This document shows, piece by piece, positions 1 through 64,000 of a DNA stretch of 64,000 bases. The position numbers were made by a program, and so were the translations under genes. The notes beneath the pieces are model-generated. The model was not told where the DNA came from. It did not search any database and saw nothing but the letters and a program-made list of their open reading frames with translations. Location of the stretch: assembly GCA_903813345.2 (NCBI GenBank), contig CAIIXF020000007.1, positions 23,425,564 to 23,489,563 on the forward strand, in the 5' to 3' direction. The first letter of the stretch is position 1. The number at the start of each line of letters is the position of its first letter. The stretch comes from Owenia fusiformis. Lineage: Eukaryota > Annelida > Polychaeta > Sabellida > Oweniidae.

Positions 1-33
1 TCATGGGCTTTCAATTAGAGTTGAAAGCCCATG
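1..33. repeat. Hairpin palindrome (GGGCTTTCAA type), copy 1
   Basis: A short perfect-arm palindrome (ATGGGCTTTCAA...TTGAAAGCCCAT) opens the window. A near copy stands at 9598-9622, and a decayed relative at about 45174-45200. The recurrence at unrelated sites suggests the end of a dispersed element rather than host regulation, but I see no partner end or target duplication. Confidence 0.5.
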
Positions 34-165
34 GTATTTTCAAGCTGGCAAAGTACTATTTTAAACTGAAGATGTTTCTTTAACACTTTTAATTATTGGA
101 CGTTATTACACGAATGATATGGAGATCAACTAATAAATACTTAATTGTTCCATTTTTCATTTTAG

Positions 166-226
166 TATCCCCCTTGCTGTTTGTAGTACCCTGGATAATT
201 GTTCGTGCCACATTAGACAACACATT
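166..226 (+). CDS. GPCR exon: TM4
   Basis: Acceptor TTTTAG ends at 165 and donor GTAAGT begins at 227. It encodes [18 protein letters not shown], the TM4/loop 2 segment. It starts with the last two bases of a split codon and ends with two bases (TT) that the next exon completes to Phe. Confidence 0.85.
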
Positions 227-3200
227 GTAAGTACGGTTAAGTCAGGTGTAGAAATAGGTCGGGTTCTAACCAAATATATGACCCTCACTCCATCAATTCC
301 CAAAACGCCCTTTAGCACAACTCTTTCTTATGTAAGCAAGCATGCATAATGCAATTGTAAAAATGTTTCTAGCACCAAAGGAAATTAATCTTTATATGTA
401 CGTTAATTGAGTGTAAGATAATTAAAGATTCATTTGAACTTACAGATACACACAGTGTGTTTATGCCCACGTATATCAGATGGGCGTAAAAAATGGGCCG
501 CACTTTGATGTTATCTATTCTTGCTCCAATATCCTTTGCTCAAACCCTCTCAAACTTTAGACATTTAAATGGCATGACGTTCGTTGTTAATATGGTTCTC
601 AAGGTCATAGCTTGATTAATCTGTACACAGGATTAAAATATAAATAACATTGCCTCAAAAACGCACGTCCCGGTGATCATATTGCATTACCTGTTAGGTG
701 AGTGAAGCGTGCGCTACACCCGTGTGATACATAGTAATCAAATGTTGTCTAGAAAAAAATTAAAAAATTATCTGGATGTATGTTAGGGATAAAGATTACC
801 CCCCTATCACACCAAACTCGTTCTTACCCGTTCTTGCCAGTCCTAAGAAAACGTCGTAAAACGGGCTCAAACTGGCTGTGGTCGGGAAATATGTCTGAAA
901 TAATTAGCTTCTTCGTTCTTAAACAGTCTTCAATACGTCCATCTCGTTCGCAGTTCGTTCAGGTCGCACCACGTCGGTGTGCAACGCCGTAGAACGCGTC
1001 CCTTAGTCTAGAAGGTCATCATGACCTGATGACAGAACGGTATGGTCGCAATCGAATTTTGAATCGATTCAAAATTCTAAAATCACATTCCCGTCTGAGA
1101 ACGTTCATAAAGTTCGTAAATAGACCTTAGAAAGTTGCAGCTACGTTCATTCCGTTCGCACACAGTTTAGAACCAGTTTTGAAGAACGCAGTGGCAACTT
1201 GTTTGGTGTGATAGCTATATTTTTGCTAACTCGTTCATAAGCAGTGTTAAATACGTTCTTAATCAGTTTAAACCCGTTTGCAATGAGTTCTACCTCGTTC
1301 TCAACACGTCCTCAGACAGTTCCACTCGTTGTTAAAACGTCCCTAGTAGGATTGAAGTACGACGGTTCCGTTCGTAGTAGGTCCAGCTCGTCGTTAGTAC
1401 GTTGTCACTCGTTCTAATTGTAGAACGTGACGACCACGAAAACATTTTGAGCATTGTCTAAGTTCTAGAGGACCTACCCGTTCAAGTACGTTCGATGAAG
1501 TTTGTAAATAGATCCCAAACGGTTCTTAGTACGTCCAGTCCGTTCGTACACAGTTGAAGCCCGTTTTCGAGAACGTAGTGAGAACTAGTTTGGTGTGATA
1601 GTAGGGTTAGGAAAAATATTTAAATGGCCAATGATCCAATTTTAGGAAAATCCGTTTCTTTTGTATCAACTGAGGTATGCTTTTTGAGAAGTGAGTGGGT
1701 GTGATTACATGTAGTTCAGCTTTAGTGTATTGCATTTAACAAGCATTAACAGTTTTGATTTCTTTTGATCAACAATTTGATTTCTTTTTGTGTTTACTAT
1801 TCAACTATTGAAAGAGTGAATAGGGTATAATTAGTTCCGCTTCAGTGCGCTGTATGTGACAGTCAATCGTCTTTTGTGCCACACTGGTTTTGGCTAATTC
1901 TAATGCCAAGTGTACATTCTTTAAAACAATAGAAAAATAATTCACTCCTCTTTGAAATAACCGGCTATTCTTAAGAATAAAAAAGGGTTCATTCTATTGT
2001 GTTGCTACCTAAGTGTGGTTTGAATGAATCGAGATAGTTTCTCTTCGGCGGACAAGGAATTGATCGCAACATGTTTCAATGAATAGGGTTGGAGATAAAA
2101 GTTCTGGTAGATTCTGTAGGAAGGAATTCGAAACCGTCTAATAGATGACCAAAAACTATTTGCTCCCAAAGAACGATCATGTGAATACGGATTTTAAGAA
2201 GGGTTGAAACAGTTTGACGGAATAGAAAAACAACATTCTGCAGAAACAAATCCATTTTAGATTATGTGCAAAAGACAGATGATCACGTTTACTGCAAACG
2301 CAAGCAGGCCATTCTTGATAAGGTTCATCTTAACGAGAAGATTCAGGACTCAATCAGTTCATGGAAAAAACGTTTGCGTACTATCCACCGAGAAGATGGA
2401 GGACGAATTGACCACATTTTCGAGTGAAACTCGAAAAGCCATTTTGAAATGTCCAGAACATGCGTTATTTCGATTTTTGTCACATGAACAGAAATATAAG
2501 GGGTTTATTTGAAATCTGTCCTACATTGTAAGGACACGATGGCCTTTGAATGTGTGAAAGTTTAGAAGCGAGGTTTGGTTATATGAAATATCAAAGTACG
2601 ACCCATTTTTTATGCCCACCCGATTATATAATATCATTCTTTGGTTTAATGACAATTTAGACCACGCTATATAATGTGTAGTGCAAATATGAACCACTAT
2701 ATATACTTTTCTTTATAGTACGAGTATATTATATTTGCTATTATTTAAGCTTATACCTCGTGTACTTCATTCAACCCTTTCTTTTGTAGCTGTTGGAATA
2801 CTCACCCACAACCAAATTACTTCTGGATCACTAAAACACCAATACTTATTACAATACTTGTGAGTAAATACGTCATAAATAGATATAGAAATCAAAATAC
2901 TTTGTAAATACTTATTACAATACTTGTGAGTAAATACGTCATGAATAGATATAGAAATTGAAATAATTTGTAAATAATAGCCTATTGATATCAAATACTT
3001 ATCTCAATACATATGACTGTATTTTACTCAAAGACAGGAGTTAGCATCTAAAAAAGATGTCATGTCTCGTAGAGTTTGGAATACATTTTCTTTAAATCCA
3101 AACTAATTGTACTGCTGCCATCTATATACTGGTATAATGAAATTTCGAATAGGAAACATTACAAATCTCAATATAAAAGGGAATACTACATGGCAATACA

Positions 3201-6200
3201 AAACACTGGTTGAGCAAAACTAGACTCCTTGCGAAGTTCAACCTATATATCATAACAAATGTACAATAATAATTTCTCCATTGCTTACAGGTAAATTTCC
3301 TCTTGTTCCTTAACATTGTACGAGTATTATTCACAAAGATGAACACCCCTTCGAGCACACCTGAGGCAAGACGCTACAGGTACAGGTATGTATCGGGATA
3401 CTTCAGTAAATAAGTGCAAATCATGTAATAAATACATATGTAAAGGTAAAATGTATATATTTTTAGTGAGGCTTAAATAATATATTAAAATGGCCATGTA
3501 ATCTTTGCGAGTATATAATGAGTCTGTGGGGATATATCGTGAAATACTAATATGCCATAAAATATGTAACACGAGAGGGATCATATGAAGCTTTTTAAGT
3601 AAAGATCGAACTTTGCATGAGCTACGTTTTTTCCAAAACTGATATATAGTTGTATTTTGTGCACCGGCTGATAGTAATCGGATAAGTACATATATTTATT
3701 GTGAATGGGTTTTGGGTTTCATTATTGAGTGGAAAATCTACTAAAATCACAATTGGATATTTTATGAAAATATATGTATATCATGTAGTCTAGAGTCTAA
3801 AGTAAAAAAGTTGGTTCAAAATATCATTGAAGGATTATAGCAGATTAACCCACTCGTAAGCTGTGATGCAAATTTTATTTTGTTTTTTAATTTAGTTCTA
3901 ATTTATGTAGATATATTTGAATCACTTATTCATTAATATTCTGATCTAATTTCAAACCACTGTAGTGATATTTTGTTGGGTTTGTAATATTTTTATTTCA
4001 TTTGTCACATTATATTTTGTTGTACATATTGTTGTGAATCCAATGTAAATTCACCTATTTGTCATTCATAAACAAAATCATGATTTATTAAAATAAAATA
4101 AAATTAATAATTTCCCTATAATATGATTGGGTATTCTGACACTTTGTCAAAATTACATGCATTACATTAATAAGATGATTTTAATTTTACATACAATTGC
4201 AGTTTTTTACCCTGAAAAAATAATATCTCTTTGGGGTTCTGTGTCACAATTATGATTTATATAACTTTACAATGTGTAGTCGTAGAGCACGTTGCTTACT
4301 CTGTTTGATTTTCGTGAGGGAACATGTGACTTTTTTAAATAGGCGATAACTATATAATATTTGATGTAGCCAATGATTGTAAGAAATTATCGCTGCAAAT
4401 TTATCATTTAAAAACACAATTCTCACGTGCTTCGACTTTGTTCATGCCTAAGAAATATTAAAGCCCCTCGCTATAGTACATATGACTCACTTAAAGGAAG
4501 TAAAATGGATAGAGATTAGAAACGATTTGACGGTAAAATTCGGGAAAAATTGTACAATTTTACAATATTTAATGTTCAATATCATGCCTATTTTCTTAAA
4601 AAGTCAGGTTGAACCTCGGAGCTTCAGGTTATTTGACAAAATATTGAAACCCGATCATGATAACGATCTCGACCACGCCGTTATCAAGACAACATCCCCC
4701 GATATGGTGATGAAAGTGAAAATACTCTCTTTTTCAATGTTAGTGAAATTGGACATTTCGAAAGATTTTGTAATTTCTACATTTGATCAGACTTCTCAAT
4801 TTTCAGAAAACAAAGTCAGTATTCCAAGAGAACCATTGGCATGTTATTTCCTTTCGCGTACTCTCTAACCATACTTCCTTTAATTTCGAATATCCCTTAT
4901 TAAAAAATCTAGTTGACAATTCGAAATCAGCCAAGTGTTATATTTTGTAGAAAACTTGGAAAATCCACACTCGTGTTGGTTCCTCTGTTTGGTGTCCATT
5001 ATATCATATTTGTAGCAGTCCCGGATGAAATAGGGAAACATTCAGATGATAATAACTTCGAGATAGGGAGACTATACTTTGAGATGTTCTTTAATTCATT
5101 TCAGGTAAGGAGTGGTGTAAATATTTCGGGTGTCTACAAAACTAAGACCTAAGACCTACAAAACTAAGACCCCCCACGTAATAAAACTAAGACCCTGTTA
5201 TAAAACTAAGACCCACCACGTTATAAAACTAAGACCCTGTTATAAAACTAAGACCCCCCCCACGTAATAAAACTAAAACCCTGTTATAAAACTAAGACCC
5301 CCCACGTAATAAAACTAAGACCCTGTTATAAAACTAAGACCCCCACGTAATAAAACTAAGACCCTGTTATAAAACTAAGACCCCCCACGTTATAAAACTA
5401 AGTCCCTGTTATAAAACTAAGACCCCCCACGTAATAAAACTAAGACCCTGTTATAAAACTAAGACCCCCCACGTTATAAAACTAAGACCCTGTTATAAAA
5501 CTAAGACCCCCCACGTAATAAAACTAAGACCTCCCACGTTATAAAACTAAGACCCTGTTATAAGAATCAGACACCGTGCCTTGCTCTGCTCGCCACAAGG
5601 TAGTCTTGCCTCTGGGCCTTGTGTTCCCCAGTAACATACAGATTCTACAAAAGATAGTCTTGCTTCTGGTCCTTGTGTTCCCTTCTAATATGCAGATTCT
5701 CCCCACTAACATAAAGATTCTACAAAAGGTAGTCTTGCTATTGGTCCTTGTGTTCCCTTCTAATATACAGATTCTCCCCACTAACATAAAGATTCTACAA
5801 AAGGTAGTCTTGCTTATGGTCCTTGTGTTCCCTTCTCACATACAGAATCTACACATGGTAGTCTTGCCTCTGGCCCTTGTTTACCCTAGTAACATACACA
5901 TATGGTAGTCTTGCCACTGACCCTTGTTTTCCCTAGTAACATACACATATACATAAGGTAGTCTTGCCTCTGACCCTTGTTTTCCCTAGTAACATACACA
6001 TATACATAATTTTAAGGTAGTTTCGGCTCTATCCCTCGAGTTTTATAACAGGGTCTTAGTTTTATAACGTGGGGGGTCTTAGTTTTATAACAGGGTCTTA
6101 GTTTTATAACGTGGGGGTCTTAGTTTTATAACGTGGGGGTCTTAGTTTTATAACAGGGTCTTAGTTTTATTACGTGGGGGTCTTAGTTTTATAACAGGGT

Positions 6201-7122
6201 CTTAGTTTTATAACGTGGGGGGTCTTAGTTTTATAACAGGGTCTTAGTTTTATTACGTGGGGGGTCTTAGTTTTATAACAGGGTCTTAGTTTTATTACGT
6301 GGGGGGTCTTAGTTTTATAACAGGGTCTTAGTTTTGTAGGTCTTAGGTCTTACGTCTTAGTTTTGTAGGCACCCAAATATTTCTGATTATATAGTTAATT
6401 ATGGATAAGAGAGCACAAATAATACGAGTTATGAATTATTTTGTAATTATGGTTAACACCATGATTAACGTTTTCACAATCTTGTCCACGACGTTAAATG
6501 ATAAAGTTGGAAATTGATAATTTGTTCAAATCACGTATTAACGTTATTATCAAAAACTTGTGTGGGGTACTATATTCAAGCAGCTATATGACTATCGTTA
6601 TATATACTAATGTTAATACAGTTGTATCTCCTATTTGAATAAAGCTATAATGAAAAATATTACCTGCAAATGGTAGTATTTTGTTTTCATTGACTAAAAT
6701 AATTCTAAACATTTTAGGGGTTTATTGTTGCCATTTTGTACTGCTTCTGTAACGGCGAAGTCCAAGCAGAGATCCGAAAAACCTGGCAAAGGTATCGCCT
6801 CATGCGGGGTGGAGGGTCACTTCATTGTAGCACAAGTCGTGGAGCACCATCACGCTACGACACTCAGACATCTGTCATGACAAGAAACAATAGAAATTCC
6901 ACATACTCAATAGGTTCAGAAAAACTTGAAAATGGTCAAAATGGATCAACAAAGAACGAATCTCCGTCGAATAAAAAGAAGGGGCCTTTTTCTTTTCTTA
7001 AAAATGGTAGTCCACCGAAGGGAAAATCTACAAATGGCGCATCAACTCTGATTAGTAAGATTCCTACGGACACTACTAAATGCGAGACAGAATCGTTAAT
7101 GAAGACCGAAAGTGTACTTTAA
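166..7122 (+). CDS. Class B (secretin-family) GPCR, parathyroid-hormone-receptor-like, 3' five exons (partial)
   Basis: Assembled from exons 166-226, 2790-2859, 3291-3385, 4951-5104 and 6718-7122, which join in frame with GT..AG introns to give 260 residues plus stop. The product covers TM4 ([15 protein letters not shown]), the extracellular loop 2 Cys-Trp, TM5 ([13 protein letters not shown]), TM6 ([17 protein letters not shown]), TM7 ([16 protein letters not shown]), helix 8 ([13 protein letters not shown]) and a Ser/Asn/Lys-rich cytoplasmic tail. TM6, TM7 and helix 8 match vertebrate PTH1R/PTH2R better than other class B receptors I know, so a peptide-hormone receptor signalling through G proteins is expected at the plasma membrane. 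The tail ends in ESVL, a class I PDZ ligand; human PTH1R ends in ETVM and binds NHERF proteins. The ectodomain and TM1-TM3 lie upstream of the window. Subfamily is less sure than the class B assignment; a PDF- or CRF-type receptor is the alternative. Confidence 0.88.
227..803. other. GPCR intron, no feature seen
   Basis: AT-rich intron sequence. I see no exon, RNA gene or element end. Confidence 0.6.
804..1601. mobile_element. Compound MITE with CTATCACACCAAACT ends, copy 1
   Basis: Terminal inverted repeats CTATCACACCAAACT and AGTTTGGTGTGATAG bound the element, in the first intron seen of the GPCR gene. An internal copy of the right end (about 1203-1214) splits it: 804-1214 is a 410-bp unit matching 48740-49149, while 1215-1601 is a diverged second unit, with 1488-1601 resembling 1104-1214. 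The sequence is packed with short CGTTC/GAACG words. No transposase; target duplication not clear. Confidence 0.8.
1602..2789. other. GPCR intron remainder with one coding-like stretch
   Basis: Mostly plain intron. From about 2255 to 2425 one + strand frame reads as a hydrophilic, Lys-rich stretch (for example [16 protein letters not shown]) just after an acceptor-like TTTTAG, then hits a stop. It cannot be part of the GPCR because exons 166-226 and 2790-2859 join directly. I do not recognise it. Confidence 0.4.
2790..2859 (+). CDS. GPCR exon: extracellular loop 2 / start of TM5
   Basis: Acceptor TTTTGTAG ends at 2789; donor GTGAGT begins at 2860. It encodes [16 protein letters not shown], carrying the conserved loop 2 Cys-Trp of class B receptors. 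Its first base completes the Phe codon of the previous exon and it ends on a codon boundary. Confidence 0.85.
2843..2974. repeat. 66-bp tandem duplication covering the exon's 5' splice site
   Basis: 2843-2908 is repeated at 2909-2974 with a few differences. Both copies carry the exon tail and the GTGAGT donor. Only the first donor is usable: reading through to the second meets an in-frame TAA. Confidence 0.85.
3291..3385 (+). CDS. GPCR exon: TM5 and intracellular loop 3
   Basis: Acceptor TTGCTTACAG ends at 3290; donor GTATGT begins at 3386. It encodes [17 protein letters not shown] followed by a Thr/Ser/Arg-rich loop 3 ending in RRYRY. It starts on a codon boundary and leaves two bases (AG) for the next exon, giving Arg. 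Confidence 0.88.
3386..4950. other. GPCR intron, no element recognised
   Basis: AT-rich intron. It contains an open frame at 4482-4868 (128 codons) with no recognisable domain, splice logic or composition change; I treat it as chance. Confidence 0.55.
4951..5104 (+). CDS. GPCR exon: TM6, loop 3, start of TM7
   Basis: Acceptor TATTTTGTAG ends at 4950; donor GTAAGG begins at 5105. It encodes [20 protein letters not shown], an acidic extracellular loop and FEMFFNSFQ. The [14 protein letters not shown] motif is a hallmark of class B TM6. It ends on a codon boundary before the Gly that opens the last exon. Confidence 0.92.
5119..5126. repeat. Left 8-bp target duplication AAATATTT
   Basis: AAATATTT here and at 6375-6382 flanks the foldback element 5127-6374. 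The word is its own reverse complement, so it could instead be the outermost part of the inverted repeat. Confidence 0.6.
5127..6374. mobile_element. 1.25-kb foldback element with tandem-repeat arms
   Basis: It lies in the last intron of the GPCR gene. The ends are inverted copies (CGGGTGTCTACAAAACTAAG at left; CTTAGTTTTGTAGGCACCC at right). Each arm is a tandem array of ~41-bp units made of two half-units around AAAACTAAGACC, about 5140-5565 on the left and about 6040-6350 inverted on the right. The centre (about 5575-6010) is a second array built around GGTAGTCTTGC and CCTTGTGTTCCC. No coding sequence: short open frames on both strands are the arrays read through. This layout, long inverted repeats made of direct repeats with an 8-bp duplication, is that of foldback-type elements. 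Confidence 0.85.
6383..6717. other. GPCR intron end, no feature seen
   Basis: AT-rich intron ending in the acceptor CATTTTAG. Nothing else seen. Confidence 0.6.
6718..7122 (+). CDS. GPCR last exon: TM7, helix 8, cytoplasmic tail
   Basis: The exon begins with GGG after the acceptor at 6716-6717 and encodes [19 protein letters not shown], the TM7/helix 8 signature of PTH-type receptors. A ~105-residue tail follows, rich in Ser, Asn and Lys, ending in the PDZ ligand ESVL and a TAA stop at 7120-7122. Confidence 0.92.
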
Positions 7123-8221
7123 CAAAACAAATATTGAAACATGACGTTTAAGTGCTATCTGGATGACAATCATTATTATTATTAGGAAGGGACCAGAAAA
7201 TGTATTCTTCTGAAAAGAAAACAATTAATTCCAATGTATCATCAAGTCTTTTGGCGACCATAAGCATGTGTTATATGGGATTAACATTTTACATATTGAT
7301 AGAGAACTCACTTAAAGAATATATTTTGTATGAAATGTTTACCTCTATACGTAAATTACTTGTATAAATACATGTATGTACATAATATTTAATACGTACT
7401 GATAAACATCTTTTGACCGTCTCAAGTGTATCTGGCAAAATCACTAAACAGAAACTTACATTTTACAGCATTTTACTTTGTATTACTTCATATTGAGGCG
7501 TACCATTAAACAATAGAAAAATGATGAGATATATACATGATCCAAAATATTAGATTTTATCAATCCATATTGGACAACATGTAGTACATTCTACAAAGCT
7601 CGTATTCACAACATAAATCAAAATAAATTATTGTATTGTATTCGGATAGATATTATCGCATCGAAGTGCAATGAAACAACGTGTATTTATAAGATCTGTG
7701 ATATAAACGTTCCTCTACTCTAGTCTTTTATTAAGTAGAATAGTTTAGATGTAAACTATGAGTTGAACAGTAAACTATATATAGTTTGTATATTGTGTAC
7801 ATATAATGTAAATATAGTCATAAATAAATACGATTAAAATATCATTTCATACATTAGAGTTAATTTTGTATATGATTGATAGTCAAATTTACACTAGTTT
7901 GGACATTTATACTCAGGACAATTTTTAAACATAAAGACACTCAGAGCTGACCTTTGCCTACGCTTTTAAAGGTTTGAGCAACACGATGCGACATATAATA
8001 TAAACATTGGTAGACTAAGAATGGAGCCCTGTTAACGCCTTTATATTGACAAAGTATTGGGTTGAGTATATCTTTAAAAAAACCTACGTGACGTGAACAC
8101 GTTAATATAGGAATCAGATCCAAAATATTAAAACTACTTAAACCTCTTCCCAACGTTGCACCACGGCCTTGTAGCTTTACATATGATACCAGATTTCAAG
8201 TAAACCTATGTGTGTAAAATG
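7123..8221. other. Likely GPCR 3' UTR and spacer
   Basis: No coding sequence seen. AATAAA words occur, for example at 7823-7828, and one of them could end the GPCR transcript, but AT-richness makes such words common. Confidence 0.4.
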
Positions 8222-8382
8222 TACAGGGTGACCGGAAAAAAGGAGACCATTGAAATAGGCAATATCTCCTAAAATAGACTAGTGACATCAATGAAATTTT
8301 GCATACATCAGGACAGTTCTATGGAAATTTGTTCCTGAAAGTGTCAATACAAGCAGTCAACTGGTTCAGGAGCTATGATCAT

Positions 8383-8583
8383 TTACATAACATGCTCCAA
8401 ATAGGCGCAATTGAGACCAACGCAGAGCTGGATACATTTGGCAAATACCCTTACATATTCCGACCTTGTTATGGCATTACATTTAGCATTTATTGCCACC
8501 TTTAGGTCAGCAATTGTCTCAGGATTGTTTTGGTACACATTGTCTTTCAAATTGCCCCACAAAAAGAAATCAGGTGGATTCAA
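8383..8583 (-). pseudogene. Mariner transposase C-terminal fragment (left arm)
   Basis: It encodes PPDFFLWGNLKDNVYQNN followed by a helical tail ending at a stop. The PPDFFLWG.LKD..Y motif is the last catalytic-domain motif of many mariner transposases. Only the 3' end is present, so it is non-functional. Confidence 0.85.
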
Positions 8584-8838
8584 ATTTGAGGTGTATGGAG
8601 ACGAAGCTTATCTGACCTATGGCTTCTGACTCAGTGGTCCCACTCAGTTACAGTATCATCCTAAGGAGGTTTGGGGCAGCCCTTGGTTTTCATATGGGAT
8701 TTAATTGTGCCATATAGTGGTTTTAGTAACATGGCACTATGCCCAATACCTAAAGTGACTCTTAAGATTTGGTAAATCAGCACTTTGGCAACAGGATGAT
8801 GAACCACATGTCAGATAACCCTTCATTGCCATTACAGC

Positions 8839-8970
8839 CTAGACTTGAATCCTGCTGATTTCTTTTTGTATGGATATTTGAAAGACAATCTATACCAAAA
8901 CAATCCTCAGACTATTGTTGACCTAAAGAAGGCAATCACTGCTATATGTAATGCCATAATAATGCCATAG
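8839..8970 (+). pseudogene. Mariner transposase C-terminal fragment (right arm)
   Basis: It encodes LDLNPADFFLYGYLKD..YQNNPQTI and ends at a premature stop near 8970. It is an inverted, diverged duplicate of the left-arm fragment. Confidence 0.8.
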
Positions 8971-9218
8971 AGGGCAGAACATGTAAGGGTAGTTTGCCAT
9001 ATGAATCCAACTCTGCGTTGGTCTCAATTGTGCCTATTTGGAGCATGTTATGTAAATGATCATAGCTCCTGAACCAGTTGAATGCTTGTATTGAAACCTT
9101 CAGTAACAAATTTCCATATAACTGTTCCAGTGTATGCAAAATTTCATTGATGGCACTTGTCTAGTTTAGGAGAAATTGAATACTTCAATGGTCTCCTTTT
9201 TTTCCGGTCACCCTTGTA

Positions 9219-10696
9219 TATCAGTATTGAACATATCTTATGAAACATCAATACACATGTTCTGGAATTTCGAAATAACATTCGATTTATAATTGGATTT
9301 TTTCGACTGACAACTAGGATACACGGCACACATTTTAGAAAATGAGGAACAGAAATCAGCAAGGTCATAATGAAAATTGGTTCAACTCTAATAAAAATGT
9401 AAACGATTACCTATCATAATTGTCAGATCGACTGAAATCATATTTGATTGATGGGCATTTTTACATTCCATGTTTCGGATGGTTTACCTCCTTTATTAAT
9501 ATATTTCGAAACCGGAAGTTCAAGTTGGATAGCGTTTTGTTTACATTTGAACCATCATTCTCTTCTTCGAATAACGCTCGTAATAAACTACTAAAACCAT
9601 GGGCTTTCAACTGAAAGCCCATGCTAAAACACATGGTCTTGTTGCACATGGACTGGGATACACAATGGCAGTCTCTTATTTTTTTCAATCAGAATTGTCC
9701 GTTGCAAAAATGGTGATCCGATGGGTATAAGAATGGAGTGTTAGAGAGGGTTGTGAATCATGATGTAGTTGTTAGTTTTACAGCTGCATCAATTTGTGAC
9801 TGACTTTTTCTTGTTAAAACGAATAAATACTGGAAAAGTGAAAGTGTATTGATAACATTATTTATAATTAAATTATGATTATATTACTCATGTCAGCTAA
9901 CTTAAATGTAGGAAGCATCACAGGTTTCTCCACTGCGTGTTTAGCAGCTTAAAGACCCACTATACCTAATTTAGAAGAAATCTTTTTAAAGAAATGATAA
10001 TTGAAACATTTTAATATTACTCACACACTAGCTCAAATATGACACAACGTTTGATTTTCTTTAATATTGAACCAAGGAAAAAATAACTCACATAGATTTT
10101 GAAGTTCAGAGATCATTAGACATGCATGTACATGTTAAACAAAGTACATGTTTTAAATTACTGGAGATTTTAAAGATGGCGACACTTCTATAAAAATGAA
10201 TGTATTTTATAATACAAACAACTTTGCCATCTTTCAATGACATTGATAAAAACTTGATATATAAATCTTGACAGATCGAAAACATTTTTTGATAATTTAT
10301 TGTAAGCTTTGATGTGGTCCGTTTGAGCTGTTGTTTGACATTGGACATACTATGGAATTCAAATGTTAGTCTTTATTTTGACCTACAACGTTGAAAATAC
10401 ACAAAGTGGGCCTTTAAACATGGTCATGTGTACATATCTAGATTACAAACCAGCTAGATTAAAGATCTGTGATTAACATAGGTATTGACGCAAGAAATTA
10501 GACAACATAAAAGTTGTTCTTTAATCAGTAGTAGTAATGTATATATTTACAATCTTTGCAGCATCAATCGATTCTTAGATCTGGTTGGACTCGACTTTAC
10601 TTAACTTCTTGATTTATATTGTCTACTTTTATGTGAAAATTGGAATGAAAATGAATGATTGAGGAAATTCAGTTTTCCAAGATTCAGATAAATAGA
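9219..10696. other. Spacer with one hairpin palindrome
   Basis: No gene seen. At 9598-9622 stands the palindrome ATGGGCTTTCAACTGAAAGC..., a near copy of the hairpin that opens the window. Confidence 0.5.
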
Positions 10697-10910
10697 TTTA
10701 TCCCACCCTAAGTGCTTTATATGATTGTATAATAGCATTGTATAACTGCAATATATAACAAACACTCATCGTATACAACTCTTGAGAACGATATACAACT
10801 CCTGGATAGCGTATACAACTCCTGGGCAGCGCATACAACTCTTCGACTTGATATACAACTGAAGAATTTAGATTAACCTTTTATTGATTAAAGATTAGGG
10901 TGGGATAATA
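10697..10910. repeat. Short inverted-repeat element with a 20-bp minisatellite
   Basis: TTTATCCCACCCTAA near 10697 is inverted as TTAGGGTGGGATAA near 10894-10908. Between them, 10773-10860 holds four and a half 20-bp units beginning ATACAACT. Probably a small MITE; no target duplication identified. Confidence 0.6.
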
Positions 10911-11060
10911 AGATCATATAATGGTTGATTCTGTATATCGCTATACTCTCGTGAGTAATATTATTTATCCCATGTTTGCAAGGATATAGATCGAATATCA
11001 CAAGAAGATATATTTGATATGTGGATCAAGATATCATATTTTAGCAAAAAATTCACAAAA

Positions 11061-11140
11061 CATCGAATATCACTTTTAAACTATCGAATATCACGTCTTA
11101 AAAAGTGATATTCGATGGGTTGAAAAGTGATATTCGATGG
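11061..11140. repeat. Double inverted repeat around ATCGAATATCAC
   Basis: Two copies of (C/T)ATCGAATATCAC (11061 and 11082) face two inverted copies of GTGATATTCGATGG (to 11140), so the block folds into a cruciform. Another copy of the word stands near 10992. Confidence 0.7.
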
Positions 11141-11145
11141 TTTTT

Positions 11146-11320
11146 CGATGAATTTTTTCAAAAAATATTTCCTATTACATTTTTTAATTATTTTCAAATT
11201 TTTTTTTTTTCAATTCAAAATTTCCAAAAAAAATTTCAACATTTTTTCACAATTTTTTTCAATTATTTTTTCAAATTTTTTCTCAAATCATATTTTTCAC
11301 ATTTTTTCGCTGATGATGAT
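11146..11320. repeat. T-rich low-complexity tract
   Basis: Long runs of T broken by AA and CA. The overlapping Phe/Ile/Lys-rich open frames here are composition artefacts. Confidence 0.8.
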
Positions 11321-11400
11321 TTCCCATGGGATAAACGGACAATCCTATGGTTTTTCAAAAATATCAATTATATCCACTCGAACGTCAGTTTAGCCATTTA

Positions 11401-12875
11401 GCTGGTTGGGGAAATGCATCGACTCTCCACAATCAAGATCACATGATATCATTGACCCCGTGAAACTTCCGGTGCAACTGGATCTATTACATACCCCTCG
11501 ATTTGGACAATTTGTTCTGGATCAAATTTGGATTCAGCAATTATTGGATTCATGTGCATAATGAACTTCAGGGTATTATCCCCAGACGAATCAGAACCAG
11601 CTAATTTTTGCCTCTACCAAACATTTATTCTACACGTATAACATGTTAAATCAAAATTAAGTAAAAATAAAATACAAATATATAAAAGAATAAATAAAGT
11701 TAACTTTGTTAAAATTTCATTTAAATACATATCGTAGCAGGCATCATATATTTATCTTCTGAATAATTTTTTCTTGAAAACTAGTAACTAAATAAAGATC
11801 TCAAATTACTTTATATTGCCTAATGGGAGTTTTTCTCTTCTGCGCCCTTTCACATATTTACTAACAATTTTTATGGCGAAGCTGAAATATATATATTTAT
11901 ATTCCAGACGTAGAGTAACGGTGCGTTGTATTACATTATATTGTAATTATATTATGTTGTCTTGTATTCCGGGTATTACAAATGAAGGTGAGCATTTACC
12001 CGCCCTCATATTTTCAGTCTTTTTAAATATTGATTTTAATATTTGAGGCACAACCAGGAACTCTTTGATAGACATATACGAATACACCGTATCGTCTTTT
12101 GTAAGAGTTGTGAAACGCTTACTTAAACACTCAGAATTTGGAATTTGTCATTGTAACGTGCCAAACAATTTCCTGAACTGAGGATCGAACCAGGGACATA
12201 TACGTCATTGGAAAGCTACTCATCTGCAGATATACGTTATACGGAAAGACGGGTGAAAGAATATTCCATTGACTTGAGAATTATACGTTCCAAATGTAGC
12301 ATATCGTCGAAATAAAAACTGATGTATAATGAATAACTGACAAATACAACGTACCGTAATTACTCGTCTACCTATTCCTTGAGGAATTAAAAGTCACGCT
12401 GAATTGTCAACTGACTGAATACAAAGTATTGATGGAATGAATACAGTATGGGAATGCATTGGAATCTTGATTTTCAAAGATTCCTCAAATTTATCATCAA
12501 TTTTCGACCTATTGTATCGAGGAAAAAATTGGGAAAGTTTGAAGGCACTGAAAATGAAGTCAAGCTACATTCCCATCAATTATAAATATTTTCTTCAAGG
12601 GTTATGTAAATAAAAAATCAAACATAAAGAGGCTTTGACACGTAGTTCAATGAGGGAGCTAAGGTTGCCAAACCTATGGAGGGGAGTGTATGCTATGCAG
12701 TGAAAAATTGTATTTTTTCTTGATTCACTTTCTGTTAGCAGAGGGCTTACAGAACAACCGCTAAATATTTACAGAATACACAATTCCACTAATATCCTAC
12801 TAAAATGCAGAATTAAGGAGAAATTGATGTCAGATATTTCTTCAGCTTCAAGTCTGAAAATCGAGATCTATATTT
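11401..12875. other. Spacer with possible tRNA-derived SINE remnant
   Basis: No gene seen. On the - strand near 12176-12200 the word CCTGGTTCGATCCTCAG looks like a pol III B box in a T-arm context, with tRNA-like sequence before it to about 12240. This may be a decayed SINE or tRNA pseudogene; I could not fold a full tRNA. Confidence 0.35.
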
Positions 12876-14176
12876 CACGGTGTCCAATCCAAACGCTCTT
12901 ACATGCACGACGGAGCGTTTCATTTACGCGAAAACGCTGCGGAGCAAAATAAAATGGCGGCTAATGAAGATTCCACTATCACCGTAAGTATTGTTTCACT
13001 CGTCTCTCTTACATATCATACGTTATGGTGACATATTCTGTACCATTCGATGAACAATACCGTGAGCAAAGATCTTATTTATTCAACTTCTGGTGGTAAA
13101 CTGTTATTTGCTTGATCAAAGCTCCGTAGTGTAGATCAAACGAATATGAAGTTGACGAATTGACCACAAATTACGAATTAAACTAGTATTTATATGAAAA
13201 CGTCAATCTTTCTGTCAAAGTAGTAGACCACAAACGCGTATATTTTCATTTCCTAAAATCCAAGTCCAAATCCATTTACTTGTTCTCGAGAAATCGCTTG
13301 TTTTCCTCGAAACGCTCCGTCGATTTAGGACACAATTTTAGAAACGCTCTTACCATTTTGTTTTGATATCATTTTCAGATTATTAGAGAAGAGTTCGGAA
13401 TCGAATCTATCTCTCAAAAACGTGTTGTACTTGTTAGGCAAATTGAAACTTCCGAACCTGGTGGTGCTAAATGTGCAACTAGCTGACTTAAGCCTAGATT
13501 AGATGATGTCATGCCTACATGTGTGCTAAAACATAAAACTATTGAAAAAGACCGAAAAGTTTATTTGTGAATTAATCTTTCTTCTTTTGATGTCAAGGGG
13601 TATAATACATGTAGATCTTTTCTTTCTCTTCCTGAAGAGGAAAGTAAAGCTATATATTTCCTAAACAGATCTAGACTACCGCAGCGTTTCCAGTTAACTG
13701 TGTTAACCAGATCGCAACGTTTCTTGAATATGAGAATGTCATCATTTTTAAGACTGGATTTTCGGTCATCAAATCACTATTACGATAATGTATGGTGCGT
13801 TGAAGCATTGAAATTTGACCAAAATATACGTTGGTGCTCTAATCTTGGCTCAACTAATCACATGTCGCGACAAAAGGGGTTTTGACCGGTAGAATGACAA
13901 ATACGTTTTTGAATTTTGATAACTATACTGCTTCGTACAGCTCTTCCTAATTGTTTCAAACGTCAACAGCCAGCCAAGTACAACATGAATATCACACCCA
14001 TCGAATGGTATACTCGAAATAAGTAACTCATACCTCTTATTCCCATTATTGGGGAAATCGTCAGACGTCTCATCATTCCCACCCGCTAGTTGTCCTACTC
14101 CGGAGCGTTTCTTTGTTTAGTTTCAGTAATGAAACGCTCCGTCGTGCATGTAAGAGCGTTTGGGTTGGACACCGTG
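12876..14176. mobile_element. 1.3-kb DNA transposon with CACGGTG ends and 5-bp target duplication
   Basis: Nearly perfect ~49-bp terminal inverted repeats begin CACGGTGTCCAA and contain GACGGAGCGTTTCATT. TATTT flanks both sides (12871-12875 and 14177-14181), a 5-bp duplication. Inside, a possible short first exon (MAANEDSTIT, at 12955) ends at GTAAGT, and 13378-13885 holds one frame interrupted by two stops that follows an acceptor-like TTTTCAG. I cannot recognise that product. A 5-bp duplication with CAC ends is typical of Transib and RAG-like elements, but without a transposase the family is open. Confidence 0.75.
13379..13885 (+). pseudogene. Decayed reading frame inside the CACGGTG element
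   Basis: From the acceptor at 13378 one frame runs to a stop at 13885 with only two internal stops (about 13483 and 13567). It includes IIREEFGIESISQKRVVLV near its start. It could be the relic of an element-encoded protein. No domain is recognised and chance is not excluded. Confidence 0.35.
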
Positions 14177-14181
14177 TATTT

Positions 14182-14672
14182 GTTTTTTATTTTATTATAT
14201 TTGTCGGTGAAATCGGGACCAGATGTTTAGCAAGTATTTTTATGATTTTGATATCCAAATCGGAATACTATCTTTAAAACGCTAGAGTCAGAAAATACGC
14301 TTATTAATATTTATTCGTCTGTAGAATCTTCTAAGACCTGGGGATTTATTAAGTTATGGTGTTATTCATGTTCAAATGTTGCCCAATTGATATAACAAAA
14401 GCCTTGACTCGCGTGTCTAACAGAGAAAAAACCCAGAAGATTGCTTTATGAAGAAAATTGATTGCGACATCAATGGGTATATCTGAAATCATTGCAGATA
14501 CGGAGGAGAACCTACGATATCACATAGGTCTGATAATTACACCATTTTTTATCGACCCATACGCTGATACCTATAATTGATCAATGTAAGAAAACACATC
14601 CAAACAGCCTAGTCGGGTGCAAAACAACACTTCATTCTTGAAACTACAAATTAGAAACAACATCCACCAGAA
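14182..14672. other. Upstream region of the Reeler-DOMON gene
   Basis: It should hold the promoter and 5' UTR. No clear TATA box or initiator can be called. The start ATG at 14673 has a good context (G at -3 and G at +4). Confidence 0.4.
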
Positions 14673-14862
14673 ATGGAGGCGCTACTTTATGTATGTTTTG
14701 GGATGATATTGATGGTAGGCTTTGCAATGTCTGAGACTCCATATAGAATGTGTGACTTGCCAACAACTGTACGGATAGAGCACCCACATGCACAGACCAG
14801 CAAAGCACCTTACAGAATATATGTTAAGGAACCGCAATATTACCCAGACAGCATATTATCGT
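14673..14862 (+). CDS. Reeler-DOMON exon 1: signal peptide and Reeler start
   Basis: It encodes MEALLYVCFGMILMVGFAMS (signal peptide) and the start of the Reeler domain. The donor GTAAGT is at 14863. One base remains over and joins exon 2 to give Leu. Confidence 0.85.
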
Positions 14863-17800
14863 GTAAGTATTTTTAGTTTTAAGAATTGAATTTTCAAAAA
14901 AAAAATTTAATTTAATGAGAATTATAGTTCTTTATAGAGGTAATTCAGTAAGCAATCTTATCTGGAGACTTAAAGGAACCAATTCAAATTTTGGAGAAAA
15001 AGTTTTTAAATTTCTTTTTCAAATTCAATGATCTAGTTAACAACTATTTTAAGCTTTAATGGATCCACATGTTTAAACTTTCACTTGATTTCAAGATTGC
15101 AATATTCGATGGGTGAAAATAGAAGATATAACTTTTGTCACGTAACTAGATTATATATTTGGTCAATTCTTTCTGACCAACTATGCATGCAGGTACAAAT
15201 TATCATATTTGCAAATCCAATTAGGTACAGTATCAAATGAAAATTACAATTCACTTCTTCATCTTGTGTTGTCAGGCACAAAATTAAATCAATCACATAT
15301 GGATTGACTGCCGTAATATCTCATACATGCCAATTCCATAGTAAATAGAAAATAGATTACTATTTAACCTATTTACGAAACCATTTTCGTCAATTTGTCA
15401 GACTACGGTCTTAATCAAGCGACCCACATCCGTGAATGTCCTATCAGAACTGCGTCTCCAACGGCTCGAATAACTAGTCGAATAAATATTAAATCATATC
15501 CTGGGAACGTATTCAAAAATAGTATTTTGTAGCATCATCCCACCCCCGCCTCACCCCCGTTTTCTAAGAAGGAAAAGACCAAAGGAATACAATAAGCGTG
15601 TTGAGACAGGGAAGACTAGCCCAAAAGACATATTTTCTCAAGCGGGTGCTGAGTGTTGCTAGAACCAAACAACAACAAAAAGCGTATTTTTCAATTATTA
15701 AATAGAAAGGTGCGTAATCTACTAAGTGCATGTAGCTACAGTTTAAAGCAAATCAGCAGGTAGCTATAACACTTGCTTTAAGCAAGAAGGTTCAGTTAAC
15801 ATTATGATGATATATGGGGGAATAACGAACGTGATATTCCCAAATGATGAGAATCGCCCGGTGTTATAGATAGTTCATCAATCAGTATCTGAAGCTCTTG
15901 AAGAGGCGTCTAAACGACTCTAGATAAATTATCGACAGGCCGGGGTGGTGCTAGAACTAATTTGTGAGCTGTCAATTATTTTTCTCTGAATTATTGTCCC
16001 AAAGGATTGGAATCTTATGGCCATTTTTAAGAACAAGCAAATAAGAAAACTAGTTGTTCTGGGTTCATTGTTCTGTTACGCCGTAAAGCAGCCAAAAATA
16101 TATAAAGTGATCGCATACGAAACATGGAATAAACAGGTCACGGGATACCCAGTCCCTGGTCCTATTAACACGCGGACTTCCATCAAATCTTAAGCTGTTG
16201 AAATCGTTCATATATAGATACAGCGAAAGCCACCGAATCAGTCTTATAATGTAAACAAACCGACTAATATGGGTATCATCGGTGGGCTACCAGCTCCTTT
16301 ATGACACAGCCGGTGATCGTACAAAATGGATGGAGGGGGAGTAGGCGATTTCTGCAAGAAAACTCAACAAAGGATTGGTATCGATATGGAGAAGTGAATT
16401 CAACAATGTTTTTCTCTTAAACCAATTACTGAAAACATCCTTTGAAAAAACACGGTCCTTTGTGTGATGTTAACTGATTGACAACAATTTAATGCGAAAA
16501 TAATTTTTTATATTTTATATAACTGTTTTTGTTAACATTTCTTGTTTTTTAGTGCAATTGTTTTTTGTTCCTTTTTACCATTTCTTGAGAATGAAATAAA
16601 ATATCTTTCCGAAGCTTGTTTTTATCAAACTAGCAACATTTTCTTAGATTTCCCAACATTATAGTTGTACAAAGGACATTTTGGTTGATTTAACAAAAAG
16701 TATTCAAAAAATTAAAACAAAAACCCCGAAATAGATAAAAACTAAGACAAACCTTTAATTTCATTAACACGATACTTTTTTTAAATCAACCAAGCTTTCC
16801 TTTGTATAATAAGTGACAATATTGAGAGACCTAAACACAACTTGTTTATGTCGTTTTTTCAATGAGGTTCGGATAGATGTTTCATTTCATTCCGAACATA
16901 TGATATCAAGAACAAAAGAAGTGTCCAATATGTTTTCTAAAACAATATAGAGAAAAGTAAATATATCTTTTTCAAATTATATAGTTACCATTCAAAAGAT
17001 GACCATTAAATTGACAATGTGTAAAATTTTCAGAATTTTTTAATGACTGGTTTAAGAGAAACGTGTGTTCAAAAAGTTCGCCATATTGATACCCATCCTT
17101 TGGAAGATTTATTTTTTCAAGAGAAAATTCACAACTGAATTGCCTAATGAATAGGCGCAGTGCATTGCAAAATATGTTAGGTCTTCTAGTATTTCTTTTT
17201 GAACTGATACGCTTCTAAGACATGAGCTCTATTTAAAAAGGCGCATCATCACCCACGTGCAAAAGTCAATATTTTTGCTATAAATCAGGCAACAATGGTC
17301 TACACGACCTGTAATAAATAGGTATAAGGGACGTTATTATCACAACACTAATGACATTGCTCACTTTTTTTAAAGTTAGTTTCCATGCGTTATCCAAAAA
17401 ATAATCGAAATAAATTAATATTGGATGGAGGGGGGATTAACGTGTATATAAGACATGACAAGCTACTTGAATTTATTCTTATAACTCCAAATTTTATGGC
17501 GGACATTTTTACTGCTTTCTACTAAAGTGCGATATTTGTAAGTAAAAACAACATAGCTAAACACTGTTTATGATTATGGCTTTCAGAGTTAATTCTCTAT
17601 ACACCCCGGAAGTGCCACACAGGTTAATTCGTTTCGTATTTTATCACAGACCCTTTTCCTTCAATTCCTTAATAACAAAATTAAATTGGCATTCACTATC
17701 GATTTTGAGAGCTTGCGGGCCTCAGGAGAATTTAGAGTTGCAACAGCAATATGTTAATTAGATCGAAGTTATATTTCATGGATTAAAGCACCGGTTGATT

Positions 17801-20800
17801 GAAAAGCAACTCAAATCCTATGATTGATGGTTGATAAGTTCAATCGGTGTCTTGCTAATTCGAAATTAACTTTTCGATCAAGTCTGAGGTTATGGCGACA
17901 CTCTCTGCCGACAAAAAAACAAAAAAAAAGTACATTGATCTTTAATACTCTCTAGAGTCACATAAGTTGTCTTCCAAGATGACGGGAAGGGACGTTTTCA
18001 CTTGCATTCTATCGCTTGATTAATGGTAGAGTATTTTATATTTATTTATTTTATTTTATAAATTAGGATAGAAGCGATCTCTGCAAATATCACCGACGTC
18101 GTAACTCGGTTTACCGTATATTTAATGTTAATTTTTCTTGCCCGCTATGGGGGATCGTTTTTTACAAAAAAATGTTATCTTTGTGATCCCCATGGCAGAA
18201 AAGTCTGGCAATACCACTCCGTTAAAAGGACATCCCACATATTCTAAACCCGTTTTCGAAGCCCTGTGAAATTAACATATGTGACAGCAGTCCTTGAAAT
18301 CTGACATTTATGCATTCTTCACATTTTTACGTTGAACAGATATGTTTTAGGGTAAAACATCACCCTTGTAGTTTAATTTTTACATTCGGTAAGGTCGATT
18401 TAAGCCTAGAATGAATTTATCGCACCTCTTTATATTTCTCTATTGGGTCAGAGATTAATCGATATGTTGTGATTTATGATCATTTTGAACATGTCTTTTT
18501 GGTTACCCAAGAGGAAAACACATATTTTCACTTTCAAAGTATTTGGACCTCAATATACACAAAAATCAATTTCTCCAAGAAGTTTAACTTGCGATATTGC
18601 ATGCTTTCAAAGAGATCATATTTAACATTTCCTAATTGATTTACATGTTTTGCATGTAATTGCGTCTAATCTTAAACGCCGGATCGGATTTATGGAATCA
18701 GAATTGTAAAAAGGTAGTGAGACGCTACATAGAACACAACTAACCTTCACTGAAACCCTTACAAAAATGCGGCTGTAAAGCGGTGTCTATCTAACCATCC
18801 AAATACCCTTATCCATTGTAAACGTTATTCTTCCCGCTTAGACTTTTTAAGATTTTCCTTGATATCTGCACGATTTGTTCATTCTAGTTGAATTGAAACT
18901 GAAACTCCGCGAAGCAGACAATTCGCTTGTTGGGACTTAACCCTAGACAGAACCTTGTCAGAATATCATGGCGGGGCGATATATCATAACCAATGATTTA
19001 TAAGGATCATCTTGGAATCGATATCTGAGATGCAATAATCTCATTCTAATCACGAAAGGCGATTTATAATGTAAGGTTAATCGTATTATAAATTCTCCCG
19101 TATCTTGAAAAATGAGTCGTCTGAGAGTTACTTAAGAATGGTCACAATAAAACAACCTCTTGTGGTCTTGATGCAGTTTCATTCCTCGTTCAGATATTGT
19201 CATTTTTGATTAAGACTGTAATAGGGTATAATGGGTATTGTTCATGCGTTATTGTTCCTCAATAGAATGATCACAGTATCGATCAATTTTTTGAAGAATA
19301 CTACCAATTCCAAAAGATTGATTTGTCGTATTTAAAAGATAGCTCCAACTTCATATATACTATAATAGGCTCTGTCCCTCAGGGTAAGAGCATACGTGTG
19401 AATTATCGTGTGTTAAGCTTTAATTGGTACGATACACCAAATACATCGATTTATGGTAAAGGTGATCAATCTGGAACTGTGACATGGAGCACACTTTTGA
19501 TTAAGCAATGGCTATATCTACATTTTCATAATTTGCAAAAGGTTTATAAGCTCACTTTACAAAAACACGTTTTACTTCAGGTATATATGTCTAAATTTAA
19601 AATTAAAATCAGTCCTTTGGCAACGAGGGGTTGATTTCCATAATAGCTGATATTTTTTTTATCATTATTTGAAAATCCTAATAAAGATAACTGAAATAAT
19701 CGTATTAGTTTTATGTTATTTTGGGGAGGTTCTGAAAGTTGTGGAGATGTAGTTGGAATATGCTAGGTCGCATATATTCAGAAGAGATTCTTGTTTCCTA
19801 GTGAGGCCCTTTTATCGAGGTGATTATTTTGAAAGGTGAATAATGTGTTTAGCCTTGTTAAAACAGGATTTCGATGTCAATTTATGATTTGTATAAGGCA
19901 AAGCATTCCATTCTCTGACACATGTTTATACAAACAATATATTGGTATTGTAATACTGTTGATGTTTGAAGCACATGAGTATCCGATTACGTTTGACCGG
20001 CTGATTTAAGGCATGGTCGATGTATCTTGTATTATTGTCAATAATCAGAGTAAAATGGTGTGCCTAGATAGAATTAGCATCGGCATATATTAATGTTTTT
20101 TAGGATATTGTCTGGCATTTTATATAAATTAGGAACATAAGAGGACCTAAAATCGATCCGTTGGGACCCCCTGCATTTAAAAATCTATTTGAATATTCTG
20201 ACTATTAACCATATACTAAAAAGTATTTTCCTATTTTACAGGTTAAGAATTCCGTAATATCATGGCAGACTTCATTGCTTTTTAGTTTTGTAAGTATGCA
20301 TTTGATGGCCAATGCATCGAAAGCAGCTGATATATCAAGGAATGTACCATTGAGACCTTGTTGACTCCTTTTTGATGGGATGCGTTCTGTTTCAAACTAA
20401 ACAAAATGTATTAATTATGCCCTTCTATTTTCAGTGTCAGTGATTGGTTCATTACCTTTCAAAACATTATTTCTACAAGCAAGAGATCCAGATACGGGGG
20501 ATACCATTGGTAGATTTGTGAGGCAATCAACTTTAAATGTCACACAGATCTGGACCTGCTCAAATACTGACGACACGACAATCACGACGACTAAACTCGA
20601 TAAGCATGAGGTCATATTGAAATGGGAAGCACCGTCGGCCAAAGACTATACTGGACACGTACAGTTCGTGTAAGTGAGCCTATCTAATATGATATATTTT
20701 TCTGAAAAGACCCAAACATGGGTCTTTTGGGTCACACATACGTATGACCAATCACCCATACAAATGCATCGCTTAAATATTTTCCGTTCACGTTTAGGTT

Positions 20801-23800
20801 GTGAAAGACATTGCATGCTTAAACTCCCTATTAATTCGTTACGACGTAAGATTTGCATAATCAAATGACTTTGATACAACGCTTTTTTCTGAAAATACCA
20901 AGATCTCATAAATATTGCTAACAAAGTAAGAGACTAACTTACTACTCGAGCAGTTATTTAAAGCTCTATTAATATTTACAGATACTTAAGGTAAGAAGTT
21001 ACAGAAAAACCTGTCTAATCCCAACACTACAGGGACTAACTAAAAGCGTTCGAATGAGAAGGTGTTCACGTTTAAGGTTACTTTTACAATGGAGTCAATG
21101 GAAGATAACGAAATTAATATAATGAAAAAGGTGTTTATATTGAAAGGTGTTCGGATTACAGAGGTGTCAACACCTTTAATAACTTTAATAACTTTTGTTA
21201 AAAACACTATAAGATAGCCAGAGTTTGAATGTATATTGAACACAACCGTAACGCGATATAAATTTTCCTTTTAATATTAATTGCTTTAGAGAAGATGCTT
21301 TAATTGAGATGAAAAATAGCATAGAGACCCTGCCGCAAACTAAACTTATGCCCTTTACCATTTTATGAATTGTTTTGCCTACGAAGCCACCACGACCTGC
21401 CAAATGATGAAGAATGCAGTATTATTAAAAATCAATGTGCATCAAAGGAACAAAGTGTTTTTCGATTTATGGATCAACATAGTCTAACGGATTTCCATGT
21501 ATCTGTACTTTATAAGATAAAAATTGTCTTAGACAGGTCTTTAAATAAAAATAATAAAGTAGACTGGGTTGCATGGTAATTTGACAATTTAATTAGGAGA
21601 ATCAATGTTTTAAGCATGAATCACATTGTGGCATGAAATATATGAGTGTTGATAATTTAAATTCTAATAGTTCACAATTCTCTAGTCATTTATGACAGCA
21701 ATTGCACAAAAGGGACGTTCTTGATGCCTCTCTTGATTGAAGAATTTTTTATGAACAACTTTGTAATAATTGAACTTTGTGTGTTATATGCGTTATTTAT
21801 TAATATACACACATCCTATTCCATAGGATTGACTGGGCGTCCCCTTTTAGATCACGTGTTAACGCCTTTTTATGGTTTGCGATTCTGATAAATTCATCAT
21901 TAATTTTTTTTACCTTGTGTAATGCGGAATAAAATTCAGATTCAGTCAGAACAGGCTTTACCAGGCTATCCAACTGGGATTTCAGATTGCCAGATTTACT
22001 GAGATTTACATTTTTCTACTTCTGTTTCAGTGGGGTCGTGAGCTTCAATGACACATCGTATTGGGAAGATGTCACATCGGCAACTATACCCAAAGGTTGG
22101 TGACTTCGTTATTAAGTTTTATATTAAACTAGGAAAATGGATTTAGGGTGCATCACCATTCTACGCAGAGCTTTTTTCCGAAACTGATCCTCAACACAAT
22201 ACTATTCAATACTAATAGGACAACTACCAACTATATGTTGAGTAGACCAAAACATTTTTCACTCAAATATCCACGCCATTAATTCAACATTTTTCACGGT
22301 ACAAACCATAACATAAGACGTCATAGATACTAGTTTACAGTACTCATTCAAGATAAACCACCCTTAGATAATGTAGAACATACAAAATCCGAAAGGTAAA
22401 TTGAGGAGACACCCTACCAATTACATAACTCGAGGTTATATGTCGTCTGTAAAGCATTTATAAATTACCTCATTGATTTGCTTCCTTATGGCACCACCAC
22501 AAGTTTTGACATATTGTTATAGTCTCAATTTATTGGTATTTCAGCGTTTGGCGTTCGACGTTCGGAGTTTGACGTCTGTAACAAATTACAGGTGGTGACA
22601 TTTGCATGTAGTAAATTGTAAGTCTTAGAATCAATGACAAAATGTTTACTTATTTTGTTTAGGATTCCCTCCCATAGATGTTAGTACCTGTGGCACTGAG
22701 AAAGGATGTTTCAGGTAAGAAATACTTCTGGATTATATCTGCCCTGTTGCCAGTTACCTTATCACATTTGAAGACATATATACGGATGTTGGTCCTGTGA
22801 TAAAAGTCCCCAGACTGGTGTTTCTTCGCTGTAATTATATTCAAATGGAGTTTTTACCCAAAATGTATCTTTAAACTTTTATATATATTTTGTAATATGG
22901 ATTTCACGCATTCATCCGTTCTTATGAGTACAACATAAAACTTTAGACTAACATTCTGGTCCTATTTTTACAAGATTTGGGAAAACAGATTGTGGACATC
23001 ACGAGTGTGACTACATATTCACCCATTCAGTTGTGAACAATATTATCAACATCGAACTAAGCGCTAAAGGTGGATATGCTGGAGTAGGGTTCTCCTCCGA
23101 TAAAGAAATGGTACGTGTCAATACATCCTAGATGCCAGATCGTAGGTTTCGTTCATGTTACTGTTATGTACTGTCTCTCAGTTGTTGAAAATTGTGCCTT
23201 CTCGGTCATTTTTAGAAACTGATTCTTACAGTACACAGGTAAATTTCACTTTGATCGATTGTAAGTTTTAACAACCTCATATTAAGGAGAAGGATGATGG
23301 GGAGGAAGTGGGATGAGGGAGAGAGACGGGTTAGGAGAATCAATATGACGTCATGGGAGAAATTTGGTATTAAAGGAGAATGTCTGGAAAAATGAAACAA
23401 TTCAAAAAGTCAAACTAACTTGCCCATTAAGTCTGCACACAGTTTATTCCACTTTTATCATCCCACTCCATTGTGTGGAAACTATAGAAGAGACTGTCTG
23501 GCGATATAACACAATGTAAATAGTTTATTCCAATTGTTTCCATAAAAGGTCACCTAATTTCTGTTGTTTTCTTCCTCCTCTCTCACAGAGGGCTGTTATA
23601 ATCAATCAATATTCTCACTCATGGATCCATATTCAGATGAGAAAATGCAATTTTTAACCATCAAGAAATATATGATCAATCTTATCAAACTTTCCAGAAC
23701 AATTAGTTTGTATAACTGACATTATGTCGTCGATGTTTTTGATTGTGCTTACTCCAGGTTCTTATTTAAAGGGGCAACAAGGCATGTAGAGAGAAAATAG

Positions 23801-26800
23801 GAAAAATTTTACTTTTTCTGAGCTATCAAGGCAAGATTTGGCTTAACATTTTCTTTGACATAACAATAACACGCTCCGTTTGTTCTTTTTCTTCTGCCAG
23901 TGCCAGGCCAGTCGCTTGTTGTTGTTGGCGTATCAGTCATATTCAAAGCGTTTTCATCGGTTTTATTTCGTAGGGAGGTGATGATATTTTGAGTTGTGTT
24001 AGGTCTGCTAAAGCGTCTGACGTCACGAGACATTACTGGACAATATTTCCTCATCAGTTGCCGAAACTTCGTTCAAGGGCCGTCATTCTCCAACCCGAAA
24101 CTGAAATGACATCTCACTACGTATCGTGTAGATTTTCTCGCTATTTGAACCCTGACGATAGATACAGCTTGGACTTGAACAATCCTTATCATCATCTCTA
24201 TGCATGGGGCCCAACGACAGGAGGTAAGGTGCAACCTATTAATACAGAATTAATGAGGCAAGAAATACTAGTGCTGCCATAAGCTTTTTATATTTATGAG
24301 ACAAGAAATACTGCCGTTATACTGCCAAGAAATCCAGTAAAATAGCATTGTCTTAAAAGTTGTAAACAATGGAAATGGTGATATTAACATTGGGGTAATT
24401 TACCCAACAAAAATGCCTGATTATTTAGATCTGATTATTAGTCCCGAGCCCGACAAATGTTTTTCACAGAGCGGGATATAATGAATCACAGATACACTGT
24501 CACGTAATTTTATAGGGCTCGCGGGATAGTCGCAATTGCAAACACCTTTATCCCGTATGAGCACTTTGTAGCACTGAGCCTCGGGACAGTCAGTTTCTCA
24601 AACTCACTGTCCCGTAATTTTTTTTTTGCAAACGTCGGGATATAATTGATTGAGACCTGACATGTCCCGGCGCTGGGTAAAAAAATTTGCTGCGGGATAA
24701 AGTGATTTCAGAACTTGACTAATGCTGATCAAAGTATATGCTATCAAGCCATCACACATCTCTATGTAATTACCATACTATATTACCCTTGCAAAAAATT
24801 TCCATTTTTCATCATTGTGCTGAATTATATCAACATCAGTCTTTAATCTTTGAAATTTTGCTAAAGTCTATTGGGAGGGGTGGCATGTACACACTTGATT
24901 CATAATGCTATTGTTTGTGTGTGGGGGAGGGGGCATCTCCACACTTGACTCATATCATGGTCTATAAGAATCACAACTGTCACACATCATCATTCCATCT
25001 GGTATCATTTAAGTATCTATGAATATGATTTGTAGTATGTACATAAATCCTTGTGCGCCATCTTGTATCATATATTATGCCTATTGTTGTATATGTCTTT
25101 TTATTTTTTAATCAGCTAATATATATGTATATAAATCCTGGTGATGTAATGTTGTCATTTCTCAAGCCATCTCATATCATTTATCATCCTAATTGTTCAT
25201 CTGTCAACAGCTCCTTCCAGTGAATTAAATAAAAGTTGTTTTTCACGATAAATACAGGTGAAGTATTGCGGCAATTCATTAAATAAAAGTTGTTTTTCAC
25301 GATAAATACAGGTGAAGTATTGCTGCAATTCCACATGCAATCTGTTTTTCCATCTATTCCCTGCTGTTATTCCACCATATTCTATCTATATGTTTTTGAC
25401 ATGCTGATTACCCATGTCATACATCCTGAAATAAGCAAATAAGATTCATTTACCAAATATGAACAAAATCGCTCCACTACTTTTCAATTTAAAGTTAAAA
25501 AAGTAAAAATGGTCGCCATTTTTCAAAATGGTCGCCTACTACCCAAAGTGTCATTAGACAGTGTGCCATGCTTATAGTATTCACATACCAAATATGAACA
25601 AAATCGCTCCACTACTTTTCAATTTATAGTTATAAAAGTAAAAATGGTCACCATTTTTCAAAATGGTCGCCTACTACCCAAAGTGTCATTAGACAGTGTG
25701 CCATGCTTAAAGTATTCACATATAAAATATGAACAAAATCGCTCTACTACATTTTGAGTTATAGTAAAAAATGTAAAAATGGTCGCCATTTTTCAAAATG
25801 GTAGCCTCCACCAAAAGTGTTATTCGACAGTGTGCCATGCTTATAGTATTCACATACCAAATATGAACAAAATCGCTCCACTACTTCTCAATTTATAGTT
25901 ATAAAAGTAAAAATGGTCGCCATTTTTCAAAATGGTCGCCTACTACCCAAAGTGTCATTAGACAGTGTGCCATGCTTATAGTATTCACATATAAAAATAT
26001 GAACAAAATCGCTCTACTACTTTTTGAGTTACAGTAAAAAATGTAAAAATGGTCGCCATTTTTCAAAACGGTCGCCTACTACCCAAAGTGTCATTAGACA
26101 GTGTGCCATGCTTATAGTATTCACATACCAAATATGAACAAAATCGCTCCACTACTTTTCAATTTATAGTTATAAAAGTAAAAATGGTCGCCATTTTTCA
26201 AAATGGTCGCCTACTACCCAAAGTGTCATTAGACAGTGTGCCATGCTTATAGTATTCACATACCAAATATGAACAAAATCGCTCCACTACTTTTCAATTT
26301 ATAGTTATAAAAGTAAAAATGGTCACCATTTTTCAAAATGGTCGCCTACTACCCAAAGTGTCATTAGACAGTGTGCCATGCTTAAAGTATTCACATATAA
26401 AATATGAACAAAATCGCTCGACTACATTTTGAGTTATAGTAAAAAATGTAAAAATGGTCGCCATTTTTCAAAATGGTCGCCTCCACCAAAAGTGTTATTC
26501 GACAGTGTGCCATGCTTATAGTATTCACATACCAAATATGAACAAAATCGCTCCACTACTTCTCAATTTATAGTTATAAAAGTAAAAATGGTCGCCATTT
26601 TTCAAAATGGTCGCCTACTACCCAAAGTGTCATTAGACAGTGTGCCATGCTTATAGTATTCACATATAAAAATATGAACAAAATCGCTCTACTACTTTTT
26701 GAGTTACAGTAAAAAATGTAAAAATGGTCGCCATTTTTCAAAACGGTCGCCTACTACCCAAAGTGTCATTAGACAGTGTGCCATGCTTATAGTATTCACA

Positions 26801-29800
26801 TACCAAATATGAACAAAATCGCTCCACTACTTTTCAATTTATAGTTATAAAAGTAAAAATGGTCGCCATTTTTCAAAATGGTCGCCTACTACCCAAAGTG
26901 TCATTAGACAGTGTGCCATGCTTATAGTATTCACATACCAAATATGAACAAAATCGCTCCACTACTTTTCAATTTATAGTTATAAAAGTAAAAATGGTCA
27001 CCATTTTTCAAAATGGTCGCCTACTACCCAAAGTGTCATTAGACAGTGTGCCATGCTTCAAGTATTCACATATAAAATATGAACAAAATCGCTCTACTAC
27101 ATTTTGAGTTATAGTAAAAAATGTAAAAATGGTCGCCATTTTTCAAAATGGTCGCCTCCACCAAAAGTGTTATTCGACAGTGTGCCATGCTTAGAGTATT
27201 CACATACCAAATATGAACAAAATCGCTCCACTACTTCTCAATTTATAGTTATAAAAGTAAAAATGGTCGCCATTTTTCAAAATGGTCGCCTACTACCCAA
27301 AGTGTCATTAGACAGTGTGCCATGCTTATAGTATTCACATATAAAAATATGAACAAAATCGCTCAACTACTTTTTGAGTTACAGTAAAAAATGTAAAAAT
27401 GGTCGCCATTTTTCAAAACGGTCGCCTACTACCCAAAGTGTCATTAGACAGTGTGCCATGCTTATAGTATTCACATACCAAATATGAACAAAATCGCTCC
27501 ACTACTTTTCAATTTATAGTTATAAAAGTAAAAATGGTCGCCATTTTTCAAAATGGTCGCCTACTACCCAAAGTGTCATTAGACAGTGTGCCATGCTTAT
27601 AGTATTCACATACCAAATATGAACAAAATCGCTCCACTACTTTTCAATTTATAGTTATAAAAGTAAAAATGGTCACCATTTTTCAAAATGGTCGCCTACT
27701 ACCCAAAGTGTCATTAGACAGTGTGCCATGCTTAAAGTATTCACATATAAAATATGAACAAAATCGCTCGACTACATTTTGAGTTATAGTAAAAAATGTA
27801 AAAATGGTCGCCATTTTTCAAAATGGTCGCCTCCACCAAAAGTGTTATTCGACAGTGTGCCATGCTTATAGTATTCACATACCAAATATGAACAAAATCG
27901 CTCCACTACTTCTCAATTTATAGTTATAAAAGTAAAAATGGTCGCCATTTTTCAAAATGGTCGCCTACTACCCAAAGTGTCATTAGACAGTGTGCCATGC
28001 TTAAAGTATTCACATATAAAATATGAACAAAATCGCTCGACTACATTTTGAGTTATAGTAAAAAATGTAAAAATGGTCGCCATTTTTCAAAATGGTCGCC
28101 TCCACCAAAAGTGTTATTCGACAGTGTGCCATGCTTATAGTATTCACATACCAAATATGAACAAAATCGCTCCACTACTTCTCAATTTATAGTTATAAAA
28201 GTAAAAATGGTCGCCATTTTTCAAAATGGTCGCCTACTACCCAAAGTGTCATTAGACAGTGTGCCATGCTTATAGTATTCACATATAAAAATATGAACAA
28301 AATCGCTCCACTACCTTTCGAGTTATAGTAAAATACATTAAAATTGTGGCCATTTTTCAAAATGGCCGCCTTCTACCAAAAGTGTCATTAGACAGAGTGC
28401 CATGCTTGTAGTATCCATATACCAATTATGGACAAAATTGCTCCACTACTTTTCGGGTTATGGTAAAATACGTTAAAATGGCGGCAATTTTTCAAAATGG
28501 TGGTCATTTTTCAAAATGTCCGCCTTCTATTAAATGTGTCATTAGACAGTGTGCCATGCTTATGGTATTCACATTCCAAATATGAACAAAATTGCTCAAC
28601 TACTTTTCAAGTTATAGTAAAATACGTTAAAATGGCCGCCTTCTACCAAAAGTGCCATTAGACAGTGTGCCATGTTTATAGTATCCACATACCAAATATG
28701 AACAAAATCGCTCCACTACTTTTCGAGTTATAGTAAAATATGTTAAAATGACGGCCATTTTTTAAAATGGCCGCCTTCTATCAAAAGAGTCATTAGACAG
28801 TGTGCCATGCCTATAGTATTCATATTCCAAATATGAACAAAATTGCTCCACTACTTTTCAAGTTATAGTAAAATACGTTAAAATGGCGGCCATTTTTCAA
28901 AATGGCCGCCTTCTACCAAAAGTATCATTAGACAGTGTGCCATGCTTAAAGTATTCATATACCAAATATGAAGAAAATAGCTCCACTACTTTTCGAGTTA
29001 TAGTAAAAAAAAGTAAAAATTATGGCCACTCTTCAAAAATGACAGTCAGTGACATGGTATGATACATGATATGACATTGAGTGCCATTGTATGTTACAAA
29101 TATGATTGTAAGTGACATGGTATGTTTCAAGATATGACAATGAGTGACATGGTGTTACAAGATATGACAGTGAGTAACACAGTATGCTACATGATTTGAC
29201 AGTGAGTTACGTAGTATGATCAAGATATGGCAATGAGTGACATGGTGTTATAAGATCTGACAGTGAGTGACATGGTATATTACAAGGTATGACAGTAAGT
29301 GACATGGTATGTTTCAAGATATGACAGTGAGTGACATGGTATGTATAACAAATGCCAGTGACTGACATGATATGATATGACAGTCTGTGACATGGTATGA
29401 TACATGATATGACAGTGTGTGACGTTGTATGTTACAAAATATGACAGTGAGTGGCATGGTATGTAACAATAAATGACAGTGAGTGACATGGTATGTCACA
29501 TAATATGACAGTCTGTGACATGGTATGATACATGATATGACAGTGAGTGATGTGGTATGTTACAAGATATGACAGTGAGTGACACAGTATGTTACAAGAT
29601 ATGAAAGTCTGTTACATGGTATGATACAAGATTTGACAGTGAGTGACATGGTATGCTACAAGATATGACAGTCAGTGGAATGGAATGATATAAGATATGA
29701 CATTGAGTGACACAGTATGTTACAAGATATGACATTGAGTGACATATGTTACAAAATCAGACAGTAAGTGAGTGACATTGTATGTTACAAGATATGACAG

Positions 29801-32800
29801 TCTGTGACATGGTATGATACATGATATGACAGTGAGTGACATGGTACGATACAAGATATGACAGTGAGTGGCATGGTATGTCACATGATATGACAGTTTG
29901 TGACATTGAATGATACATGATATGACATTGTATGTTACAAGATATGTCAGTGAGTAACATGGTATGTTACAAGATATGACAGTGAGTGACATGGTACGAT
30001 ACAAAATATGACATTGAGTGACATTGAATGTAACAAGATATGACAGTGAGTGACATGGTATGATACAAAATATGACATTGAGTGACATGGAATGTAACAA
30101 GATATGACAGTGAGTGACATGGTATGATAGAAAATATAACATTGAGTGACATGGTATGTTACAAGATATGACAGTGAGTGGCATGGATTGTTACAAGGTA
30201 TGACAGTAAGTGACACAGTATGTTACAAGATATGACAATGAGTTACATGGTGAGTTACGATATATGACAGTAAGTGACATGGTATGTTACAAGATATGAC
30301 AGGGGGTGACAAATACAGTAATCAGTCCTAAACTGATTAGCTGAATTGACTGATTTGGCTTGAAATCTGTAGCCTAGACAAGATTTATCGGGATGACTGC
30401 CCAACGGCCTATGCATTGACCAGCAAACTGATTACTATTTAGCACCCAAGTGTCTGATAATAAAAGTCATCAAAATTTAGGGCCCTTACCTCTGTCTGTT
30501 GTTTGAAAAATAAATCAGTCTGACTCTCTGTGATAAAGTCGTGTGTTGAAAAACTGGATTATACATTCTTACTGCACCATCCCACTTTTTCCATCCTTGC
30601 TCATCCTGAAGCAGATAATACAAAATGCATCAGCATATGTCTAATTATAATTAATAAACAAGCAGAGCATGCCCGTAGTCAGGGGGTGGGAGCAGGGGGT
30701 GGGAGCGGAGGGAGGGGCAGCTCCACTCGAGGCAGAAATTCTTTTAAAATCATGTAGTTTTTTCTTGTTCACTATTCTGAGCACTTTTCGCAAGATTTTT
30801 TGCCAATCAAAAAGCTCCCCCCTGCCTAGGCAAAAAGTCCCCTTTGGTAAAACCACTCCCCCTAGGTAAATCCTGGCTACGGGCCTGCAGGGTATACAAT
30901 GATCATTAATGAGCAATCATATGCATGCATAATTGGTAATTGTCTCAGTCACATGATATAAAGTTTATACTATTATCAAGTTACAACCCTTACAATTTAT
31001 ACAAGTCAAACATATGAAACATGAAATCAAGCCAATGTTATATACATGAGAACTTGCTTCTTGTTTCACATCGAGACATCTGGTCTCAGTTTCCAGGACG
31101 AAGTCATGACTTCATGATAAAACATTCAATGATTATCGTCTGGTCCGGAAAATATTTGTGAAAATGCATTTCATATGATGTATTTTTATCGTTTGTGCAA
31201 ATACATGTGAAGAAGAATGTCAAATAAAGCTGAAATGATGTGTTTAAAATGGGACCCTGTATTAATTAATTACCCAGATGTATAAAAAATCTGTACCCGG
31301 AAGTTGAGCTTGATGTAGAATATTGTTGTCACTCTGAACTATCGCGTCTATTGGACCATAGGCGTTGCCAGGGGAGTATAATCAAACCCATAACCAATAA
31401 AAATAGAATCATGAGATAAAAGAAGAAAATAACTTTAAAATGCTTTTTATGATTTTCTAGCTCAAGTTGCATCAATTTTGCAAAATTCTTAGACACAAAC
31501 TGGCTTGCTTTATGCCACGATCGCACCCCCCCCCCTGTCTGAAAACTGGCTAAGCCCCTGATTGGACCTACTATTACTACTCATAATACTAGTAATCACC
31601 CTCCCCAGGGGTCAGGGATAATCAAGTTACCTGCAAACGTACAAGGCCTGCCATTGAACATGAAGATTTCTGAAAGTAGCAATAGAACTGTTGTAGTCGT
31701 CTAGACACTGGTTATTCTTCTTATCTTTCAATCTCTTTTATCTTTAGATCACAGCAAGTCTCTCAGGCTGATACTTCATCCTTAGGCTCTGTCTGTAAGA
31801 AAAATGGACTAAAGGTCAAAACAGAACTCTTTTATAACAATTCAAAAAGATTAAAAAATCCTCATGCTTTTTTAATTTCCTGTTTGGTGTAAAGGATAGG
31901 TATCGATAAGGTGAACTGAATTCAACAATGTTTTTCTCTTCAACTAATTATTGAAAACATTATGTAGAAAACACGGTCCTTTATGTAATGTTGACTGATT
32001 GACAACAATTTAATGCAAAAATTACTTAAATATATTTCATATAATTGTTTTTGTTAACAATTGTTTTTTAGTGCAATTGTTTTTTGTTCCTTTCTACCAA
32101 TTCTTGAGAATGAAATAAAATGTCTTTCCGAACCTTGTTGGAACAAAATAGCACATACAACATTTTCTTAAACCTCTCAATATTATAGTTATACAAAGGA
32201 GATTTTGGTTGATTTAACAAAGAGTATTCAAAAAATTAAAACAACCCCCCATAGATTAAAATTAAGATAAACCTTTTCTTTCATTAACAAGATACTTTTT
32301 AAAAATCAACCAATCTTTCCTTTGTACAATTACACCATTGACCTAAACACCTAACATGTTTATGTGGTTTTGTTTCAATGAGGTTTGGATAGATGTTTCA
32401 TTTCATTTATGATGTAACATGAAATGTGGAACACAAACAAGCACAAACTCATATTTTACAGTATGTTTGTTTTGTAATTTCAAGAGCTACAAAAAGGGGG
32501 GGGAAAGCCCCAGAGCTTCAGCGATGACTGACATAATACGTTTCTTGCGTACCACCTTCGTTTGCGCAAATTCTCACAAGTTAATTTTCGAACATAGCGC
32601 GTTGTCATGATGTTTAAATCGATGTAAACATAATCTTTACATATTTCTTTATCTTGATGTGAAAAACCAAGCTATGGTATTGGTTAATACGTCAGGAATC
32701 AACATAATATTATTCGAAGCGTTATTAGAAAATTTTGAATCCGCCATTTTTGTTTATCGATTTGGACCAATCAGAGGTGTATGTCATCTCAGTACAGGTT

Positions 32801-35800
32801 TACATTATAAGCATATGTCATCTTTGAACTCTGGTGTTAATCCCCCTATTAGCTACAAACAGAAATAAACCCGCGAATACTTGGTATAAAATGCTAAATG
32901 TAATATTTCCAATAAATATGATTTAATCCAATATTCACACATAGCTAGGCAAGCTGTGTCCGATTCCAGCAAATCCGAACAGAGTATTCACATAATGAAC
33001 AGTGTGTGAAATATCAATAAAACATGCAAGGTCACTAGTTAAACAGTTTTCATGGTGATGAATTGATTTTTCACAATGGATTTGATGACTTGCCAACTCG
33101 ACCCTTGCAAAGAACTTTTCATTGAAAATGTGTTCTTTTTACTAATTTAATTATATAAAAAATTTAATTTATAAAAAATTGCAATGTGTGAAAAGAATTT
33201 AAACCCAAGACTCAATGCATTGTCGCTGCTTCATTCCACTCAAGAGTTGTTTCCTAATCTTTGCATTCCCGCTGTGCAGTCATGCAAAGGTTTGGGAACA
33301 ACACTTGTATGATTCAGCAAACGATGCATTGAGTCTTGGGCTTAAATCCTTTAATCACACATCAGCATTCGATGTTTTATTCCACATTTATACATTTTTT
33401 GCATGTTTAGAATTTTGCTGCTGTCCTAAATTGAGTCGCATGTTATTTTTAAAATTAGGAATCACTTGTCCACATTGTCCACATCTTTCAGTTTAGCACA
33501 AAGAGTGCACTTATGTACCTAGAAAAGACTTTAAAAAAGACTCTTAAATTTTTTTGTAAAATGTATAAAAAGGAGAAAATTTAGTGAGAAAATTGACCTT
33601 CTGTCACTGAATTTTCTCATTTTTTACACATTTTACAAAACATATCTTCTCACCAGACTGTGATTCACACTCTCTTCTAAAGACCATCCCCTTGCCTTGG
33701 CAGAAAATTGATTATTTCGGCTTTGTATAAAAAATCTCTTATGGGACATAACAGTCATTGAGGGGTTCAATTTCAAAGATTTTTAACTCTCAAAATAGCT
33801 CTAATTATTAACATTTCTACTATTCCGGCTTATTTTATAACTAGACGGATGACAGATCCATAAATAAAGGCATATAGGTGCATGGTAATGTGACATGACC
33901 CGAGGCCGTTCCAGGGGAATAACTAACTAACGACCGTGGGTATAAGCCAGATAAAGAAATTGAAAGAAAGTGTGCTAAATTCGAACCCAGCTGGGCTGTT
34001 GTAGCAACTTGCTATCAAGGGTCGTGACAAATGCATCTATAATTCATCAAACTAAGATCTTTAAAATTGAACCCTTCAAAGACTGTATCATGTCCAACAT
34101 ACGTGGGTAGGTGGGTATGACGTAGGTTTTTTTATACAAAGCCGATTATTTCAAAATCATGCAGTTTTTCAAACTGCCAGATCGAGGAGCTAACAACATG
34201 AACAAGGGGGGCCCAGAGTCACATTCTACAAAAAAATTTGAAGCCCATTTATAGATAATATTGCCTAAACAGTTGTAAAAGGCCAAGAAGTCCAAGTTTC
34301 GCCAAACAAAAGTCCAGTCTTGGAGGCCCAGCAAAATTTTTTGGCCAAATATGTTTTCAAAACATATTTGGCCAAAAAATTTTGGGCCCTTGAAAACTTT
34401 TCTGGGCCCACTCAAGGGGGGTATCTACTAGCCCCCTGGACCCGCACTTTCACAGTTCTAAAATGTGAACTTACCAAAACTTGGCTAAGAATTGGATCTT
34501 TAACCCCCCACAGAATAGGCCTATAGCCCGGCCTATAGGATCTAGGCTACAGGCAAGTTAGGCCTAGGCCTACCTGCTGCGAAATTCAAAGTGCAAGGCT
34601 AGTGCCTGCCCGGCCTGCCACTGAAGAACTTGAATATTCTCTGACTCCCAAAACTAAAGTCTGTATCACAAGATAGTCTAGACCGTAGGCTACTTAGTCG
34701 TCTAGACACTGCCGTCTAACATTCCTATCTTTGAATCAATCTCTAGATCATATTCGCAGACATTCTGGCGGGACGTGAGAGATCTCGGCATGTCAAACTT
34801 GAATTGGTATATTCAGAACGAATTAACATTTTAGGCTCGCTTTTTAACAGATCAACTAAAAAATCTTACAATAAATTATTTTTTGATAATTATATAAAAT
34901 CATAACTGATACTCAGAGACTCTATTAGGAGGTTTATTCACCATTTAATTTTTCTCTCTCTTGTTTTCGAAAGATTATGTTACACATATAGTTTGACCTC
35001 TAGACTACCCCATAGCTGCAAAAATTCAACGTTTCTGAAAAGTACTTCTTCAACATTTTACAATTTAAAACTGTAAACTACCCACTCAGTGGGAAGAAGC
35101 ACTACCTTAGACATGATAGGAGCTGCAGTATTAGTCGTACGACGACGACTAAACTTCCAAGGTAGGCTAGTCAATTTCTTTGCTGTTTTTCATTTTTTGC
35201 CAATTTTGAATTTCAATTTGGGGACTTTTCTTGAACTTGTGGATGTCTCAAATACAGGCCTGTCAACCTGGGAGCACCTAAATAAGTAACTTACAAATGT
35301 TGAACATCTTCCTTCAAATTGTGAACACCTGGTCCAAATCTAAACACCTTGGTCCTAGTGTTGTCACGATTAATCCATACATCGCGATATACATGTACAT
35401 CACCAAAGCTGATTCTGGCGATGCATCGATGTCTGAAATAAACATCGATGTTTTTGAAAAAAATTTATTTGCTAAAAATCACCCTTTCTTATCTTATTTT
35501 GACGCAAATCGCTTACCTTTCTGATGTCTTATTTCATTTTCCAATGTTTTCTGATATTCTTTCACTTTAACCCTGTTTTAGCTAGTCGCAATGAACCATT
35601 AATCTAAAAAAAAATTACTTTACTTTCATTTCACCGTTACTAGAAGTTCCGGGATGTACCAGCATATTCTTATTAATTTGTTCTGTTTGGTATTTTAGTG
35701 CATTAGCATTCAGGATTTCAGTGCACTTTTCTCGGACTTTTTCTCGATGTACATCGTGATGTGCATCGATGTTTACTAACTGAAAATTGCCGATGCATCG

Positions 35801-38800
35801 ATGTACGTTTATGTGACAACACTACTTGGTCCAAATTTCGACGGGGAGACAAAAAATTTAAAGCAAATGCATGACATGCAATTTGCATAAAAAATTTGAA
35901 TGAAATGTGTAAGATTTTTTCGGCACTCCTCTTTTGATGTTTGCTCCTGTAATTATTCACTTCTTCACCTCTTTAAATTGTGATTCAAATTGGTTGATCA
36001 AATTTTCGGACTTTGACCTCAAATTCGAATATAAATATTTTTTTAGAAAAATACTGACTCATTATTATATTTTTAAAGGTCTTTCAAATAAAGTGAAATG
36101 AAGCCAAAATCAGCTAAAATTATGCGATGTCGTAAAATGGCGTGACTGGAATATGATGCAATCAGCTGTGTCATGTCATGACACATCTGTCATGTCAAAA
36201 AAAACGGCTTGACTTCAGTAAATGCATGACAAATACGCATATAGTATTAAATAGTAAGATCAACGCGATGCAAGCATTTATTACCTATTCAAAGACATGA
36301 CTGAACTGATTATTCACGATGAAACAGAAATACTGAATTCAACTGCTTACTTTATTTTTACCAAATATTCAGCTGCCTCTATACCGATCAATGGTGGTTT
36401 TAATGGAAAGTAACGAATAAATAAGATGAAATATGAAAAATGTGTACACCTGGAAATCAGCCATTTGTTCACCTTCATTGGGAAATCTCCGGGTACTTTA
36501 AGGAATAAAGAATCATGTATCATTCTATATTGTAAATATAAAAGCATGAGTGTATGTACTAACCCGTACACATAATGCACAAAGGAACATTTGGAGAAAT
36601 ATTAGCCTAAAGTAAGCAGCTGAATTCAGTATTTTAATTTAAGCTGTTACGATTACCAAGTGATGTATATTATGCAAATAAAGGCTTTCTAAAAATCAGA
36701 CACAGACTTTGAAATGGGTAATGCAAGCATACAAACATGTACTCACATACCTTATGAATAAAAACACATCATCCCATATACCCCTGTGTGTGATTCATTT
36801 GAAGATGGCTTTGGAAAAGTCGGTTCCTGGGGTCTGTTCAGACTGCGGTAACATTAAATTGTAAATCGTGTCAAAACCACCGTTAACACACTGAACAAAA
36901 TGCCAATGCACATGTTTTTCCCTGTTTAATATTCCTGGGAATATTTCACAATTTTTTTGTCTATTCTGCAATAAAAACTCTAGGCTGAGACCAGCTCTAG
37001 GTACAAAACAAAAGAAATATGGTGTTTATTTGATTCTAGTTAACATCCTAGGCCCCTGTGAATTTTAAGATCACATGGCATTTCAAAAAAATTCCCAATT
37101 TGAATGGCTTATTGCTTTTTACAAACACCTGGCATTCGAAGAACATTTGGTTTAAAAAATTTGTTTCAAAAGTCATATTTCAGTGTTTCAAAAGTCAAAT
37201 TCGATGGTTTATTATTCAAATCTTATTACGTCTGTCCGTCCGTCTGGGCAATAACTCAAATACCGTTGGCCCGATTTTGTTCTTATTTTGTACACATATA
37301 CCCTATGGGGGTAGAATTCTGCTTAAAAGCCGATTTTCAAAATGGCTGCTCATTTAAAAATGGCGGCCATTTTAGTGCCAATTTTACAGTAATCTAGGTG
37401 CAATATGTAAAACTGTAATAGCAATATGTTTCAAATGTAAAAAAGATATATAGGACATTAATAAAGCTAGAATGTAGATATGAAAGAAGCACATGGCAGC
37501 CATCTTGAAAAATGGCGGCCTTTACTCGTTATTTTACGATTTTTGCTGTAACTCGAAACGTAGTGGAGCGATTTTGTTCATATTTGGTATGCAGGGTTCG
37601 AACTTAACTTTTTAGACTGGTAGTGTATGTGGATACTATAAGCATTGCACACTGTCTAATGACACTTTGGGTAGTAGGCGACCATTTTGAAAAATGGCAA
37701 CCATTTTTACTTTTTTAACTATAACTTGAAAAGTAGTGGAGCGATTTTGTTCATATTTGGTATGTGAATACTATAAGCATGGCACACTGTCTAATAACAC
37801 TTTTGGTGGAGGAGACCATTTTGAAAAATGGCGACCATTTTTACATTTTTTACTATAACTCAAAAAGTAGTAGAGCGATTTTGTTCATATTTTTATATGT
37901 GAATACTATAAGCATGGCACACTGTCTAATAACACTTTGGGTAGTAGGCGACCATTTTGAAAAATGGTGACCGTTTTTACTTTTATAACTATAAATTGAA
38001 AAGTAGTGGAGCAATTTTGTTCATATTTGGTATGTGAATACTATAAGCATGGCACACTGTCTAATGACACTTTGGGTAGTAGGCGACCATTTTGAAAAAT
38101 GGCGACCATTTTTACTTTTATAACTATAAATTGAAAAGTAGTGGAGCGATTTTGTTCATATTTGGTATGTGAATACTATAAGCATGGCACACTGTCTAAT
38201 GACACTTTGGGTAGTAGGCAACCATTTTGAAAAATGGCGACCATTTTTACTTTTATAACTATAAATTGAAAAGTAATGGAGCGATTTTGTTCATATTTGG
38301 TATGTGAATACTATAAGCATGGCACACTGTCTAATGACACTTTGGGTAGTAGGCGCCCATTTTGAAAAATGGCGACCATTTTTACATTTTTTACTATAAT
38401 TCAAAAAGTAGTAGAGCGATTTTGTTCATATTTTATTTGTGAATACTATAAGCATGGCACACTGTCTAATGACACTTTGGGTAGTAGGCGACCATTTTGA
38501 AAAATGGCGACCATTTTTACTTTTATAACTATAAATTGAAAAGTAGTGGAGCGATTTTGTTCATATTTGGTATGTGAATACTATAAGCATGGCACACTGT
38601 CTAATGACACTTTGGGTAGTAGGTGACCGTTTTGAAAAATGGCGACCATTTTTACATTTTTTACTGTAACTCAAAAAGTAGTAGAGCGATTTTGTTCATA
38701 TTTTATTTGTGAATACTATAAGCATGGCACACTGTCTAATGACACTTTGGGTAGTAGGCGACCATTTTGAAAAATGGCGACCATTTTTACTTTTATAACT

Positions 38801-41800
38801 ATAAATTGAAAAGTAGTGGAGCGATTTTGTTCATATTTGGTATGTGAATACTATAAGCATGGCACACTGTCTAATGACACTTTGGGTAGTAGGCGACCGT
38901 TTTGAAAAATGGCGACCATTTTTACATTTTTTACTGTAACTCAAAAAGTAGTTGAGCGATTTTGTTCATATTTTTATATGTGAATACTATAAGCATGGCA
39001 CACTGTCTAATGACACTTTGGGTAGTAGGCGACCATTTTGAAAAATGGCGACCATTTTTACTTTTATAACTATAAATTGAGAAGTAGTGGAGCGATTTTG
39101 TTCATATTTGGTATGTGAATACTATAAGCATGGCACACTGTCGAAGAACACTTTTGGTGGAGGCGACCATTTTGAAAAATGGCGACCATTTTTACATTTT
39201 TTACTATAACTCAAAATGTAGTAGAGCGATTTTGTTCATATTTTATATGTGAATACTTTAAGCATGGCACACTGTCTAATGACACTTTGGGTAGTAGGCG
39301 ACCATTTTGAAAAATGGTGACCATTTTTACTTTTATAACTATAAATTGAAAAGTAGTGGAGCGATTTTGTTCATATTTGGTATGTGAATACTATAAGCAT
39401 GGCACACTGTCTAATGACACTTTGGGTAGTAGGCGACCATTTTGAAAAATGGCGACCATTTTTACTTTTATAACTATAAATTGAAAAGTAGTGGAGCGAT
39501 TTTGTTCATATTTGGTATGTGAATACTATAAGCATGGCACACTGTCTAATGACACTTTGGGTAGTAGGCGACCGTTTTGAAAAATGGCGACCATTTTTAC
39601 ATTTTTTACTGTAACTCAAAAAGTAGTTGAGCGATTTTGTTCATATTTTTATATGTGAATACTATAAGCATGGCACACTGTCTAATGACACTTTGGGTAG
39701 TAGGCGACCATTTTGAAAAATGGCGACCATTTTTACTTTTATAACTATAAATTGAGAAGTAGTGGAGCGATTTTGTTCATATTTGGTATGTGAATACTAT
39801 AAGCATGGCACACTGTCGAATAACACTTTTGGTGGAGGCGACCATTTTGAAAAATGGCGACCATTTTTACATTTTTTACTATAACTCAAAATGTAGTAGA
39901 GCGATTTTGTTCTTATTTTATATGTGAATACTTGAAGCATGGCACACTGTCTAATGACACTTTGGGTAGTAGGCGACCATTTTGAAAAATTGTGACCATT
40001 TTTACTTTTATAACTATAAATTGAAAAGTAGTGGAGCGATTTTGTTCATATTTGGTATGTGAATACTATAAGCATGGCACACTGTCTAATGACACTTTGG
40101 GTAGTAGGCGACCATTTTGAAAAATGGCGACCATTTTTACTTTTATAACTATAAATTGAAAAGTAGTGGAGCGATTTTGTTCATATTTGGTATGTGAATA
40201 CTATAAGCATGGCACACTGTCTAATGACACTTTGGGTAGTAGGCGACCGTTTTGAAAAATGGCGACCATTTTTACATTTTTTACTGTAACTCAAAAAGTA
40301 GTAGAGCGATTTTGTTCATATTTTTATATGTGAATACTATAAGCATGGCACACTGTCTAATGACACTTTGGGTAGTAGGCAACCATTTTGAAAAATGGCG
40401 ACCATTTTTACTTTTATAACTATAAATTGAGAAGTAGTGGAGCGATTTTGTTCATATTTGGTATGTGAATACTATAAGCATGGCACACTGTCGAATAACA
40501 CTTTTGGTGGAGGCGACCATTTTGAAAAATGGCGACCATTTTTACATTTTTTACTATAACTCAAAATGTAGTCGAGCGATTTTGTTCATATTTTATATGT
40601 GAATACTTTAAGCATGGCACACTGTCTAATGACACTTTGGGTAGTAGGCGACCATTTTGAAAAATGGTGACCATTTTTACTTTTATAACTATAAATTGAA
40701 AAGTAGTGGAGCGATTTTGTTCATATTTGGTATGTGAATACTATAAGCATGGCACACTGTCTAATGACACTTTGGGTAGTAGGCGACCATTTTGAAAAAT
40801 GGCGACCATTTTTACTTTTATAACTATAAATTGAAAAGTAGTGGAGCGATTTTGTTCATATTTGGTATGTGAATACTATAAGCATGGCACACTGTCTAAT
40901 GACACTTTGGGTAGTAGGCAACCGTTTTGAAAAATGGCGACCATTTTTACATTTTTTACTGTAACTCAAAAAGTAGTAGAGCGATTTTGTTCATATTTTT
41001 ATATGTGAATACTATAAGCATGGCACACTGTCTAATGACACTTTGGGTAGTAGGCGACCATTTTGAAAAATGGCGACCATTTTTACTTTTATAACTATAA
41101 ATTGAGAAGTAGTGGAGCGATTTTGTTCATATTTGGTATGTGAATACTATAAGCATGGCACACTGTCGAATAACACTTTTGGTGGAGGCTACCATTTTGA
41201 AAAATGGCGACCATTTTTACATTTTTTACTATAACTCAAAATGTAGTAGAGCGATTTTGTTCATATTTTATATGTGAATACTTTAAGCATGGCACACTGT
41301 CTAATGACACTTTGGGTAGTAGGCGACCATTTTGAAAAATGGTGACCATTTTTACTTTTATAACTATAAATTGAAAAGTAGTGGAGCGATTTTGTTCATA
41401 TTTGGTATGTGAATACTATAAGCATGGCACACTGTCTAATGACACTTTGGGTAGTAGGCGACCATTTTGAAAAATGGCGACCATTTTTACTTTTTTAACT
41501 TTAAATTGAAAAGTAGTGGAGCGATTTTGTTCATATTTGGTAAATGAATCTTATTTGCTTATTTCAGGATGTATGACATGGGTAATCAGCATGTCAAAAA
41601 CATATAGATAGAATATGGTGGAATAACAGCAGGGAATAGATGGAAAAACAGATTGCATGTGGAATTGCAGCAATACTTCACCTGTATTTATCGTGAAAAA
41701 CAACTTTTATTTAATGAATTGCCGCAATACTTCACCTGTATTTATCGTGAAAAACAACTTTTATTTAATTCACTGGAAGGAGCTGTTGACAGATGAACAA

Positions 41801-42762
41801 TTAGGATGATAAATGATATGAGATGGCTTGAGAAATGACAACATTACATCACCAGGATTTATATACATATATATTAGCTGATTAAAAAATAAAAAGACAT
41901 ATACAACAATAGGCATAATATATGATACAAGATGGCGCACAAGGATTTATGTACATACTACAAATCATATTCATAGATACTTAAATGATACCAGATGGAA
42001 TGATGATGTGTGACAGTTGTGATTCTTATAGACCATGATATGAGTCAAGTGTGGAGATGCCCCCTCCCCCACACACAAACAATAGCATTATGAATCAAGT
42101 GTGTACATGCCACCCCTCCCAATAGACTTTAGCAAAATTTCAAAGATTAAAGACTGATGTTGATATAATTCAGCACAATGATGAAAAATGGAAATTTTTT
42201 GCAAGGGTAATATAGTATGGTAATTACATAGAGATGTGTGATGGCTTGATAGCATATACTTTGATCAGCATTAGTCAAGTTCTGAAATCACTTTATCCCG
42301 CAGCAAATTTTTTTACCCAGCGCCGGGACATGTCAGGTCTCAATCAATTATATCCCGACGTTTGCAAAAAAAAAATTACGGGACAGTGAGTTTGAGAAAC
42401 TGACTGTCCCGAGGCTCAGTGCTACAAAGTGCTCATACGGGATAAAGGTGTTTGCAATTGCGACTATCCCGCGAGCCCTATAAAATTACGTGACAGTGTA
42501 TCTGTGATTCATTATATCCCGCTCTGTGAAAAACATTTGTCGGGCTCGGGACTAATAATCAGATCTTGATTATTTTGTGATATGTATTCCAGATGATGAG
42601 ATGAAGAAGCATACAATAAAGAAACCGCCAACATCCAGTAAAAAAATTGACATTAAAAGTTATGAAAGTTTCATTAGTGCCTCGGACCCACATACAACTG
42701 CAAAATCTATTTCAATGTACATACTTATTATAGCTTCTATAACATTTGGAATGTTAATATGA
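14673..42762 (+). CDS. Reeler + DOMON domain secreted/GPI-anchored protein, seven exons
   Basis: Exons 14673-14862, 20435-20669, 22031-22095, 22663-22714, 22975-23110, 23974-24223 and 42593-42762 sum to 1098 nt, that is 365 residues plus stop, with all phases agreeing. A signal peptide (about 1-20) is followed by a Reeler domain (about 22-163; LPFKTLFLQARD, then VGVVSFNDTSYW) and a DOMON domain (about 170-309; FGKTDCGHHECDY, GYAGVGFSSDKEM, HHLYAWGPTTGG). Met226 is placed like the axial haem ligand of DOMON domains. A Lys/Ser linker and a terminal hydrophobic stretch (349-365, ending at the stop) suggest a GPI anchor with attachment near Ser338-Asp341. Family members with this order, such as FRRS1, add a cytochrome b561 domain for ferric reduction; that domain is absent, so electron transfer across the membrane is not expected. 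A haem-binding or immune surface protein is plausible. The last intron holds an 18-kb foldback element. Confidence 0.88.
14863..16367. other. Intron 1, first part
   Basis: AT-rich intron. No exon, RNA gene or element end recognised. Confidence 0.5.
16368..17102. mobile_element. 735-bp foldback MITE, full copy
   Basis: The end CAAAGGATTGGTATCGATA is inverted at the right as ATTGATACCCATCCTTTG. The inverted similarity continues inward for over 60 bp (TTTCTCTTAAACCA on both arms). A second hairpin (ACAAAGGACATTTTGGTTGA / TCAACCAAGCTTTCCTTTGT) lies at 16671-16808. No coding sequence. A truncated copy is at 31891-32408. I could not identify a target duplication. Confidence 0.75.
17103..20049. other. 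Intron 1, middle part
   Basis: No exon or element end recognised. Open frames at 17570-17761 and 19323-19634 show no domain and are not flanked by matching splice sites. Confidence 0.45.
20050..20370 (-). pseudogene. Degraded non-LTR retrotransposon reverse transcriptase fragment
   Basis: The - strand reads, through frameshifts and stops, GTFLDISAAFDALAIKC near 20350-20300 and GSILGPLMFLIYIKMPDNIL near 20165-20100. These are the first-Asp motif (D.S.AFD) and the SILGPL.F.IYI.D.P motif of Jockey/CR1-type reverse transcriptases. The catalytic (F/Y)ADD box is not intact. It lies in antisense orientation just upstream of exon 2 of the Reeler-DOMON gene. Confidence 0.8.
20435..20669 (+). CDS. Reeler-DOMON exon 2: core of the Reeler domain
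   Basis: Acceptor TATTTTCAG ends at 20434; donor GTAAGT begins at 20670. It encodes VIGSLPFKTLFLQARD, a Thr-rich strand region and LKWEAPSAKDYTGHVQF, typical of the Reeler fold. Two bases remain for exon 3. Confidence 0.9.
20670..22030. other. Intron 2, no feature seen
   Basis: AT-rich. Several short open frames have no support. Confidence 0.5.
22031..22095 (+). CDS. Reeler-DOMON exon 3: end of Reeler
   Basis: Acceptor CTGTTTCAG ends at 22030; donor GTTGGT begins at 22096. It encodes GVVSFNDTSYWEDVTSATI, the last strands of the Reeler domain. Confidence 0.85.
22096..22662. other. Intron 3, no feature seen
   Basis: Plain intron ending in TTTGTTTAG. Confidence 0.5.
22663..22714 (+). CDS. Reeler-DOMON exon 4: linker into DOMON
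   Basis: A 52-bp exon between TTGTTTAG and GTAAGA. It encodes FPPIDVSTCGTEKGCF, the cysteine-containing linker that precedes DOMON. Confidence 0.82.
22975..23110 (+). CDS. Reeler-DOMON exon 5: first half of DOMON
   Basis: Acceptor TTTTTACAAG ends at 22974; donor GTACGT begins at 23111. It encodes FGKTDCGHHECDY and GGYAGVGFSSDKEM. The exon ends on the Met expected to bind haem, at a codon boundary. Confidence 0.87.
23111..23973. other. Intron 5, no feature seen
   Basis: Plain intron ending in TTTATTTCGTAG. Confidence 0.5.
23974..24223 (+). CDS. Reeler-DOMON exon 6: second half of DOMON
   Basis: It encodes GGDDILSCV, a Tyr/Trp-rich strand region and HHLYAWGPTTG. Donor GTAAGG begins at 24224. 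One base (G) remains and combines with AT of exon 7 to give Asp. Confidence 0.87.
24418..24426. repeat. Left 9-bp target duplication TGATTATTT
   Basis: TGATTATTT directly precedes the left end of the 18-kb foldback element and is repeated exactly at 42567-42575 after its right end. Confidence 0.88.
24427..25452 (+). repeat. Left outer domain of the foldback inverted repeat
   Basis: Unique-sequence terminal domain, inverted at 41542-42566. Its first ~280 bp carry a cluster of CGGGA words. Near 25220-25325 a 54-bp segment (ATTAAATAAAAGTTG...) is tandemly doubled, in both arms. Confidence 0.9.
24440..24706. promoter_or_regulatory. Subterminal CGGGA word cluster, left arm
   Basis: Nine CGGGA cores in both orientations (for example GCGGGATA, CTCGGGACAG, TGTCCCG) lie within 267 bp of the end, in an otherwise AT-rich region. 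Such subterminal repeats are common transposase-binding sites in DNA transposons; binding here is inferred. Confidence 0.6.
25453..29025 (+). repeat. Left satellite array, ~135-bp monomers in a 675-bp higher-order repeat
   Basis: About 26 monomers, each with CATTAGACAGTGTGCCATGC, CATATGAACAAAATCGCT-like and AAAATGGTCGCC words. Anchoring on GACAG gives spacings of 134-136 bp. A distinct monomer (CCACCAAAAGTGTTATTCGAC) recurs at 25830, 26505, 27180 and 27855, exactly 675 bp apart, so five monomers form a higher-order unit. Monomers from about 28300 inward are clearly diverged. Open frames here are the array read through. Confidence 0.93.
29038..30310. repeat. 32-bp minisatellite
   Basis: About 40 imperfect copies of a unit like GACAGTGAGTGACATGGTAT plus 12 more bases. 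It adjoins the inner edge of the left satellite array and has no inverted counterpart next to the right array. The long Cys/His/Ser-rich open frames on the - strand (up to 154 codons) are translations of this repeat. Confidence 0.93.
30311..30667. other. Foldback interior, unassigned
   Basis: Single-copy-looking sequence with no gene seen. Confidence 0.4.
30668..30890. mobile_element. Small MITE with GCCCGTAGYCAG ends
   Basis: ATGCCCGTAGTCAGGGGG at the left is inverted as CTGGCTACGGGCCTG at the right, with G-rich and C-rich interiors. Similar end words (CTGGCTAC, CTGGCTAAGCCCC) appear at 31545-31560 and near 58508, so it belongs to a dispersed family. Target duplication uncertain. Confidence 0.6.
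31358..31560. mobile_element. 203-bp MITE with 8-bp target duplication
   Basis: ATTGGACC flanks it exactly at 31350-31357 and 31561-31568. The ends AGGCGTTGCCAGGGG and CTGGCTAAGCCCCTG are imperfect inverted repeats. Eight bp and this end type suggest a hAT-derived MITE. Confidence 0.75.
31891..32408. mobile_element. Truncated copy of the 735-bp foldback MITE
   Basis: Similar along its length to 16368-16895 (AAAGGATAGGTATCGATA start, TTTTCTCTTCAAC, the inner ACAAAGGAGATTTTGGTTGA hairpin). It stops near 32408, lacking the right arm. Confidence 0.8.
32409..35355. other. Foldback interior with scattered inverted repeats
   Basis: No gene recognised. It contains two inverted-repeat pairs: AAACCCAAGACTCAATGCAT near 33201 against ATGCATTGAGTCTTGGGCTT near 33323, and a perfect 25-bp-arm hairpin near 34332-34383 centred on TATGTTTTCAAAACATA. 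Confidence 0.5.
34332..34383. repeat. Perfect hairpin in foldback interior
   Basis: AAAATTTTTTGGCCAAATAT and its exact reverse complement are separated by only a few bases, giving an arm of about 25 bp. Confidence 0.8.
35356..35824. mobile_element. Non-autonomous hAT element
   Basis: Ends TAGTGTTGTCAC and GTGACAACACTA, with exact 8-bp duplications CTTGGTCC at 35348-35355 and 35825-35832. TAGTGTTGTCACGAT is a familiar hAT terminus. The interior is rich in ATCGATG words and carries no transposase. Confidence 0.9.
36333..36629. mobile_element. 297-bp Tc1/mariner-type MITE
   Basis: CTGAATTCAACTGCTTACTT at the left is inverted as AAGTAAGCAGCTGAATTCAG at the right. TA flanks it at 36331-36332 and 36630-36631. 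No coding sequence. Confidence 0.8.
36632..37550. other. Foldback interior next to the right array
   Basis: No gene seen. From about 37220 the sequence resembles highly diverged array monomers (CGATTTTGTTC, AAAATGGCGGCCATTTT), so the array probably once extended further inward. Confidence 0.55.
37551..41541 (-). repeat. Right satellite array, inverted, same 675-bp higher-order repeat
   Basis: About 29 monomers in inverted orientation. The marker monomer (GTCGAATAACACTTTTGGTGG) recurs at 39141, 39816, 40491 and 41166, again exactly 675 bp apart, mirroring the left array position for position from about 38999 outward. Inside that point the monomer order differs between arms. Confidence 0.93.
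41542..42566 (-). repeat. Right outer domain of the foldback inverted repeat
   Basis: Inverted copy of 24427-25452, including the doubled 54-bp segment near 41665-41770 and the CGGGA cluster at 42288-42553. The last bases, ACTAATAATCAGATCT, include a branch-point-like ACTAAT (42551-42556). Confidence 0.92.
42567..42575. repeat. Right 9-bp target duplication TGATTATTT
   Basis: Exact copy of 24418-24426. Only 17 bases separate it from the first base of exon 7 of the Reeler-DOMON gene. Confidence 0.88.
42593..42762 (+). CDS. Reeler-DOMON exon 7: linker and C-terminal hydrophobic tail
   Basis: Acceptor TATGTATTCCAG ends at 42592. AT completes the Asp codon from exon 6. It encodes a Lys/Ser/Thr-rich linker (KKHTIKKPPTSSKK) and a terminal hydrophobic run (MYILIIASITFGMLI) ending at TGA 42760-42762. 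Phase and total length support this as the true last exon despite the 18.4-kb intron. Confidence 0.82.
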
Positions 42763-43100
42763 AGGCTTGGAGATAAGTGTAAATATAGTCGTAGGTGATC
42801 CCGTTACACTGAGATGAAAAGTCACCCCTGGCTCAACTCAAATGATGTTAACCATTTTCTGAAGCTTTTTGGTCGAACATTGCCCAAATATGGTCAATAG
42901 AGCAAACTGATATTTAGAGGTTCTGAGCTCGATCCAAACATCTGGATGAAACGATAATCGATACTATCCAGTGTCCGATCTAGTTTGGCTTTAAAATTCC
43001 GGCCATAAACAATTGGACAATGCAATCAATATAGAATTGTTTATTTCTTCAGAATGGCCTAATGGTATTTAGTAAACGGGATGTTTCATCTGCACTTGTA
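42763..43100. other. Reeler-DOMON 3' UTR/spacer
   Basis: No feature seen beyond the likely start of the 3' UTR. Confidence 0.4.
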
Positions 43101-43480
43101 ATCCACTCAACTCCGCTGGTTACCTAAACGGTTCGTTTCGGTAACAAAATGTCGGAACCTCAAAAGTACGATTTTCTTTTTTCTCGTTTCACGTATCACA
43201 AAACGTATGTCAGTACCATATGTTTCAGAAAATGTATTATATGTTTGCGAACAAATAATTCAGAAGACAATAGAATCGTCGATTTAATACCTCACTATTG
43301 TTACCGAAGCTGAACGGGTTAGAAGCGCAGATCGATCCGTTTCGGTAACATAAATGACCGTTTGTGATGAGAATGTCGTTGGAACTCAGCCTTCAACGCG
43401 TGAAATAAGGAAAAAAATTGTACCTTCGAGGTTCCGACATTTTGTTACCGAAACGGTTAATCAGCGTAATCGAGTGGATC
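43101..43480. mobile_element. ~380-bp MITE with TTTCGGTAAC words
   Basis: ATCCACTCAACTCCGCTGGT... at the left is inverted as ...GAGTGGAT at the right, with matching GGTAACAAAATGTCGGAACC / GGTTCCGACATTTTGTTACC arms. TTTCGGTAAC occurs several times in both orientations. No coding sequence; duplication unclear. Confidence 0.75.
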
Positions 43481-44410
43481 ACCAGTAATCTTGGAAAATA
43501 TTTTACACTATTTTCGTGGATGGCAGTTAATATTTGTATAATAATGAACAGTAAAAAGCAATGTGATTCATTGAGAGAATTTAGAATGATTGGGTAGCAT
43601 ATATTTTGGATTTTGTACATATTTACGTTGTAGACATTGTATTCTCATATATTAACCTAACACAAAATGAACACTAGGAGCACAATGATGTAGAATAATG
43701 CACAATGGCTTGAAAATGGGGAAGGTCGATATACGCAATGGCTATTACATATCAAGATAGATTTAATTACAATGAGACCATTAAAGGTTTCATCAATGTC
43801 ACATTTTGAGGTCAACCTCATGTAAAGGCCAGTGTAATTCAAAAGATGAACAAATAAATAAATTGAATTCTAACATTTTCTCCTCAGTGTTCCATGAGGC
43901 AAAAGTGCCATCGATCCCTCAATGGGTAAGAGACTGGTTTCATAAATCAGTGACAGGCATTTTGAACATAGAGGCATGTACATATCAGTGCAAGTATTCA
44001 TTGGTATTCTGCATAGTGATTTCATGTAGCTGATCAAGTAGCCATATTTTGAAGAAACATGAAAAATAACGACAAAAAACGTGTTCAAAGGAATGAGTAC
44101 ACCTTTGTATTCAACCTATCCTATGTCAAGTATTGCTTATTTATGAATGTGATATACCAATGGATAGACAATTCAATTTTCAATAAAATTATATATGACA
44201 TAACATAATGATGTTACTTTACTCCATTAGTTTTATTATAGAGGTATGTCAGTGTACGTTCAATGTTGAACTACCACTTGTGGTATGACTAAGAATGATG
44301 TGTCTTAACTAGTGTGTACTCGATAATTAAGTTTTGAAGATAATTCTGATTCATTATATGGTACAAAGACGCGTGCTGACCCAAATAAGGTGAAATACCT
44401 TGCTAATAAC
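43481..44410. other. Spacer, no feature seen
   Basis: Short open frames on both strands lack domains and splice logic. Confidence 0.45.
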
Positions 44411-44514
44411 CACGGAGCTCGGCCAGATTTATCAGTGTAGACCTAGTGCCGTAGTGTAATTATATTTGTCCTAAGGCACTACGTCTACATTGATGAATCT
44501 GGCCGAGCTCCGTG
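44411..44514. repeat. 104-bp near-perfect hairpin
   Basis: CACGGAGCTCGGCCAGATTT...GTAGAC is inverted as GTCTAC...AATCTGGCCGAGCTCCGTG around a short AT loop. The arms are about 45-50 bp with few mismatches. It could be a small MITE or a hairpin RNA precursor; sequence alone does not decide. Confidence 0.75.
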
Positions 44515-46136
44515 CTTATAACAATACTTATTCAGTCTTTCATAACTTTTATCATATATTTAATTATTGAAAAACTGAAATGTAATCTTATTCAGGGTTA
44601 TTCATAAGTATTGATTTGCACTTTGAAACGACGTTAATAAATCTTATTTTCATGTTCAAATGTTCATTTTTTGTAAAAGATTTATTTTACTATAGATTTA
44701 GTTTCCTATCCACATTTATTAAATTATATCCTCGTACACGTCAGAGTCAACGATACAACTGGATGTAACGCATATTGTAAATTGTATTATGTTGTATTGC
44801 ACTGTACAGGGGAGAGCAATCATAGAAAATTGGCATGTTAGTCTACAATGCAAGTTCATGGTAGTATCGGCCATATTCATACTTTTGGTAAGTCAATGAT
44901 CGAGCAAATCAGTGTAGATATAATTTATTTCTTAATAAACAAAGAACAAAGAACATATGATAAGGTTGACAGGTGGCATCATTTCTGATGTTAATTCCTA
45001 TATATGTTAAAGAATATTATTAAAAATAAGAACAACGTAAATTCAAAGGTCATCTAATCTGAAAATGTGGAATAATATGTGTTTATTTATTTACTAAGAT
45101 ATTCACCGACTGGCTTTTGATTTTGATTCAGAAAAACTTTTAAAATTGCCATATTTAGGAAACCTTTATTAAGCCCATGGCCTTTCAACTAGAAAGGTAG
45201 GCACTTTTCCTTATTTCATACATAATCATTGCCTTTGGGTTTTCAAAATTGGAGAATGTACACATTACAAGAAAATCTTATTTTGTACTTTTTATGGATG
45301 ATTTAAAGAAATAACTCAAAAACTTGATTATCTACATACTGTACATGTTGATAATTTAATTAAAAATTGAATTCATCATAATTATGGCAATAAAGAAAGT
45401 GAACAATCTCCCACAAATCATGTTTTATTGGAATGTGTTCTTGAATAATTACCCACAATGCAATACTCGAAGAGAACATCTTGATACATCTTATTCTTAT
45501 TGGTCTTTTTGTTTACTTTTACATCAGATTGAACATATTTTATGCTTTAATCATATTGAAAACTGGGTTTTTATTCAAAATAATACTGAAACATATACAT
45601 TTATCTAATACTTTTTGAAATATTACCATAAAAAGGGAAGCATGGCATTGTTCATTTTGAAGGACTCATGTTTATTACACAGTTGCATACCCTCTAATTG
45701 AAAACCCATGTTAAGCCTTATGAATCTCTCACTTGGGACTTGCCTTATGTAGGCAACAAATGTGCCCTTGCATCTTTGCAAAGATAGAAATGAAGAATTA
45801 TGCTTCCTACAACATCTAATTGCACGTTCATCTTATCAATATTACAAAGATTTTTTTAAAAACAACCTTTTCAATGTCGTGCAACATAAATAAATTCTGG
45901 ATAAATAAATAAATGAATGACCTTGGTCTTATTTCTGTGTTTACTTTTTCACCGATAAGATTTGATTCTATAGTTTATGAGAACTTCACCACACTTTGAC
46001 ATAGTTTGGTAATTTCTATTCAGTACATGATATCATGTAGACCGAAGTATGTTACCGTATTATATCATTCAGTTTTAATCAAACATTAGTGATCAAACAA
46101 GCATCTAATTGCAGCCTGACTAATTCGATATTTATT
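44515..46136. other. Spacer upstream of the CBM gene
   Basis: No gene supported. A decayed GGGCTTTCAA-type hairpin lies near 45174-45200 (GCCCATGGCCTTTCAACTAGAAAGG). Confidence 0.45.
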
Positions 46137-46342
46137 ATGGCGAAATTTAAATTTTTTACATTTTTGTTACTTCAACTCAAGCTTTTTGCCCAAGGGCAAT
46201 ATACGGACGGACCAGAGGTTTTAACCAATCCAAATTTTGAGAATGACTTCGGAACTTCTGATTGGTTTTGTAATGGATGTACTGTTGATAGAACTAGCGA
46301 AGACAAGGTCGAAGGACAATATAGTGCTCGAATCACAAACAG
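46137..46342 (+). CDS. CBM gene exon 1: signal peptide and module start
   Basis: It encodes the signal peptide, LTNPNFENDFGTSDWF and SEDKVEGQYSARITNR. Donor GTAAAT begins at 46343. Two bases remain over. Confidence 0.75.
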
Positions 46343-48346
46343 GTAAATCAGACCACAAATGTTATTCTAATTTATTTTACTTCCAATGGTTTCTTTAGCA
46401 TTCATTTCAATGCAATCAAAACCTCTGTTTTATTCTTTCCTTTTTGACAATATTGATGATCTAAATAGTAAAACTGATAAAGAAACAATGCCAAAAGAGC
46501 TACAATGTCAGTGTGACCAAGTGATTTTCCTATTGGTCATTTTTCATATATGTTTAACATTTATTTAAGGCGTGCAGGGTGGGCTGGAATAGCTCAAAAT
46601 GTGAACCTCGCTGCAAATACAAGATACGCAGTCTCTGGACATATCAAATTGTTAAATAACGTTTCGACACACCTTTATCATCGAGTCCAGTATAGGGTCA
46701 ATATTAACAACGGCGGTATGTATTACCCTTATTATATGATAGTTATACAAATTAAAATGCAGGGTGTTCCAAAAGTAACAGGACTGGTGCTGGCATTTTG
46801 TTGAATATGCTCCAATCGTCTTTAAAATTGTACATAGTATACTTTCATGTATTGTTACTAAAATTGCAAAGTTTCGACAAAAATTATTAAACTGGAGAAG
46901 AGTTGTGGTTGCTATGGTAACATGACATCACAATACCCGGGGCAACATTCCACGCAGAAAGTTACAGAGACTTTTTAAGCATTTTGCAAATCCCATATCA
47001 AAGTTAGAATCCAACAAATGGTGGGAATTACATTTGCTAAATACATCATTTGATATTCCTATGCATCCTCTACTTTGAAAAGTGGGGTCCTCTTGGGTCA
47101 GTCCAAGAGTAGCACTCTGTATCCATGACTCAAACACATGAGTGAACCCATTTGATGACATGTTACGCAGGGTCGATAGGACAACTTGGAGATGGTCATT
47201 CTCATCTTTAACGGTCTTACCACGCTGATTAGCATTCCATTCTCAATATAAAAGTAAAAATTAGATATTGCATGATCAGAAGAGTATGGTGCATGGTCTT
47301 TAGACCTCAAGACCTCGCTCCGCTAAAGCTGCAGTGGTCTTTAATGCTGACTTGTGGGCAGTCGCCTTTTCAAGGTGGATGACTGGCTTCAAATTGCATT
47401 GGGTCTTTTCAAAAACTCAACAGTGAATTGTGCAGACTGTTATACATAATGATATTTCAGGCAAGTGAATAGATATTATTATTATTATGAAATCATACTT
47501 GAATCTGAGTTGTATAGCAACATCATAACTATAAAGCAACTAATAAAACAAACAAGAAATGTTGTATTGAAATAGCTGAATTAGATACTTTCTTCAGTAA
47601 TATAAAAATGTTAGATATTACATTTTCATGAAAACGTTGCCCCGGGTATTGTGATGTCACGTTACTATAGTAACCATTACTTTACCCGCATTTTATCATT
47701 TTTTTCTGAAACTTTACAATTTTAGCTGCACTACGTCAAAGTACAATTTGTGAAAATTTGAACACACTCGGTGCAGAATTGAAAAAATGCCAGCACCAGT
47801 CCTGTTACTTTTGGAACACCCTGTATGTCCAGTAAAAGAAAATATTATCTGCCCAACACAAGAAAAAATATTTCACTTTTTGTGGTTTTACAACATGGGG
47901 TCTATGGGGAATCTCCCCGACCTAGAAGTCACATTTTCAAAGAAAATTAAATTTTCAAAGTTGATTAACTCGTTTCAAAACCACATTTCTAAATGTGACA
48001 TCATTTTGACTGAATTGTGAATTTTTAATGACGTAAATCAAGATTATTTCTACTAGCATCTGGGATATTAGATTTGAACTGCATCATTCCTAGTAAAACC
48101 CATTCTGGTACTCATAGCATCTTTCTGTTTCACCTGAAAGGGCTGTGAAGAAATGAGATGGTTTATCATGATGAATAAAACCAGATAAACATTGTATTAC
48201 ATTAAAAGAATTAATTGAAAACCATCAAGTCCAATATTTGTTAATTTGTTCCATAGGTCAGAATATTGCGGTCGGCAGGCTTCCTAATCTTAGGCAGGCT
48301 CAAGGCTGGCAGAAAATAGGAGGAGATTTCATAACACCAGCAACAG
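46137..48346 (+). CDS. Secreted protein with family 4/9 carbohydrate-binding module, first three exons (partial)
   Basis: Exons 46137-46342, 46570-46715 and 48257-48346 join in frame to give 147 residues plus one base. A signal peptide (MAKFKFFTFLLLQLKLFAQG) is followed by a jelly-roll CBM4/9 pattern: LTNPNFENDFGTSDWFCNGC, RAGWAGIAQNVNLAANTRYA, VSGHIKL and GWQKIGGDFITPATG. In animals this module is usually joined to a GH10 endo-1,4-beta-xylanase, so a secreted polysaccharide-binding or digestive enzyme is likely. The catalytic domain is not in the window: after the donor at 48347 I find no further exon before the LINE. The start at 46137 (A at -3, G at +4) is preferred to the in-frame upstream Met at 46089 because it begins a normal signal peptide. 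Intron 2 holds a mariner-type element and intron 3 a MITE. Confidence 0.75.
46570..46715 (+). CDS. CBM gene exon 2
   Basis: Acceptor TTATTTAAG ends at 46569; donor GTATGT begins at 46716. It encodes AGWAGIAQNVNLAANTRYAV and the following strands to VQYRVNINNG. Confidence 0.78.
46760..47823 (-). mobile_element. 1.06-kb mariner-type element, decayed, in CBM intron 2
   Basis: CAGGGTGTTCCAAAAGTAAC at the left is inverted as GTTACTTTTGGAACACCCTG at the right, and inverted similarity runs inward for ~170 bp (CAATACCCGGGGCAAC / GTTGCCCCGGGTATTG). The - strand around 47225-46990 encodes LQVVLSTLRNMSSNGFTHVF, resembling the C-terminal LN.L....F..AF..W region of mariner-type transposases. The catalytic core is not visible. 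No clean TA duplication. Confidence 0.75.
46928..47310 (-). pseudogene. Mariner-type transposase remnant
   Basis: Two overlapping frames, so a frameshift, cover a region reading NQRGKTVKDENDHLQVVLST and NGFTHVFESWIQ. This is a plausible 3' portion of a DDE transposase without its catalytic motifs. Confidence 0.55.
48257..48346 (+). CDS. CBM gene exon 3
   Basis: Acceptor TTCCATAG ends at 48256; donor GTATAC begins at 48347. It encodes QNIAVGRLPNLRQAQGWQKI and GGDFITPATG, the penultimate strands of the module (W..I.G.F..P is the CBM4/9 pattern). One base remains for a next exon not seen. Confidence 0.75.
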
Positions 48347-48739
48347 GTATACGATTTATACTGTACAAATTTGAAATTACTGACTTATCAAGAGGTTATT
48401 TATAAATTAGTCACAAATGACTATATAGCTATTTAGAAGGAGGATTACACTTAGGGACGCATAACTATAGACAGTGAGGATTTACGAGGGCGATCAATGA
48501 TTTATAAAAACGTTTACACCGTGCTTCTTATGGCCGATCTCCATAGATTTTTAACATGTTATAAATCATGATACAATAAATTTCTAGTCCTCGAAATATG
48601 AAGACATCACAGAACAGACAACCTTGGAAGATGATCACTTATATTTTGAAACTATTTAGCTTCCTTAGTTTGCATATTTCAGATGGATTATCATTCTAAT
48701 TCTGTATTATTTCAGACTGAGATACTAAGCGTTACCCCC
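48347..48739. other. CBM intron 3, no feature seen
   Basis: AT-rich. No further CBM exon recognised. Confidence 0.45.
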
Positions 48740-49149
48740 CTATCACACCAAACTAGTTCTTACCCGTTCTTGCCAGTCTTACGAAAACGTCGTCAAACGG
48801 GCTCAATCTGGCTGTGGTCGGGAAATATGTCTGAAATAATTAGCTTCTTCGTTCTTAAACAGTCTTCAATACGTCCATCTCGTTCGCAGTTCGTTCAGGT
48901 CGCACCACGTCGGAGTGCAACGTCGTAGAACGCGTCCCTTAGTCTAGAAGGTCAACATGACCAGATTACAGAATGGTATGGTCGTCATTGAATTTTGAAT
49001 CGATTCAAAATTCTAAAATCACATTCCCGTCTGAGAACGTTCATAAAGTTCGTAAATAGACCTTGGAAAGTTGCAGCTACGTTCATTCCGTTCGCACACA
49101 GTTTAAAACCAGTTTTGAAGAACGCAGTGGCAGCTTGTTTGGTGTGATA
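48740..49149. mobile_element. 410-bp MITE with CTATCACACCAAACT ends, copy 2
   Basis: Close copy of 804-1214 in the same orientation, with the ends CTATCACACCAAACT and GTTTGGTGTGATA. Simple single-unit form of the compound element at 804-1601. Confidence 0.85.
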
Positions 49150-49857
49150 CCGTACATCTAATTACTAGCCTTACACCATGCCATGTCGTCGGCATGCCGC
49201 CCGAATTTCGTGGTCAAATCGAACGCTTTTCGTGGTCACCGCGGGCGCGTCACGAGTGCGCTTCAAGCTCATCGCGGGATAATTTCGTATGTACCACGGA
49301 GTTGGTTCATTCGCGTAGCTTTCGCTCACCATTCGTTCCACGGACGCCACATTATAGTTTCACGTAGTTACATTGTAAGTGTATGAGATTCCATTTACTT
49401 ACCCGATGGACAAATGGTAAATCAGGTTTAAAACCATTATCTTTCAACGTACAATTACACGATCTTTCATTCCCAGTGGATATTAAGTTCTTTTCTTCAT
49501 CCCGATAAACATCTGATGAATGAAGATGTATGCTTTCCATGTACATCACATTTTATTATACAATTGATAAGACTCTCTAAATAAGTCGCCCTAGTCGGAA
49601 ACAAATAATTTAACAAAGCGTTTTTCGAAATTCTTTTTAAATCATCTGTTCCCATTTAACCGCAGCACCGTATAAATGCACATTTTTATTGGATAGTGAA
49701 TTTAATCAATGCGATGAATTTACATGAAATTTACAGATGCCGTATGTGAACAATCCCAGTAATCATTGTAACTGATTTCATTGGAAATGCCTCTTATTAG
49801 CGTATCTAACGCAACTAGCCTGGCGCATTACAGTACGTAGTACAAGTGTCTTTTCTG
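49150..49857. other. Spacer with a CpG-dense patch
   Basis: 49180-49360 is GC-rich and dense in CpG, unlike its surroundings, with an open frame of 67 codons on the + strand that I cannot recognise. The rest is AT-rich and empty. Confidence 0.4.
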
Positions 49858-52226
49858 GCGAGAGGTCTCGGTCGAGGGGTCTGGGAGACAAGGTCTAGTA
49901 GCTAAGCTTCCCCAAACCACCGTCAGTACTTATGTGACAGGTAGAGTATATTTGGTTGATCCTAGGGTTATGACATTGATGTGTCATTTCCTATAATCAT
50001 CGAGTTATTCGATGATTACTAACTTATATTTCTTCATCAGCAGCCGAAAGAATGCTGTTTGGGTTTTAGTTCTATCATTCAGTTGTGCTAGAGATAACTT
50101 TTGGTTAAGATGACGTTGTGGTTTGGTTCTGTGTTTAAGTTTCATATATAGTGGTGTATGTTTTATGTTCATGGTATGTAAATTGGAAGAGTTGTAAATT
50201 TGTTGTCTTTAGTAGCGTTTCTGCTTTATCGGAGTTTGCGGTATTTTCGTTTATAAAAATGGTATTGGTTTGGATGTGTGTAGTGTGAGTTTGTGGTGGG
50301 TTCCCTGTTTGTCAAAGGTTTGGGTATTTAGTCTTGTGTTTGAGCTTAGTGTTGATTTTGTGACAGTGTGTAGTGGTGGTAGTATATATTATTGTTAATA
50401 TGTTTACTTGACAGGGGATCTGTTTTCCCGTGTCGGGTTGTATTTTGGTTTTATCGAAGTTTAGCAGTATTTTGGTTTGTAAATTTCGTGTATGTTTGGC
50501 GGCGTTTGTGGTATGTATGTGGTAGAAAATTTGTTTTTCCATGAATTGGGTGTATAGTGTCATGTCTGAGGTTTATTTTGGTGTGTGTGTTATGGTAGTA
50601 GCATCTCTTGTTATTGAGATATTAACTTGATTTTGGAGGCTGTCTTCCCGTGATTTCATTATGTTTCGATTATCCCGTGTTTGTGTTTTGTCGGGATCGT
50701 GTATGCGTATTGATTAATTGCATCAAGTTGTGGTCAGTTTGTTTGTTTGAATTTGTTTTGTTTGTTTGGTTTGTTTTTTACCTTTTATGGTTAGGTGTTT
50801 TTTATGTCAGTAGTGTGTGCGTTGGGGGAGTTGTTAGCTTGTTCGCGATTGTTTGTATTTTGGTTTTATCGGAGTTTTGTAGTGTTTTGGTTTGTAAATT
50901 TCTTGTTTTATTTGTTTTGTGTGGCGTTTTTATATGTAAGTGGTAGATAAGTTGTTTTGCAACAGTTTTGGGTGTGTAGTGTCATGTCTGAGGTTCATTT
51001 TGGTGTGTGTGTTATGGTAGTAGCATCTCTTGTTGTTGAGATATTAACCTGATTTTGGAGGCTGTCTTCCCGTGATTTCATTATGTTTTGATTATCCCGT
51101 GTTTGTGTTTTGTCGGGCAGTCTGTGTCGGGATCGTGTATGCGTATTGATTAATTGCATCAAGTTGTTGTCAATTTGTTTGTTTGAATTTGTTTTGTTTG
51201 TTTGGTTTGTTGTTTACCCTTATGGTGAGGTGTTTTTTATTTTGATAGTGTGTGCGTTGGGGAAGTTGTTAGCTCGTTCGCGATTGGTTACGGTATTTTG
51301 GTTTTATCGGAGTTTTGTGGTATTTTGGTTTGTAAATTTCGTGTTTGTTTTGTGGCTTTTTTTGGTATGTAAGTGGTAGGTAAGTTGTTTTTCAACGGTT
51401 TGGGTGTGTAGTGTCATGTCTAAGCTTTATTTCGATGTATATGTTGTGGTCGTAGCATCTCTTGTTATTGAGGTATTAACTTGTTTCTGGGGGCTGTCTT
51501 ACCGTGTTTTCAATTTGTTGACTGTCCCGTGTTTGTGTTTTGTCGGGATGGTGTATGCGTTTTGGTGAATTGTAGATCACGATTTTGTCCGTTTGTTTGT
51601 TAAAATTTGTTTCGTTTGTTTTGTTTGTTGATATGAGTTTTATATGATGTACGGGTAATGTGTTTGATAGTCTGTTGTATATGCTTGTGTTTTACATGTA
51701 CTTCCATTGTTTTTTTAAGAATGGGCTGTTTCTAAATAGGGTTCCCGGTTGGGGAAACCTGGTTTGGTTGGTTGTTTGTGAGTAAATGCGTTGTTTTTTA
51801 AAGTATGAATTGGAGTGAGTGTTTATCTCCATAGGGTTATAAAGTGTATATATTTTTGTATTACCGGGTCGGCAGAAAAAGATTGTTCAATATTCGGGAC
51901 GCTGATAAGAAATGTTCGAAACACCAAGTGTGGTAAGATGGTACAGCCCTTCTTCTACAAAATGTGTCCGATCGTTTTTGAGATGAAATATACTTGGTAT
52001 TTGTCCATAAGCTGAGCAATGTGACATACGAGAGTTGATCATAAAGTTCTCATAATATCTCTCTAATTTCTTTATTTTTCAATATTTTCCTATGAAATTT
52101 TCACAGAATGTGCAGCATGAAATGGTTTATTAATCCAGCTAACAATATTTAGAATAACGGAAACATTGAATAAGAAATGGTTGCCATAGTAACTTGAAAT
52201 CAAGTTTTTTTATTTTTGGGAATTGT
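49858..52226 (+). repeat. Large direct repeat unit A, G/T-rich
   Basis: It begins GAGAGGTCTCGGTCG and contains GACAAGGTCTAGTAGCTAAG and CTATCATTCAGTTGT. From 50560 to about 51640 it has a ~430-bp minisatellite (CATCTCTTGTT.TTGAGATAT words; GTATGCGTATTGATTAATTG). Near 51720-52020 comes a conserved tail (TTCGAAACACCAAGT, GTCCATAAGCTGAGC). The + strand is strongly G/T-rich. Unit B repeats the same order of landmarks. No coding potential recognised. Confidence 0.8.
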
Positions 52227-54877
52227 GACTTAGACAATGTCTTGAGACATCACCTGTATTAAACACGCACATGTCATGCAATCTGTGTTTATGATGAGAG
52301 GTCTCGGTCGGGGGGCCTGGCAGACAAGGTCTAGTAGCTAAGCTTCCCCTAACTACCGTCAGTACTCATGTGACGGGTAGTGTATATTTGTAGATCCTAG
52401 GGTAATGACATTGGTGTGTTATTCCCTATCTTCATTCACGTAGAGAGAGGCCGGTAGCGGATCTTCTCCCTTATATGTTGGTCATTATAAGGGCCCAAGA
52501 TGTTTCGAACTCATGGGGGTATCCCATGATTGTTCTTCCTCAGCGGCCGAATGAATATTGTATGTGATTTATTGTGATTTTATTGTGAATGATAATGCTG
52601 TTTTATTTCTATCATTCAGTTGTATTTTAATAGGTTTCCCGTATTCATTTTTAGCGGGAGGGGGGTGGTTGTTTATGCGTATTGGTTTATTGCATAAAGG
52701 CGTGGTCAGTTTATTGATGAATTTTAGTTTGGTTTGGTTTGTGGTTAAGCCATATGGTCATGTATGTTATATGTTGATATTGTGTGTATTTAAAGGGTTG
52801 TTGGCTTGTTCTTGTTTGGTTGCATTTTGTGGTGTTTTCAATTTGTTGAGTTGGTGTGCGTTTGGCAGTGTCTGTGGTGGGTTGAGGGTAGGTAAATTAC
52901 ATTTTGGTGGTTCAGGTGGTAAGTTTACTGTTTCAGCTTTCCGTTGGTATATGTGATATGTTGCTAGCATATCTTGTTGTTAAGATATTAACTTGAATGT
53001 AGGGTTTAATGGCCCGTATTTTAAATATTTTGGTTTTCCGATATTTGTGTTTCATCGGGAGGGTGTATGTGTATTGGTTAATATTGCATCGGGGTATGGT
53101 CGGTTCAATGTTGAAATTGGATTTGGTTGTTTTGTTCATTGTTTCAGCTTCATGGTCAGGTATATGTTATGTTCATATTGTGTGTATTAGAAGAGTTGTT
53201 GACTTTTTCGTGTTTGGTCGTGTTTTGGTGTTTTCGGCATTTTGCGATATTTTCGATTTGTTGAGTTGGTTTGAGTTTGGTGGTGACTACTAGGATGGGT
53301 CTATGGTAGGTAAATTGTCTTTTGATGGTTCAGGTGGCTTGATTAATGTTTTAGCTTTCCGTTGGTGTGTGCAATATGTTCGTGGCATATCTCGTTGTTG
53401 AGATATTAACTTGAATGTAGGGTTTGATGTATTTCAAATATTTTGATTTTCTCATGTTTGTGTTTTATCGGGAGGGTGTATGCGTATTAGTTAATTGCAT
53501 CATGGTATGGTCAGTTCGATGTTGAAATTTTAATTTGGTTGTTTTGTTCATTGTGTCAGCTTCATGGTCAGGTATATTTAATGTTCATATTGTGTGTATT
53601 AGAAGGGTTGTAAACTTTTCCGTGTTTGGACGTGTTTTGGTGTTTTCGGCATTTTGCGGTATTTTCGATTCTTTAAGTTGGTTTGAGTTTGGCGGTGTTT
53701 AGGGTAGGCCTATGATCGGTAAATCGTTTTTCTGTTGGTTCAGGCGGCTTGTTTAATGTTTTTGCTTCCTGTTGGTGTGTGTATTATGTTCGTGGTATAT
53801 CTTGTTGTTGAGATATTAACTTGAATGTAGGGTTTAATCGTCCGTATTTCAAATATTTTGATTTTTCCATATTTGTGTTGTATCGGGAGGGTGATGCATA
53901 TTGGTTGATTGTGTCTGTGTGTGGTTGGTTTATTGTTTAAGTCTGGTTTGGTTGTGTTGTTTTTTTCGTTGTAGAGAACGGGTGTTTCGTTCTACTCTTT
54001 GTATGAAATAAGTATTTTAATCTAAATTTTCTGGTAAAACTTAGAATGTCAGTCGGGAGTTCCCGCTCTAGTGTTTTTAAGTTTGGGGTGGGAATAAACT
54101 TGAGTCCCTTGGAGAGAACAGAGTGTTCTGCTTCTGACGGTGTGTAATCCGACAAGTTAACAACGAGCTTAGTTTTCGCTGCTTTGGTTTTGTGTGTTTT
54201 ATGAGTGTTTGAAAGGATGTATTGTTTTTTTGGCTTTGTAAAGTTTGTTGTTGCGTTTCCTAGCCATATTGGTAGTTAGGTTGATTCTTAGTTGTCAGTG
54301 GTACGTGTTATATAAGTATCAGTGGCCAATTATGTATCTAGGTCACTGTAATTATGTGTGTATCAGGTATGTTCCTGAATTAAGTGTGGTTATGGGAGTA
54401 GTGATTAAAAAGACAATAGGAAGATTCCCTTGTTAGAATGTATATTTTGAAGTGTTGGTTTCGTGTTGGTTGTTATGAAGTAATTGTTTATATTTTGGTT
54501 TGGAAAGTGTTTTCCAGTCGGGGTATTATTTGGTTGGTTGTTTATGAGTAAATGTGTATTGTTTTAATTTGCGAATTGGAGTTTGTGTGTGTCTCCAAAC
54601 TGTTGTAAGGTGTGTATGTTTTTTGTTGCCAGGTCGGCAAGATTGTTACATGTTTGGCACGCTGCTAAGGAAAGTTCGAAACACCAAGTATGGTAAGATG
54701 GTGCAGCCCCTCCTGTACGAAAATGTGTATGATCTTTAATGAAATATACAAGGTAGTTGTCCATAAGCTGAGCGATGGGACCTAGCCCGAAGGTTTGGTA
54801 CGCAGGTTATTCACTTATTATGGGTTTATCCTTATGGCTAATGGAGACAGCCCTAATATCATATTTTTGGGAGTGGT
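52227..54877 (+). repeat. Large direct repeat unit B, G/T-rich
   Basis: Same landmarks as unit A: GAGAGGTCTCGGTCG at 52293, CTATCATTCAGTTGT near 52610, a related ~430-bp minisatellite at about 52930-53930 (TGTTGAGATATTAACTTGAA), and the tail near 54501-54782. GACTTAGACAATGTCTTGAG at 52227 recurs at 54878, a 2,651-bp period. A third, truncated copy follows at 54878-55005. Confidence 0.8.
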
Positions 54878-55005
54878 GACTTAGACAATGTCTTGAGACA
54901 TCACCTGTATTAAACACGCACATGTCATGCAATCTGTGTTTATGGTGAGAGGTCTCGGTCGGGGGGCCTGGCAGACAAGGTCTAGTAGCTAAGCTTCCCC
55001 TAACC
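54878..55005 (+). repeat. Truncated third copy of the large direct repeat
   Basis: It runs from GACTTAGACAATGTC through GAGAGGTCTCGG to AAGCTTCCCCTAACC, then stops abruptly. Confidence 0.8.
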
Positions 55006-55236
55006 AGGTGCATATGATATATAGGCCTACAATATCTAATTTAATTTTAATAACATTTACAAAAATAATACTGAAAAAAAGAAAAGATTATTTAAATTGG
55101 ATATTTTTGTTTTAGAATTGATTTGACGTTAATCCCTATTTAATGATCAGATCTTGAAGTTTGGAGCATAGCTACAATAGTATACAGCAATTTTGATTTA
55201 CACACCGCAAAAACATGGATTAGTCATTAACTTTTG

Positions 55237-56110
55237 CATTGATTTCGAAAAAGTATTGAGATTTGTAGTAATTCATGACATAATGTTCCCGGTTAGTTTA
55301 ATAAAATACTTGACAGAACTCAATAGAACATGGCGGATGCTTTACAGGGGAACTAGTTCGCCATGCACATCCCGGGATGCACATACAGTAGCGTTGTATG
55401 ATATTGTACAAGTTCTGTAAAGTAGCCTACAATATTTACAGTGCACCTTTGTCCAGTGGATAATATATTACATGTTTGCATATTGATTTCGAAAAAGTAT
55501 TGAGTTTTGTAGTAATTCATGACATTCAGATCCCGGGTAATTTAACAAAATACTTGAAAGAACTCAATAGAACATGGCGGATGCTTTACAGGGGAACCAG
55601 TTCGCCATGCACATCCCGGGATGCACATACAGTAGCGTTGTATGATATTGTACAAGTTCTGTAAAGTAGGCTACAATATTTACAGTGCACCTTTGTCCAG
55701 TAGATAATATATTACATGTTTGCATATTGATTTCGAAAAAGTATTGAGATTTGTAGTAATTCATGACATTCAGTTCCTTGGTAGTTTAACAAAATACTTG
55801 AAAGAACTCAACAGAACATGGCAGATGCTTTACAGGGGGAACCAGTTCGCAATGCACATCCCGGGATGCACATACAGTAGCGTTGTATGATATTGTACAA
55901 GTTCTGTAAAGTAGCCTACAATATTTACAGCGCACCTTTGTCCAGCGGATACTATATTACATTTTTGCATCGATTTCGGAAAAGTATTGAGATTTGTAGT
56001 AATTTAGAATTTTCAACTCCCAGGCAGTTTCACAAAATACTGAATGGAACAGGGCAGATGCTTACAGGGGAACCAGTTCGCCATGCGCATACAGTGGCGT
56101 TGTATGTTTT
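55237..56110 (+). repeat. 244-bp tandem array
   Basis: Four monomers, anchored on AACATGGCGGATGC-like words at 55327, 55571, 55815 and 56048. Each contains GATTTCGAAAAAGTATTGAG, GGGGAACCAGTTCGC and a CATCCCGGGATG palindrome. A fifth copy is split between 56886-56945 and 57739-57840. The open frames here are the array read through. Confidence 0.88.
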
Positions 56111-56885
56111 ATTGACAAATACATAATATTTTATAAGTTTGCAATGATTTCGGGAAAGTATACTCCTAATACTGAAAAACAACATGCTTGCCTTGTGTAC
56201 TGAGCTTCATTGCCAAGACTGATTTCAGGAAAAACAAAACTAATAAAAAACGGTGAAAGAACTGCTCACGGACAACTTCTAGATTAGATGATTGACGTTA
56301 AACGAACATGTACCAGTATTATTTGCAGAAATTGCTCGAATAGAATTCAGACTATTGAAAGGGAATTAAATTCAATTAATAATAAGATCAAGCAGTACAG
56401 GTCGCAGGAATATCAATCATGATGGAATCTTAAATACATGTTTGTCTTAATATTGTCTTTAGAGCAAATGTTTACAAGTCTGCAAATCCAGGTATCTCCC
56501 TTACAAATAAAATCCATTCACCAAAAATATAATTACTTTTCGATATCTTTTTTACAGCATATCTTAACTATAAGTGTTTATATGTGAACTGAACAGTCAT
56601 CAACTTCCTGATATTAAATTAAATTGGTTCACTTCAATCAAATTACTTTCGATTATATTTAGCAAATTAAACGTTTATCGATTTTGCGAGGGTCGTTTTA
56701 AATTTACCTAGATGAAAGTGAAGCGAGGTAGGACTTCCCATAATGCCATTATCAAAGGTTCAAATACTAACTTGCTGATTGGAGTAAAATCAACATGAGC
56801 ATTACCTCATGTGTTTATAATCTAAATATAGACATTGAAAGATTGTGCGCTATTGGTCAAAATTACCAACATAACCATTCAGTTC
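56111..56885. other. Spacer between array copies, no feature seen
   Basis: AT-rich. No gene or element end recognised. Confidence 0.45.
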
Positions 56886-56945
56886 GGTTTCAGAAAAGTA
56901 TTGAAAAGTAATTCATGACATTCAGTTCCCGAGCAGTTTCACAAA

Positions 56946-57738
56946 GGATCTTGTACACCTGCCATTATGATCTCCCCATGAACAAAATGAATCATTTTTA
57001 GGTGTAATATAAAGAATACAATGTTACATAATACTTTGGAAAATATTTAAGCGTTTGGCCCCACATGGGCTGAGGTTGGGGTCATTAAGTTCAGCAAGGG
57101 TGTATTGACTTGACATTGGATGTGTTCTATTGACTTAACATGTGGATACCATCAGATTCCAATGGAGGCCATTGGTTTCTATTGATTTTCACAAAAATAC
57201 CTAAAATACACTATGACCTGAATCGATTGCAAATTAAATAATTTCACAATATGACACAAATGGTATTTCAGATCAGATGTGCAAATATAAAGTTTGCAAT
57301 CGATTCAGGTCATACTTCAAATTAAAAGATTATTCATTTTTTTCATCATTTTTTTCCCTACAAAATGGCTATAGAAAAATGCTTCAAAAGCAACTTTTAC
57401 ACTTATGAAATCCCATACAACTTTGTAAATCCAAAGATTATACTGTTATGATTCATTAATTAATAACATATTTTGATAAGATGTAGGGATGTGTAGGATG
57501 CAAATGGATTTTGACAGACACAAAAATACTTCCTGGTTTGGCATCTCTACCCCTGTACACTTTATGATTGAATATTGCCCTAAAAAGTGGCCCATTCATC
57601 AATACAGTGCTGAATATAGGTCAACAAGATACTAGTGTACATATAAATGTAATAATAAAAGCAGTATATTTATTTTGAAAAATCAGATGAATTTATTTTT
57701 GTTCATGGGGAGATCATAATGGCAGGTGTACAAGATCC
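56946..57738. mobile_element. 793-bp element inserted in a 244-bp array monomer
   Basis: Terminal inverted repeats begin GGATCTTGTACACCTGCCAT and run ~45 bp. TTCACAAA (56938-56945) and TTTACAAA (57739-57746) look like an 8-bp duplication with one mismatch, and the interrupted monomer resumes correctly after it. An inner hairpin (TGACCTGAATCGATTGCAAA / TTTGCAATCGATTCAGGTCA) lies at 57211-57314. No coding sequence. Possibly hAT-derived. Confidence 0.75.
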
Positions 57739-57846
57739 TTTACAAAATAAATCTATGAAATATCTCAATAGAACAGAGCAGATCCTCACAGGGGAACCAG
57801 TTCGCCATGCACATACAGTGGCGTTGTATGACACACTGTATTCACG

Positions 57847-58780
57847 GGTAGTATCTAAAGCCCCGCTATGATTTAGAAGTCGCGAGCAAATACCCGCTGA
57901 AATCGCGAGCAATTAAAAGAAAAGAAGGGTTATCTTTTGTTTACTTAAATTGTATGTTGTAAAAAGCGTTTTCATTTAATTTTACTCAATTATTACATGG
58001 TATTGATAGTAAAAAGCAACTCCTGCAAAAAAGGATCATGAGCTTATGTTCTGAGTTTTGTTATTCGATAATTGGAGAGAGAATGTATCATCTTGAATCT
58101 TTATCTATATATTTCTATATTTTATAGCTGAAGAAGGTCATTGCCCTTCAGTTGAAATGGTCATAGTAATATGAAATGAAGGTATTGTGAGTTTCACTTC
58201 CTTAAGTTTCACAAAAAATTATATATTTCAAATTTAGCATATCCCTTGAGGCCCCGCTTCTACCATGAGCAATAAACTAAAGATCCCGCTGAAAACATGA
58301 GGAGGCCCCGCTGAAAACATGAGGAGGTCCCGCTGAAATCAGGAGCAAGTGGCTCTCTAAAATGGAGTGAAGACCGATTTGACTTTGCAAATCTGCCACG
58401 ACTGTAGCCAACGTCATAAATATATATATTGATACTCTACAGAGCACATATATATCATTGTGATTGTTATTATCGGTTCGAGCAACCCTCCCCCCTTACC
58501 AAAAGCTGGCTACGAGCATGATTCCAATAAAACCATTTCACTTAATGTATTTCGACCTGACTCCATCGAGAAATTACCAAGAGAAGATTTAAATCCATTC
58601 CACGACTTTTGACAAGTTTCAAATAACTCGTTCTTCTTTGTATGCAATATATATTTATATTTCACTGAAGTTACATTATACTGTAGTTCAGTATATTACT
58701 ACCTTAGAGGATTCAGCACCAATGGCGCACACGTTTGAAAAGGCAATTTATGGATCAACTGCTAGATGTAAGTAACAAAG
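57847..58780. other. Spacer with short CCCCGCTGAAA repeats
   Basis: Words like CCCCGCTGAAAACATGAGGA recur at 58290-58345, with looser copies near 57870-57905. No gene seen. Confidence 0.5.
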
Positions 58781-58846
58781 GAGTTGCCATGGAGAGAGAG
58801 TAGAGGGAGACGGAAGTTTGATGGAGGTGCGTATTATGCCAAATAA

Positions 58847-59770
58847 ATGAGGAAAACGGCAATAAATAACCAGAATTCTGACTCTAGCAGAACTGTAAAT
58901 AATTCAGGATCCTTTTTTAGAAAGCTTGTCACAAGGACTGCCCGCGACAATTACAAAAAAACTGAAAACAAAAAGCAAAATACGGTTGCTAACATAAACA
59001 ATCCAAACAAGATGGCGTCATCAACAAGAAGCGGAAACAAAAAACAAAACCCAACGGATTTGAACACGAATACAGACAATCAGGAAATATCAAATGTAAT
59101 TCTAGCAGCACTGGACCCTAAATTCGACGAATTATTCGAGCAATTGAGAAAAACTGACCGAAAAGTGGATGAAATCAACCAAAAGCTCGAGGCCCGAATT
59201 GAAAGCTCCGAAAAAAAACTGGACAAAATTGAAACACAACTCGAAAAACCGGAAGAACTACGTTTCGTAAGAGAGTTATTTATCAGAGACATAGAGCTCG
59301 ATATTATCAACAAGAAAAGAAACCTAATAATGTTTGACCTACCGGAAAATCAAAAGAACACCGATCTAAAAGAAGCTGTTGAATCACGTCTTCAGCAGCT
59401 CAACGAGGGAGCTCACACCACAGTTCAAAATTGCTATCGCATCGGGCGGCCTACCACTACCAGCGTACAAGGAGGAAAATCACAGAGACCAAGACCCGTA
59501 CTAATACAATTCGAATCGGAAAAGGAAGCGAATGCGATTAAAAGGCTAGTCTGGTCCAAGAAAGCAAAAAGCAATGTGAGAATTGGAGAAGACCTACCTG
59601 AAGATGCCCGTGCAATTCAAAACCTAGCCTACAAATTATATACAAAAGAGGCCAAACAACAAAGAAAGAAGGTCAAGTGGGTAGGGGTTAGAGTATATAT
59701 TGACGGCAATCCAGTAAATATGGACGATATATACAAAGAAATCATCACAAAGAGATTGAACAAAAAATAA
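58847..59770 (+). CDS. LINE ORF1, RNA-binding protein (307 aa)
   Basis: This is the nucleic-acid chaperone of the LINE ribonucleoprotein. A basic N-terminus (1-75) is followed by a predicted coiled coil with heptads (about 90-155; KVDEINQKLEARI, KKLDKIETQLE), an RRM-like segment (about 157-228; RNLIMFDLPE, RPRPVLIQFES) and a basic C-terminal domain (230-307; RIGEDLPEDARA). This coiled coil-RRM-CTD order is that of L1-type ORF1 proteins, which trimerise. An in-frame ATG at 59012 (residue 56) has a better start context than 58847, so the protein may begin there. ORF2 follows after a 341-bp spacer in another frame. Confidence 0.88.
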   Translation: MRKTAINNQNSDSSRTVNNSGSFFRKLVTRTARDNYKKTENKKQNTVANINNPNKMASSTRSGNKKQNPTDLNTNTDNQEISNVILAALDPKFDELFEQLRKTDRKVDEINQKLEARIESSEKKLDKIETQLEKPEELRFVRELFIRDIELDIINKKRNLIMFDLPENQKNTDLKEAVESRLQQLNEGAHTTVQNCYRIGRPTTTSVQGGKSQRPRPVLIQFESEKEANAIKRLVWSKKAKSNVRIGEDLPEDARAIQNLAYKLYTKEAKQQRKKVKWVGVRVYIDGNPVNMDDIYKEIITKRLNKK

Positions 59771-60111
59771 TTCTTTACCCTTACAGATCAAAATAGACAT
59801 TAGTTAAGACTGAACTTTTATTCAATTTACGCAACTATTTTTTTTTTAGCGTACAGCAAATCAAATTCTCAACAACTTTTGAGTTAGAATCAAAAAGTAA
59901 GAATTTATTTAAACCTGCCTCTTTAATGTAAGTTCAACGCACTCCTAAAGCTTTTATCTCGACCTCTTATTGAGATGGTAGAATTCCACTATCATCCCAA
60001 TACGCTCTACGAGCAACATTCTTTATATAAGATTTCAGCAAAATTTATTTCAATTAAAATAATAATTAAATGTATAAACCAATGCAAGGGTAACATAACA
60101 AATCTGTATAA
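59771..60111 (+). other. LINE inter-ORF spacer
   Basis: AT-rich, with no coding sequence. It is long for an L1-type spacer, so ORF2 translation probably needs reinitiation or an internal entry mechanism (inference). Confidence 0.6.
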
Positions 60112-63100
60112 ATGTCAATTAGAATAGTATCAGTTAATGTAAAGGGTCTACAGGACAAGGTCAAACGTAAAAAAATATTTACATATATACAAGAAGATAA
60201 TTTTGACATCGCATTCTTACAAGAAACGCACTGCGGAAAAGGGCAGGACAAGAACTGGAAGCAACAATGGGGAGGAGAAGCCTACTTCACAACTACTGCT
60301 ACAAATTCAGTTGGAGTAGCAACATTAATAAACAAAAAATGTATTCCTAACCCTGAAATCATAAACTGTGATATCGACAAAGACGGGAGATTCATCATCA
60401 TGGACTGCCTCTTAAAAGGCAAACTCATTACACTGGTAAATGTTTACGGCCACAACCATGACGACAGCAATCTATTTCAAAATATTAAAGAAAAACTAAG
60501 AGACAAAAATGAAAACTCAATCATTATTGGAGGAGATTTCAATGTCCCATTAGATATATCAAAGGACAAAGAAGGTGGAAGACAAGCTTCACATATCAAA
60601 ACAAGGGCGCTTATTACAAATATGATAGAGGAACACGACCTATGCGATGTATGGCGACAAAAACATCCACACAGTAGAAAATACACTTGGAACAATCACG
60701 ACAACACAATTAAATGTAGACTAGACTATTTTCTAGTAACTAGAGACATCTACCAACAAACAAAGAATACAGAGATTCTAAATGAAACGATGGTGAAAAG
60801 GAAAATTGCTGACCATAGACCAGTAAAACTTGAACTCAAATTATTAAACCAGAGGAGGGGACCGGGCATCTGGAAACTTAACAACACATTACTCAAAGAC
60901 AAAGAATATGTAGAAAGCATAAAAGTAATAATCAACAATGTAAAGCAGAACAATGAAAACCTCAACCCAAATAGTTTATGGGAATTAATCAAATTTAACA
61001 TTAAAATGGAAACAAGACGCTACGCAACAGAGAAAAAGAGGAAGAAAAAACAAGAACTAGATATTAAAATTGGCCAAGTAATTATGATTGAACATCAGGA
61101 AAACAATAAATCACTCGCCGATCCAGAAAGACAGAAGTTAACAGACAGAGCTGAAAAAATAAGGAACGAAATAGACTTAATGCAAGAAGAGAAGGCTAAA
61201 AGCGCTATCTTTAGAAGTAAATGTCAATGGGTAGATGAAGGAGAAAAGCCAACAAGATACTTCCTAAATCTTGAAAAACACAATTACATAAACAAAACCA
61301 TGACAGCCATTGAAGATGAAGAAGGCGTCCTAATAACAGACCAAAAACAAATAAGTGAGGAACAAGCAAAGTTTTACAGTGAATTATATAAAACAAGAAT
61401 TGTAGAAACAACTAAATTTGATAAAGACTTTTTCCCAAAAGGAGAAAACCTGGAACTAAACAAAGATGAAAAACAAAATTGTGAAGGGCATATAACAGCA
61501 GATGAATGCAGAAAACAAATTTCAAACCTCAAGAACAACAAAACCCCAGGAAGCGATGGACTCTCCAGTGAATTTTATAAAACATTTGTAGATGACATCA
61601 TAGACCCAATGTGTGCAAGCTTCAACTACTCAAAAAATAACAAAGACATGACGATAGAACAAAAAAGAGGAATAATTACTCTAATACCCAAAAAAGGTAA
61701 AGATCCAAACAAAATAAAGAACTGGAGACCCATAACCCTACTTAACAACGACTACAAAATAATGACAAAGGCCATAGCAGAACGCATTAAAAAAGTTCTT
61801 TACAAACTTATCAACGTAGACCAGACAGGATTTATATCAAACAGATACATAGGTGAGAACATAAGACTATCACTAGATGTAATGGAACACTTGACTCAAC
61901 AAGGAAAGAATGGCATTATGGCAACTATTGACTTCCAAAAGGCATTCGACTCATTGGAGTGGAAATTCATCTATAAAACCTTGAAGTATTTTAATTTTGG
62001 CACAGACTTAATAGCCTGGGTTGAAACTTTCTACAATGGAATAAACAGCACTATAATAAACAATGGCTTCACATCCAGGTACTTCAACCTTGAAAGAGGT
62101 GTACGACAAGGCTGCCCATTGAGTCCTTACATATTCATCCTATGTGCAGAAGTTCTTAGCAATGCTACACGGAAGACAGACAAAATAAAAGGTATCAATC
62201 TAACAGAAAACGAAGAACTCAGAATCTCGCAATATGCAGATGATACCTGCTTGTTCCTTAAAGACGCCTCATATTTAGAAAATGCACTAGATCTTTTTAA
62301 TAAATTTGAGATGATATCAGGACTTAAAATCAATAAAGAAAAGACAACAGTAGTTACCATTGGAAAAGACAACCAGATAAACAAACAAAAGACACAGAGA
62401 ATATGCACAAATATTGGAGTGAATCTAGAAGAAAAGGAGATTAACCTCCTAGGCTTAACAATACCGATAGATGGAAGAAACATAGAAGAAATCAACTATA
62501 GCAAACCAATCAGGACTATACTAAGATTAGCACAAATATGGAAGCAAAGAAATCTATCCCTGATGGGTAAAATCGTGGTTATAAAGTTACTACTTTTATC
62601 ACAGTTAACATATCCAATGTCAGTGTTAAAAGCACCAACAGCTGAAATGACCAAAGAACTAGAAAGAATACTATTTGATTTTATATGGGACGGAAAACCG
62701 GACAAAATAGCAAGAAAAACATTAAGAGGGGGAATACCTTATGGAGGTCTTGAAATGACGCATATTCCATCACTTGCTAATAAATTAAAACTCAAATGGA
62801 TTAAAAAATTAACGGACGACAACATAAAAAGTAAGTGGAAAATACTCTGGCAACAGCAGTTTGAAGATATCAGAGAACATGCATGGGAATACAACCTCAG
62901 AGAAATCAATCCGATGATTGCCAGCAACATCAAACTTACAGCAGCAAGGGACGTATATAATGCATGGTGTGCAATACATTATAAGGAGTACAAGGACATC
63001 CATACACCCGAAAACCAGATAATTTGGAACAATAGACATGTACAAAATAGAAGAGAGACCTTATATATAGAGGGGTGGAAATCCAAAGGGATAATATATA

Positions 63101-63897
63101 TCAAACAGTTGTATGAGGACAATCAATTAATCCCGTACCAAGCACTGAAAAGGAAATTTGATTTAATAAACACAACATTCATTCAATGGTACCACATCAT
63201 ACACAGCATACCAGCTGAATGGAGAAACCAAATAAAAACACCGAGAAGGACCGAGACAGAAACTGATGTGAAAGAAAAATCCATTTCTATAAAGGAACTA
63301 CAAACAATGACGAATAAGGATACATATAACATACTAATAAAAAGCCACACTGAAGAACCAATAAAACAACAACAACTATGGGAAAAGGCGATAGACAACA
63401 CAAATATAAACTGGAAAAGCAACTACTGTAGAATATACATAACAACAAAGGAAACAAAACTGAGATATTTCCAATATAGAATATTACTTCGAACAATATT
63501 TTTCAACAAAATGCTACACAATATGAAAATCAAAACAAGCCCACAATGTGAATTGTGTAAAGAAGACAAACAGGATACCATCGAACATGGACTATACGAA
63601 TGTATAGCTGTCAAACCATTCATAGAGATGGTCACCCAACTGTGTCAAATACAAAACCTGACAAGAGCAAAATACTTCCTAGGAGAGAACACCAGTTTGG
63701 GAGAAAACCTGACGCTACTCTTGGTTAAACACTACATCTATCTCAACAAATTAGACAATAAACCACCAAATATGACAGGCCTCAAGAAATATGTTGAAGC
63801 CCAGGAAATCATAAGCAGAAGCAATGCAGAGAAGAATAACAAGTTAGAAGCCCATGACAAAGCATGGAAAACTGCTCAAAAGATATTCAAGCAGTAA
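60112..63897 (+). CDS. LINE ORF2, endonuclease-reverse transcriptase (1261 aa)
   Basis: It carries out target-primed reverse transcription. The N-terminal APE-type endonuclease (1 to about 240) has N9, E38 (LQET), D142-N144 (GGDFNV), LDYFLVT and D234-H235 (DHRP). The reverse transcriptase (about 450-770) has TPGSDG (478-483), the first catalytic Asp D607 (TIDFQKAFD), GVRQGCPLSP and the YADD box (708-711). Near the C-terminus is a Cys/His knuckle, C1146, C1149, H1159, C1164 (CX2CX9HX4C). All catalytic residues I can check are present and the frame has no break. Domain order and the C-terminal knuckle fit the L1/Tx1 group. Tx1 members often choose specific targets, and this copy's target cannot be seen because its ends are unresolved. 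Confidence 0.95.
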   Translation: MSIRIVSVNVKGLQDKVKRKKIFTYIQEDNFDIAFLQETHCGKGQDKNWKQQWGGEAYFTTTATNSVGVATLINKKCIPNPEIINCDIDKDGRFIIMDCLLKGKLITLVNVYGHNHDDSNLFQNIKEKLRDKNENSIIIGGDFNVPLDISKDKEGGRQASHIKTRALITNMIEEHDLCDVWRQKHPHSRKYTWNNHDNTIKCRLDYFLVTRDIYQQTKNTEILNETMVKRKIADHRPVKLELKLLNQRRGPGIWKLNNTLLKDKEYVESIKVIINNVKQNNENLNPNSLWELIKFNIKMETRRYATEKKRKKKQELDIKIGQVIMIEHQENNKSLADPERQKLTDRAEKIRNEIDLMQEEKAKSAIFRSKCQWVDEGEKPTRYFLNLEKHNYINKTMTAIEDEEGVLITDQKQISEEQAKFYSELYKTRIVETTKFDKDFFPKGENLELNKDEKQNCEGHITADECRKQISNLKNNKTPGSDGLSSEFYKTFVDDIIDPMCASFNYSKNNKDMTIEQKRGIITLIPKKGKDPNKIKNWRPITLLNNDYKIMTKAIAERIKKVLYKLINVDQTGFISNRYIGENIRLSLDVMEHLTQQGKNGIMATIDFQKAFDSLEWKFIYKTLKYFNFGTDLIAWVETFYNGINSTIINNGFTSRYFNLERGVRQGCPLSPYIFILCAEVLSNATRKTDKIKGINLTENEELRISQYADDTCLFLKDASYLENALDLFNKFEMISGLKINKEKTTVVTIGKDNQINKQKTQRICTNIGVNLEEKEINLLGLTIPIDGRNIEEINYSKPIRTILRLAQIWKQRNLSLMGKIVVIKLLLLSQLTYPMSVLKAPTAEMTKELERILFDFIWDGKPDKIARKTLRGGIPYGGLEMTHIPSLANKLKLKWIKKLTDDNIKSKWKILWQQQFEDIREHAWEYNLREINPMIASNIKLTAARDVYNAWCAIHYKEYKDIHTPENQIIWNNRHVQNRRETLYIEGWKSKGIIYIKQLYEDNQLIPYQALKRKFDLINTTFIQWYHIIHSIPAEWRNQIKTPRRTETETDVKEKSISIKELQTMTNKDTYNILIKSHTEEPIKQQQLWEKAIDNTNINWKSNYCRIYITTKETKLRYFQYRILLRTIFFNKMLHNMKIKTSPQCELCKEDKQDTIEHGLYECIAVKPFIEMVTQLCQIQNLTRAKYFLGENTSLGENLTLLLVKHYIYLNKLDNKPPNMTGLKKYVEAQEIISRSNAEKNNKLEAHDKAWKTAQKIFKQ

Positions 63898-64000
63898 ATA
63901 AAAACATTGTAGATCCCTTTACAACATATAGTAAACAGCATCAAAATAGGATATGAAAGCACACCCCTTGCATTGGTTTTACATACACTTTATTCTTACT
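63898..64000 (+). other. LINE 3' UTR, truncated by the window
   Basis: 103 bases after the ORF2 stop. No poly(A) tract or microsatellite tail reached. Confidence 0.7.

Follow-up and report, generated by a model that had tools for sequence, protein, structure and literature searches.

Foldback transposons have been known for decades, and for many of them the mobilising enzyme is missing. FB/NOF of Drosophila and TU of the sea urchin combine tandem-repeat foldback arms with 8-9-bp target duplications and mostly non-coding copies. The family that we describe here from the annelid Owenia fusiformis differs from both in its satellite unit, its conserved long core and its protein content, a comparison of descriptions and not of aligned sequences. 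The nearest described arrangement is that of Tetris in Drosophila virilis: 220-bp tandem repeats lie in inverted arms around a non-coding middle, the duplications are of 8-10 bp, the repeats also form free arrays, the repeat is common to the terminus, Mutator membership was suggested, and the enzyme moving the element was stated to be missing (PMC4079207). The Owenia element resembles Tetris in its tandem repeats inside inverted arms, its middle without coding sequence and its similar duplications; unlike Tetris, it has a 135-bp unit, its listed satellite matches all lie inside elements, no repeat common to the terminus was seen, and a probable driver has been found for its family.

The Mutator-like (MULE) superfamily makes 8-11-bp target duplications, and two of its groups are relevant here (PMC6446971). 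The MULE-like group Rehavkus, reported from Arthropoda and Annelida, has 9-bp duplications, a minisatellite by the arm, terminal inverted repeats (TIRs) of 26-400 bp and a PHD finger in its transposase; Phantom MULEs have 8-10-bp duplications, FLYWCH or SWIM fingers in some members, TIRs of 18-613 bp and, in aphids, a minisatellite after the ORF (PMC6446971). As in Rehavkus, a minisatellite lies beside an arm in the Owenia family, whose duplications are of 8 or 9 bp against 9 bp there, but the Owenia arms are kilobases long and its transposase-like region is part of a fusion with RecQ and a kinase. The likeness to Phantom likewise consists of the duplications and the minisatellite, with Phantom TIRs in a shorter range than the kilobase arms of Owenia. 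In arthropods, MULEs 1.4-10.0 kb long are reported in another survey (PMC13359780). Polintons, Teratorn, enlarged CACTA elements and Helitrons with a helicase are named as giant transposons in a review (PMC6431247); the Owenia family is like these in its large size and extra enzymatic domains and unlike them in its integration enzymes. The words helicase and kinase are absent from the main text of PMC6446971, as is the word RecQ from that of PMC6431247, and the open-licence literature yielded nothing relevant on satellite-armed giant Mutator elements in annelids.

Structure of the foldback element

The window, by which we mean the whole stretch of 64,000 nucleotides analysed (G000:C7:23425564-23489563, in a 498-Mb assembly that was searched as the genome), contains a non-autonomous foldback element of 18,140 bp at 24427-42566. 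Its outer 100 bases are perfect inverted copies of each other, and it is directly flanked by exact 9-bp target duplications, TGATTATTT, at 24418-24426 and 42567-42575, so that the inverted ends and the exact 9-bp copies seen in the sequence-only reading are borne out. Each arm is made up of an outer domain, about 1 kb long, and an array of a 135-bp satellite. The left outer domain (24427-25443, plus strand) has the terminal motif AGATCTGATTATTAGTCCCG and agrees with the right arm at 100% over its first 1000 bases; the right arm's outer domain (41550-42566, minus strand) is its inverted copy. The left array (25444-29038, plus strand) holds 26.6 copies of the unit as delimited by TRF, and the right array (37625-41549, minus strand), inverted with respect to the left one, holds 29.1; satellite monomers of about 135 bp were thus correctly recognised in the arms from the start. 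The collinearity of the arms also holds, over a greater length than the claimed ~3.57 kb: the inverted alignment extends over about 4.6 kb (24427-29019 against 42566-37974, 96.7% in 4618 columns). A 32-bp minisatellite of about 40 copies (29039-30311, plus strand) adjoins the left array only, and also occurs in other family copies. Between the arms lies a non-coding core (30312-37624, plus strand) with small nested repeats inside, which is common, in whole or in part, to 21 other paired elements.

The longest open frame of the element is of 156 aa and lies inside the minisatellite, and the core has no frame above 101 aa. When the core frames of at least 80 aa were searched singly against Pfam, 10 of the 11 gave no match above the cut-off, the one at 37104-37397 being outside the search. 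A hidden gene in the core is ruled out by these frame lengths and by the Pfam result on the 10 frames, in agreement with the earlier statement that no transposase is recognisable in this element. The element meets the Foldback criterion of long tandem-repeat inverted arms around a variable or non-coding middle, and with arms of about 4.6 kb it also meets the MULE criterion of long terminal inverted repeats.

A 406-base query from the array gave 356 matches in the 40 places scored out of 2164 candidates, and each satellite match listed lies, by eye, inside an element of the foldback family; free arrays are not excluded. A derivation of the 135-bp unit from the terminus by duplication, as in Tetris, was rejected, since the unit showed no similarity beyond shuffles either to the outer domain or to the first 100 bases. 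There is a match to the core, explained by a partial unit at the core's right edge.

A family of inserted elements

A 24-base form of the end, allowing up to 3 mismatches, was found at 69 genome sites against 0 for a control pattern, which excludes chance as the source of the ends; a looser form of 20 bases occurred at 83 sites, with 8 for its control. Sorting by hand placed 54 of the 69 sites in 27 facing pairs and left 15 ends unpaired. The pairs are spread over 11 large contigs; the shortest is 86 bp long and the longest 38.0 kb, with lengths of 190 bp, 2.7 kb and 10.9 kb among those in between. All or part of the window's non-coding core is present in 22 of them, and these core-bearing pairs are 12.3-27.6 kb long. 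The absence of other genomic copies, which would have refuted the transposon reading, is therefore not what is found. The target duplications are exact over 9 bp in 16 pairs and over 8 bp in 10, with sequences that differ among these 26 pairs; the remaining pair, C2:16967902, has 8 bp with one mismatch. The expectation of further copies flanked by different duplications was thus met, except that the duplication is of 8 or 9 bp and not always of 9. The family is defined by the end AGATCTGATTNTTAGTCCCG, the 8- or 9-bp target duplication and the arms of 135-bp satellite. The sixteen 9-bp targets have an A/T-rich centre (for example, 15 of 16 at position 4 and 15 of 16 at position 6).

For C12:18266862, the joined flanks minus the second 8-bp copy match an uninterrupted repeat gap-free over 285 of 292 bases, and this is direct evidence of insertion. 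In two weaker cases the match is to a related repeat in the window: at C5:40297220 it covers 206/259, contains 15 gaps and crosses the junction, and at C2:16967902 it covers 149/175 and extends no more than 25 bases beyond the junction. The proposed empty-site check is therefore satisfied by a paralogous site and not by an allele or a sister species.

These data also bear on two alternatives to a transposon, namely misassembly and a segmental inverted duplication. Long, near-identical inverted arms are hard to assemble, and in the window element the two arms are 100% identical over their outer 1 kb; against this stand the 27 pairs on 11 large contigs with 26 exact 8-9-bp duplications of differing sequence, the gap-free empty site at C12:18266862, and the unequal copy numbers of the window's own arrays (26.6 and 29.1). 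We reject an assembly or inversion artefact for the family as a whole on the strength of the 27 pairs and the empty site, and it retains next to no credibility. The window element is a mobile element, a recently mobile non-autonomous foldback-type DNA transposon.

Among the unpaired ends, C8:16288074 carries the core and has a truncated far end. Eleven of the 15 were read 5-10 kb inward, which leaves out C8:16288074, C9:25859639, C11:5713556 and, past its first 140 bases, C10:33516425. Inward of these 11 no transposase was recognised by eye (Pfam was applied only to two frames of C10:33506561-33516560); the largest frames and alignments gave host-type frames, a LINE, arm remnants and a 32-bp array. 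Core remnants without detected ends lie at C3:10558268-10559508 and C2:7434020-7436333.

Several of these places have features of their own. At C10:33506561-33516560, two family ends in the same direction, 9.8 kb apart, flank NB-ARC, TPR, beta-helix and MYND frames, perhaps a host gene between two remnants. The 10.9-kb pair C2:16967902-16978800 has no core match and has satellite matches from 16969401 to 16977295; it is perhaps a satellite-only foldback. In C11:786704-791703, a family end is followed at 1156-4280 by about 95 copies of the 32-bp minisatellite, and a second end was not detected. An insert of about 5.5 kb is nested in the core of C1:37261574 (about 3466-9028 of C1:37268900-37278899), with a 1005-aa frame that matches DUF7869 at 2.7e-8.

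A 38-kb relative with a transposase-like frame

One member of the family, G000:C12:29017515-29055544, is 38,030 bp long, with the family's ends and an exact 9-bp duplication, CATAATTTC. Its ends are 99.7% alike over 350 bases and 97.4-97.7% like an end of C6:1554281, a core-bearing member that has the window's core at 92%. The 135-bp satellite in its arms matches the window array at 91.5%, the arms also carry the outer domain and the 32-bp minisatellite, and the 38-kb member has hardly any core in common with the window element. Between the arms, on the minus strand, runs a single open frame of 3104 codons, which we handled as P0002 (1003 residues) and P0001 (2100 residues) with one codon across the join; because the frame runs from one stop codon to the next, the true start of the protein may lie further in. 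Pfam gave Pkinase (6.6e-37), DEAD (3.6e-21), Helicase_C (3e-20), RecQ_Zn_bind (7.2e-9) and RQC (4.3e-6). Among solved structures, WRN entries are closest to the helicase part (3.4e-47); for the kinase part, the best matches are Roco4 and LIM kinase 1; by eye, GSGKS and DEAH are present in the helicase, and the lysine, the catalytic D and DFG in the kinase. Upstream of the frame lie a ubiquitin-protease exon (UCH, 3.3e-6) and a second stretch whose likeness to USP46 reaches no better than E 0.23; on the opposite strand is a frame for a GDSL hydrolase (PF00657, 5.5e-8). No RecQ-transposase fusion was among the matches listed in the open-licence literature, which is no proof of absence, and a viral-contig scan with P0001 gave no relative.

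The weak link is the assignment of this frame to the MULEs, which rests on a Pfam match below the cut-off and on motifs read by eye in the predicted protein. PF10551 (MULE) matches the whole frame at E 0.0052 (17.6 bits) and its C-terminal piece alone at 0.0019 (19 bits), both below the Pfam cut-off of 27.6 bits; a genome-wide search at E 0.001 gave 8 PF10551 matches, and the frame was not among them. Comparison with the genome's own MULE frames was also weak (hmmsearch 1.5 bits; hhalign probability 1.4-1.9%). D1447, D1524 and E1638 of P0001, placed by motif position and given their roles by eye, lie in LDGS, LDHDLALAKAAHTVWP and MQEGGFN, and these contexts resemble, by eye, those of the genome's own MULE frames, although the computed comparisons are weak. 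MULE transposases have a zinc-finger DNA-binding domain before the DDE domain; a WxC...C...HxH pattern precedes D1447 by eye, without a Pfam match. The PHD finger of Rehavkus was not matched by Pfam in P0001, P0002 or the C-terminal piece. As to duplication length, the 16 exact 9-bp and 10 exact 8-bp cases among the 27 pairs meet the MULE criterion.

The same mixture of 8 and 9 bp, together with the score below the cut-off, could be taken to indicate another superfamily with 8-9-bp duplications (Merlin or hAT-like), in which case the MULE label would be wrong and the mobility right. This seems to us distinctly improbable: PF10551 is the only transposase family listed for the frame (the genome search did not include hAT families), the four Merlin-type matches to PF12762 are located elsewhere, so that the Merlin test of an IS1595-type DDE between family ends is not met, and arm-side minisatellites are reported for Rehavkus and Phantom (PMC6446971). 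What had been called a non-autonomous MULE/Foldback-type family is therefore upheld in the family, its ends and its duplications, and is only thinly supported in the name MULE. Our verdict is that the window element is of the Mutator/Foldback kind, with an unusual protein in its 38-kb relative.

As the main reading, at a probability of roughly 0.7, we propose a non-coding foldback family in which the 38,030-bp member, with its kinase-RecQ-MULE-like DDE frame, is the probable enzyme source; both mobilisation and expression are inferred. An autonomous relative with a transposase between the same ends, predicted beforehand, has thus probably been found. This reading of the 38-kb element as driver rests on one copy in one assembly, and it has against it that the non-coding members are not simple deletions of that element, as they have arms and satellites in common with it and hardly any core.

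Many MULEs capture genes; Pack-MULEs are named in PMC6431247. The family could then be real and its 38-kb member the carrier of a captured kinase-RecQ gene, with the real transposase unassembled, lost or more diverged. The capture of genes by many MULEs, the weakness of the MULE match, which the genome-wide PF10551 search did not list, and the single copy of the frame found in the genome would all suit such cargo. The frame is nevertheless no copy of a detected host gene: its RecQ part has ten other genome matches at only 30-47% identity, so that this part is no recent copy of one. The transposase part has a single genome match, itself (absence from the assembly being no proof), and D, D and E stand in order with MULE-like contexts by eye. 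The genome's 8 PF10551 and 4 PF12762 matches were rejected as partner transposases, as none lies between family ends. A nest scan of the 38-kb element (exact 12-base inverted repeats 100 bp-20 kb apart with 4-10-bp duplications) gave 19 candidates. Of these, 18 lie inside the satellite array, and the other, a 12-base pair with a 4-bp copy, begins within the frame; none of the 19 encloses the frame, longer or degenerate nests not being excluded. We consider a cargo origin unlikely, while leaving it a real place.

Taking the 38-kb member as the enzyme source, its protein would cut at the ends and insert family members. The 86-bp and 190-bp copies have perfect 9-bp duplications, from which we infer that little beyond the ends is needed and that recognition is terminal; the transposase may recognise the last few tens of bases and insert at A/T-rich targets. 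RecQ helicases unwind hairpins and aid gap repair, which fits foldback DNA. By inference only, the fused RecQ domain might unwind the long inverted arms in excision, gap repair or replication. We would give even chances to the full scheme, a two-part system of an undescribed kind in which a 38-kb foldback-ended kinase-RecQ-MULE driver, with ubiquitin-protease and GDSL sequence alongside, mobilises non-coding satellite-armed elements (most of 11-28 kb) in trans, its helicase recruited for self-folding DNA. Non-coding foldback elements occur here in one genome together with a plausible driver that has the same ends, and the copies of 86 bp and 190 bp could be ready-made minimal donors for an assay. 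If the RecQ-transposase fusion is true, the excision, repair and replication of DNA with kilobase inverted arms would become directly testable, as would how such arms host satellite DNA.

Arm types, core orientation and neighbouring sequences

A tree of 22 core segments, including the unpaired C8 copy and excluding C11:26702171, whose core sequence was not fetched, separates with full support into group B, of 10 rows, and group A, of 12. Group A divides with moderate support into A1 (5 rows, including the window) and A2 (7 rows); of the tree's 19 inner branches, 15 lack resolution, and the bootstrap had not converged. The A1 cores are 99-100% identical to the window core over two segments, which points to recent movement. 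In some elements the two arms can be told apart. In A1, one arm is 100% identical to the first 1000 bases of the window element, against about 94% for the other. In A2, one arm matches the same bases at 93% and the other is absent among the 40 scored places; one arm of this second type, when read, matches the window arm only in pieces, yet its outer 350 bases agree. Group B ends read GACCC or GATCA.

The order of arms and core is shared in 3 of 4 informative A1 elements, in 8 of 8 in A2 (including the unpaired C8) and in 6 of 8 in B. In 3 of these 20 (C2:28327721, C5:13779354 and C6:35495521), the core is reversed relative to distinguishable arms. C12:29681147 also looks flipped and was not counted because its arms belong to another group; the window element and C6:1554281 are uninformative because both of their arms are alike. 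Since reversed cores occur in A1 and B, which are separate core groups, at least two flip events would be needed. This suggests recombination between arms, unless the flips are assembly errors across long inverted arms. Such arm-arm recombination would flip the core and may make two arms alike; that both window arms are of the first A1 type suggests conversion or exchange.

Outside the element, the window contains tandem arrays at 5160-5555 (unit about 42 bp), 50440-51547 (about 422 bp), 52822-53911 (about 412 bp) and 55238-56041 (about 244 bp). By eye, an open frame at 6718-7122 is like the C-terminal end of a class B GPCR, and an apparently intact LINE at 58847-63897 has a frame of 307 aa and, after it, one of 1261 aa for an endonuclease/reverse transcriptase.
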